A stretch of DNA of 44,456 nt from Desulfobulbaceae bacterium (GTDB taxonomy: Bacteria; Desulfobacterota; Desulfobulbia; Desulfobulbales; Desulfobulbaceae), in the NCBI GenBank assembly GCA_024763055.1, contig JANTGH010000013.1, positions 1-44,456 on the forward strand, written 5' to 3'. The notes beneath the pieces were generated by a model. It had not been told where the DNA came from. It saw only the letters and a program-made list of their open reading frames with translations, and ran no database searches. The stretch's first letter is position 1. Each line of letters opens with the position of its first letter. The position numbers and the translations under genes are program-made. Below are positions 1 to 44,456 of this stretch, in pieces.

Positions 1-1671
1 TTCAAAATACTGGATCAACAACCACCGGGAAGCACCGGTTTTCCCTTTCTTCGAACCACAAGATTGTACCCGGAATGGCCCTTTGCCAAAACAAAAAAGG
101 CCGATGATCAACTTGCCCGCAAGGTGGCTATCGCCCTGTTATCCATGACGCCGGAGAATAAAGCCGCAATCACCGCCGGTATCATGGGCTGGACCATTCC
201 TTTTGACTATACTCCGGTCCATGAATGTCTCAAGGTTCTTCACTTTCCCCCCTATGACAAGGTTGAAAAAATAACCTGGCGGCAGATGATTACCCAGTAC
301 CGGCCCTGGCTGATGGCCACAGCAGGCTTTGTCCTGCTGTTAGCCGGTTCGGCAGCCCATGTCTTTTTCCTCAACAGACGTCTGCACGCGGCCATGGGAG
401 AACTGGATCAGAAGCTGATTGAACGTAAAGAAATCATTGTCAACCTCAATGAATTCAAGCAGGCCCTGGACCGGATCAACGATAGTGTTTTCATGTTTAA
501 TCCGGATACGCTCAAATTTGAATACGTCAACCGGGGTGCTCTGCTCCAGATCGGCTATTCCATCGATGAACTCCTGACCATGACGCCGCTGGATATCAAA
601 CCGGAATTTAACGAACAACAATTCCTCCGGATGATCGACCCGCTTAAACATGCCCCGAATGACAGCCTGACTTTTCCAACCATCCATCAACGAAAAGACG
701 GCTCCACTCTTCCAGTCGAGGTTTTCCTCCAATATGTTGAGCTGGAATCCGGACAGGGAGTCTTTGTTGCCATAGTCCATGACATCAGCAGCCGTCTTGC
801 AGAGGAAAAAGAAAAAGAACAGCTGCAAACCCGGCTCCTTCAATCCCAGAAGCTGGAATCGGTCGGCCAGCTGGCTGCAGGAATCGCCCATGAAATAAAT
901 ACTCCCGTCCAATACGTGGGGACCAATATAGATTTTCTCGATGAATCTTTTGCCGATATCACCCAGCTGATTGAACGTTTTCTGACCCTGCTGACGACGG
1001 CGCGCAAAATGCATATCGACGAGAGTCTTCTCGGTTCCATTGACGAAGAACTCGAAGAGATCGACTGGGAATACCTGGCCGAAGAGATCCCGCAAGCCAT
1101 CAACCAATCCAAGGAAGGGGTACGGCGTGTCACCTCCATTGTCCTGGCCATGAAGGAGTTTTCCCACCCCGGCAGCAAGGACAAGGTACCCCTCGACCTG
1201 AACCGGCTCATTGAAACCACGATTACCATAGCGCGCAACGAGTGGAAGTACGTCTCCGAAGTACAAACCGATCTTGCGGAAGACCTGCCGCAGGTTCCCT
1301 GCCTTGCCGATGAAATGGGGCAGGTGCTTCTCAATGTACTGGTCAATGCCGCCCATGCCATAGCAGGCACGCTGGACAAAGAAGACGTCGAATCCAAAGG
1401 AACCATTACAATAGTTACCCGACTCATCGACAACATGGCGGAGATACGCATCCGGGATAACGGCGCCGGCATCCCGCAGGAGATCAGAGAACGGATTTTT
1501 GAACCTTTTTTTACCACCAAAGAGGTGGGCAAGGGCACCGGCCAGGGGCTGGCCATCGCCCATGATGTCATCGTCAACAAACATGGAGGGACTATTGAAC
1601 TCCAATCAACAGAGGGCAAGGGAACAACTTTTATTATTCACCTGCCGCTTGCGGAGGATCTGCAACCATGA
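1..1671 (+). CDS. Sensor histidine kinase with PhnD-like periplasmic domain (5'-truncated)
   Basis: Reading frame 1 is open from the first base, so the true start lies upstream of the window; the TTG at 64 is not a convincing start. The visible N-terminus (TRLYPEWPFAK, GWTIPFDYTPVHE) matches the end of PhnD/TtrS-like phosphonate-binding domains used as periplasmic sensors. Counting from the TTG, a membrane helix lies near residues 82-104, a PAS domain near 130-245, and the H-box LAAGIAHEINTP with His276. A roughly 60-residue acidic insertion follows before the end of the dimerisation domain (IDWEYLAEEIP). The ATPase domain has an N-box (LLNVLVNAAHAI), DNGAGIP and GKGTGQGLA. The ligand is unknown. 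The gene overlaps the REC-HDOD gene by 4 bp (ATGA), implying co-translation. It is a close paralogue of the kinase at 5955 in the catalytic half. Family assignment is firm; ligand class is not. Confidence 0.88.
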   Translation, partial: FKILDQQPPGSTGFPFLRTTRLYPEWPFAKTKKADDQLARKVAIALLSMTPENKAAITAGIMGWTIPFDYTPVHECLKVLHFPPYDKVEKITWRQMITQYRPWLMATAGFVLLLAGSAAHVFFLNRRLHAAMGELDQKLIERKEIIVNLNEFKQALDRINDSVFMFNPDTLKFEYVNRGALLQIGYSIDELLTMTPLDIKPEFNEQQFLRMIDPLKHAPNDSLTFPTIHQRKDGSTLPVEVFLQYVELESGQGVFVAIVHDISSRLAEEKEKEQLQTRLLQSQKLESVGQLAAGIAHEINTPVQYVGTNIDFLDESFADITQLIERFLTLLTTARKMHIDESLLGSIDEELEEIDWEYLAEEIPQAINQSKEGVRRVTSIVLAMKEFSHPGSKDKVPLDLNRLIETTITIARNEWKYVSEVQTDLAEDLPQVPCLADEMGQVLLNVLVNAAHAIAGTLDKEDVESKGTITIVTRLIDNMAEIRIRDNGAGIPQEIRERIFEPFFTTKEVGKGTGQGLAIAHDVIVNKHGGTIELQSTEGKGTTFIIHLPLAEDLQP

Positions 1672-2900
1672 GTGCCACCCCAAAAAAAACCATTCTCTTT
1701 GTCGATGACGAACCCAACATCCTCTCCGGTTTAAAAAGGATGTTTCGTCCCATGCGTAAAACCATGAAATTTCGATTCGCCCAATCCGTCCCGGAGGCGC
1801 TTGAGGTCATGGCCGCAGAACAAATCGACGTGGTCGTCTCGGATATGCGCATGCCGGGCATGGACGGGGCGGCACTGCTGACCACCGTTAAAAACCAGTA
1901 TCCGCATGCGATCCGGATCATGCTCACCGGCCAGGCGGATGACGAGTCCATCATGCGAACAATCGGCGTGACCCATCAGCTCTTAACCAAACCAACTGAT
2001 CCCGATGTCTTTAAACAGGTCATCAGTCGGGCCTCGGCCCTGCAGGACCTGATGACAGATGAAAAACTCAAGCAGCTGGTTTCAGGCATAGACAGCCTTC
2101 CCAGCCTGCCGGAAACCTATGCCCGACTGCAGCAGACAATGCAGAACCCGGACTGTTCGCTGGCCGATGTGGCAAAAATCATCGAACAGGACCTGGCCAT
2201 GAGCGCCAAGATTCTGCAGCTGGTTAACTCAGCTTTTTTCGGACTGTATAAACATATCAACAGCCCGACCCGGGCCGTTAACCTCCTGGGAATGGATACC
2301 ATCAAGGCACTGGTCCTCGGGGTCGGCGTTTTTTCAGAAATAAAAAGCGGTCCAAGCAAAATTTTCAGTATCAGCGCCCTGTGGTCACATTCCATGGCAA
2401 CAGCAGCCTTTGCCAAAAAAATTGCAGGAGAGGTAAGTGAAGACCAGGAGATGATCGATCACTGCTTCATTGCCGGTCTGCTGCACGATGTCGGCAAGCT
2501 GCTGCTCTTCTCCCGCTTGCCGGAACAGTATGAACAGGCCGTTGTCATGGCCGGGGAAACCGACTGCACCCTGGATGAGGCTGAACTTCGCATATTCGGA
2601 ACCGGCCATGGTGAAATCGGCGGTTACCTGATCGGGCTCTGGGGTCTGCCCGGACCGGTGGTGGAAGCCATCACCTTTCACCACCGGATAGATACGTATC
2701 CGGAACTTTCCCTTTGCCCGGCGCTCATTGTCCATGTCGCCGATTATATCTACTTCCGGCTCAACCCGGACAAGTGCATCGGTCCGCCGCCGGAACTCAA
2801 CCAACAGGCCATTGAACGGACAACCATACAGGATCATATTGAAGACTGGGTTGAGCTCTGCCGAAAAATTAAGGAACAAGAGGGAGAAGATGACGGATAA
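1668..2900 (+). CDS. Response regulator with HDOD output domain
   Basis: This 410-residue cytoplasmic protein has an N-terminal receiver domain (about 1-125) with the acidic pair FVDDE, phospho-acceptor Asp59 in VVVSDMRMPGMDG, and the conserved Lys in LLTKP. An HDOD domain (about 135-340) follows, marked by SLPSLPETYARL, LVNSAFFGL and LLHDVGKLLL. HDOD domains are HD-superfamily regulatory modules, often found in signalling and motility control, usually without proven catalysis; this one keeps the HD pair. The ATG overlaps the stop of the upstream kinase, and the next gene starts inside its 3' end, so all three are probably one transcript and this is a likely phosphorylation target of the upstream kinase. 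Output target unknown. Confidence 0.9.
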   Translation: MSATPKKTILFVDDEPNILSGLKRMFRPMRKTMKFRFAQSVPEALEVMAAEQIDVVVSDMRMPGMDGAALLTTVKNQYPHAIRIMLTGQADDESIMRTIGVTHQLLTKPTDPDVFKQVISRASALQDLMTDEKLKQLVSGIDSLPSLPETYARLQQTMQNPDCSLADVAKIIEQDLAMSAKILQLVNSAFFGLYKHINSPTRAVNLLGMDTIKALVLGVGVFSEIKSGPSKIFSISALWSHSMATAAFAKKIAGEVSEDQEMIDHCFIAGLLHDVGKLLLFSRLPEQYEQAVVMAGETDCTLDEAELRIFGTGHGEIGGYLIGLWGLPGPVVEAITFHHRIDTYPELSLCPALIVHVADYIYFRLNPDKCIGPPPELNQQAIERTTIQDHIEDWVELCRKIKEQEGEDDG

Positions 2901-4050
2901 AATACTCTTTGTCGATGATGAGGCCAACGTCATCCAGTCCATGAAGCGACAGCTGCGTAAACGTTTTCCCATGCAGACGGCGCTGAGCGGAGACGAGGCA
3001 TTACAAAAGATGAAAGAGGAGGGACCCTTTGCCGTCATCGTCTCCGACATGAGGATGCCGGGGATGGACGGAATCGAACTGCTTAAAACAGTAAAAAACC
3101 TCTATCCCGATACCGTCCGCATCATGCTGACCGGCAATGCCGATCAGGAAACAGCCATTGAGGCGGTGAACTCCGGCCAGATATTTCGTTTTCTCACCAA
3201 ACCCTGTCCGACCGCCATGCTCATTCCATCCCTGGCCCTGGCCCAACGACAATATCGGCTCGTGACTGCGGAAAAAGAACTGCTGCAGAAAACATTGAAG
3301 GGCAGCATCACCGTACTCTCCGAACTACTCAGCCAGGCCAAGCCCACGGTCTTCAGCGCCGGACTGCGGCTCAAAGAGTATGGCATCCAGGTGGCCGAGG
3401 CGCTGGAGCTACCCAACATCTGGCAGATAGAAGTTTCCGCCCTGCTGGCACAAATCGGCTGTATTTCCCTGCCGACCGACATCCTTAACAAGAAATACGC
3501 AGGTCTTGAGCTGAGCGCGGAAGAAGAAGAGATGTGGCACAATTATCCGGAGGTCGGCGCCCGGCTGCTGGACCGGATTCCCCGGTTGGACGATGTCACA
3601 AAAATGATCCGCTGGCAGCAGAAACGATTTGACGAGTTTGATAAAGAACTTGACAAAACCGAGTTTGAAGAGGTACTCACCGGCGCTCAGATTCTCAGGG
3701 CGGCCATTGATTTCGACCTGCTGATTTTTCAGGGCCGGAGCCCGAAAAAGGCGGTTGCACAACTTCGCAGCAGGCCGGGAGTATACAATCCCAAAGTCCT
3801 CGATGCCTTTGCCCGGATTCATTTTCAGGAACATGTACGCACGGTTTCCTTGCCCGTCCATGATATTGTCGTCGGCATGATTGCCGAAGAGGACATCGCT
3901 GCCAAAAACGGCGCGCTTATCCTACCCAAAGGACAGGAAATCACCTGGTCAATATTGCAGGCGCTCTATAATTTCAACCGTCAGGTTGGCATCATTGAAC
4001 CGATCACCGTCAGTATCGGCCCGAAAAACGAAAAAAACAGGGACTCCTGA
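2890..4050 (+). CDS. Response regulator with degenerate HD-GYP-like domain
   Basis: I chose the ATG at 2890 because a GGAG Shine-Dalgarno precedes it and the protein then begins at the receiver fold (MTDKILFVDDE). It overlaps the preceding gene by 11 bp. The receiver (1-120) keeps Asp53 (VSDMRMPGMDG) and Lys104 (FLTKP). The rest (about 135-340) aligns in layout with HD-GYP domains, but where an active enzyme has LLHDIGKIGIP this protein reads LLAQIGCISLP (185-195). The HD pair is therefore Ala-Gln and the following Lys is Cys; no GYP motif is seen. It is probably a catalytically dead HD-GYP acting as a binding or scaffolding output, in contrast to the intact enzyme at 7969. The final 40 residues are of unknown role. 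Length 386 residues. Confidence 0.85.
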   Translation: MTDKILFVDDEANVIQSMKRQLRKRFPMQTALSGDEALQKMKEEGPFAVIVSDMRMPGMDGIELLKTVKNLYPDTVRIMLTGNADQETAIEAVNSGQIFRFLTKPCPTAMLIPSLALAQRQYRLVTAEKELLQKTLKGSITVLSELLSQAKPTVFSAGLRLKEYGIQVAEALELPNIWQIEVSALLAQIGCISLPTDILNKKYAGLELSAEEEEMWHNYPEVGARLLDRIPRLDDVTKMIRWQQKRFDEFDKELDKTEFEEVLTGAQILRAAIDFDLLIFQGRSPKKAVAQLRSRPGVYNPKVLDAFARIHFQEHVRTVSLPVHDIVVGMIAEEDIAAKNGALILPKGQEITWSILQALYNFNRQVGIIEPITVSIGPKNEKNRDS

Positions 4051-4053
4051 GTT

Positions 4054-5919
4054 ATGAAATCCTTTTTGGGGTTGATTCATCATCCTTTCAAGCGGGGAAA
4101 TATTGCCACGGCAATCTTCATGACGCTCCTATGGGGACGACCAGCCGAGGCTGCCGCCGGAATCAAATTTCAAAATACAATACCACCCTTAATCGGCGCC
4201 GTTCTCATCATCGTTATCATCATGGGCCTGCTGTTTCGATTTCAACGATACAAGAAAACCGCTGAACTCAGCAGGGACAACCAGGAACAAAAAAACATCG
4301 GACAACAGCCGGCCGAGGAGCTCAACCGGCATCGACAAACCAAGAAAAAACTGCAACGCAGTCACAATTCCCCGCTGAAAAGCAAGGCCCGGTATACATC
4401 ACTTTTTACCGATCATCATGCGGTGATGTTGCTCATCGACCCGACAGACGGCCGGATTAAAGATGCCAACCCGGCTGCCGCCGACTATTACGGATATAGT
4501 TGCCGGGAACTGCGGGCCATGAATATCGGCGACATCAACACCCTGCCGCACCGGGAAATACTCCAGGTGATGGAACAGGCCAGAAAACGACAAAAAAAAT
4601 CATTTCATTTACATCATCGCCTGAAAAATGGAGAAATCAGGGACGTGGAGGTCTTCACCGCGCCGATTTCAATAGAAGGCCATATCTTTCTCTGTGCGAT
4701 TATCCACGACATCAGCGCCCGTATCATGGCCCAGGAAGAGCTGCAAGCCACCACGGAACGGTGGGAACGCACCTTTAACGCCATTCCGGATATCGTTACC
4801 CTCCAGGATACTTCCATGCGGATCGTCAAAATAAACAGTGCCGGTTGTGAGCTGTTCGGCCTGCTGCCGGACGAAATTATCGGTCGCCGCTGTTATGAAC
4901 TGTTCGCAGGTCTTGGGACCCCCTGTCCGGGGTGCCCCTGTAAAAAAGGGCTCAGTGTACCATTTACACCTCATTTTCAGGAAGTCTACCATGAATACCT
5001 GGACAAGACCTTCCGGATCACCACGGCCCCGGTTCCCGATGCGGCCGGAAAAGTTGAATACGTGGCCCACACGGTCAAAGATATCAGTCAAAACAAAGAA
5101 TTAGAGCAACAGCTGCTGCAAACGGAAAAAATGCGGACCGTAGTCGGACTGGCCGCCGGTGTGGCTCACGAAATCAACACCCCGCTGTCGGCTATCCTCC
5201 AGTCACTGGAACTGGTACAGATGGGTATTGATCCAGACAATGAGGAAAACAGAAAAATCGCCCGCCGACACGACCTTTCCCTGAGTAACCTGCAGGCGTA
5301 TCTTGCGGAAAAACGGCTTGATTACTTCATCGACGGAGCCCGGCAATCTGCAATCAACTCAGGAGAAATCATCACCCGCCTGCTGGAGTTCAGTCGTCCC
5401 CGCGCCGGACATGTGGAAGCCGTTGATCTGAGGGAAGTTATCCGAACGACTTGGCGTCTTGCCCAGTCCGACTACACCCTGAAGAAAAAAGAACATATTC
5501 TTGATGTAAAATTTATCGAGGAGTTTGCGCCGAATCTGGGTGCGGTTCCCTGTATGCGGATTGAACTGGAAGAGGTTCTCTTTAACCTGATCAAAAACGC
5601 TGTTCAGGCCATGGCGGACAATAACGACAGGCAGCCCCGGCTGATCCTACGTACCGGAAAGTTGGAAAGGTATGCCTGCATTGAGGTGGAGGATAACGGG
5701 CCTGGTATGGAAATGGAAATCCAACAACGCGTCTTTGAGCCCTTTTTTACCACCAAAAAGGTGGGTGAGGGAACCGGACTGGGACTTGCGGCCTGCTATT
5801 CCATTATCCACGACAAACACCATGGGAAAATCGAGGTAAACTCCACACCGGGCAAGGGAACCACGTTTTTCCTCTTCCTGCCCCTGCAGGCAAATAAAAA
5901 TATCCCGGCTGAAAAATAG
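4054..5919 (+). CDS. PAS-PAS sensor histidine kinase with cysteine-cluster PAS
   Basis: The gene starts 3 bp after the preceding stop, so it belongs to the same operon. Two hydrophobic segments (about 17-35 and 45-62) with almost nothing between them suggest a membrane anchor without a periplasmic sensor. PAS1 spans about 112-225 and PAS2 about 235-345. PAS2 contains Cys280 (GRRCYELF) and a PCPGCPC cluster (Cys291, Cys294, Cys296), a motif shared with three other kinases or cyclases in this window and plausibly redox- or metal-responsive. The H-box is LAAGVAHEINTP with His372. The ATPase domain shows NLIKNAVQAM, DNGPGM and GEGTGLGLA. No receiver is attached, so the neighbouring response regulators are the likely partners. 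Length 621 residues. Confidence 0.9.
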   Translation: MKSFLGLIHHPFKRGNIATAIFMTLLWGRPAEAAAGIKFQNTIPPLIGAVLIIVIIMGLLFRFQRYKKTAELSRDNQEQKNIGQQPAEELNRHRQTKKKLQRSHNSPLKSKARYTSLFTDHHAVMLLIDPTDGRIKDANPAAADYYGYSCRELRAMNIGDINTLPHREILQVMEQARKRQKKSFHLHHRLKNGEIRDVEVFTAPISIEGHIFLCAIIHDISARIMAQEELQATTERWERTFNAIPDIVTLQDTSMRIVKINSAGCELFGLLPDEIIGRRCYELFAGLGTPCPGCPCKKGLSVPFTPHFQEVYHEYLDKTFRITTAPVPDAAGKVEYVAHTVKDISQNKELEQQLLQTEKMRTVVGLAAGVAHEINTPLSAILQSLELVQMGIDPDNEENRKIARRHDLSLSNLQAYLAEKRLDYFIDGARQSAINSGEIITRLLEFSRPRAGHVEAVDLREVIRTTWRLAQSDYTLKKKEHILDVKFIEEFAPNLGAVPCMRIELEEVLFNLIKNAVQAMADNNDRQPRLILRTGKLERYACIEVEDNGPGMEMEIQQRVFEPFFTTKKVGEGTGLGLAACYSIIHDKHHGKIEVNSTPGKGTTFFLFLPLQANKNIPAEK

Positions 5920-5954
5920 GCCGCTGTACCTTTCCTTACAAGGAGATCTCCATC

Positions 5955-7655
5955 ATGCAACCGGAAAAGCAGACCATACTCATAGCAGAAGACGACAACC
6001 TCCTGCGAGCATCCACCGCCGAATTCCTCCACAATAATGGATACCATACCCTGGAGGCGGAGTCTGGAACAACGGCCATCGCCCTGTTGACCGAGACATG
6101 TCCTGATCTGATTATCACCGACCTGCAGATGCCCGATGTCAACGGACTGAAGGTGCTGCAGGCCGCCGGAGAACAGTGCCCGAACAGCCCGGTTATTCTC
6201 TTCTCCGGCGTCGGGACCATGGAGGATGTGGTCACGGCCCTGCGCCTGGGAGCCTGGGACTACCTGCCCAAACCACTGAGCAGCTTCGACGTCCTGCTTC
6301 TAAGTGTTGAAAAAGGACTTGAACACAAGGCCCTGCAGCTACGGATCAGACAGCATACACAACACCTCGAGCAGGCCGTACGGGAAAGAACCGCTGCCCT
6401 GGAAACCGAACTGGAAGCAAAAAAAATCGCGGAACACCATATGAAGCAGGCCAGGTGGGAATGGGAACGGACCGTGGATGCCATGCCCGAATATATTGCC
6501 CTGGTTGACACGCACCATAAGATGATACGGGTCAACCGGCCCATGGCTGCGGCCATGGGTATATCCCCGGAAGAGGCCGTCGGCAGAGAATGCTTTTTCT
6601 GTGTACATGGTCTGGAGGAGCCTCCGGACTATTGTCCCCACCGACAACTGCTCCAGGATGGACAATTCCATACCACTGAGGTGTATGAAAAACGTCTCGG
6701 CGGCTGGTTTAATATCAGTGTGGCACCCTACCGGGATCCTGACAGCGGTGACCTTCTTGGCTCGGTACATATCGCCAGGGATATCACCCGACAGCGAGAG
6801 GCGGATATGGAAAAGGAAAAACTGCAGATCCAGCTCCTCCATGCTCAGAAACTGGAGTCCGTCGGTCGGCTGGCAGCCGGTATCGCCCATGAAGTCAACA
6901 CCCCTACCCAGTATGTGGGGACCAATGTGGATTTTCTGGAAGAGAGTTGCCGTGATATTTTCGAGCTGATGACCATCTACCAGGAAATGATTGAGGCTGC
7001 GGAGACCGGAAACATCCCCGAGGAGCTGACATCCAGGGCAAAGGAGGCGCTGGAGGAAGCCGACTGGGAGTTCCTTCAAGAGGAGGTCCCCACCGCCATT
7101 GCCCAGTCAAAAGAGGGGATAAATCGTGTCACCACCATTGTCCGGGCCATGAAGGAATTTGCCCATCCCGGCAACAGGGAAAAGGAGTTGGTCAACCTGA
7201 ATTCCATCATTGAAACCACCATCACCGTTGCCCGCAACGAATGGAAATATGTGGCGGATGTTGCCACCGAGCTTGATGAAAAACTGCCGATGGTTCCCTG
7301 CCTCAGTAATGACATAGGCCAGGTAATCCTGAATATCCTGGTCAATGCCGCCCATGCCATCGAAGAACAACTTGGTGAAAATATGGCGGGGCAAAAGGGC
7401 GCAATAACCATTGGCACCGATTTTGACGAGGATTGGGTGGAGATGCGTATCAGTGACACCGGCTCCGGAATTCCAAAAGCCATCCGTAAACAGATTTACG
7501 ATCCTTTTTTCACCACCAAGGAGGTGGGGAAAGGCACCGGCCAGGGCCTGGCCATCAGTCACGATGTGATCGTCAACAAACACGGCGGCACCATCGCCAT
7601 GGACAGTGAACCGGGCAAGGGCACCTCCTTTACCATCAGACTGCCGAGAAACTAA
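5955..7655 (+). CDS. REC-PAS histidine kinase
   Basis: The start is supported by AAGGAG 11 bp before the ATG. This soluble 566-residue protein has an N-terminal receiver with Asp56 (IITDLQMPDVNG) and the Lys motif PKPLS. A coiled-coil linker spans about 130-165. A PAS domain (about 170-280) carries Cys213, Cys216 and Cys227. The kinase core has H-box LAAGIAHEVNTP (His312). The core closely resembles the first gene of the cluster: QYVGTN.DFLEES, DWEFLQEEVPTAI, RNEWKYVADV and GKGTGQGLAI all recur, including the same long acidic insertion in the dimerisation domain. A receiver at the front of a kinase implies it is controlled by another kinase, perhaps one encoded upstream. It ends the tightly packed part of the operon. 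Confidence 0.9.
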   Translation: MQPEKQTILIAEDDNLLRASTAEFLHNNGYHTLEAESGTTAIALLTETCPDLIITDLQMPDVNGLKVLQAAGEQCPNSPVILFSGVGTMEDVVTALRLGAWDYLPKPLSSFDVLLLSVEKGLEHKALQLRIRQHTQHLEQAVRERTAALETELEAKKIAEHHMKQARWEWERTVDAMPEYIALVDTHHKMIRVNRPMAAAMGISPEEAVGRECFFCVHGLEEPPDYCPHRQLLQDGQFHTTEVYEKRLGGWFNISVAPYRDPDSGDLLGSVHIARDITRQREADMEKEKLQIQLLHAQKLESVGRLAAGIAHEVNTPTQYVGTNVDFLEESCRDIFELMTIYQEMIEAAETGNIPEELTSRAKEALEEADWEFLQEEVPTAIAQSKEGINRVTTIVRAMKEFAHPGNREKELVNLNSIIETTITVARNEWKYVADVATELDEKLPMVPCLSNDIGQVILNILVNAAHAIEEQLGENMAGQKGAITIGTDFDEDWVEMRISDTGSGIPKAIRKQIYDPFFTTKEVGKGTGQGLAISHDVIVNKHGGTIAMDSEPGKGTSFTIRLPRN

Positions 7656-7968
7656 GAACCATTGCTTTTTTCTCCTCTTTTTTGATAAAATCGGCATGGC
7701 TGGATCAGGTAAGCGGAACGTAGTGAAGACTCCGAATTGGCCGGCCACAACAGATAAGCGTAGACTTCGAATGATGAAAACCCCTTGCTCCGGCAGGGGC
7801 AGGCCCTGCCTCAAGGGATTTTCGGATAAAAACGTTGTCTCCTGTGAAAATTGCATTGCAAAAAGGAGATGATCACCTGCATACTCATCTCAAAAAGAAA
7901 ATCAATTATTCATTTCTACGGGATGAAGGGCCGCAACAAAACTTTATTTCTGAAGGATCATCAACTCC
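7656..7968. other. Intergenic region carrying repeat copy A
   Basis: These 313 bases hold no convincing gene. Most of the middle is copy A of the interspersed structured repeat described separately. The last 100 bases form the leader of the REC-HD-GYP gene, with AAGGA about 12 bases before its ATG. I see no clear terminator; a T-rich stretch just after the upstream stop lacks a preceding stem. Confidence 0.6.
7684..7830 (+). repeat. Interspersed structured repeat, copy A
   Basis: This copy runs from GATAAAATCGGCATGGCTGG to GGGATTTTCGGATAAAA. It shares with copies B and C the segment GGAACGTAGTGAAGACTCCG, the palindrome TTGGCCGGCCACAAC and the hairpin GGGGCAGGCCCTGCCT. It also contains an extra GATAAGCGTAGACTTCGAA segment that reappears in divergent copy D. 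It contains no ORF of substance. Confidence 0.75.
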
Positions 7969-9039
7969 ATGGAACAGATGAGGACTGATTTGGACCAACA
8001 GACAAAGGCATTGATCATTGAAGATGACCCCTATATCCGTAACTCGGTGGCCTACTACCTGAAAAGTCGAAATTTTTCGGCAATAGAGGCGGACAACGGC
8101 ACCGAGGGTTTAGCCCTGCTCCGGCAGCAGAACCCGGATATCATCATCACCGACCTGCGCATGCCCGGTGTTGACGGCCTGATGATCCTGGAATATATCC
8201 AGAAGAAATCACCGAAAACCCCGGTTATTATCCTCTCGGGCATGGGCACCATGGATGATGTAATCAAGGCCCTGCGTCTGGGCGCCTGGGATTATTTGAC
8301 CAAACCCATCTCCAGTATGAAAATACTGGAACACGCCGTTAACCAGGCCCTGGAGCGTGCTCAACTCCTCCGCGCCAACGACCGGCACCAGCAGAAACTG
8401 GAAGAAGAGGTGGAAAAACGGACCAGGGAGCTTTACCTTCGCGAGCAGGACCTGAAAACAGCTCTGGTGGGCATTGTTGATGTGGTTGCACTGATGGTGG
8501 AAAAACGCGACCCCTATACCGCCGGCCATGAACAGCGGGTGGCGGAACTGGCCAGGGCCATCGGCTGGAAACTGGAACTGGGAGAGGAACGGTGCGAGGG
8601 GCTGCACCTGGCGGCTATCATCCATGATCTCGGCAAGGTGGCCATTCCCAGCGAGATCCTCTCCAAGCCGGGGTGTTTAACCGACATTGAATTTCAACTG
8701 ATCAAAACCCACTCCCAGGTCGGTTTTGATATCCTCTCCCGCTCCGGTGTCGACTTCCCCTGGCCCATCCCGCTTATGGTTCTGCAGCATCATGAGCGAA
8801 TAGACGGCAGTGGATATCCAAACGGTCTGCAGGGAAACGAGTTGTCAATTGAATCACGAATTCTCGGGGTTGCGGATGTTGTTGAGGCCATGGCCTCGCA
8901 CCGACCCTACCGGCCCGCTCTCGGGATCGACAAGGCCCTTGCTGAAATCAGGCAGGGCCGGGGAAATGTTTATGATCCAATCGTGGCTGATGCCTGTCTG
9001 CACCTCTTCACTGAAGAACAGTTCTCCTTTCAGCGGTAA
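7969..9039 (+). CDS. REC-HD-GYP cyclic dinucleotide phosphodiesterase
   Basis: The receiver (1-125) has Asp62 in IITDLRMPGVDG and the TKP lysine. A coiled coil (about 135-165) leads to a complete HD-GYP domain (about 165-350). It shows His187 in TAGHEQR, the catalytic pair His219-Asp220 followed by Lys223 in IIHDLGKVAIP, His248, the HH pair 274-275 and GSGYP (281-285). By family knowledge (RpfG class) this hydrolyses cyclic di-GMP in the cytoplasm; some relatives cleave 3',3'-cGAMP. Phosphorylation of the receiver would control activity. It lies 313 bp after the kinase at 5955 and was probably recruited from the same signalling cluster. A second in-frame ATG at 7978 is a possible start. Length 356 residues, normal for the class. 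Confidence 0.93.
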   Translation: MEQMRTDLDQQTKALIIEDDPYIRNSVAYYLKSRNFSAIEADNGTEGLALLRQQNPDIIITDLRMPGVDGLMILEYIQKKSPKTPVIILSGMGTMDDVIKALRLGAWDYLTKPISSMKILEHAVNQALERAQLLRANDRHQQKLEEEVEKRTRELYLREQDLKTALVGIVDVVALMVEKRDPYTAGHEQRVAELARAIGWKLELGEERCEGLHLAAIIHDLGKVAIPSEILSKPGCLTDIEFQLIKTHSQVGFDILSRSGVDFPWPIPLMVLQHHERIDGSGYPNGLQGNELSIESRILGVADVVEAMASHRPYRPALGIDKALAEIRQGRGNVYDPIVADACLHLFTEEQFSFQR

Positions 9040-9193
9040 GGGACTGAAAGAAAAGAAGTGTAACAATTTTTCGCCGAAATGTTGATCACTTTCAAGGCAC
9101 GTAATGCGTTGCATAGTCTCTTCTATTCAGCCCTTTACGCAACGTAGAAAATGGGCAAGTAGAATGTTACAGCTATTTTTGCACTGTCCCTAA
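9037..9193. mobile_element. Putative MITE-like element with inverted ends
   Basis: The left end, read forward from 9038, and the right end, read on the reverse strand from about 9193, both follow AGGGAC.G....AAAA.A..TGTAACA: 18 of 27 positions agree. The interior also has CGTTGC (9107-9112) facing GCAACG (9139-9144). The left end starts inside the stop codon of the HD-GYP gene. There is no ORF. A non-autonomous transposon relic fits, but no clear target duplication is visible, so this is tentative. Confidence 0.45.
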
Positions 9194-9225
9194 ACAAGGC
9201 ATTCGTCAGCGGAGAGTCAACAGGA

Positions 9226-9894
9226 ATGACAATAAACACAACCGCCAGCGGGCCCGGATTTGATTATCGAATGAGCAGAGAGGCGATCAATGAATCCCCC
9301 CTGCAACGGTGGCAGGGGCCGGTCCGGGTGATCTCGAAGGCAGCGGATCTCTCCGGGGCAATGGAACGTCTGCGAACCGAAGCGGTGCTGGGTTTCGACA
9401 CCGAAACCCGACCGGCCTTTAAAAGAGGTCAGTCCTTTCCGCCATCCCTGCTCCAACTGGCCACGAACGAAGAGGTCTTTCTCTTTCATCTCTCCTCGTT
9501 ACGTTTGCCCGGACCCCTGCGCGAACTGCTTGTTGATCCAACCATTGTCAAAGCCGGGGTTTCCATTGCCAATGACCTCAAAGAACTTGACAAAATAGCC
9601 TCCTTTAACGGCAGCGGTTTTGTTGACCTCGGCCATGAGGCCAAAAAGCTGGGAATCAAAAACCATGGCTTGCGCGGTCTCTGCGCCGTGCTTCTGGGCT
9701 TTCGCATTTCCAAATCCCAGCAGACTTCCAACTGGAGCAGGAGACAACTTTCCGAGGCGCAGCTGCGCTATGCGGCAACCGATGCCTGGGTGGGAAGAGA
9801 GCTCTATTTTGCTCTAAAAAATTTAGGAGAACACCATGAAAAAGGGACCAAAACATTATCAGCAACTCGCCAGGCAGTTCCCCACGGTACTTGA
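9226..9894 (+). CDS. DEDDy 3'-5' exonuclease domain protein (RNase D-like)
   Basis: This soluble 222-residue protein is a single DnaQ/RNase D-like exonuclease domain. The catalytic set is complete: Asp58 and Glu60 in GFDTET, Asp117 in ANDLKEL, and Tyr182 with Asp186 in YAATDAW, which is the DEDDy arrangement. There is no HRDC domain, so it is not full-length RNase D; stand-alone versions act on RNA or DNA 3' ends, and the substrate cannot be told here. GGAGAG lies about 11 bases before the ATG; an alternative start is the internal Met16. The 3' end overlaps the next gene by 59 bp in another frame, implying coupled translation. The last 20 residues (after LGEHHEK) lie in the overlap and look unconserved. 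Confidence 0.88.
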   Translation: MTINTTASGPGFDYRMSREAINESPLQRWQGPVRVISKAADLSGAMERLRTEAVLGFDTETRPAFKRGQSFPPSLLQLATNEEVFLFHLSSLRLPGPLRELLVDPTIVKAGVSIANDLKELDKIASFNGSGFVDLGHEAKKLGIKNHGLRGLCAVLLGFRISKSQQTSNWSRRQLSEAQLRYAATDAWVGRELYFALKNLGEHHEKGTKTLSATRQAVPHGT

Positions 9895-10156
9895 AGCCGT
9901 TGAAAACCTGGGATCCGCCGTCAGGGCCGCAGGCCCTCTCGACACCAAAACCGCCGAGCTGATCGGTCTTGCGGTGGCGGCCTCCAACCAGTCAACCGGC
10001 GCCGTCCACTCCCATGCCCGCAGGGCGCTTGCCGCAGGAGCAACACGGGAAGAGATTCAACATGCCCTGCTCCTGTTGATCTCCACCATCGGCTTTCCCA
10101 AAGTCGCGGCTGCCCTGGCCTGGGTCGAGGAAACCATTAAAAAATATGAAGAATAA
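9836..10156 (+). CDS. Carboxymuconolactone decarboxylase-like protein lacking the CxxC
   Basis: This 106-residue all-helical protein matches the CMD/AhpD superfamily: LIGLAVAASNQ, then HSHARRALAAGATREEI, then LLLISTIGFPKVAAAL. In AhpD-type peroxidase partners the loop carries C-x-x-C; here the same place reads QSTGAVHSH, with Ser and Ala in the cysteine positions. A thiol peroxidase role is therefore unlikely, and the function is open. The start is strong (TTAGGAG, 6 bases before the ATG) despite lying inside the exonuclease gene. Co-translation with an exonuclease is unusual for this family. No signal peptide. Confidence 0.85.
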   Translation: MKKGPKHYQQLARQFPTVLEAVENLGSAVRAAGPLDTKTAELIGLAVAASNQSTGAVHSHARRALAAGATREEIQHALLLLISTIGFPKVAAALAWVEETIKKYEE

Positions 10157-10593
10157 GTGCGGCAACAACAGATGACTCGTTGGCGGCCCTTGGCGCTCCT
10201 CAAGCAGGCGGGTGATGTGGAGAAAAAACCATGGCCGGTCGGATCTTGAAGATAATCATTCTGCAACTTCCTGGATCCCCGCCCAAAAGACTGCGGGGAT
10301 GACGACAGAGAGAGACCACGGGGGATGATGAGATGGGGAGACTGCGGGGATGACGACAGAGAAAGACCACAGGGGATGATGAGATGGGGAGACTGCGGGA
10401 TGACTGGAAGGCGCGGCACATCCGTCACTCCTGTGGCAACGGAAGTTCAAAACAGGCGTCATGAATTTGCAGCAGGGAAAAAAGAAAACCGCCCAGGATG
10501 GAAAAACTGCAGAGATTAAACGGGAAGGCTGTAAAGAGAATTTTTTTGCAAAACCATCAAACAGTGCAATTCCCCAAAAAGGTGGAACCACTT
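10157..10593. other. Noncoding gap with small hairpin and tandem repeat
   Basis: This 437-base gap lies between the converging CMD-like gene and hybrid kinase gene. It holds a hairpin with 8-bp arms, ATCCCCGC (10275-10282) and GCGGGGAT (10293-10300), like a widespread bacterial intergenic palindrome. A 51-bp tandem repeat follows. Short ORFs through the repeat are low-complexity and not believable. Confidence 0.6.
10289..10405. repeat. 51-bp tandem repeat, about 2.3 units
   Basis: Units start at 10289, 10340 and 10391, each beginning GACTGCGGG. The first two units differ at only a few bases (for example GAGAGAGACC against GAGAAAGACC); the third is partial. Each full unit ends GGGGATGATGAGATGGGGA. 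The array sits downstream of both converging genes. Confidence 0.85.
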
Positions 10594-12651
10594 CTACCCA
10601 TGATTCCCCTCCAATGCCGCGTGCACTGCATTGAGAAGCTCATCCCTTGAAAGAGGCTTATACACATACTGCGTAATCCCCTGGCGCAGCGCTTTTCCCT
10701 CGGAAACAATTTCCGAATGGCCGGTACACAGGATAATCGGCAGTGAGGGGTTGATTTTCAGCACAGCCTTGGCCAGTTCCTCGCCGGTGAGCCCCGGCAT
10801 GGTCTGGTCGGTGATAAGCAGCTCAAATGCATCCGGTCGGCTCCGGAAGGTCTCCAGGGCCTCCTTGCTGTCCGTGAAGCCCGTCACCCGGTACCCCTGC
10901 TGTTCCAACCGCGTCCTGTTGACTTCAACCAGTAAGGGTTCGTCATCCACCACCAAGATGCCTTGCCCCTTCCCTACAGGTACTGCAGCGGATTTTTGCC
11001 GCCGGGCAACAGGCTGCGACCCGGCCTCCATCGTGACCGGCAGAAACACGGAAAAGGTGGTCCCCCTGCCGACCTCACTTTCCACCTGAACAAACCCTCT
11101 GCAGCCCTGAACAATGCCATGGATCACGGCAAGGCCAAGTCCGGTTCCCTCGCCGGGCCCCTTGGTGGTAAAATACGGCTCAAAAATATGCTCCAGCGTA
11201 TCCCGGTCCATCCCGCAGCCGGTGTCGCTTACAGAAAAAACGACAAATTCCCCCGGCTCAACATCCTCCCGCACCGGAATGTCGGCCGTATCGACATGAC
11301 GCTGATGCAGGGCAATCCGCAGAGTCCCTTTTTCATCCGGCAAAGCCTGATAAGCATTGGTGCAGAGGTTGATAAGTACCTGATGCATATTGGTGGGATC
11401 GGCCAGAACCGTTCCACAATCCGAATCAATATCCTCCAGAATGGTCACTGTTGCAGGTAGAGTGGCCCGCAGCATTTTTAACGTCTCTTTGATTAACAGC
11501 TGGAGACGTAAAGGCTGTTTCTTCGTCTCTGTTCTTCGACTGAAGGTAAGAATCTGTTTGACAAGTTCCGTTGCCCGCCGACCGGCTTCAAGAATCATCG
11601 CAACATTCCTGCCCGTCTTGCTGTCGGGGGGCACGTCGCGTTGGATAAATTCGGCATAGCCGATGATCGCAAAGAGAATATTATTAAAGTCATGGGCAAT
11701 GCCACCGGCCAGGGTGCCGATAGCCTCCATTTTCTGGGCATGGCGGTATCTGGCTTCAGTTTCCCTTAAATCGGTAACATCCTGGACAATATGGATAATA
11801 CGATCGATTTCGCCCTTCTCGTTGCAAAACGGGGTCGCTGAAACCAGGAAGAGCTTGCCGGAACGATCCGGTTCCATCTCTTGCTGATGCGTCCGGGCTT
11901 CATTGAACGCAATTTGCGCCGGGCAAGACGGACAGGGTTCTGTCTGCCCGAAAAGAGCCTCATAACACAGACGGCCAAGAATTTCCTCCCGGGGCTGTCC
12001 CAGCATCCGACAGGTTGCCTCATTGGCCCTGATGATTCGTAAGTCGCGATCATGGATGGTAACAACCAGGGGGATGGAGTTAAAGGTCGCCTCCCATTCA
12101 TCACGAGATTGTTGCAACGCCCTGGTCATGTCGGCCCGTTCCGCCTCAAGCTGTGTTCTTTTTTCCAACTCCTCTTCAAGCTCATGCACCTTTTCCTCGA
12201 GCTTGGTCGCGACAACCTGGCTGTAATTTCGATAAAATTCTTCATCGGGAAGGGGGCGGTCCGATTGGCCGTCAACTTTGGCCTTCCGGTCGGCAACAAC
12301 ATCCCGTATCCGCTGCCAGAGGAGTTCGGGCTCCAGGGGCTTGGCGACAAAGGCATCAGCGCCCAGGGCCAGGGCCAGGGCCTTGTCCTGGGCGCCGGTA
12401 TAAACGGCGGAATAGAAGACAAAGGGAATAACGGCCAGCCGTTTGTCCTGTTTGAGGGCCCGCAACAGGCCAAAACCATCCAGAAGCGGCATCAGGGCAT
12501 CGGAGATAATCAGGTCCGGTTGTTCCCTGGACAAGATGTTCAGGGCCTCGACGCCGTTTTCCGCCTCAATCGCCCGGTGACCGTGTTCTTCGATATTTAA
12601 ACGCAGCAGTTTACGGTCCCTGGCATGATCCTCGACCACCAGAATGTTCAT
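10594..12651 (-). CDS. Hybrid kinase REC-PAS-HisKA-HATPase-REC
   Basis: This soluble 685-residue protein is the last gene of a three-gene minus-strand operon; its ATG overlaps the preceding stop (ATGA). The N-terminal receiver has Asp51 ([12 protein letters not shown]) and Lys104 (AKPLEP). A coiled coil spans about 145-185. A PAS domain (about 185-295) contains Cys229, Cys240 and Cys243 ([15 protein letters not shown]). The H-box is [13 protein letters not shown] with His320. The ATPase domain shows [18 protein letters not shown] and GEGTGLGLA. The C-terminal receiver has Asp615 ([10 protein letters not shown]). Two receivers flanking one kinase core suggest both input and output by phosphotransfer, with the lone receiver upstream as a natural intermediate. 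No DNA-binding output is present. Confidence 0.92.
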
Positions 12652-13025
12652 AATGATTCCTCTTCGATAATCTCATGAATTTGATCGACAATGGTGAGCG
12701 GGTCAATGGGTTTTTCAAAATATCCGGTACAACCGGCGGCAAGGAGTAGCTCACGATCACCGCGCATGGCAAAGGAGGTCATGGCAATAATGGGAATATC
12801 ACCGTTGGCCGGAGAAGCACGGATGCGCCGGGTGGCCTCCAGTCCGTCCATGCCGGGCAGTTGAATATCCATAATAATAAAAAAAGGACGCTCCCTGATG
12901 GCGGCATCCACGCCCTCTTCACCGCTGGCTGCGCTGATCACCCTGTATCCCCCCCGCTGCAGGGCATAGGTGATAAGGCGCATATTCTGGGTATTATCTT
13001 CAATGACCAGGACTTTTTTTTCCAT
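12648..13025 (-). CDS. Single-domain response regulator (CheY/DivK-like)
   Basis: I chose the ATG at 13025 because it gives a canonical receiver N-terminus (MEKKVLVIEDN) with GAGGA just upstream; a longer reading from 13052 would add nine unconserved residues. The protein is 125 residues, with acidic residues Glu9 and Asp10, phospho-acceptor Asp53 (IIMDIQLPGMDG), the Thr-Ser switch in AMTSFAM and Lys in EKPIDP. The sequence is typical of DivK-like shuttle receivers. It overlaps the upstream kinase gene by 26 bp and the downstream hybrid kinase by 4 bp, so it is very probably the phosphotransfer link between them. Confidence 0.9.
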   Translation of the reverse strand: MEKKVLVIEDNTQNMRLITYALQRGGYRVISAASGEEGVDAAIRERPFFIIMDIQLPGMDGLEATRRIRASPANGDIPIIAMTSFAMRGDRELLLAAGCTGYFEKPIDPLTIVDQIHEIIEEESL

Positions 13026-15804
13026 GTTCGTCCTCTTTTGTTCTCTGTTCATTTTCCGTCCGGGGCAGGGTTACCGGCAGACGCAGGGTAAAGATGGATC
13101 CCCTGCCCGGCACACTGTTCACCAGGACTTCACCGGCCAGGATTTCCCGCATGATCTTGTCGGTTAAATACAGGCCCAGGCCGGTGCCTGGATAGGTCGC
13201 ATCACCAGGGGGATGCAACCTGACAAAGGGCTTGAAAAGCGTTGCGATATCAGACTCCGTTATGCCGATGCCGGTGTCATGCACCTGAATTTCCAGTATC
13301 TGTTCCTGTTCTTTTTCCCCTGTGACAACACCGATGATGGTAATTTTTCCCTGGTTGGTAAACTTGATTGCGTTGGAGAGCAGATTGACCAGACATTGCA
13401 GGAGCCGTCGCCGGTCGGTATGCATCGTGAGGGCGGGAATTTCCTCGGTTATGGCAATCGACCTGTTCCCGATGTCTACCTGCGCGATTTTTCTCGCCTC
13501 GACGACCAGTTCCTGCAGGACAAAGGAAGTGGGCATCGACTCCATCATGCCGGCCTCAACCTTGGTGATATCGATCACGTCATTGATCAGTGCCAGCAGG
13601 TACTTACCTGAATTGAGAATAATGGCCAGATTTTCCTTTTGTTCCGCATTGACCGGACCCAGCCACTCTTCCTTGAGAATACTGGAAAACCCTATAATCG
13701 AATTAAGTGGAGTCCGTAATTCATGGCTCATGCTGGCGATAAAAAGGGATTTAAGCCGATCTATCTCCTTGAGCCTGAAATTGGCGGCTTCAAGCTCCCT
13801 GGTGCGCTCGGCAACCAGTTCTTCAAGATGAAGACGATGCTGTTCCAGTTCAGATATAACGCTGTCAAGGTCTACCCTGGTGCGTAACGATCCAATTCCA
13901 AAGGAGAGACTTTCGGTCATATTCACGAGCATCTCCACCTCTTTATCATCGAATCCGCCCGGATCACCGACGTAAATGGACAGGGCGCCGAAGACATGAT
14001 GATCCAGAATCAACGGCAGGGCAATACTTGCGGTATAGCCCCGTTTCAGGGCTTCGTCCCGCCAGGGGGCAAATTTAGGGTCGGTTGCGATATTCCGGCA
14101 AAGGACCGGCTTGCCCGTTCGAATGGCCGTTCCGGTCGGACCTTTACCCCGATCCCTGTTCTCCCAGGTAATTTCAAGGGTGTCCAGGTATCCCTCTTCA
14201 AAGCCCGCCTGGGCCATCGGCCGGACCGTTTTTCCCTCATTTTTTTCGGCATACCCTATCCAGGAAAACCGATATCCCTGCGAGGTAATGAGGGTCCGGC
14301 ATATATCATCAAGGAGCTGCTGCTCCCGGACGGCATTGGCAATGATCTCGTTGCAGCGGTTTATTGTGCGCAAAAAACGATTTGCTCTCAAGAGTTGTGC
14401 CTGGGCCTGTTTGTATCTGCCGATTTCACGTGCTGAAACAATAATTCTCCTGCTGCCGACAATAACAGCCAACCGCATATTCACCTCAGTCCAGAATACC
14501 CGGCCGGTCGCATCTTTGGACTGCCATTCAAAGATCTGCAGCTCTCCGGCAGCGGCTTTTCGCATCCAGTCCCGGGCAGCTTCCTGGGTATAGGGAGGTT
14601 TCCCGGAGCTCAGATCCACTACATCCGCCGACAATATCTCTTGCCGGGGCATTTTGAACATCTCGCAGGTTTTACGGTTAACATCTAAAATCACACCGGT
14701 TTCAGCATCGTGAATAAAAATAGCATCGTTAACGGCATTAAAGATCGTTCGAAACCGTTCCTCATTTTCCTGGAGAATTCTCTCGACCTTGCGGCGCTCG
14801 GCAAGCTCCCGACGCAACTCTTCGGTCTTGCGCATGACCTGTCGGCGCAGGGTCCGGGACCAGAGCAGAAAACCCGCAACCAGAAACAAAACAATCCCAA
14901 CCGCAACCGCCAGGAAGATAAACACTGTGCGATGGGAAATACCAACGACTCTTTCCGGACCAAGCCAGCGACGGTTGATTTCGTTTTTCTGCTCCTCGCT
15001 GATGGAGGCCAGGGCCTTATCGAGTATGGAGGCCAGCAGGGGCCAGTCGCCTCTGACTCCAATGCTATCCGTGTATTTTTTCGACTCATAGACGGCGGCA
15101 AACCTGAGATTGGCCAGCTGGTATTTATTTTTCAGGTAATAGCCGGCTCCGAGAAAGATAAGAGCGGCATCGGCCCGGCCGATGGCGACATCGTTAAGGG
15201 CCGCAAGCATGGAATCAACAAAAACCGGGATGATGGTCGGATATTTTGCAAGAAGCGGTCTGACATACTGGTAGCCCTGCACCAAGGCAACCCGCCGGCC
15301 GGCAAGATCATCCGGCCCGGAGATATCCCTGATCTCCTTCCGGGTCATTATCATCATTGATTTGAAGATATAGGGCCGGGTAAAGACAAACCACTGTTCG
15401 CGCTCCGGTCGATGTCCCATGGTGGCCACCACATCAACCTCACGACGTTTGGCCGCCGCAAAGAGATCTTTCCAGAGCGGCTTATCAAGCGGGACAAAGG
15501 TGATGCCGGTCCGGTCGGCCAGAATTTTGAAAATATCCACGGCCAGCCCTTCATACCGGCCGGTATCGCTGAGGAAACTGTACGGCGGAAAATAACCGTC
15601 AAAGGCTACCCGAACGGTTCGGTGACCGGTAAGCCAGGATCGTTCATCAGGTGTCAGAGGTATGGCGACCCGTCCGTCTTCAGCGACTACGGCCGGGCTG
15701 ATGTCTTTGTGAGCGGTTGCCGCCCGGGACGTGAACATGCCGCAAACGAACAGGACGAGTATAATGGCCGGACAGTAGAAAAGAATACGTTGCGGCCTGC
15801 TCAT
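13000..15804 (-). CDS. SBP_bac_3-PAS-GAF sensor histidine kinase
   Basis: I favour the ATG at 15804: GGAG lies 7 bases upstream and a signal peptide follows at once (ILFYCPAIILVLFVCGMF). GTG at 15858 is an alternative. The 934-residue product has a periplasmic solute-binding domain family 3 (about 30-280; VRVAFDGYFPPYSF, YEGLAVDIFKIL), as in BvgS/EvgS-type sensors that bind amino acids or other small ligands. A membrane helix lies near 285-310. A PAS domain (FRTIFNAVNDAIF), a GAF domain (LLDDICRTLITSQGYRFSWIG start) and a kinase core with H-box SMSHELRTPLN follow. The ATPase domain ends at the C-terminus; no receiver is attached, so phosphate must pass to the next two proteins. A promoter-like site lies at 15921-15948. 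Confidence 0.9.
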   Translation of the reverse strand: MSRPQRILFYCPAIILVLFVCGMFTSRAATAHKDISPAVVAEDGRVAIPLTPDERSWLTGHRTVRVAFDGYFPPYSFLSDTGRYEGLAVDIFKILADRTGITFVPLDKPLWKDLFAAAKRREVDVVATMGHRPEREQWFVFTRPYIFKSMMIMTRKEIRDISGPDDLAGRRVALVQGYQYVRPLLAKYPTIIPVFVDSMLAALNDVAIGRADAALIFLGAGYYLKNKYQLANLRFAAVYESKKYTDSIGVRGDWPLLASILDKALASISEEQKNEINRRWLGPERVVGISHRTVFIFLAVAVGIVLFLVAGFLLWSRTLRRQVMRKTEELRRELAERRKVERILQENEERFRTIFNAVNDAIFIHDAETGVILDVNRKTCEMFKMPRQEILSADVVDLSSGKPPYTQEAARDWMRKAAAGELQIFEWQSKDATGRVFWTEVNMRLAVIVGSRRIIVSAREIGRYKQAQAQLLRANRFLRTINRCNEIIANAVREQQLLDDICRTLITSQGYRFSWIGYAEKNEGKTVRPMAQAGFEEGYLDTLEITWENRDRGKGPTGTAIRTGKPVLCRNIATDPKFAPWRDEALKRGYTASIALPLILDHHVFGALSIYVGDPGGFDDKEVEMLVNMTESLSFGIGSLRTRVDLDSVISELEQHRLHLEELVAERTRELEAANFRLKEIDRLKSLFIASMSHELRTPLNSIIGFSSILKEEWLGPVNAEQKENLAIILNSGKYLLALINDVIDITKVEAGMMESMPTSFVLQELVVEARKIAQVDIGNRSIAITEEIPALTMHTDRRRLLQCLVNLLSNAIKFTNQGKITIIGVVTGEKEQEQILEIQVHDTGIGITESDIATLFKPFVRLHPPGDATYPGTGLGLYLTDKIMREILAGEVLVNSVPGRGSIFTLRLPVTLPRTENEQRTKEDEHGKKSPGH

Positions 15805-15920
15805 GGCCGGCTCCAATCCGTTTCTACCTGTTGATGCAACCTGTTGATTTTTTTTCACTGGTATCCTGCGTGATTCCCGACCACCCAACGGCTTGCCGTT
15901 GGCAACGATCTCATGTCAAA

Positions 15921-15948
15921 ATATTACACACGGGCATTTTCAAGTCAA
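15921..15948 (-). promoter_or_regulatory. Sigma-70-like promoter for the phosphorelay operon
   Basis: Read on the minus strand, TTGACT (15948-15943) is followed after 16 bases by TAATAT (15926-15921). It lies about 115 bases upstream of the preferred start at 15804. No other strong match is nearby. Confidence 0.5.
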
Positions 15949-15973
15949 AGGTTTTTCGTATTTTTACAGCACG

Positions 15974-15992
15974 AACATGACGAGTTCATGTT
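15974..15992. repeat. Short perfect inverted repeat
   Basis: AACATGA and TCATGTT face each other across a 5-base loop (15981-15985) between the divergently placed operon start and the 3' end of the srkA-like gene. No T-run follows on either strand, so a terminator is unlikely; an operator or chance are both possible. Confidence 0.3.
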
Positions 15993-16046
15993 GCTGCCAT
16001 CCCATGAGTCTTGGAAATCAAACAGATCAAAATTTCCGGATGAACG

Positions 16047-17069
16047 CTACATCAGTAGATATTCTGTCGGCTGCTTACTGATCCGCTGCAACTGATCACC
16101 GAGATCGTCTATTTCCCGTTGCCAGTACTCCCTGGTGCCGAAATCAGGCATAATTACGGAAGATCCGTCCTCCAGCACCTGATGGGCGCACCAGGCCATG
16201 TAATGGATAAAGCGCATGGCGCGCAGGGGTTCGATCAGACGCAGAGACCGGATATCAAAGTCACGAAAGGTGCGATACCCTTCAAGGAAAATATCTATTT
16301 CAACCAATGAGTTTTCCGGCGCATCGGGGAGCAGCATCCAGAAATCCTGGACAGGCGGACCGATGACCATATCATCAAAATCAATGATATAAAAGGACTC
16401 GTCGGGCCGGTAGATCAAATTGGCGTTATGGCAGTCGCCATGCAGACGAATCAACTCCATATCGGTAAACAGGGGTGTTGCCTGGTCAATGACGGCAGTG
16501 GCCTGTTCCTGGAAACCTGTCTGCAATTCGGGTGGGATATTGCCATGTTCCAGTAAAAAACGGACCTGGCTGCGGGTTGACTCCTGTGGATGCATGGTCA
16601 GCCGGGCCTGCGCCGACCCGCCGGCGCCCACCGCATGCACCCTGCCAATCAGATGCCCAAGCTCCAGCCACTGGTCATCCGTATACTCATCAACGTTTCT
16701 GCCCCATTTTTTTGGAAAGACCGCAAAATAAACAGAGCCTGTTTTTCCAAGCGTAGTTCCGTCGGCAAGGGAAAGAGGCGCGATCACCGGCACTTCCGCC
16801 CTCTCCAGCTCCAGCAGAAAATCATGTTCTTCCTGCAGGGCCTGCCGGGACCAGCGGGAAGGCCGATAAAATTTGGCGATCAATCCTTCGCCGTCTTCAT
16901 CGGCCAGCTCAAAGACCCGGTTGATGTAACTGTTCATGGGCCGACACAGATTACTTATATACATTCCCAGTGCCCCTTCGACGGCCGAGAGAATAATCTC
17001 CGGACCCAAGGCCTTAAAAGCACACTGTTGTTTTTTCAATTCATCACTATTCACGGCAACCCTTTTCAT
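16047..17069 (-). CDS. srkA: Stress response kinase A-like protein (YihE/RdoA family)
   Basis: The ATG at 17069 gives a 340-residue protein, close to the 328 of E. coli SrkA; the upstream in-frame extension is part of the palindromic element and is not real coding. Family features: SYINRVFELAD near the N-terminus (glycine-loop equivalent), Lys66 in LIAKFYRP, the Brenner motif RLHGDCHNANLIYR with His210, Asp212 and Asn217, and IIDFDD (Asp230) as the metal-binding DFD equivalent. The family comprises cytoplasmic Ser/Thr kinases of the APH/choline-kinase fold that protect against envelope and oxidative stress; substrates are not settled. Here there is no dsbA neighbour as in enterics. No good Shine-Dalgarno precedes the ATG, and the palindromic element begins 17 bases upstream. 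Confidence 0.85.
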   Translation of the reverse strand: MKRVAVNSDELKKQQCAFKALGPEIILSAVEGALGMYISNLCRPMNSYINRVFELADEDGEGLIAKFYRPSRWSRQALQEEHDFLLELERAEVPVIAPLSLADGTTLGKTGSVYFAVFPKKWGRNVDEYTDDQWLELGHLIGRVHAVGAGGSAQARLTMHPQESTRSQVRFLLEHGNIPPELQTGFQEQATAVIDQATPLFTDMELIRLHGDCHNANLIYRPDESFYIIDFDDMVIGPPVQDFWMLLPDAPENSLVEIDIFLEGYRTFRDFDIRSLRLIEPLRAMRFIHYMAWCAHQVLEDGSSVIMPDFGTREYWQREIDDLGDQLQRISKQPTEYLLM

Positions 17070-17085
17070 GGTAGGATACTTTTGC

Positions 17086-17264
17086 CACCTAAATCCTGCA
17101 ATTGTTCGTGCACCGAGAACGTTGAGACAGGTGCAGATACAAGGAGGCAAGCGAATTTCGGCACAGGTGTACTGTTGGTACATCAAGCACGAAATTCGTG
17201 AAGCCGACACAGTAGATGTGCCTGTATCGGCGTTCGAATGCCGGATAACTGCAGGATTTAGGTG
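17086..17264. mobile_element. 179-bp near-perfect palindromic element (MITE-like)
   Basis: The ends CACCTAAATCCTGCA (17086-17100) and TGCAGGATTTAGGTG (17250-17264) are perfect 15-bp inverted repeats. The centre of symmetry (17175) coincides with GTAC-TGTTG-GTAC. Between them further segments face each other, for example GCGAATTTCG (17151-17160) opposite the complement of 17190-17199 (9/10), and ACAGG near 17127 opposite CCTGT near 17221. The whole piece can fold into one long hairpin. It sits between two divergent genes and has no ORF of its own. Confidence 0.75.
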
Positions 17265-17325
17265 CTATTATTCTCCACATCGGAGAGACACTCAGACTAT
17301 ACTCAGTTACCTGACGAGGACAACC

Positions 17326-18426
17326 ATGATTATCGGAATCCCTGCGGAAATCAAAAAAGACGAATATCGGGTCGCCCTGCTGCCCGTTGGCGCAAAACTG
17401 CTTATTGAAGACGGACATGAGGTGCTGATCGAATGCGGCGCCGGTCTCGGCAGCGGCTTTTCCGACACCGATTATACCGCTGAAGGAGCGCGTTGCGTTA
17501 ATGGGCCAGAAGAGATCTATGCACGGGCCGATATGATCGTCAAGGTCAAGGAACCGCAACCTTCTGAAATTGCCCTGATGCGGCAGGGACAGATTATCTT
17601 CTGTTATTTTCACTTTGCCGGTTCCCGGGAACTTACCCTTGGGTGCCTTGCGAAAAAAATTGCCGCAGTTGCCTATGAAACCCTCGCCGATGACCATGGA
17701 CGGCTGCCCCTGCTCACGCCCATGAGTGAAGTGGCGGGAAAGATGTCCATTCAGGAAGGGGCAAAGGGCTTGGAAAAGCCAATGATGGGCAGAGGCATTC
17801 TTTTAGGCGGCGTCGCAGGCGTCAAACCGGCGGATGTCCTGGTCATCGGCGGCGGCGTGGTCGGCACCAATGCAGCCCGCACCGCAGCAGGACTGGGCGC
17901 CAACGTGGTCATCATGGATATCAACCTTGACCGGTTGCGATATCTTGATGAAATCATGCCGGAAAACGTTACAACACTGTACTGTGACCCACACGCCATA
18001 GCCCGTTATGCCGTCCAGTCTGATCTGATTATCGGCGCCGTTCTCATTCCAGGGGCCAAAACGCCGGTTCTCATCGACAGGCCGCTTCTCCAACATATGA
18101 AAAAAGGCGCTGTCCTGGTTGATGTCTCCATTGACCAGGGCGGCTGTTTTGCCACCTCCCGACCGACCACCCACAGTGATCCGGTTTTCGTGGTCGACGG
18201 CGTTGTCCACTACTGTGTCTCCAATATGCCGGGGGCGGTGGGCCGAACCTCCAGCCATGCCCTCTGCAATGCCACCCTTCCCTACTGCCGAAAGCTGGCC
18301 GGCCTCGGCCTTGACGATTTTCTCCAGGGAAACAGAGCTCAGGCAAAGGCCCTGAACATGCGGGACGGTAAAATTACCTGCGCAGCCGTTGCGGCGGTGT
18401 TTCCGGACTTACCCCATGCCGGTTGA
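17326..18426 (+). CDS. ald: Alanine dehydrogenase
   Basis: This enzyme interconverts L-alanine and pyruvate plus ammonia with NAD in the cytoplasm. The ATG at 17326, with GAGG eight bases upstream, starts the conserved MIIGIPAEIKKDEYRVAL; the open frame further upstream belongs to the palindromic element and is not coding. Arg15, Lys75 (VKVKEP) and His96 (CYFHFAG) correspond to the known substrate-binding and catalytic residues. The Rossmann motif VIGGGVVGTNAA and the late SNMPGAVGRTSSHAL are typical. At 366 residues it is of normal family length (about 370). It is transcribed away from srkA; a TATACT at 17298 could be its -10 box, though the -35 is poor. In anaerobes this enzyme often serves alanine catabolism or ammonia assimilation. 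Confidence 0.95.
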   Translation: MIIGIPAEIKKDEYRVALLPVGAKLLIEDGHEVLIECGAGLGSGFSDTDYTAEGARCVNGPEEIYARADMIVKVKEPQPSEIALMRQGQIIFCYFHFAGSRELTLGCLAKKIAAVAYETLADDHGRLPLLTPMSEVAGKMSIQEGAKGLEKPMMGRGILLGGVAGVKPADVLVIGGGVVGTNAARTAAGLGANVVIMDINLDRLRYLDEIMPENVTTLYCDPHAIARYAVQSDLIIGAVLIPGAKTPVLIDRPLLQHMKKGAVLVDVSIDQGGCFATSRPTTHSDPVFVVDGVVHYCVSNMPGAVGRTSSHALCNATLPYCRKLAGLGLDDFLQGNRAQAKALNMRDGKITCAAVAAVFPDLPHAG

Positions 18427-18433
18427 TAATTGA

Positions 18434-18958
18434 TTATTTTCCCGAAAAGGGTGGCGGCATACTTATTGTTTCGCCGTCACTTTGCAGTGCTGCCAACACC
18501 TCGCTGCCGTAGTCCCAAACATTTGCACTATAACGGGCAAAACTCTCAAGACGGGTAAGCAGGGATGCACATGCAACAATGTCGATTTCTCTTCGAGCAT
18601 ACAGGGCAAGCACGATCATCAAGGTATTATAATACTCCAACCCATGTCTATCGGCATCCTGCAATACTTTTTTATCTTCGGAAAACACGACCGCATTGCA
18701 AAGAGCAGCCCTTTTTACCAACAGCAAATCGGTTGCTCCTTTTCCGGTCGAATAAACAGCAATTCTTTCCGGAGACCGGCCGAATTCCCTGATCACTCCG
18801 GCAATGGTCGCCACGGAAAAAACGGCAACAACCCGTTCAAGCAATTCAAGTCGATCGAGGTAGATAAGGGTCGAGGTATCGATAAAACAGAGAGGAATCC
18901 CGGGTTTTCCCGAAAACAAAACCTGGGTAGAGACGTCCCCGGTTGATATCTCCTTCAC
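18434..18958 (-). CDS. PIN-domain-like protein (possible ribonuclease)
   Basis: This 174-residue protein has the PIN fold layout: Asp27 in CFIDTSTLIYLDRL, an acidic region after the first strands (VIREFG), then VVFSEDKKVLQDADRHGLEYYNT, which resembles the D-x-x-L...G-x-x-x-x-N-T end of PIN domains. PIN proteins are commonly metal-dependent ribonucleases, often toxins, but there is no antitoxin-like partner here. The start is a GTG whose last two bases form part of the TGA of the upstream XdhC-family gene (GTGA overlap), so translation is probably coupled. The coupling with XdhC is unusual. Catalytic status cannot be judged from sequence alone. Confidence 0.65.
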   Translation of the reverse strand: MKEISTGDVSTQVLFSGKPGIPLCFIDTSTLIYLDRLELLERVVAVFSVATIAGVIREFGRSPERIAVYSTGKGATDLLLVKRAALCNAVVFSEDKKVLQDADRHGLEYYNTLMIVLALYARREIDIVACASLLTRLESFARYSANVWDYGSEVLAALQSDGETISMPPPFSGK

Positions 18959-19701
18959 GGATTATTTTGATACTCAATCAGCTGCGCCATGATACTGACG
19001 GCGATTTCCACCGGAGTTTTGGCGCCGATGGACAGACCCACAGGGCAGCGAACCCGGGCCAGTTGCTCGTCGGAGATGCCCTCTTTCCGCAGGGTGGCAA
19101 AAAAAGCATCCTTTTTTTTCTTACTCCCCAGCAGACCGATAAACTCGGTTTCGGTGGCAAGGGCCGCCCGCAGGACCTGAAGATCAACCGCGTGGCTGCG
19201 TCCGGCAATGACCAGCATATCTCTTTTTCCGATGTCCAAATCGGCAAAAGGATCATCATAATTCTCCAGCAACCGGAATCGGCCGTCTGTTTCGCAGGCC
19301 TCTTTTCTGTCATCAAGAACCGTCACCACCAGGGCGCAATCAACGGCCAGACGGGCCAGGGCCCCGCCCACATGACCGCAGCCGATAACAAACAATCTAT
19401 TGCCCGTCTGTAACGGTTCAAGAAAAACGGTTGCCCTGCCGCCGCAGGCAAGACCAGCATTTTCATCTTCCGCATAGGTAATGAGCTGGGGCTCGCCCGA
19501 GTTAAGAACGTCTCCGGCAAGATCCACCATTTCCCTTTCCAGCCCGCCTCCTCCGATGGTGCCGGCAGCAACCTCCCCGGCCGCGACCAGCATCTTGGTT
19601 CCCGCCGCTCTCGGGGCCGAACCTTCCACGGCAACGAGCGTGACCAGTACCCCGGAGCCTCCGGAAGCTATTAACTCCATCACTTTTTGATAAAACTCCA
19701 T
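18955..19701 (-). CDS. XdhC/CoxF-family protein
   Basis: The ATG at 19701 is preceded by AGGGA and begins MEFYQKVMELIASG; a longer TTG reading is unlikely. The 248-residue protein has the N-terminal XdhC/CoxI domain (VLVTLVAVEGSAPRAAGTKM, TIGGGGLE) and a C-terminal Rossmann-like part (FVIGCGHVGGALARLA), ending in PVGLSIGAKTPVEIAVSI. Known members help insert the sulfurated molybdenum cofactor into xanthine dehydrogenase-type enzymes. No molybdenum hydroxylase gene lies within this window, so the partner enzyme must be elsewhere. It is co-transcribed with the PIN-like gene and divergent from the sensor kinase at 19809. Confidence 0.88.
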   Translation of the reverse strand: MEFYQKVMELIASGGSGVLVTLVAVEGSAPRAAGTKMLVAAGEVAAGTIGGGGLEREMVDLAGDVLNSGEPQLITYAEDENAGLACGGRATVFLEPLQTGNRLFVIGCGHVGGALARLAVDCALVVTVLDDRKEACETDGRFRLLENYDDPFADLDIGKRDMLVIAGRSHAVDLQVLRAALATETEFIGLLGSKKKKDAFFATLRKEGISDEQLARVRCPVGLSIGAKTPVEIAVSIMAQLIEYQNNP

Positions 19702-19744
19702 AAGAAATTCCCTGTAAAACAAAAATAATCATTGAATATAAAAT

Positions 19745-19773
19745 TTGCCTCTTCTCCCCAGCTATGCCATAAT
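19745..19773 (+). promoter_or_regulatory. Sigma-70-like promoter for the Cache hybrid kinase
   Basis: TTGCCT (19745-19750) and CATAAT (19768-19773) are separated by 17 bases, 36 bases before the ATG at 19809. No other strong candidate is seen in this divergent gap. Confidence 0.4.
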
Positions 19774-19808
19774 TCCTCTACAAAAACAAATAGTGTCACC
19801 AACAATGT

Positions 19809-22727
19809 ATGCAGACTAATATCTCCCGTTACTTTCTAAGACTCCTGACCCTTACCGTTCTTCTGTCGGTGATGCTGATTGGATCCCTCTGGCTTTGGGA
19901 CACCTATGCCGTATACCGCCGCGACATTGCTGAAATGCGCGTCTCCTTTATGCAGCAACAGCATATGCTGCTCAAAAATGAGGTGGAACATGTCCTGAAA
20001 TACATCGCTTTTATGCGTTCCAGAATCCCAAAGGATGGAAAAAATCAAACAGAGGAGCAAATCAAATCCGAAATCCTGGCCTGGCTGCAGCATTATCGAT
20101 GGGGAAAGGATAAAAAAAATTATATCTTTATCGGTCAGTGGGACGGATTAATACTCGCTGCACCTCTGCCTGCACAAGGAAAAAACATGCTGGCAATAAC
20201 CGACCCCAGCGGAGTGCATATTGTCCGGGAGTTTATTCGTAAAGCTCGGGCAGGGGGAGGGTTTATCGAATATGTCATGCCGAAACTCGAGGGTGTCAGA
20301 CCCGTACCCAAACTGACCTATATCGGATCAGTGCCCAGGTGGCAATGGTTCGTCGGTACCGGCGTCTACATTGACGAAATTGAAACCATGATTACTGCCC
20401 GCAGGCAGCAGCTTAAAAAGGAATTTTCCCATCATCTCATCCAGACGGGGTTCCTGCTGCTGCTGCTTTCTGTGGCGGGTCTCATCACGATGTCTCTCGT
20501 GGCCCGGCGTGTCAGGAGCAATTTTGCCCCTTTTACCAATTTTTTCCATCAGGCGTCTACTAATTTTGTCCAGATCAAGGAAGATAACCTTGATTTTGAC
20601 GAGTTTCGGCTTCTGGCCCAGGATGCCAATGCAATGGTCCAGGAACGGGACAAGGTTCTGGCAATTCTCCGTAGCCAGGAACAACTCCTCAATGCCTTGA
20701 CCAGAGCCGGTCATCAATTATTATCTGGAACCGATCCCGACCATGCAGTTACGGATGCCCTGGCCATCCTGGGCAGGTCCTGCGGAGTGGACCGGGTGTA
20801 TCTCTTTGAAATCGAGCAGAAAAATGGGAAGAACAAGGTCGTTACATTGCGTTATGAATGGACAGATGGTGTCAAAAGCAGGATGGAAGCCCCATGTTTT
20901 CAACATATCCCCCAAACATTGTTGAAAAGCCGATGGGCCGGGGAACTTAAAAAAGGAAGGGCCGTACAGGCAGGGCCGGATGATTTTTCAGGGGAAGCAG
21001 CAGAGCTAACGCGTGAATACGGGGTAAAAACCATCCTTATGCTACCGGTTCTTTATCGTGGAACATTCTGGGGTATGCTCGGCTTTGATGCCTGCAAAAG
21101 TACTATGCAATGGCCGGAAAACAGCATCCATTCCCTGCAAAACTTTGCCTCAACCCTCTGCACCTCCATCATGCAGCGGCGCAGCGAACAGGAGGCAATA
21201 CGAATACGTGACCAATGGATTACTACCTTTAACTCCATTGAAGATGCCATTTTTCTCCTTGATGCCGACAGCAAGGTAGTCAACGCCAACCGTATGGCCC
21301 TGCAGACTGTTCACGCCGATGACCTTGCATCTCTCAAAGGCCTCCATCTTCCCGATATTCTGCACGGTGAAGGAAAAAAATTCAAGGCATGCCTTGCGGA
21401 TCTCGTTTTGCAACAGGGCATCCCCATGACGGACGAGGTCCGATCATCAGTACTGGATAAAATTTTTCAAGTCTCGGCATTTCCGGTGCATCGAAACGAT
21501 GGGCAAGTCACCGGTGTCATCTACATTGCCAGAGACATGACCTGGGAAAAATCCATGGAACGGCAACTGGCCCAGGCCAGGAAGATGGAGGCCATCGGAA
21601 CGCTGGCAGGAGGAATCGCTCATGATTTCAACAATATACTTGCTGCAATCATCGGCTTTTCCGAACTCGCGCAGATTAAGCTTCAGCAAAATGAAACCAA
21701 CGCAATCTCCTCTGATCTTGACCAGATCCTGTTAGCTGGAGGACGGGCAAAGGACCTGGTGTCCCAACTGTTGGCCTTCAGCCGTAATCAGGAAAATAGC
21801 AAAATTCTTATCCCGGTAGCGCCAATTATAAAAGAAACAACCAAGATGCTGCAGGCCTTTATCCCGGCAAACATTACAATTGCAATGAATCTCGCTCCGG
21901 AGACCAAAAAGGTATCCGCCGACGGAACCGCACTGCATCAGGTCTTCATGAACCTCGGCAGTAACGCGGCCCAGGCCATGAACAAAAACGGGGGTGAGCT
22001 GCGTATCGCGCTTGAAGAAATTCAGCTCAGTTCGAAACAACGCGACCGGATCGATAATCCGGCAGAGCAGTACCTGCATATTATTATCAGTGACCAGGGT
22101 GGCGGCATCGATCCCCTGCTCGTTGATAAAATCTACGACCCTTTTTTTACTACCAAGGAAGTCGGCGAAGGCACGGGCATGGGACTGGCGGCCGTCCATG
22201 GTATCATTAAAGAACATGGCGGTTTTATAGAACTGGAGAACAAACCCGATGTCGGAGCGATTTTCCATATCTTTCTGCCTCAGGCCGATGAAGATGCAAC
22301 CGGAACGTTACCTCAGGTCAACGGCCGGACCACGGAGTCCCACACTTTCAAGAAGGTCCTTATTGTTGATGATGAAAAAATGCTGCTGGCCATGTATTCG
22401 GATATGTTCGCTTTTTTAGGCTGCGCCACCCTGACGACCGATAATCCGAAAGACGCTCTTGCGCTCCTGAAAGATAACCCGGATATTGACCTGTTGTGCA
22501 CCGACTATGACATGCCGGACATGAATGGACTCCAGCTTGCTGAGCAATGCCACCTGATACGGCCGGATCTGCCGGTAATCCTCAACTCCGGCCTGACAGT
22601 CGACTTTGACCGAGAGTCAGTACAACATGCTGAGATAAATGAAATTGTCACCAAGCCTGTCACCCTGCAGGAGCTTCAGCGAGTCCTGGTCGGACTGGTG
22701 AATACAATGAATACAACAAGGACCTGA
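19809..22727 (+). CDS. Cache-GAF-PAS hybrid histidine kinase with C-terminal receiver
   Basis: This 972-residue inner-membrane sensor has a first helix (about 11-31), a periplasmic single Cache domain (about 45-195: KNYIFIGQWDGLILAAP, VPRWQWFVGTGVYIDEI) and a second helix (about 212-232). A GAF domain (about 295-460) and PAS domain (about 470-585) follow. The H-box is [13 protein letters not shown]. The ATPase domain has VFMNLGSNAAQAM, DQGGGI and GEGTGMGLA. The C-terminal receiver has VLIVDDE and LLCTDYDMPDMNG. Cache domains of this shape usually bind small organic acids or amines outside the cell. A weak ribosome site precedes the ATG; another ATG at 19805 is in a dead frame. The final receiver implies intramolecular phosphotransfer to an unseen partner. 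Confidence 0.92.
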   Translation: MQTNISRYFLRLLTLTVLLSVMLIGSLWLWDTYAVYRRDIAEMRVSFMQQQHMLLKNEVEHVLKYIAFMRSRIPKDGKNQTEEQIKSEILAWLQHYRWGKDKKNYIFIGQWDGLILAAPLPAQGKNMLAITDPSGVHIVREFIRKARAGGGFIEYVMPKLEGVRPVPKLTYIGSVPRWQWFVGTGVYIDEIETMITARRQQLKKEFSHHLIQTGFLLLLLSVAGLITMSLVARRVRSNFAPFTNFFHQASTNFVQIKEDNLDFDEFRLLAQDANAMVQERDKVLAILRSQEQLLNALTRAGHQLLSGTDPDHAVTDALAILGRSCGVDRVYLFEIEQKNGKNKVVTLRYEWTDGVKSRMEAPCFQHIPQTLLKSRWAGELKKGRAVQAGPDDFSGEAAELTREYGVKTILMLPVLYRGTFWGMLGFDACKSTMQWPENSIHSLQNFASTLCTSIMQRRSEQEAIRIRDQWITTFNSIEDAIFLLDADSKVVNANRMALQTVHADDLASLKGLHLPDILHGEGKKFKACLADLVLQQGIPMTDEVRSSVLDKIFQVSAFPVHRNDGQVTGVIYIARDMTWEKSMERQLAQARKMEAIGTLAGGIAHDFNNILAAIIGFSELAQIKLQQNETNAISSDLDQILLAGGRAKDLVSQLLAFSRNQENSKILIPVAPIIKETTKMLQAFIPANITIAMNLAPETKKVSADGTALHQVFMNLGSNAAQAMNKNGGELRIALEEIQLSSKQRDRIDNPAEQYLHIIISDQGGGIDPLLVDKIYDPFFTTKEVGEGTGMGLAAVHGIIKEHGGFIELENKPDVGAIFHIFLPQADEDATGTLPQVNGRTTESHTFKKVLIVDDEKMLLAMYSDMFAFLGCATLTTDNPKDALALLKDNPDIDLLCTDYDMPDMNGLQLAEQCHLIRPDLPVILNSGLTVDFDRESVQHAEINEIVTKPVTLQELQRVLVGLVNTMNTTRT

Positions 22728-22887
22728 AACAATATCTCACCATCGATGGCTTGTCGACTCCCTGCTAAACCAATGTATTAAAAACCGGTTGCCGCTTGAC
22801 CCCGAACGACATCCCTGCAGAAAAAGGCCTGCTTATTGCAGAAACTTTACTGAAACCAATAGAGCAATCTTGTAGGGAGGATACGGC

Positions 22888-23076
22888 ATGGATGTCAATA
22901 TGGATACAATAGCGTCCCAGGGAATAGCACTGAACAAAGCTCAGGCCGGAGCAGATATCCTGCAGAAAACGCTAAAAAAAACAGAAGAGGCAAGAAACAG
23001 CAATCAAAGCGTGGAACGCCCGGAAAGCACCCGGGTAATGAAAGGAGAAGGCAGAGTCGTCAATACCTACGCGTAG
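22888..23076 (+). CDS. YjfB-like small protein (putative motility protein family)
   Basis: This 62-residue protein is preceded by an excellent Shine-Dalgarno (AGGGAGG, 7-8 bases before the ATG). The pattern MDVNMDTIASQG, then ALNKAQAGADILQKTLKKTEE, resembles the YjfB family, short helical proteins annotated as putative motility proteins. The C-terminal third is charged and probably disordered. It lies 160 bp after the hybrid kinase on the same strand. No flagellar genes are in view. The family link rests on a short helical match and is tentative; that it is a real gene is more certain. Confidence 0.6.
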   Translation: MDVNMDTIASQGIALNKAQAGADILQKTLKKTEEARNSNQSVERPESTRVMKGEGRVVNTYA

Positions 23077-23549
23077 ACGTTTTCTTTTGATAACAACGAA
23101 AATTGAATTTCTCTTTCGAAACTAAAAAACTACACCTGCATATATATCATCAGAGATAATTACCCGTCGCACACACCCAAACGATCTATGATCTGTTGCT
23201 CTCTCACCCGGCAGTGTAGATCGGCAGGAATCCGGCAAACATTCACCACCTTTTTCGCACTCCATCATTCCATGCCTTTCCTCTTGTTCTCCATATCCTT
23301 GCCGAAACAACTGCAACTGCGTGAAACAGCCAAAATATTTTTGAATCCCTCCAGCGTAACAGTTCTCATCTTATGAAAAAAACTTTGACTTTCAATTTAC
23401 TGTTTTGATACTATTTACTTATAATCAATATGTTAAACTCTACCAAGCCCAACATCAATCAATTGTTGGAGTCTCTCATTTCCTCGATAAAATAACCGCT
23501 CTTTTTTGAATGGCATCTCTTTCCATCACTTAAACCGAGGAGGCGTACA
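23077..23549. other. AT-rich leader region without a gene
   Basis: These 473 bases between the YjfB-like gene and the Tat-exported PLP enzyme contain no believable ORF. A promoter-like site is at 23385-23414. The leader from there to the ATG would be about 130 nt and holds a weak inverted repeat, CCAACA (23449-23454) with TGTTGG (23464-23469). Confidence 0.5.
23385..23414 (+). promoter_or_regulatory. Sigma-70-like promoter for the PLP enzyme operon
   Basis: TTGACT (23385-23390) and TACTAT (23409-23414) are 18 bases apart within a strongly AT-rich stretch. The start codon follows at 23550, giving a leader of about 130 nt. Confidence 0.45.
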
Positions 23550-24953
23550 ATGCAACATGAACCGGAAGACACCAAAGCAGCACTGCTTGAACGACGCCGT
23601 TTTCTCAAGCTGTTCGGAGTCGCTGCAGCCGGTGGCGCGGCCGCTGCCCTTTCTCCTGACTTCGCGGCCGCATCTGTAGAGGCTGGTACCGATTTTCCCC
23701 AGGCCGACTGGAAGACGAGACATAGCGGGTGGCGAGGTATCAGGCGGGCCTTTATCCTGGATCCGAAAACAACATACATGAATATCGGCACCACCGGCTC
23801 CACGCCCCGACATGTTCTTGCCCGATACAACCATTATAACAAAGTGGTTGCGAAATACCCCTGGGACATGCATGGAGAATGGGGGCACTGGCCTTATATC
23901 AGCGGACTTGTGGAACGTATAGCGCCGCAGTTCGGCGCCGACAATCACGAGATAATTCTCAGCAGAAACACCACCGACGGCATGTGTTCCATTCTTGAGG
24001 GATTAAACCTGCAGCCTGGTGATGAAGTGCTGTATACTCACCACGAACATGTTGCAGGTACATCGCCTTTGCATGTACTCAAGCAGCGCTCAGGTGTTAC
24101 CCTGACCCAGGTGGAGATACCGGTTTTTGATGCTACGGAACAGGGATATGTTGATGCCTTTGCCGGTGCGGTCAGCCCGGCGACCCGTCTGATTGTCTTT
24201 TCCCATATCACCTACAAAACCGGAGCATGTCTGCCCGCCAAACGAATCTGCAAAGAAGTGGCTATTCCAAACGGCATCCCCACCCTGATCGACGGAGCCC
24301 ACACCATCGGTATGCTCAACCTGGATCTGCATGAGATTGACTGTGACTTTTATGCCGGTTCCGGCCATAAATGGCAATGTGGGCCCGGGGCCACCGGTAT
24401 TCTGTATATCCGTGACGACCTCACCAGGTTGCGCGGTTACTGGTCCGACCGGGAAAATGTTTTCTGGCCGATCAACAGTTCCCTGGCGGAGTACCCCTTT
24501 CTCGGCCTCCAGTATCAGATGCAGTACATCGGCAACGATAATTATCCCGCCAAACGGGCGTTGGCCGATGTCTGCGACATGTGGGACAGGATCGGTCGGG
24601 ACCGCATTGAAGGTCATGTGCTGGCCCTGAGCCATTATTGCAAGCGATTGATTCGCAAGGCCTTTGGCAGCTCGGTGGTCATTTATTCACCGGACACACC
24701 GGAACTTTCCAGCGGCATCAGCTCCTTTAACCCTTTTGCCGACCGAACCGACCTGACCACGCTCAACACATTTCGTGACCGTCTGCGGGAAGAATACGGC
24801 TTCATCATTCGCACCACTGACTTTCACGTCTTTCTTAACGACCAGGACAAGGAACACGCCCTGCGCGTTTCCACCCACCTGTTTCACAGCAGAAGAGATG
24901 TCCGGGAGCTGGTGGCCGCCATGTATGAATTGTTTACCGATATGAACACCTAA
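23550..24953 (+). CDS. Tat-exported class V aminotransferase-like PLP enzyme
   Basis: This 467-residue protein starts with a twin-arginine signal (ERRRFLKLFG at 14-23, then an Ala-rich hydrophobic stretch to about 42), so it should fold with cofactor in the cytoplasm and be exported to the periplasm. The rest is a fold-type I PLP enzyme of class V, closest in style to isopenicillin-N epimerase-like proteins (COG0520). It shows SRNTTDGM, THHEHVAG, the cofactor-binding Asp in LIDGAHTIGM and the Schiff-base Lys274 in GSGHKWQCGPG. Reactions in this class include racemisation, transamination and C-S or C-N lysis; the actual one is unknown. GAGGAGG lies just before the ATG. It heads an apparent operon with a periplasmic binding protein and a GGDEF-EAL sensor. 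Confidence 0.9.
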   Translation: MQHEPEDTKAALLERRRFLKLFGVAAAGGAAAALSPDFAAASVEAGTDFPQADWKTRHSGWRGIRRAFILDPKTTYMNIGTTGSTPRHVLARYNHYNKVVAKYPWDMHGEWGHWPYISGLVERIAPQFGADNHEIILSRNTTDGMCSILEGLNLQPGDEVLYTHHEHVAGTSPLHVLKQRSGVTLTQVEIPVFDATEQGYVDAFAGAVSPATRLIVFSHITYKTGACLPAKRICKEVAIPNGIPTLIDGAHTIGMLNLDLHEIDCDFYAGSGHKWQCGPGATGILYIRDDLTRLRGYWSDRENVFWPINSSLAEYPFLGLQYQMQYIGNDNYPAKRALADVCDMWDRIGRDRIEGHVLALSHYCKRLIRKAFGSSVVIYSPDTPELSSGISSFNPFADRTDLTTLNTFRDRLREEYGFIIRTTDFHVFLNDQDKEHALRVSTHLFHSRRDVRELVAAMYELFTDMNT

Positions 24954-25018
24954 ATAAACCATAACACCCGGAAAGCTCAATGGTTCCCGGATCTTTCAAT
25001 CATTAAAGGACTAAGACG

Positions 25019-25915
25019 ATGGCACACCACTTTTTCTTTCGACTCCTGTTGCTTTTTCTCATCTTTGCAATGCTCGGCTCGACAGGCTGGACACATGATC
25101 TTGCCGATATCAAAAAGGCTGGTGTGCTGCGGCATCTTGCCATTCCGTATGCCAACTTTTACACCGGCAGGGAAGACGGGCTTGATGTGGAAATGATAAA
25201 GGGTTTTGCCGAGGCGCTCGGTGTCCGATATAAACTTATTGAAACAAGCTGGAAGGATGTCTTTGGTGATCTTACCGGACATAATGCCAGGCGTGAAGGA
25301 AAAAACGCAAAACTATTGGACAAGGTCCCTGTTCGCGGTGATCTGGTGGCCAACGGCATGACTATTCTTGGCTGGCGGACCCAGGTTGTCAACTTTTCCG
25401 AGCCCACCTTTCCCTCCGGTGTCTGGCTCATCGCCCGGGCCGATTCCCCGCTTACCCCGATTACTCCAACCGGCAAGCTGAAAGAGGATATCAAGCAGGT
25501 CAAAACACAACTCCACAACCACGGTGTGCTTGCCCTGGCCAACACCTGCCTTGACCCCGGGCTCTATAATATGAACGCAACCGGAGCGGATATCAGGTTG
25601 CAGCCCAAAGAACGCAAGCTCAACGAGATGGTTCCGGCAATATTGAACAATGACGCGGACAGCACCCTGCTTGATGTGCCGGATGCACTGATTGCCCTTG
25701 AACGCTGGCCCGGCCAGATTAAGGTGATCGGGCCGATTTCCGATGCCCAGCTTATGGGTGTTGCCTTCCGCAAGGACACACCGAAATTACGTGAGGCTTT
25801 TAACACCTATTTCAAGCGTATTCGTACCGACGGAACCTATAACAGGCTGGTAAAGAAATATTATCCGGCTGTCTTTCGCTACTCTGCCGATTTTTTCACG
25901 CAACCTGCCCAATAA
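25019..25915 (+). CDS. Periplasmic solute-binding protein family 3
   Basis: This 298-residue protein begins with a signal peptide (RLLLLFLIFAMLGSTGW). The mature part is a family 3 binding fold of the kind that takes polar amino acids: GLDVEMIKGFAEALGV, then GMTILGWRTQVVNFSEP with Arg120 in the place that normally grips the ligand carboxylate, and LLDVPDALIAL with Asp219 in the place that normally holds the amino group. No permease or ATPase gene follows, so it probably serves sensing rather than uptake. It lies 65 bp after the PLP enzyme and 12 bp before the GGDEF-EAL gene. An insertion around 84-108 (GHNARREGKNAKLLDKVPV) is unusual for the family. Confidence 0.9.
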   Translation: MAHHFFFRLLLLFLIFAMLGSTGWTHDLADIKKAGVLRHLAIPYANFYTGREDGLDVEMIKGFAEALGVRYKLIETSWKDVFGDLTGHNARREGKNAKLLDKVPVRGDLVANGMTILGWRTQVVNFSEPTFPSGVWLIARADSPLTPITPTGKLKEDIKQVKTQLHNHGVLALANTCLDPGLYNMNATGADIRLQPKERKLNEMVPAILNNDADSTLLDVPDALIALERWPGQIKVIGPISDAQLMGVAFRKDTPKLREAFNTYFKRIRTDGTYNRLVKKYYPAVFRYSADFFTQPAQ

Positions 25916-25927
25916 CTGAAATTAACG

Positions 25928-28900
25928 ATGCATCAGTCAACTTTCCTTACCCGTTCAAATGCAATCCGTCTTGGCGGGTTGCTGCTCGGTGGATATATTT
26001 CCCTGTTGATCGGGCTGGTGTATCTTGGGCAGATCCATCTTCGCCAATCGCTGTTTGAGCAGGCAAAGTTAACCATTGAAAAACAGGCGTCGGCAGTCAA
26101 CTATTTTCTTAGTGAACAACAAGATGAGATTAAAGAATTCACGAAAAATCCAGCCCTGAATAACTTTTTTGCCAACCGGGCCATGGGCATGTCTATGAAG
26201 TACGGCCTGAGAGCCAGCCTTCTGACAGTTCAGAATGAACTGAAACGGCTGCTCAACCGCAAAAAACTTCTTGGCCAGCCCGTGTACACCGCTATCAGTT
26301 TTGTTGACCGGGACGGATCAATCCTGGTCTCCACAAAAGAAACGGAAAAACAGAAAGTCCGCTCATTTCACCTGGATGGAGATTCCGCTCCAGGCGTTTC
26401 ATTGCGTATTTTTGACAACAAAAAATTGGGCTACGATGCTTACTACGTTGCCACCATTGACTATCACAACCAGGTAACGGGACTGATTATCGCTGAAGTA
26501 AACCTGGCAAAGGTTGTACTTCCCCTGCTGCAGCACTCTGAAAACAACCGGGTCGACAACACCCTGATGCTTATTGCCCCCCACGACAAGATACTGGTCT
26601 CAACAGCTCCTGTTTCAGATCCAAACTCCTTCTCTACACGACAGCAGACGACTCTTTCCGTGCCCCTTGATGATTCCGGCTACATCCTCAAAGGTATAAT
26701 CAGGAATAATCAACAAATGCTGCTGACTTCTCCCTGGTTTCTTGCGGCCATTGCCCTACTCTCCCTGCCCGTAGTCGGTGGACTTTTTCTGTTGCTGCGC
26801 CTTAATAATAACCACCTACTCCTGCAGGCAAAATATCTTGCCTCCCAACAACAGGAACAGGAGTTGCGTTATTTTCGCCGGCTTCTTGATCTCAGCACCG
26901 ACCTGATTGCCGTCATTGACCCGTCAACCAGTCGTTATCTTGATGTCAATCAGACGATGTGCACATTCTTTTCCCTTGATCGCGAGCAACTCCTGAAAAA
27001 AAAATTTATCGACCATTCAGATACCTACCGGACAATAGAACAATGGCGTCTATTCCTTAAACAGATAAGGAAAAATGAAAGAATTACCGATGAGTACAAC
27101 GGTCAGCATCCGGACGGAAGTCCTTTTTTCATTGAAATAAATGCCCATTACGCCCAACTGGATGACAGAGAAGCCATTGTCGCTATATTTCGAGATATCT
27201 CTGAAAGAAAACGGTCGGAACAGGTGATACAGCAGGCGAACCAGCGAGTCAACGCCGTATTAGCCGGCATTGACGCAATAGTTTATGTAATGGACATGGA
27301 AACGCATACAATCCTGTATGCAAACACGGCCGCCACCACACTCTATGGGGACCTGGTGGGCAAAACATGCTGGCAACATCTTCATTCCGGTCAAACAGGC
27401 CCCTGCTCTTTCTGCCCTAACGACAAGTTACTTGGAGACGATGGCAAACCGGCCGAGACCTATATCTGGGAATTTCAACACGGTGAAAACAATCTGTGGT
27501 TTCACAGCGCCGACTGTGCAATTCCATGGGACGACGGCAGATATGTTCATCTTCAGGTTGCAACGGATATCACGGCGAGAATCCAAAATGAGCAGGCCCT
27601 GCAGGATGCCCATAGCCAACTTGAAGCCCTGGCCTATTATGACCCGCTCACCAGACTGGCCAACAGAAGATTATTTATCGACCGCCTGCAACATGCCCTG
27701 CACAAGGCTGATCGCATCAATAGCGGGCTGGCAATCTGTTACCTGGATCTTGATGAATTCAAACAAATCAACGATACCTACGGGCATGAGGCCGGAGATG
27801 ACCTGCTGGTTCAGGTTGGCGAACGACTACTCAACAATCTGCGCGGGGAGGACACAGTGGCCCGCTGGGGCGGTGACGAATTTGCGCTGCTTATCACTAA
27901 TCAGAAAGATGAAGAACAATGTGTTGAAACCCTATCTCGCCTGTTAGACTGCCTGACAACTCCTTATGAAATCAGAAGCACTCTCTTCCAGGTAACAACA
28001 AGTGTCGGGGTGACTCTCTATCCAAAAGATAATGGTGATCCGGAGACGCTGCTGCGTCATGCCGACCAAGCCATGTATCTTGCCAAGCAGAAGGGCCGGA
28101 ACTGTTATCATTTCTTTGATCCGGAACAGGATCGTCGAATAAATATGCGACTGGAACAGATCAACTGTATCGGCAAGGCCATAAAGCAGGACGAGTTACG
28201 GTTATTTTACCAGCCCAAGATTGACATGGCCAGAGGCAGGGTTATGGGGGCAGAGGCCCTGGTTCGCTGGCAGCATCCTGAAGAGGGGCTACTTCCTCCG
28301 GTACGTTTTCTGCCCCTGATCGAAGGGCACAGACTCCAATTATCCCTGGACTGGTGGGTGTTGGACAAGGCAATGCAGCAGGCATCCTTCTGGCAGACTA
28401 ACGGAGAAGAACTGTCAATCAGTGTCAATATTGCGGCACAAACCATCCAGCAGCCAGGTTTTGCCGATCGGCTGATTGAGCTGCTTGCCGACTATGGTAT
28501 TGACGGCGGCCTGATAGAACTGGAAATCCTCGAAAGCGGAATAATCGATGAACTTGACACCATTTCTTCCGTTATCCGGCAATGTGTCGAAACCGGGATT
28601 TCATTTGCCCTGGACGACTACGGAACAGGCTTTTCTTCCCTGACCCACATCCGCCGCCTACCGGTGCAGACCCTGAAAATCGATCAGTCCTTTGTCAGGG
28701 AAATGCTGGACAACCGGGATGATTTCCACATTGTCGAAGGCGTGATCGGACTTGCCAGGGCATTTGAGCTTGAGGTTATTGCCGAAGGTGTTGAAACTAC
28801 GAAATTAGGTACCCAGCTTCTTAAACTGGGTTGTAATTACGCCCAGGGCTATTGTATCGCAAAACCCATGCCCAGCAGTGAAATAACCGACTGGAGAAAA

Positions 28901-28954
28901 CAGTACAAGGTTCCGGAAGAATGGCTGAAGGCCGCAGCAGAAAAAACCGTATAA
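25928..28954 (+). CDS. Cache-PAS-PAS-GGDEF-EAL cyclic di-GMP turnover protein
   Basis: This 1008-residue membrane protein has helices near 15-35 and 265-290 enclosing a Cache-like periplasmic domain. PAS1 (about 320-430) and PAS2 (about 435-555) follow; PAS2 has Cys481, Cys493 and Cys496 (GKTCWQHL, GPCSFCPND). The GGDEF domain has an intact WGGDEF (648-652) and inhibitory site RGED (639-642). It keeps Asp in GHEAGDD, the residue replaced by Ser in cGAMP-making Hypr enzymes, so cyclic di-GMP is the expected product. The EAL domain has AEALVRW (EAL 776-778), DDYGTGFSSL and EVIAEGVET, so hydrolysis is also possible. Both domains look catalytically complete. The 12-bp gap to the binding-protein gene implies co-transcription and suggests that protein may deliver its ligand here. 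Confidence 0.93.
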   Translation: MHQSTFLTRSNAIRLGGLLLGGYISLLIGLVYLGQIHLRQSLFEQAKLTIEKQASAVNYFLSEQQDEIKEFTKNPALNNFFANRAMGMSMKYGLRASLLTVQNELKRLLNRKKLLGQPVYTAISFVDRDGSILVSTKETEKQKVRSFHLDGDSAPGVSLRIFDNKKLGYDAYYVATIDYHNQVTGLIIAEVNLAKVVLPLLQHSENNRVDNTLMLIAPHDKILVSTAPVSDPNSFSTRQQTTLSVPLDDSGYILKGIIRNNQQMLLTSPWFLAAIALLSLPVVGGLFLLLRLNNNHLLLQAKYLASQQQEQELRYFRRLLDLSTDLIAVIDPSTSRYLDVNQTMCTFFSLDREQLLKKKFIDHSDTYRTIEQWRLFLKQIRKNERITDEYNGQHPDGSPFFIEINAHYAQLDDREAIVAIFRDISERKRSEQVIQQANQRVNAVLAGIDAIVYVMDMETHTILYANTAATTLYGDLVGKTCWQHLHSGQTGPCSFCPNDKLLGDDGKPAETYIWEFQHGENNLWFHSADCAIPWDDGRYVHLQVATDITARIQNEQALQDAHSQLEALAYYDPLTRLANRRLFIDRLQHALHKADRINSGLAICYLDLDEFKQINDTYGHEAGDDLLVQVGERLLNNLRGEDTVARWGGDEFALLITNQKDEEQCVETLSRLLDCLTTPYEIRSTLFQVTTSVGVTLYPKDNGDPETLLRHADQAMYLAKQKGRNCYHFFDPEQDRRINMRLEQINCIGKAIKQDELRLFYQPKIDMARGRVMGAEALVRWQHPEEGLLPPVRFLPLIEGHRLQLSLDWWVLDKAMQQASFWQTNGEELSISVNIAAQTIQQPGFADRLIELLADYGIDGGLIELEILESGIIDELDTISSVIRQCVETGISFALDDYGTGFSSLTHIRRLPVQTLKIDQSFVREMLDNRDDFHIVEGVIGLARAFELEVIAEGVETTKLGTQLLKLGCNYAQGYCIAKPMPSSEITDWRKQYKVPEEWLKAAAEKTV

Positions 28955-29122
28955 CTGCCTCTGTAAGGCGTTGCATGAAAAGTGGAACAACGAGAAAACA
29001 AAAAACAGAATATAATATCCGGATCACTCTCTCTTCCGGTTACCAGCAAAATTTGTATACAGGGTGCCTGTCAACCAAAACGGCCGGTGATGTAATCTTC
29101 GGTCAGTTTATGACGGGGATTG

Positions 29123-32100
29123 TCAAGAAAGGGCACGCCGACGGTCCGGCGCTCTTCCCGGTTGGCCGTAACCACCACCGCCCGGAGTAAGAATACGTAT
29201 CCGGTCACCGGGCTGCAGGGTTATCTCGTTCTTCCCTCCCAGATTCAAAATTTTTCCGTTGCGCCGAACACAGAGATTCTCGCCTCGTGCTCCGTGTTCG
29301 CCCCCCTCAAGGCCATACGGAGCAAAGACACGGCGTTCGGAGAGAATAGCCACCTGCAGCGGCACAAGAAATTCCACCTCCCGGATCAGACCATCGCCGC
29401 CGGTGAACAGTCCTCTGCCGCCGGATTTTTTACGGATGGAGAATTCCCGCAGAAGCACGGGGTACCGCCGCTCAAGAATCTCGGGATCGGTGATCCGGGT
29501 GTTGGTCATATGGGTATGAACACCGGACTGGCCATGCCATCCCGGCCCGGCCCCGGCGCCGCCGCCGATGGTTTCATAATAACCAAACCGATCATTGCCG
29601 AAGGTGAAATTGTTCATACATCCCTGGGACGCCGCCGCCACCCCGAAGGCCTTGAGAATCACATCGACCACCCGTTGCGAGGTCAAGACATTGCCGCCGA
29701 CAACGGCCGCCGATGGGGATGGATCAAGCAGGCATCCCCTGGGGATATGCAGCTGGATGGGCAGAAGACAGCCGTAATTGAGCGGAATGTCCTTTTGCAC
29801 CAGGCAGCGCAGGCAGTAGAGGATAGCCGATTGGGTCACGGCCCGGGGCGCATTCAAGTTGCCCCATATCTCCGGGCCGGTACCGCTGAAATCAAAGACG
29901 GCGCTGCCGTCCCTGCGGTCGATGGTGATTGCCAGCTTAATCGGACTGCCGTCATCCAGGCTGTCCCCGGCCGTAAGTCTTTCCAACCCGTGGCGATTAC
30001 CCGGCGGCGCCGGCCCTTTCAGGCTTTCCCGCACGGCTGCTTCGGCGGCCGCCTGCACATGGCCCATGTAGGCCTGGACCACCGGCAGACCGTACATCTC
30101 CACCATTTCAAGAATCAGGTCGATTCCCTTACGGTTGGCCGCCACCTGGGCCTTAAGATCGGAGATATTATCGGAAAGCCGCCGGGTGCCGCTGATCCGT
30201 TGTTTGCCGTCAGCGCTCCCCGCCTGCAGCAGATCAGCAATTCCCTGTTCCTGAAAAACACCGCTTGCGACAAGCTTAAACGAGAGGATAGCCGCTCCTT
30301 CCTCGATAAGTCGATGGGAATGCGGCGGCATGGAACCGGGCGAGATACCACCGACATCGGCATGATGACCGCGGCTTGCCACCCAGAAAATAATTTTCCC
30401 GGCGGAAAACACCGGCGTCATAACCGTAATATCCGGAAGATGCGAACCACCTGCGGCCGGATGATTGGACAGCAGGACATCACCGGGCCCGATATCCGGG
30501 CAACGTCTGATCTGCTCGCGCACCGCCTCGCTCATGGCCCCGAGATGCACCGGAACATGGGGGGCATTGGCCACCAGGTTGCCTGTGGGATCAAACAGGG
30601 CGCAGGAAAAGTCAAGCCGCTCCTTGATATTGGTGGAGATGGCCGTTTTCTGCAGCATGCGGCCCATCTGTTCGGCAATGGACATGAACAGGTTGGAAAA
30701 AATTGAGAGCTGCACGGGATTGACCGCCCGATCAATCCGGCGGCCCTGATTGCGGCCAACGGTAATCTCCACGTCACCGAACTCGGTGATCTCCGCCCTG
30801 CAGTCAGGCTCCACCACAATTGTTGCCGTCTCCTGAATAATAATAGCCGGTCCGCTCACCCGATGACCCGCCGCCAGTTTTTCCATCAGGTAAAGATCCG
30901 TCTCCTGCCAACCCGTGCTGAAGTAACAGGAAACCACCCGTTCTTTTTCCGGCGGTCCGTCGGCAGCGGGAATCCTGGGCCGGACAGAACCGGTCCCCCT
31001 GCCGACGGCGCGAACCCGGTAATCATCAACGAGTATCTCCCGCTCTTCAAGGACAAAGCCGAACTCCCGCCGATAACGGGCAACAAAGGACTCGGTAAAA
31101 CTGCGCTCATCCGATTGCTCGATCATCAGGGCGGTATCCGTTCCCCGGTAACGCAGGTTGAGATAACGACGGCAGAATATCTTTTTCGGTTCCGTGCCCT
31201 GGGCGGCCAGTTCAGATTCGGCCTCCCGCTGCAGCTCGTCAAGCCGCCTTTGAATCGGTATCATTACCTCGGCCGAGAGAACCAGGGCCGCCGGTTCCTG
31301 TTTTTCCACCACCGTATCGGCAAGGCCGATGCCGCAGGCCGACAGGATGCCGGAAAACCGGTGAATAAAAATGGTGGAAATTCCCAGGATACGGGCAATA
31401 CTGCAGGCATGCTGGGAACCGGCCCCGCCGAAGGTGGCCAGCACATGTTCCTTGATATCAAAGCCGCGCATCACCGACACCTCGCGGATGGGCCGCACCA
31501 TAACCTCATTGGCCACCTCCAGAAATCCAAGGGCGGTCTCCTCAACACTCAGCGGCGGCCGGTCATCGTCCGCATAAAAACGATTAATGCGCGCGGTCAA
31601 CTTTTCCATGGATTTACGGGCGCCCTGCACGTCAAGGGGCTGATCTTCATCCGGGCCGAAGATATGGGGAAAATAGCCGGCCTGCAGCCGCCCAAGGACC
31701 AAATTGGCATCGGTAATGGCCAGATGGCCGTTTTTCCGGTAACAGACCGGACCGGGATGAGCGCCTGCGGACTCCGGCCCGACCTTGAACATGCCGTTTT
31801 CAAAAAAAATACGGGAACCGCCGCCTGCGGCCACAGTCCTGATATCAAGCTGGGGCGCCTGAATGCGCACACCTGCTGTCCTGGATTCAAAGGTCAGCTC
31901 CAACTCACCGCCGTAGCGGGACACATCGGTGGAAGTACCGCCCATGTCAAATCCGATCACCGGACGCCCCGTCTTTTTGTTAAAGGTTGTCAAACCATAC
32001 CCGACCACGCCGCCCGCCGGTCCGGAGAGAATGGCCCGGCTGCCGGTAAAGTCATCGGCCGGGGCCAGGCCGCCGTCCGATTGCATAAAGAGCAGATTGG

Positions 32101-32935
32101 TACCGGTCAGCCCATCGACAAAACCCTGCTTAAATCCTGAAAGATATTTTCGAATATGGGGCGTCAGGTAGGCATCAACCATAGTCGTATCGCCCCGGGG
32201 CACCATCTTGACCACGGGCATGACCCGGGAGGAAAGGGAAACCTGGGTAAATCCCATCTCCCGTGCCAGCCTGCCTACCATTTCCTCATGCCCGGGCAGG
32301 CCATAGGCATGGAGAAAGACAATGGCAAGGCCGGTGATTCCCTGATCAAGAAGGGGGTGTAACTGCGCCCGCACCCGGTCGGGTTCAGGAGGCCTCATAA
32401 TGACAAACCGCTCACCGGTGCGGCCGCTGACGACCTCAAGGCCGCTCTCATCTTCATCCGCCTGGAGCAGACGAACCCGCTCCTCCACCTCGATCACCGT
32501 TTCATAGAGCAGGTCCGGTTTTTCGATCTTCAGATCAAAGAGATCAGGTCGCTTCTGGGAGCCGATACGAAGAATATCACCGAATCCCCGGGTGGTGACC
32601 AGGGCGGTACGGGCGCCTTTACGTTCCAGCAGGGCATTGGTGGCCACGGTGGTGCCCATGCGGATCCACTCGATCCGGGAACCATCGACCAGGCCGTCTT
32701 CTTCCGCTATCCCATGGGCGGCCAGGATCCGTCGGATCCCTTCCCGAGGCGCATCCGCATAGTTGGCCGGATCCTCGGACAGGAGTTTGACCACGGTAAA
32801 TCCAGGATCACCCGGCACCTCGGCATAAACATCGGTGAAGGTACCGCCGCGATCAATGGAAAACCGAAAATTTTTTTCTTTTTTTTCTTTTCTCAGCATC
32901 TCTAACATAAAGAGTAAATACCAATCCCCCTCCAT
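29123..32935 (-). CDS. 5-oxoprolinase/N-methylhydantoinase-type A+B fusion
   Basis: This product of up to 1270 residues joins hydantoinase A ([17 protein letters not shown] at the front, [16 protein letters not shown] in the middle) and hydantoinase B (from about residue 740: [39 protein letters not shown]). One-piece fusions of this size are typical of ATP-dependent 5-oxoprolinases, which open the 5-oxoproline ring to glutamate; relatives act on N-methylhydantoin. The start is uncertain: ATGs at 32935, 32908 and 32899 all lack an ideal ribosome site, while the conserved part begins soon after. It is on the same strand as the creatininase-like and TRAP genes upstream, separated by a PilZ-VanY pair. 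The enzyme class is firm, the substrate is not. Confidence 0.9.
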
Positions 32936-33059
32936 CTCGAACCGGTCAAGGATGGATTGTGCCTGCAGCGCAGGCTATTCCAGCCAACGTAAAGGCAAAA
33001 TTGATTTTTTCCTTAATGCCTGGTATCTTATTGCCGATACATACTTAAAGCACAAAGTA

Positions 33060-33188
33060 TTTATCCGAAAATCCCAGTAGCAGGAGCTTGCCCATGCCGG
33101 AGTCAGGGATTTTCATCCTTTGTTGTGGCCGGCCAACCCGGAGTCTTCACTACGTTCCGCTTACCTGGTCCAGCCATGCTGGTTTATC
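33060..33188 (-). repeat. Interspersed structured repeat, copy C
   Basis: On the minus strand this reads GATAAACCAGCATGGCTGG, GGAACGTAGTGAAGACTCCG, GGTTGGCCGGCCACAAC and ends GGGATTTTCGGATAAA. It matches copy B almost base for base in the first two thirds. It lies just upstream of the PilZ gene, whose apparent longer reading frame runs through it and is not coding. Confidence 0.8.
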
Positions 33189-33219
33189 AGTTACCATTTT
33201 ACTCAATGGACGGAGAAAA

Positions 33220-33603
33220 ATGAACGCCACAGCTCAAGAACGAAGATCATCGGCTCGCATCCCCGCAGACACATTGCATCAGATTTCTTTTGATGATGCC
33301 GCTTCAATTGACGTCAAAGTAGCGCCGACCGAGGGTACCTATGAACAGACCGCCTCTTTGCGGGATATCCACAGCAGCGGCATGTGCTTTCTGTTGACCG
33401 AGCACATTTTAAAAGAAGATGATATCATCCATATCGATACCATGCTCGGCGATTTCGCCTTTGAAAGCGATGCCATTGTCCGCTGGACCATGGGCAGCTA
33501 TGTCGGAGTCGAATTTTTAGACAGCCGTGCCCGCAATGCCGCCTTACTTGCCGAACTGTACACGGAAAAACTGTTACGCTATCTTGATGAACCGGAACAG
33601 TAA
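33220..33603 (+). CDS. PilZ-like domain protein
   Basis: The ATG at 33220 has GGAG five bases upstream; the longer open frame crosses the repeat and is rejected. The 127-residue protein has RRSSARIPADTL near the N-terminus (an RxxxR-type motif) and LRDIHSSGMCFLL where PilZ domains have D/N-x-S-x-x-G; the Ser is one place late, so the fit is imperfect. AIVRWTMGSYVGVEFLD then LLAELYTEKLLRYL closely parallels the protein at 39703. PilZ domains are cyclic di-GMP receptors; binding here is inferred. The last bases overlap the VanY-like gene by 17 bp, implying co-translation. Confidence 0.72.
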   Translation: MNATAQERRSSARIPADTLHQISFDDAASIDVKVAPTEGTYEQTASLRDIHSSGMCFLLTEHILKEDDIIHIDTMLGDFAFESDAIVRWTMGSYVGVEFLDSRARNAALLAELYTEKLLRYLDEPEQ

Positions 33604-34198
33604 TCCCCTTGTCCTCGTCTTTGTCTTCCTGATGGCGACCCTGTCTCTGTCGGGATCGCTTTTTGCCCGGAATCCGCCCCCCATTACTGCGGAAACGGTC
33701 ACCATTGACGGCATCAAACACCCGGTTCCCCCACCTTGGCGGGGACATAAGATGGAAGGTCCTTCCTGGCTCTCGGTCCCGCCGCTGGTCCCTGTTCCCC
33801 GGAATCTTGTCGAAAATAACGGAGAACTTTATCTTCTGCCTGCGGCCCGAGATGCTTTTGTCGCCATGGCCGGGGCGGCAAAAATGGACGGCATCGATCT
33901 CGTCATTGATTCGGCCTATCGAAGCGCCCATTACCAGAGAAAAGTGTACCATAAGCAGATGGAAGAGGGAAAAACCTTTGCCGAGGTGGCCCGTTATGTT
34001 GCTCCACCCGGCTATTCCGAACATATGCTTGGTCTGGCTGTGGATTTTTCTCCCAGCGACTGGCGTTTTGTAAAAACTCCCGCCTATGATTGGCTGAAAC
34101 AGCATGCCGACCAATTCGGTTTTCGGGAAACCTACCCGGAATCCAGGCCCGATCACCAGCCATGGGAGCCTTCCCACTGGCGCTACATCGGCAACTGA
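33587..34198 (+). CDS. VanY-type D-alanyl-D-alanine carboxypeptidase
   Basis: The ATG at 33587 lies inside the end of the PilZ gene and opens with a signal peptide or anchor (PLVLVFVFLMATLSLSGSLF). The 203-residue protein has the M15B peptidase motifs: SAYRS (109-113), the zinc ligands His146 and Asp153 in GYSEHMLGLAVDF, and catalytic Glu194 with zinc ligand His197 in PWEPSHWRYIG. It should trim the terminal D-alanine from peptidoglycan stem peptides outside the cytoplasmic membrane. Co-translation with a PilZ-like protein suggests wall trimming may be tied to cyclic di-GMP. No vancomycin-resistance genes are nearby, so a housekeeping role is likely. Confidence 0.9.
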   Translation: MNRNSNPLVLVFVFLMATLSLSGSLFARNPPPITAETVTIDGIKHPVPPPWRGHKMEGPSWLSVPPLVPVPRNLVENNGELYLLPAARDAFVAMAGAAKMDGIDLVIDSAYRSAHYQRKVYHKQMEEGKTFAEVARYVAPPGYSEHMLGLAVDFSPSDWRFVKTPAYDWLKQHADQFGFRETYPESRPDHQPWEPSHWRYIGN

Positions 34199-34200
34199 TC

Positions 34201-34971
34201 TTAACTTCTTTCCTGCCGCATCTGCTCCAGCACCTGCACAAGCCGCCCGACCAGATGTTCATGGTAGGCCCTGCCCTTTTCCGCCGAGGCCAGACTCGGC
34301 CGACCGGTTACGGTATCCCCGCTGATATCCGCTATTTTTTTCATATCTTCCACAGTGGCCGGCACATAGCAGAGAGTATCCCGCCGGTCAGCCGGATCAA
34401 CATGATACAGCTCCCGTCCCCCGGCAGGATTGTCCCCTGCCTGCTGTAAATCGATCAGATCAGGGAAGCAGTGCAGCATGTGGGAAATCTCGATCTCCTC
34501 GCCATGACCGATACCATCCGAAAAGCCCGCAAACTCTTTACTCATCCAGGCCGGATCAAACAGGGCCACCTTTACCTGCAACTCACGCTGCGCCCGTTCG
34601 GCAGCTATCTGCAGCCAGGGAATATTGACCACCCGGTGCCCGTTGACCACCACAAAATGAGCAAAGCCGTGGGTGGCAAGGGAACTGATGGTATCAAAGA
34701 GCAGTTCAATCAGCACCTCGGCCCGAATGGAGATTGTGCCGGGCCGTACCAGGTGATGGGGGCTCCAGCCGGTCCAGACAGGAGGGGCAACCAGCACACC
34801 ACTTTTTTCACCTGCGTCTTCGGCAAGAGCCATGGCCACATAAGTGTCCGTACCCAGCGGCGCAAAACGACCATGCTGTTCGGTACTGCCCACCGGAATG
34901 ATGAGACGATCATCGTGCTGCAAATACTCGTCGATCTGTGACCAGGTCAGTTCCTGCAGATGGATATTCAT
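34201..34971 (-). CDS. Creatininase-family amidohydrolase
   Basis: This 256-residue cytoplasmic protein has the family signature: IIPVGSTEQHG (Glu31, His33), LGTDTYVA (Asp42), FVVVNGHRVVN and GHGEEIEISHML, which together supply the dinuclear metal site. The family includes creatinine amidohydrolase and enzymes that hydrolyse other cyclic or formyl amides. AGGAG lies just before the ATG and the TRAP large permease stops 8 bp upstream, so transport and hydrolysis are one operon. Its 3' end converges on the VanY gene with only 2 bp between. Substrate is unproven; with the neighbouring 5-oxoprolinase a cyclic amide is plausible. Confidence 0.88.
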   Translation of the reverse strand: MNIHLQELTWSQIDEYLQHDDRLIIPVGSTEQHGRFAPLGTDTYVAMALAEDAGEKSGVLVAPPVWTGWSPHHLVRPGTISIRAEVLIELLFDTISSLATHGFAHFVVVNGHRVVNIPWLQIAAERAQRELQVKVALFDPAWMSKEFAGFSDGIGHGEEIEISHMLHCFPDLIDLQQAGDNPAGGRELYHVDPADRRDTLCYVPATVEDMKKIADISGDTVTGRPSLASAEKGRAYHEHLVGRLVQVLEQMRQERS

Positions 34972-34979
34972 ATACTCTC

Positions 34980-36290
34980 CTATTTGGTCGTCATCAGATG
35001 GGGCAGAAACAGGGCAATCTCCGGAAAAACCGTCAGAATCACCGTTGTCAGCAGCATGAGAAAGAAAAACGGCAGGGCGTAGCGGGCTATCCTGGTGACC
35101 GGTTCATCGGTCAACCCCTGGATAACAAAGAGATTAAACCCCACCGGCGGCGTAATCTGACTGACCTCGACCATCAGGATCAGGTAGATACCGAACCAGA
35201 TCGGATCAAAACCGGCGGCCGTAACCATGGGCAGGGCGATGGGCAGGGTCATCAGGACAATGGAAAAGCCATCCAGCAGGCAGCCAAGAAGGGTATACAC
35301 CCCGCCAAGCAGCAGCATGAGCAGATAGGGGGAAAGATGCAGATCCAGAATGGCCCCGGTCAGAGCCGCCGGAATACCGAGGAAACCCATCACCCTCGAC
35401 AGGAAGCCCGCCCCCATGACGATGAGCATAATCATGCAGTTGGTCTTGACCGCGCTTTTCAAACAGGTAAACAGTATCCTGCCGTTCATCTGCCGGTTGA
35501 TGAAGGCAAAAAGAATGGCGCCGAAGACTCCCAGGGCCGCCGCCTCGGTGGGGGTTGCCACGCCTGCATAGATGGAGCCCAGCACCAGGACGATCAACAA
35601 AAAGGTCGGAACCAGGTCTTTTATGGAGGAAAACCGTTCCGCCCAGCTGTAGCTCTCCTGCAGGCGGGGCGCGATTTCCGGATTGCGGATACCGCGATAG
35701 ATGATATAGGAGGCGTAGACGGAGGCCAGCAACAGGCCGGGCAGGATACCGGCCATGAACATCTTGCCGATGGAAACCTCGGCCATGATGGCATAGACGA
35801 TCATGATCAGAGAGGGCGGGATAAGAAAACCAAGCGTCCCGGCGCCTGCCAGCGAGCCCATGGCGATTTGACGGTCATAGCCCAGTTTATCCAGCTCGGC
35901 CAAAGTGATTCGGCCGACGGTGGCAGTGGTGGCGGCACTGGAACCGGAGACGGCGGCGAAAAGCGTACAGGAGATAATGTTCATCAACAGCAGACCGCCC
36001 GGCAAGCGGTACAGCCAGGGCACCAGGGCCTTGAACAGCTTTTCCGAGATACCGGAGCGGTACAAAATCTCGCCCATGAGAATAAACATGGGCAGGGCCA
36101 CATACTCCCACTTGCCCACCGTGGCCCAGACCGAAGAGGCCATGTTGTAGCCGGCAGGCAGGCTGCCGAACAGGGTGAGCCCGGCAAAGCCGACCATAAA
36201 CAGGGCAAAACCGACCCATACGCCGCAGGCAAGGAGAAAAAAGAGCAGACCAAAAACGGTCAAGCACATGACCAGCATGGATCCATCCAT
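34980..36290 (-). CDS. dctM: TRAP transporter large permease (DctM family)
   Basis: I set the start at ATG 36290, immediately after the small-permease stop, giving 436 residues, the usual size; the upstream extension is not membrane-like. The protein is almost wholly hydrophobic with about 12 helices. It carries family segments such as VSGSSAATTATVGRI, GTLGFLIPPSLIMIVYA, ATPTEAAALGVFGAI and VEVSQITPPVGFNLFV. It forms the sodium-driven channel of a tripartite periplasmic transporter with the small permease and binding protein encoded upstream. The substrate of TRAP systems is usually a carboxylate or sulfonate; the linked hydrolase suggests a cyclic amide derivative. Confidence 0.95.
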   Translation of the reverse strand: MDGSMLVMCLTVFGLLFFLLACGVWVGFALFMVGFAGLTLFGSLPAGYNMASSVWATVGKWEYVALPMFILMGEILYRSGISEKLFKALVPWLYRLPGGLLLMNIISCTLFAAVSGSSAATTATVGRITLAELDKLGYDRQIAMGSLAGAGTLGFLIPPSLIMIVYAIMAEVSIGKMFMAGILPGLLLASVYASYIIYRGIRNPEIAPRLQESYSWAERFSSIKDLVPTFLLIVLVLGSIYAGVATPTEAAALGVFGAILFAFINRQMNGRILFTCLKSAVKTNCMIMLIVMGAGFLSRVMGFLGIPAALTGAILDLHLSPYLLMLLLGGVYTLLGCLLDGFSIVLMTLPIALPMVTAAGFDPIWFGIYLILMVEVSQITPPVGFNLFVIQGLTDEPVTRIARYALPFFFLMLLTTVILTVFPEIALFLPHLMTTK

Positions 36291-36291
36291 C

Positions 36292-36795
36292 TCAGAGCAC
36301 CCGTTTACCGGTTCCAATGGCGAGAAAAGTTTCACAGGTGGTGGCCGCAAGCTGGAGCAGAAAACAGGTGGCGCCAAGCAGCATCAAGCCCTGGGGAATC
36401 CAGAGAACAGTATTGGTAAGAGTACCGGAGGTGGAATGATAATGCAGGGACGAACGAACCAGCAGGAAAAGGTACCACCAGAGATAGCCCATGAACGCTG
36501 TGGTCAGGGCCGTGGCAAGGGCGGTGATACTCCGGGCCAAATAATCGGGCAGCAGACCAAGCACCAGGGTGATACGGATATGCCCCCGCTCTTTGAGGCA
36601 ATAGCCGGCGCCGAGAAATGTGATGGCTGCCAGACCATAGGCCGAGTATTCATCGGCAATGAGCGTGGTCTTCTGCAGGGTATTCCAGAGGACGATCTCT
36701 ATGAGGATGAGCAGGGCCATGGCGCCTAAAACAAGCGCCGACAACCCGGCCATCAGCCTGCTGAGCCGCCCGATCATGCGGATAAAAAGGTTCAT
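36292..36795 (-). CDS. dctQ: TRAP transporter small permease (DctQ family)
   Basis: This 167-residue protein has four hydrophobic helices (about 15-35, 50-65, 88-110, 130-155) and the family segment ADEYSAYGLAAITFLGAGYCLKERGHIRI. It forms the small membrane subunit of the same TRAP transporter; its stop lies 1 bp before the large-permease ATG. No strong ribosome site is visible at the ATG. Upstream is a 327-bp gap with hairpins and a repeat copy, then the binding-protein gene, so a processed operon with the gap inside is likely. Confidence 0.92.
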   Translation of the reverse strand: MNLFIRMIGRLSRLMAGLSALVLGAMALLILIEIVLWNTLQKTTLIADEYSAYGLAAITFLGAGYCLKERGHIRITLVLGLLPDYLARSITALATALTTAFMGYLWWYLFLLVRSSLHYHSTSGTLTNTVLWIPQGLMLLGATCFLLQLAATTCETFLAIGTGKRVL

Positions 36796-36857
36796 GGATA
36801 AATCAGTATGGTGGACACCACAACAAAAAAAATAGTGTACCAGGCAGTTTACTCTTT

Positions 36858-36936
36858 ACCGCAGAGCGGTGTAACAAGAAAGAGTTGTCTTGTGGCACCG
36901 CTCTGCGGTGCCACACATCGTTCGGCGCTCTGCGCC
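36858..36936. repeat. Three hairpins with shared design
   Basis: ACCGCAGAGCGGT (36858-36870), ACCGCTCTGCGGT (36897-36909) and GGCGCTCTGCGCC (36924-36936) are each 5-bp stems with AGA or TCT loops. The first two are also inverted copies of each other, with inner arms ACAAG and CTTGT, so a single larger stem is possible. No T-tract follows. Confidence 0.7.
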
Positions 36937-36943
36937 ATTTTCA

Positions 36944-37078
36944 GATAAACCAGCATGGCTGGACCAGGTAATCCGGAACGTAGTGAAGACTCCGGATTGG
37001 CCGGCCACAACAAGCGATGAAAACACCTTGCTCCGGCATGGGCAGGCCCTGCCTCGAGGGATCTTCAGATAAACCAGC
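36944..37078 (+). repeat. Interspersed structured repeat, copy B
   Basis: This copy starts GATAAACCAGCATGGCTGG and ends with ATCTTCAGATAAACCAG, so the border sequence TTCAGATAAACCAG occurs at both ends as a direct repeat. The middle has GGAACGTAGTGAAGACTCCG, the 10-bp palindrome TGGCCGGCCA and the stem GGGCAGGCCCTGCC. Confidence 0.8.
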
Positions 37079-37122
37079 CGGCTGAAAAGCGGACGTACCT
37101 TGAGTATTGGTTGTGGACGCCT

Positions 37123-38115
37123 CTATTTACGACCGGTTTTCTTATAATATTCATCCAGGATGGCCTGGGCTTCCTTGCCCGCCTTTTTCACCCATTCGGC
37201 GCGCAGTATATCGCCCACCTTGTTCAGCTGGGCACGAAATTCCGGGCTGACCTCGGCCACGACCATGCCGTGTTCGGCAAGGGTTTTTCGGCTTTTGGCA
37301 TCCATATCCGCTGCCAGGGACCACATCTCATTTTCCATATCGGCCGCCACTTTTTTGATCTTGGCCTGAATATCGGCCGGCAGTTTATCCCAGGCTGCCT
37401 GGTTGACGTTGATCATGTTCACCGGACCAACGATATTGATGGGAGTAAAATATTTCAAAACCTCCCAGGCCTTGGCATCAACGCCGGAAACAGAAGAGGT
37501 ATACATCGAATCAAGCAGACCGGCCTTCATGGCCGGGTAGACCTCGGAAAAGGGCATCTTACGGGCTGCAATGCCGGTGGCCTTGCCGAACGCCAGGCCG
37601 GTACCGTCATAAACGCGCATCTTCAATCCCTTGAGATCGGCTACCGACGTAATCGGCCGCTGGGTATAAATACCTGAAAACGGCCAGACCGAGGTGTAGA
37701 GAGTGAACTGGTTGAATTTCTTTAATACCTTGGCATAGGTGGGTTTGGCCAGATCATAGAGAAGTCGCTGTTCTTTGGCATTGGTGGAAATAAAGGGCTG
37801 GGCGGTCAGGGCCAGGACCGGGGCATCACCTTCCACCATACCGGTGGGGATTTCGGCTATAACCAACTGTCCTTCGGCAACGGCCCGCAGCAGTTCCGGC
37901 CCCTTAAAACCAAGAGAAGCGCCGGGATGAAGGACAATCTCCAGCTCGCCGTTCGTGGCCTTTTTTACCCGATCGGCAAAACGCTGCGCGCCCTGGGAAT
38001 GAAAGTTGCCGGCAGGATAATTCAGATGCATGTCCCATTTTGTTTTGGCCAGGCCAACGGATGAAGAAGTCAAAGCAAACAACAGGCTGACGGCAAAGAT
38101 AGTCAATCGTTTCAT
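37123..38115 (-). CDS. dctP: TRAP transporter substrate-binding protein (DctP family)
   Basis: The ATG at 38115 is chosen over the one at 38121 because AAGGAG would then sit 6 bases away rather than touching the start. The 330-residue protein has a signal peptide (LTIFAVSLLFALTSSSVGLA) and DctP-type features: WDMHLNYPAGNFHSQGAQRF, GELEIVLHPGASLG, and the conserved stretch SVADLKGLKMRVYDG with its carboxylate-binding arginine. It is the periplasmic receptor of the TRAP system encoded downstream and would set its specificity. The order P-(gap)-Q-M-hydrolase is typical of catabolic TRAP operons. Confidence 0.94.
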   Translation of the reverse strand: MKRLTIFAVSLLFALTSSSVGLAKTKWDMHLNYPAGNFHSQGAQRFADRVKKATNGELEIVLHPGASLGFKGPELLRAVAEGQLVIAEIPTGMVEGDAPVLALTAQPFISTNAKEQRLLYDLAKPTYAKVLKKFNQFTLYTSVWPFSGIYTQRPITSVADLKGLKMRVYDGTGLAFGKATGIAARKMPFSEVYPAMKAGLLDSMYTSSVSGVDAKAWEVLKYFTPINIVGPVNMINVNQAAWDKLPADIQAKIKKVAADMENEMWSLAADMDAKSRKTLAEHGMVVAEVSPEFRAQLNKVGDILRAEWVKKAGKEAQAILDEYYKKTGRK

Positions 38116-38121
38116 ATTCAT

Positions 38122-38494
38122 CTCCTTATTTTGTAACCAGCGTGGCTGGGCCGGATAAGCGTAGACTACGAAGTTTCAGGCCACAGCCACAACAGACAAT
38201 GAAAGCAAGCCGGAAGTTACAGTATCAGCGCCTCCTTTCGTATAAATTGAACAGTAAGACAACAGCCATAAAATACACCCTTTTCCAGTAAAGAAGTCAA
38301 TGGTATTTTATTACTTTTTTCGCCTCCATCTCTCAGGCGTAATTCCCTCTTTGCCATTACAATAATATCCTGTATGATGTGTTTGTATTTCCTCAACAAA
38401 CAGACTCTGAAAAATTCAGTATCAATCGATGTTCAAACCGTGTCGGCCTGACCAATACAATACGGGCGCTGTCCCGTGGAACAGGAGAAAAGAA
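38122..38494. other. Divergent gap with repeat copy D
   Basis: This 373-base region separates the divergent binding-protein gene and the small secreted protein gene. It holds repeat copy D next to the binding-protein start. A short minus-strand ORF (38217-38399) starts with TTG and lacks a ribosome site, so I do not call it. I see no strong promoter match. Confidence 0.5.
38136..38214 (+). repeat. Interspersed structured repeat, copy D (divergent)
   Basis: ACCAGCGTGGCTGGGCCGG followed by ATAAGCGTAGACTACGAAG and GGCCACAGCCACAACAGA is a shorter, diverged relative of copies A-C. It shares with copy A the segment GATAAGCGTAGACT.CGAA and keeps the first hairpin (CCAGC/GCTGG). Confidence 0.6.
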
Positions 38495-38860
38495 ATGAAG
38501 CATATATTGGCGTCGTTACTTTTCCTGTTCTGTTTTGTTTCTCCGCTGTTTGCCGGTGAAGTGGATGTAATCAACGTCACTATCAGGCAGGAGAACGCAG
38601 ACAGGTACCAATTCAACGTCACTCTGCGCCATAATGATACCGGCTGGAAGCATTATGCTGATCGCTGGGAAATACTCGGCCCGAAAGGGGCGGTTCTCGC
38701 TACCAGAGTTTTGGCACACCCCCACGTCGACGAACAGCCTTTTACCCGAAGCCTATCCGGAGTACACATTGCTCCGGACATCCGTGAAGTAACCATTCGC
38801 GGTCACGACTCAGTCCACGGATACGGCGGCAAACAAGTCAAGGTCCATCTTCCCCGCTGA
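38495..38860 (+). CDS. Conserved secreted protein of unknown function
   Basis: The ATG at 38495 has AGGAG seven bases upstream and opens a clear signal peptide (ILASLLFLFCFVSPLFAGE). The 121-residue product becomes a small periplasmic or secreted domain of about 100 residues, probably all-beta: YQFNVTLRHNDTGWKHYADR, then VLAHPHVDEQPFTRSLSGV, then VTIRGHDSVHGYGGK. The pattern of conserved-looking His, Asp and Trp residues is familiar from uncharacterised proteins in marine and environmental bacteria, but I know no function. It is followed 84 bp later by the rhomboid protease gene on the same strand. Confidence 0.8.
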   Translation: MKHILASLLFLFCFVSPLFAGEVDVINVTIRQENADRYQFNVTLRHNDTGWKHYADRWEILGPKGAVLATRVLAHPHVDEQPFTRSLSGVHIAPDIREVTIRGHDSVHGYGGKQVKVHLPR

Positions 38861-38944
38861 TGGCCGTACCGCTGCCCAGTGACTACTCACTTGATATACA
38901 AAAAAAGCTTTTGCCGAGTTGTAGATTGGTAGGGAGCGCATTTC

Positions 38945-39661
38945 ATGTTTCCACTTTATGATGAAAATCCTACGATCAGACCTCCGATGGCAACTATTGC
39001 CATCATCATTGCCTGTTCTGCCGCCTGGGTCTTTTTACAGGGATTTGGGGGACAACAGGCGCTTGCGCATTCCCTTTGCGCCTTTGGTCTGATTCCGGGA
39101 AAGCTGCTGGGACTGTTACCTGCCGGGACCCGCGTTCCGATTGGTGCGGATATGTATTGTGTCCTGCAGGATCAACGGGGAATATATACTCTTTTGACGC
39201 ACATGTTCATGCACGGCGGCTGGTTTCACCTGATCGGCAACATGTGGTTCCTCTGGGTTTTCGGCGACAATGTGGAAGATGCCATGGGACCCGGTCGTTT
39301 TATTCTCTTTTATCTTCTCTGCGGCCTGGCTGCGGCGACCGCGCAGACATTGACCCATACCGCAAGCGCTCTGCCTATGGTAGGGGCGTCAGGAGCCATC
39401 GGCGGCATCATGGGCGCATACGGTCGTCTCTATCCCCACGCCCGCGTGCAGACATTGCTGATACTTGGTTTTCTCATAACCAGAGTATCCATGCCCGCCA
39501 TTGCCATGCTTGGCTACTGGTTTGTCATTCAGCTTGTGGCCGGAATCCCCAGCCTCGCATCCGCCGGTGGCGGTGTGGCCTTCTGGGCCCATATCGGTGG
39601 ATTTCTCTGTGGCTTCCTGCTGGTACCCCTATTTCGCCAACCAGAGCAATATCGGCCATAG
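38945..39661 (+). CDS. Rhomboid-family intramembrane serine protease
   Basis: This 238-residue inner-membrane protein has about six to seven helices. Catalytic Ser149 lies in VGASGAIGG and His216 in WAHIGGFLCG; Asn99 in HLIGNMWFLWVFG supports the oxyanion hole, so the protease looks active. The loop with MFMHGGWFHLIGN is characteristic. A GGGAG site lies nine bases before the ATG. Rhomboids cut membrane-anchored substrates near the outer face; the substrate is unknown. The gene converges on the PilZ-like gene with 41 bp between and no visible terminator. Confidence 0.93.
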   Translation: MFPLYDENPTIRPPMATIAIIIACSAAWVFLQGFGGQQALAHSLCAFGLIPGKLLGLLPAGTRVPIGADMYCVLQDQRGIYTLLTHMFMHGGWFHLIGNMWFLWVFGDNVEDAMGPGRFILFYLLCGLAAATAQTLTHTASALPMVGASGAIGGIMGAYGRLYPHARVQTLLILGFLITRVSMPAIAMLGYWFVIQLVAGIPSLASAGGGVAFWAHIGGFLCGFLLVPLFRQPEQYRP

Positions 39662-39702
39662 AAACCATACCTACCTTTACAACTGATAAGTCAAAAAAGC
39701 AG

Positions 39703-40134
39703 TCAAATACGACCTAATTTTTTTGCCGCATAGAGTTCCGCGAGGAAACTGTAATCATCAGGGCGGGGATTAATATATTCAACCCCTACCTTGTCATTAC
39801 TGGTCCAGCGAACCACGGCATTTGTCTTAAATCCGCGTCTGCCAAGCATTGCTCCTATCTGGATGGACTCATTTTTTTTCAGGCCGTGCGCAGACATTTG
39901 GAAACCCATCCCATTTTGATTGATATCCCGCAGGACACCTTTTCGGGAGAGCACTCTTTTGTCAGTAGCTACCTTCACATAAATAACCTTACCGCCATCC
40001 GTCAACATTTCCAGGAGATCTTGAGAAACCAGGCGCACTGCAGCCCTGTTATCACCGCTTTTTCCCGACGCGTTGCCTGTATCTAACTCCAGCCCCAGAG
40101 AGGGGATATCATCCCAGCTTGGTTTTTTTTCCAT
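39703..40134 (-). CDS. PilZ-like domain protein (paralogue of the one at 33220)
   Basis: The ATG at 40134 has GGAGG eight bases upstream; the open frame further upstream is out of character and rejected. The 143-residue protein starts MEKKPSWDDIPSLGLELD and carries the receptor-like segment VLRDINQNGMGFQM, where PilZ has D/N-x-S-x-x-G; the Ser is replaced. AVVRWTSNDKVGVEYINP and FLAELYAAKKLGRI match the other PilZ-like protein. Both share the RW...VGVE strand typical of the fold. Cyclic di-GMP binding is inferred and made less certain by the altered motif. Encoded next to, but not obviously with, the unknown gene at 40422. Confidence 0.7.
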   Translation of the reverse strand: MEKKPSWDDIPSLGLELDTGNASGKSGDNRAAVRLVSQDLLEMLTDGGKVIYVKVATDKRVLSRKGVLRDINQNGMGFQMSAHGLKKNESIQIGAMLGRRGFKTNAVVRWTSNDKVGVEYINPRPDDYSFLAELYAAKKLGRI

Positions 40135-40421
40135 GAGAGCGTCCTCCTGCCGGTTCGGGATAATCTTTCCTATCTTCAATATAGGGCATCCAACATGTAT
40201 TGTCATCTTAAAACATTCTTTCTTCTTGCTTTTACATGAGATTACATAGGCCAACCGGCTTGTCCCATCACTTCTACAAGGAGAATTCTTCCGGCAGTGA
40301 TGTGAATAGTTTTTCCTTCTTTCCAATACAATTATCCGCACCGCTTCCTCAGTAGATTTCCCGTTTATGCAGGAAAAAGCCAGCCTGGAATGGCGGCAAA
40401 ACCGCAGGTTCACCCGCTGGA

Positions 40422-40778
40422 TCAGCAGACAGCCTTCTGCACTCTCCTGCAAAACCCGGGATGAGAAAGATACAATTCGTGCGGCACCTCCAGACTGTCC
40501 GCCCACAGCCAGATCGGCAGATTTTTCTGATCGGGCAGGTAACCGAAAAACCGAGCGGCGGCAGTAACAAAATGAAATTGTTTTTGGGTCAGGTGGGCAA
40601 CCGGGGTCTTGCCATTGACAAAAAAATCCACCCTGCCACCATCACGGACAAGAAGCTGATTATTTTTTTTCTTCATGATACCCTCCCGCAAAAACTTAAC
40701 GGAACGCAGTTTCAATGTGCCGTTTTTTCGTATTTTGAAATCAAACATCGTCTGCCGCACTATCATCTTGTATTCCAT
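40422..40778 (-). CDS. Small protein of unknown function, divergent from WYL regulator
   Basis: I do not recognise this 118-residue protein. It is supported as a gene by an exceptionally strong Shine-Dalgarno (GGAGGAGG) a few bases before the ATG and by divergence from a regulator. The N-terminal third is basic (MIVRQTMFDFKIRKNGTLKL), the middle has QKQFHFVTAAARFFGYLP and the end is aromatic and His-rich (IWLWADSLEVPHELYL). No signal peptide or membrane helix. It is soluble and could bind nucleic acid or a protein partner, but that is a guess. A 13-bp motif shared in inverted orientation with the regulator's leader lies within its first codons. Confidence 0.7.
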   Translation of the reverse strand: MEYKMIVRQTMFDFKIRKNGTLKLRSVKFLREGIMKKKNNQLLVRDGGRVDFFVNGKTPVAHLTQKQFHFVTAAARFFGYLPDQKNLPIWLWADSLEVPHELYLSHPGFCRRVQKAVC

Positions 40779-40827
40779 GAGTACCTCCTCCGGGTTAACT
40801 AAAAACAGCGATTACAAGTTAGGGCCC

Positions 40828-40846
40828 CGGGAAAATACTTTTCCCG
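40828..40846. promoter_or_regulatory. Perfect 8-bp dyad, candidate operator
   Basis: CGGGAAAA-TAC-TTTTCCCG is a perfect inverted repeat of 8-bp arms with a 3-base centre. It lies about 50 bases upstream of the small gene's ATG on the minus strand. No T-run follows, so it is more operator-like than terminator-like. Confidence 0.5.
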
Positions 40847-40861
40847 TGACCTTGATTTTTC

Positions 40862-40890
40862 TTGACTCTACCAGAGGTGGTCTGTCATAT
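40862..40890 (+). promoter_or_regulatory. Promoter-like site for the WYL regulator gene
   Basis: TTGACT (40862-40867) is followed after 17 bases by TCATAT (40885-40890). The -10 lies inside the dyad at 40879-40901, an arrangement that suits repression. Confidence 0.4.
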
Positions 40891-40901
40891 AGCGATAGAC
40901 C
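40879..40901. promoter_or_regulatory. Dyad overlapping the WYL promoter
   Basis: GGTCTGTC (40879-40886) and GATAGACC (40894-40901) form an inverted repeat with one mismatch around a 7-base centre. It covers the proposed -10 box. Confidence 0.5.
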
Positions 40902-40997
40902 CTGTATTTTTTTGTCTTTTTTACAAAATAATTTTCTCTGGAAATTCCAAAATACGAAAATGCAGTGGTAGTTCCAGGCACCCCTTCATAAGGCAAT

Positions 40998-41933
40998 ATG
41001 TCGATTCTTGAACGTATCTACTTCTTTCACGCAAAGGTACAGGCCGGTCAGTTCCCGAACACGACCAGCCTGATCAATGAATTTGAGGTCTCCCAGGCAA
41101 CGGCAAATCGTGACGTTGCCTACCTGCGAGACCGGCTGCTGGCTCCGCTGGAATTTAATCAGAGAAAAAACGGTTTTTTTTACACCAGAAACAACTTTCA
41201 GCTTCCCTTTGAAGACAGTCCGGCTATGACGCTCGTTCTGGGATTGTTAGGCAACCTGGCGGAAGAAACAGGCCTGGCGGAGCTGCCGGAATTAGCTGAA
41301 ATAAAAAAACGGCTGCAGGGGGTGCTTTTCCCGGGAAGGCGGGATATCAGTGATCTGCTGTACTGCCAGTGGGTGGAAAGAGAACTGATCAGCGGAAAAA
41401 TTTTTAAGATGGTGCTCAGAGCGCTCAGGGAACAAAAACAACTCCAATTGACCTATCGTGCCGGCACCGGCCGTATCAGCAGACGCAGGATTGAGCCCCT
41501 GAAACTTGTCAACTACCAGGGACGCTGGTACCTGCTGGCCTGGTGCAGATCAAAAAAAGGCAGGCGGATGTTTCACCTTGCCCGTATGGAAGAGGCCGAT
41601 CTTCTTGACGCGAAAGTTGAACAGAGCATGGACAAGGACGACAACTGGCTGCAGGCAAGTTTTGGTATTTTCAAAGGCCCGGTTACTTATCGGGCAACCA
41701 TTAAATTTACAGGAACTGCGGCTGAGATTATCCGCCATCAGTGCTGGCATTCCGATCAGGTACTTGTACAGAAAAAAAATCATATCCTGCTCAGCCTGCC
41801 GGTGGCCGATAACCGGGAACTGCTCATGAAGGTGCTTCAATTCGGTGCGCAGGCGGAAATTATCCACCCGAAAAGACTGCGCGCAAAGGCAAAACAGGAA
41901 ATCGAACAGATGGGCACCCGTTACCTTACATGA
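40998..41933 (+). CDS. WYL-domain transcriptional regulator
   Basis: This 311-residue cytoplasmic protein has an N-terminal winged-helix (about 1-60: LINEFEVSQATANRDVAYLRDR) and a middle WYL domain (about 140-215) with the ligand-contacting arginines in RRRIEPLKLVNYQGRWYLLAW and RMFHLARM. A C-terminal extension follows (about 225-305). WYL regulators respond to nucleic acid or nucleotide ligands and frequently control defence or stress genes as repressors; which here is unknown. It is divergent from the unknown gene at 40422, with candidate operators between them, so that gene is its likely target. No known phage-defence gene is adjacent. Confidence 0.9.
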   Translation: MSILERIYFFHAKVQAGQFPNTTSLINEFEVSQATANRDVAYLRDRLLAPLEFNQRKNGFFYTRNNFQLPFEDSPAMTLVLGLLGNLAEETGLAELPELAEIKKRLQGVLFPGRRDISDLLYCQWVERELISGKIFKMVLRALREQKQLQLTYRAGTGRISRRRIEPLKLVNYQGRWYLLAWCRSKKGRRMFHLARMEEADLLDAKVEQSMDKDDNWLQASFGIFKGPVTYRATIKFTGTAAEIIRHQCWHSDQVLVQKKNHILLSLPVADNRELLMKVLQFGAQAEIIHPKRLRAKAKQEIEQMGTRYLT

Positions 41934-41996
41934 ACAGCTTGCCCTCTTCTCCCTGTTTCTGCTACAATTAACAAACTCGTAAGAAGTCGGAGCAAT

Positions 41997-42137
41997 AGTT
42001 AATGATGGCTAAGTTAAAACACAGATATACAAGGAGTAGTGTTCCGCGGCGGGTCTTAACTATACATGTAGTATGTTGAGAATCGCCGCGGGACACACGA
42101 CGCAGTAAATCGAAGTTTTTACGACGCCATCACAATT
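41997..42137. mobile_element. Palindromic element with GTTAAT..GATGGC ends
   Basis: GATGGC (42004-42009) and GCCATC (42126-42131) bound a stretch whose two 48-base arms are about two-thirds complementary without gaps. GTTAAT (41997) and ATTAAC (42132-42137) extend the symmetry. The central part is strongest: GTGTTCCGCGGCG (42039-42051) faces CGCCGCGGGACAC (42084-42096), 12 of 13 pairs, closing on ATAC-ATGTA-GTAT. No ORF; no T-tract for a terminator. Confidence 0.6.
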
Positions 42138-42150
42138 AACAAATTCTTTT

Positions 42151-42312
42151 TTAATTACCACCATAGCTCAGCAACAAGGGATAACATCGCTACAGCCATG
42201 ATACCAAATCGTATGCCGCAATGCTTATGCCTGATTTCAGGTCGATAAATTTTGCCGGGGAGAGCGATGGTATCCCTGATTTCACCCAGGCTGAGCTTTA
42301 GTGGTAATCAGG
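42151..42312. mobile_element. MITE-like insertion flanked by a 9-bp direct repeat
   Basis: ATTACCACCATAGCTCAGC (42154-42172) and GCTGAGCTTTAGTGGTAAT (42290-42308) are inverted repeats matching at 17 of 19 positions. Internal segments GGGATAACATCGCT and AGCGATGGTATCCC also face each other, and the centre is CCTGATTTCAGG (42230-42241). AATTCTTTT occurs at 42142-42150 and again at 42313-42321, exactly flanking the piece, as a target-site duplication would. No coding capacity. Confidence 0.75.
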
Positions 42313-42340
42313 AATTCTTTTATCTCAAGAGGAAGTTATT

Positions 42341-43351
42341 ATGCCCCCAAAAACCATTGCCGTCATCCTTGCCGCCGGTAAAGGCACCCGCATGAAATCG
42401 TCCAGGGCCAAAGTCCTGCACGAGGTCTTTTTCAAACCCATGCTCCATCATGTGCTGGATGCGGTGGTCCAGGCGGACATTGAACAGATTGCCGTTATTG
42501 TCGGCCATCAGCGCCGGGAAGTACTGGCTTCTATTGATCATTACGCCCATCTGCCGGTTATCCAGAAAGAACAATTAGGTACCGGTCATGCCGTACTCTG
42601 CACCAAAAAGGCCTGTGCTGAAAGTGAACAGGTCATGATCCTCTGCGGCGACACCCCTCTTATTCGCCCGGAAACCCTGCAGGAAATGATCAAGACCCAT
42701 GCCGGGGCACAAAGCACCGTTACCCTGATGACCACCATTTTAGACGACCCCTTCGGCTACGGGAGGGTCATCAGTGATGAGCAGGGCAATATTCTTGAGA
42801 TCGTGGAGCAGAAGGACGCAACCGAGGAACAACGAAAGATAGGAGAAATCAACGCCGGTATCTATCTTGTCGAGCGCGAGTTTCTTTTTAACGCTCTACG
42901 ACAGGTGGGCACGGACAACAGTCAGGGTGAAGTCTATTTGACCGATATTATAGCCATAGCCAACAGACAGGGGCACATGGTCCATAAATTTGTTCATCCG
43001 GAGGCCATTGATGTGCTGGGCGTCAACTCCCGTGTTGAGCTGGCCCGGGCGCACGCGGAGCTGCAGATGCGCCATAACGATAAAATCATGCTCAGCGGCG
43101 TGACCATGTATTCGCCGGAGTCTATCCTTGTCGCGCCGGACTGTTCCATCGGAGGGGATTCCGTTATCCAGGCCGGAGTTCGGATAACCGGCGACTCGAC
43201 CACCGGCCGTGAGGTACAGCTTGAGACCGGCGTGGTTCTCCATAAATGCAGAGTGGGAAATCGGTGTCGGATCGGCGCGCATAGCGTGCTGCACAACTGT
43301 ACCATTGAAGAGGAGGAACATATCCCTCCCCTGACCTACCGGGTGGGATAG
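42341..43351 (+). CDS. GlmU-like UDP-N-acetylglucosamine pyrophosphorylase (short form)
   Basis: The ATG has GAGGAAG seven bases upstream. Residues 1-235 form the nucleotidyltransferase domain: VILAAGKGTRMKSSRAKVLHE, EQLGTGHAVL, GDTPLIRPETL, GYGRVI, EINAGIYLVE and YLTDIIAIA, all as in GlmU. After the linker VLGVNSRVELARAHAELQMR only about 80 residues of left-handed beta-helix repeats follow, ending at 336 residues against about 450 for GlmU. The acetyltransferase active site is therefore missing. It should make UDP-GlcNAc from GlcNAc-1-phosphate and UTP, with acetylation done elsewhere, or act on another sugar phosphate. It is followed 2 bp later by the ThiS-ThiF gene. Its promoter region was remodelled by the palindromic insertions. 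Confidence 0.88.
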   Translation: MPPKTIAVILAAGKGTRMKSSRAKVLHEVFFKPMLHHVLDAVVQADIEQIAVIVGHQRREVLASIDHYAHLPVIQKEQLGTGHAVLCTKKACAESEQVMILCGDTPLIRPETLQEMIKTHAGAQSTVTLMTTILDDPFGYGRVISDEQGNILEIVEQKDATEEQRKIGEINAGIYLVEREFLFNALRQVGTDNSQGEVYLTDIIAIANRQGHMVHKFVHPEAIDVLGVNSRVELARAHAELQMRHNDKIMLSGVTMYSPESILVAPDCSIGGDSVIQAGVRITGDSTTGREVQLETGVVLHKCRVGNRCRIGAHSVLHNCTIEEEEHIPPLTYRVG

Positions 43352-43353
43352 AC

Positions 43354-44157
43354 ATGCTGACGGTCAACGAACGGCCCTGCACCTATCAGGAGGGCATGCG
43401 TTTAGGTGATCTGGTTGCCCTGCTGAAACCGGGCGCAGACATCCTGGTATTAAACGGTGCTCCAGCCCCTAAAGATTCTCTTCTCCAGGACGGTGACGTC
43501 TGTTGTCTTATCAAGGTGGGTGAAATCCCCTCAGCGCTTGAAATGAAATATACACTTGAGGCCCGCCACAGCCCTGAATTTCAGCAGCGTTTCAGAAAGG
43601 CGACCGTGGGTATTATGGGGCTTGGCGGCCTGGGTTCGGCAGTGGCGCTCAGTCTTGCGAAAATAGGCATCGGCAGGATAATCATTGCCGATCATGACGT
43701 TGTGGTCCTGAGCAATATTCATCGCCAGCACTACTTTATCGACCAGATCGGCATGAAAAAAACCACGGCCCTGAAAAAAACACTGGTCCGGGTCAACCCC
43801 TTTGTCGCCATCACAACGCTTGATGTCAAGCTGACCGAACAAAATATCCCCGAGCTGTTTGCCGATGTTGACATCCTGGTGGAGTGTTTTGATCAACCGG
43901 AGATGAAGGCGGCCGCCATGAGGACTGTTCTGCAGCGCCTGCCGAAAACCGGCTATATCGGGGCCTCGGGCGTAGCCGGATACGCCGGCGGCAACAGCAT
44001 CATCTGCAAAAAAATCAAGCCCCATGTCTATATCGTCGGCGATAATCTCTCCGACGAAGCAAACACAGGCGGACTCTTTGCGCCAAGAGTCGGCATTGCC
44101 GCCCATCACCAGGCCAACCAGGTGGTCCGGCTTATTTTAGGTATTGATAAGGAATAG
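43354..44157 (+). CDS. ThiS-ThiF fusion, E1-like adenylyltransferase
   Basis: The ATG lies 2 bp after the preceding stop, so the genes are probably co-transcribed. Residues 1-60 resemble a ThiS/MoaD ubiquitin-like domain (MLTVNERPCTYQEGMRLGDL, DILVLNGAPAPKD) but end in IKVGEIPS rather than a Gly-Gly tail. Residues 75-267 are a ThiF/HesA domain: GIMGLGGLGSAVALSLAKIG, ADHDVVVLSNIHRQHYF, VECFDQPEMKA. By family these activate a sulfur-carrier C-terminus by adenylation, usually for thiamine thiazole synthesis (ThiF family 2). No other thiamine gene is visible. The fused carrier cannot be the substrate without a Gly-Gly end, so it may be a regulatory or docking domain. Confidence 0.88.
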   Translation: MLTVNERPCTYQEGMRLGDLVALLKPGADILVLNGAPAPKDSLLQDGDVCCLIKVGEIPSALEMKYTLEARHSPEFQQRFRKATVGIMGLGGLGSAVALSLAKIGIGRIIIADHDVVVLSNIHRQHYFIDQIGMKKTTALKKTLVRVNPFVAITTLDVKLTEQNIPELFADVDILVECFDQPEMKAAAMRTVLQRLPKTGYIGASGVAGYAGGNSIICKKIKPHVYIVGDNLSDEANTGGLFAPRVGIAAHHQANQVVRLILGIDKE

Positions 44158-44332
44158 TTCGGCGATGAAAATATGAGCAAGGTTCTCAGGAAGTATCTTA
44201 ACCCTGTTGATTAACAGTGTAGATGGAACTTGCCAGGTCACATCTTAACTAAATTGGGTAAATGAAGCGTTGGGGGGCAACCCGCTGTCATCAGACAAAT
44301 TATACTACTGCCACTTGGTGGCTCTTGATTGT

Positions 44333-44360
44333 TTGTTATTTATGCTTACGTTATTATTAA
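44333..44360 (+). promoter_or_regulatory. Promoter-like site upstream of the riboswitch
   Basis: TTGTTA (44333-44338) and TATTAA (44355-44360) are 16 bases apart in AT-rich sequence. Transcription would begin near 44367, just before the riboswitch fold. The 170 bases between the ThiF stop and here show no gene. Confidence 0.35.
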
Positions 44361-44370
44361 TGAATTTATA

Positions 44371-44449
44371 GACCAAAGACAAAGCCAAACCTGCCGGAAG
44401 GCAGGGACGGAAAGCTACGGGTCTTAAGCAGATAGCCGGGCTGCCTTAA
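44371..44449 (+). ncRNA. GEMM-I cyclic dinucleotide riboswitch
   Basis: The order of conserved pieces matches the GEMM-I aptamer: GACAAAGCCAAACC, then stem CCTGCC-GGAA-GGCAGG with a GNRA-like tetraloop, then GGACGGAAAGCTACGGG, then a second short helix around GTCTTAAGCAGAT, then GATAGCCGGGCTGCC. The GGAAAGC segment, the tetraloop helix and the GCCGGGCTGCC end are hallmarks of the class. Class members bind cyclic di-GMP; a subgroup in Geobacter binds 3',3'-cGAMP. The regulated gene and expression platform lie beyond the window. The 5' stem is weak as written. Confidence 0.85.
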
Positions 44450-44456
44450 AAAAAGG

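Follow-up and report, generated by a model that had tools for sequence, protein, structure and literature searches.

Three adjacent genes of a Desulfobulbaceae bacterium (GenBank assembly GCA_024763055.1, contig JANTGH010000013.1) can be identified with high confidence as an ScrABC operon, in which an enzyme, the binding protein ScrB, and the switch protein ScrC would act in sequence, a reading that best explains the set as a whole. The genes occupy positions 23550-28954 of the window, by which we mean the whole stretch of DNA analyzed (44,456 nucleotides); all three lie on the plus strand, separated by gaps of 65 and 12 bp, and their open reading frames are real, as originally described. The claim that no described system contains this gene set was wrong: it is that of ScrABC of Vibrio parahaemolyticus (scrA, VPA1513; scrB, VPA1512; scrC, VPA1511), with which the window shares A-B-C content and order, a class V PLP enzyme, a periplasmic binding protein, and a membrane GGDEF-EAL protein carrying both motifs. 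Observed directly here are the gene set and its order, the domains and intact motifs, the Tat-type signal, orthology by tree and operon, and the pairing of ScrB with a receptor.

In published passages on V. parahaemolyticus, ScrA makes the S signal, described as an unknown molecule in 2024 (PMC11315295); periplasmic ScrB binds this signal, and loaded ScrB meets ScrC to give phosphodiesterase activity, a switch that favors swarming over biofilm (PMC11315295, PMC10269520). ScrC is there a GGDEF-EAL protein that the S signal turns from cyclic di-GMP synthesis to degradation (PMC11315295, PMC9303241), and reported sensors of the signal further include the chemoreceptors SscL and SscS (PMC9303241). 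The chain proposed in the original prediction, from periplasmic enzyme through binding protein to cyclic di-GMP receptor, matches this model as it appears in passages of PMC11315295 and PMC10269520, and also of PMC8530187.

The same operon in other genomes

V. campbellii (L096) served as a proxy for V. parahaemolyticus, and orthology was judged on that genome together with a Chromatiaceae MAG (L004) and 11 genomes of another order (L238-L248). The Chromatiaceae MAG has the three genes in the same order and strand arrangement as the window, with 73% identity for ScrA and 70% for ScrB, and was the only hit of a pattern-based scan of genome contigs. With the V. campbellii ScrA as query, matches were found in 12 of 146 genomes from the order of genome G789. 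In all 11 genomes with complete context (L238-L248), the genes run ScrA, ScrB, ScrC in a single direction, each ScrA bearing a Tat leader; identity to the window is 53-59% for ScrA, 50-56% for ScrB, and 22-27% for the sensor. Ten of these 11 have the EAL glutamate at residue 544-553, close to the glutamate given as E554 for V. parahaemolyticus ScrC in passages of PMC11315295. V. campbellii LJC015 itself carries a decayed copy (L096:6140-10159), in the order scrA, scrB, and a Cache-less GGDEF-EAL gene; its scrA is disrupted and fused to a Spondin_N gene, its scrC has lost the sensor part, and identity to the window is about 60% for ScrA and 55% for ScrB. A literature search found no publications joining scrABC with Shewanella.

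Recurring co-occurrence in other genomes rejects chance adjacency of the three genes. Conserved occurrence together elsewhere was the test on which the original prediction had staked its reading beforehand, and the Chromatiaceae MAG and L238-L248 bear it out strongly. The window also shows the features that mark an ScrABC operon, namely the gene order, an ScrA with its catalytic lysine that falls in the clade of operon ScrAs, a secreted ScrB without transport partners, and an ScrC with intact GGDEF and EAL domains.

A cluster of overlapping sigma-70-like matches, identified by consensus match only, lies upstream of scrA on the plus strand (23385-23434). The best of them, at 23396-23425, matches the consensus at 10 of 12 positions, and the region holds 14 such sites against 6.9 expected; a promoter shared by the three genes, as in the original prediction, is weakly suggested. 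Just 5' of the operon is a 62-codon open reading frame on the plus strand (22888-23076) without a Pfam match.

ScrA is a Tat-type class V PLP enzyme

The first gene (23550-24953) matches Pfam Aminotran_5 at 111 bits (cut-off 21.5) and has a Tat-type N-terminus, LERRRFLKLFGVAAAGG; the twin-arginine signal region, read directly from the sequence, spans about codons 13-40 (23586-23669, plus strand; ERRRFLKLFGVAAAGGAAAALSPDFAA). The Schiff-base residue Lys274, in the motif GSGHKW, is kept in at least 92% of 24 aligned full-length homologues, and Arg439 lies near the C-terminus. The description of this gene as a class V enzyme with a twin-arginine signal and a cofactor lysine at position 274 is therefore upheld. 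Among solved structures it is nearest to the cystine lyase C-DES, PvdN, and SufS-type desulfurases. The Tat motif RRxF[LIMVFK] occurs in 37 of 39 ScrA homologues, both exceptions being truncated, and TatC is encoded in the window's genome. In a tree of the 39 homologues, the window and Chromatiaceae enzymes group with operon ScrAs in a starred clade of 17 rows (95/94), and operon enzymes cluster far above shuffled labels.

Since 37 of 39 homologues carry the Tat signal, synthesis of the S signal probably takes place in the periplasm. In the Scr literature ScrA is called an aminotransferase, and its passages give no site of action; relative to those passages, the Tat leader in 37 of 39 homologues and the ScrB-Cache receptor module with swappable outputs described below are additions.

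The best NCBIfam model for ScrA is PvdN, likewise a Tat-exported class V PLP enzyme that acts in the periplasm, and the enzyme might accordingly be a siderophore-tailoring enzyme of that type lying by chance beside a binding protein and GGDEF-EAL pair. This is very improbable: PvdN acts on pyoverdine, the score of ScrA against its model (108.4 bits) is far under the equivalog cut-off of 650, the window ORFs that were scanned showed no siderophore genes, and enzymes of this subfamily also neighbor scrB and scrC in the Chromatiaceae MAG and in L238-L248. On the score and the conserved operon, membership in PvdN was rejected.

Unlike ScrABC in V. parahaemolyticus, that of the window stands alone among those relatives of its host that were searched. 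An ScrA orthologue is absent from the 56 relatives searched, the best match reaching 33% identity over half of the protein, so horizontal acquisition of ScrABC by the window's genome is likely. A search of phages with ScrA gave no match, and the single match in viral contigs, 14 residues long, was disregarded.

ScrB and ScrC are encoded as a binding protein and receptor pair

The second gene (25019-25915) encodes a secreted family 3 solute-binding protein (SBP_bac_3, 66.7 bits). Among 66 aligned relatives, Arg120 is kept in 100% and Asp219 in 96%, and His39, Tyr44, Phe47, Trp119, Arg120, and Cys177 are invariant, the last across the subfamily. The window ORFs that were scanned showed no ABC permease, and the only transporter genes seen there are TRAP components (34983-38121) with a different binding protein; a family 3 protein that keeps the arginine and aspartate and has no permease is what had been proposed. 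A second ScrB-type gene, 47% identical, lies at a contig end elsewhere in the window's own genome (G000:C51:196-1074).

Control of a membrane GGDEF-EAL receptor by a periplasmic binding protein is also the logic of NspS-MbaA of Vibrio cholerae (PMC8967002, PMC5646818), and the operon could on that ground be taken for a polyamine sensor. We consider this scarcely credible, since ScrB matches only SBP_bac_3 and amino-acid binding models, with no polyamine-binding model among them, and keeps the alpha-amino-acid arginine and aspartate; the NspS binding protein belongs to another family, for polyamines, and the NspS-MbaA abstracts mention no exported PLP enzyme. Membership in that system was rejected on the lack of a polyamine-binding model match.

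ScrC (25928-28954) is arranged as a transmembrane segment, a Cache-like sensor with the motif GMSMKYGL, a second transmembrane segment, two PAS domains, GGDEF, and EAL. As predicted, the two PAS stretches, GGDEF, and EAL score far above Pfam cut-offs; the Cache assignment is weaker, with dCache_1 at 26 bits against a cut-off of 45, and we apply the label because this sub-cut-off match is joined by conservation, the sensor region being a member of a family with a GMSxxYGL motif. Both catalytic motif sets are intact: the GGDEF motif, the inhibitory RxxD site, and those EAL motifs that were checked. AlphaFold models of ScrB and of the sensor, built from two-row alignments, reached pLDDT 38 and were discarded. 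Compared with the short ScrC proteins of L238-L248 (763-782 aa), the window protein has 1008 aa and two PAS domains, and its sensor domain is only 22-27% identical to theirs; because the short proteins have no such PAS domains, its regulation may differ.

Two other loci in the window touch on related functions. A histidine kinase gene on the minus strand (13000-15888) has a fused N-terminal SBP_bac_3 domain with PAS and GAF domains and is another binding-protein-driven sensor. Beside the operon, also on the minus strand (29123-38121), are a hydantoinase A/B fusion, a creatininase-family enzyme, and a TRAP transporter (DctP, DctQ, DctM), a cluster that looks like uptake and hydrolysis of a cyclic amide.

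A widespread receptor module with swappable outputs

The ScrB subfamily occurs in 22 of 395 sampled genomes of the window's phylum and in 48 of 210 genomes of the order that includes the Chromatiaceae MAG. We examined 76 ScrB loci, 74 of them with room downstream, and a Cache-type receptor matching the window sensor lies directly 3' of the binding protein gene in 69 of those 74, typically with the motif [AD]LGMSxxYGL. Among 66 alignable pairs, 22 receptors have GGDEF and 44 are without it, some of the 44 being cut by contig ends; Pfam identifies the GGDEF-less receptors that were scanned as histidine kinases, many of them hybrid, with one (L091) showing only PAS domains. Distances between ScrBs and between their sensors correlate at r = 0.787 over the 66 pairs, against a maximum of 0.176 in shuffles that take no account of shared ancestry, and at r = 0.703 between pairs with different outputs; common descent contributes to the correlation. 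ScrB and its Cache receptor make up a widespread module whose output part can be exchanged, histidine kinases being the commonest. LuxP-LuxQ is a quorum-sensing system that likewise couples a binding protein to a receptor, with a histidine-kinase output and AI-2 as signal; the likeness to ScrB-ScrC is one of logic only, LuxP being another class of binding protein. At one locus (L083:6273-10620), two ScrB-type binding proteins flank a single histidine-kinase receptor, possibly giving two ligands per receptor.

ScrA and ScrB co-occur in 24 of the 27 ScrA-positive genomes among the 210 (Fisher p = 2.8e-15, kinship ignored), the enzyme often not adjacent to scrB. A class V enzyme lies within about 3.2 kb of the ScrB locus in 10 of 76 cases, and its gene takes one of three positions: ahead of scrB in the operon (the window, L004, L096, L152), behind it on the same strand (L144), or convergent with it (L147, L153, L154, L216, L226). 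A convergent gene for a methyl-accepting chemotaxis protein stands at this PLP-enzyme position in two further loci (L160:1800-3473, L161:9714-11387); chemoreceptors for the S signal are reported in V. parahaemolyticus.

On Bradyrhizobium plasmids (L097:5678-11656, L098:5684-11665) and at L138, a fold-II PLP enzyme resembling D-cysteine desulfhydrase, with an RR leader, adjoins a VTT-domain membrane protein, an ScrB-type binding protein, and a Cache-GGDEF-EAL receptor, the last interrupted by a contig end in L138. The nearest models of this enzyme are D-cysteine desulfhydrase and cysteate sulfo-lyase, and across the 210 genomes it has a single relative, which is the one adjoining scrB. A tblastn search of plasmid sequences with the sensor gave no match. 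A PLP enzyme of unrelated fold with a Tat-type signal takes the place of ScrA in Bradyrhizobium.

Most ScrB-receptor pairs are without a linked PLP enzyme, and their ligand must therefore often come from elsewhere. This would suit a different role for the enzyme, in which ScrA, working in the periplasm, removes or alters an amino acid from the environment, acting as a ligand-removing brake on a ScrB-ScrC sensor of nutrient amino acids; it is also in keeping with the relatives of ScrA among lyase- and desulfurase-type class V enzymes and with the nearest models of the Bradyrhizobium enzyme, both families degrading amino acids. Passages of PMC11315295 and PMC9303241, however, report that V. parahaemolyticus ScrA produces the signal that makes ScrC a phosphodiesterase, and we regard the brake as unlikely. 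By homology, a ScrA that makes the signal is favored over one that destroys it.

Proposed mechanism

With ScrA as maker of the signal, the enzyme would be exported folded by Tat and is predicted to produce a small, probably amino-acid-like S signal in the periplasm, which ScrB would bind through the usual family 3 grip of arginine and aspartate. Loaded ScrB would dock on ScrC at its periplasmic, Cache-like domain and turn the protein from diguanylate cyclase to phosphodiesterase, so that cyclic di-GMP would fall as signal accumulates; the two PAS domains of the window ScrC would be an added cytoplasmic input. The S signal, its binding by ScrB, and the cyclase-phosphodiesterase switch are carried over from the V. 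parahaemolyticus literature, and we infer that the signal is of amino-acid type, where it is made, and all activity in the window organism. Contact of ScrB with the Cache domain of ScrC is asserted in that literature, and conserved pairing and co-divergence are consistent with it.

A broader proposal, which we put forward tentatively and at somewhat less than even chances, is that the widespread ScrB-Cache module serves amino-acid-like signals and feeds either cyclic di-GMP or phosphorelay outputs, that signal enzymes of unrelated PLP folds joined it on two or more occasions and act in the periplasm after Tat export, and that the S signal would be made in the periplasm from an amino acid, possibly one with sulfur, and not be a secreted cytoplasmic metabolite.

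Significance

The mechanism first guessed for these genes proved close to a known one, and what keeps the system of interest is that the enzyme bears a Tat leader, that the receptor pair is modular, and that an unrelated PLP enzyme can replace ScrA. The survey places ScrB-type receptors far outside the vibrios, mostly in front of histidine kinases. Because nearly every homologue carries the Tat signal, ScrA is likely periplasmic, and ScrABC outside its known hosts, with an apparently exported enzyme, helps to narrow the candidates for the S signal, which would be constrained by that leader, by the alpha-amino-acid grip of ScrB, and by the D-cysteine-desulfhydrase-like substitute on Bradyrhizobium plasmids.
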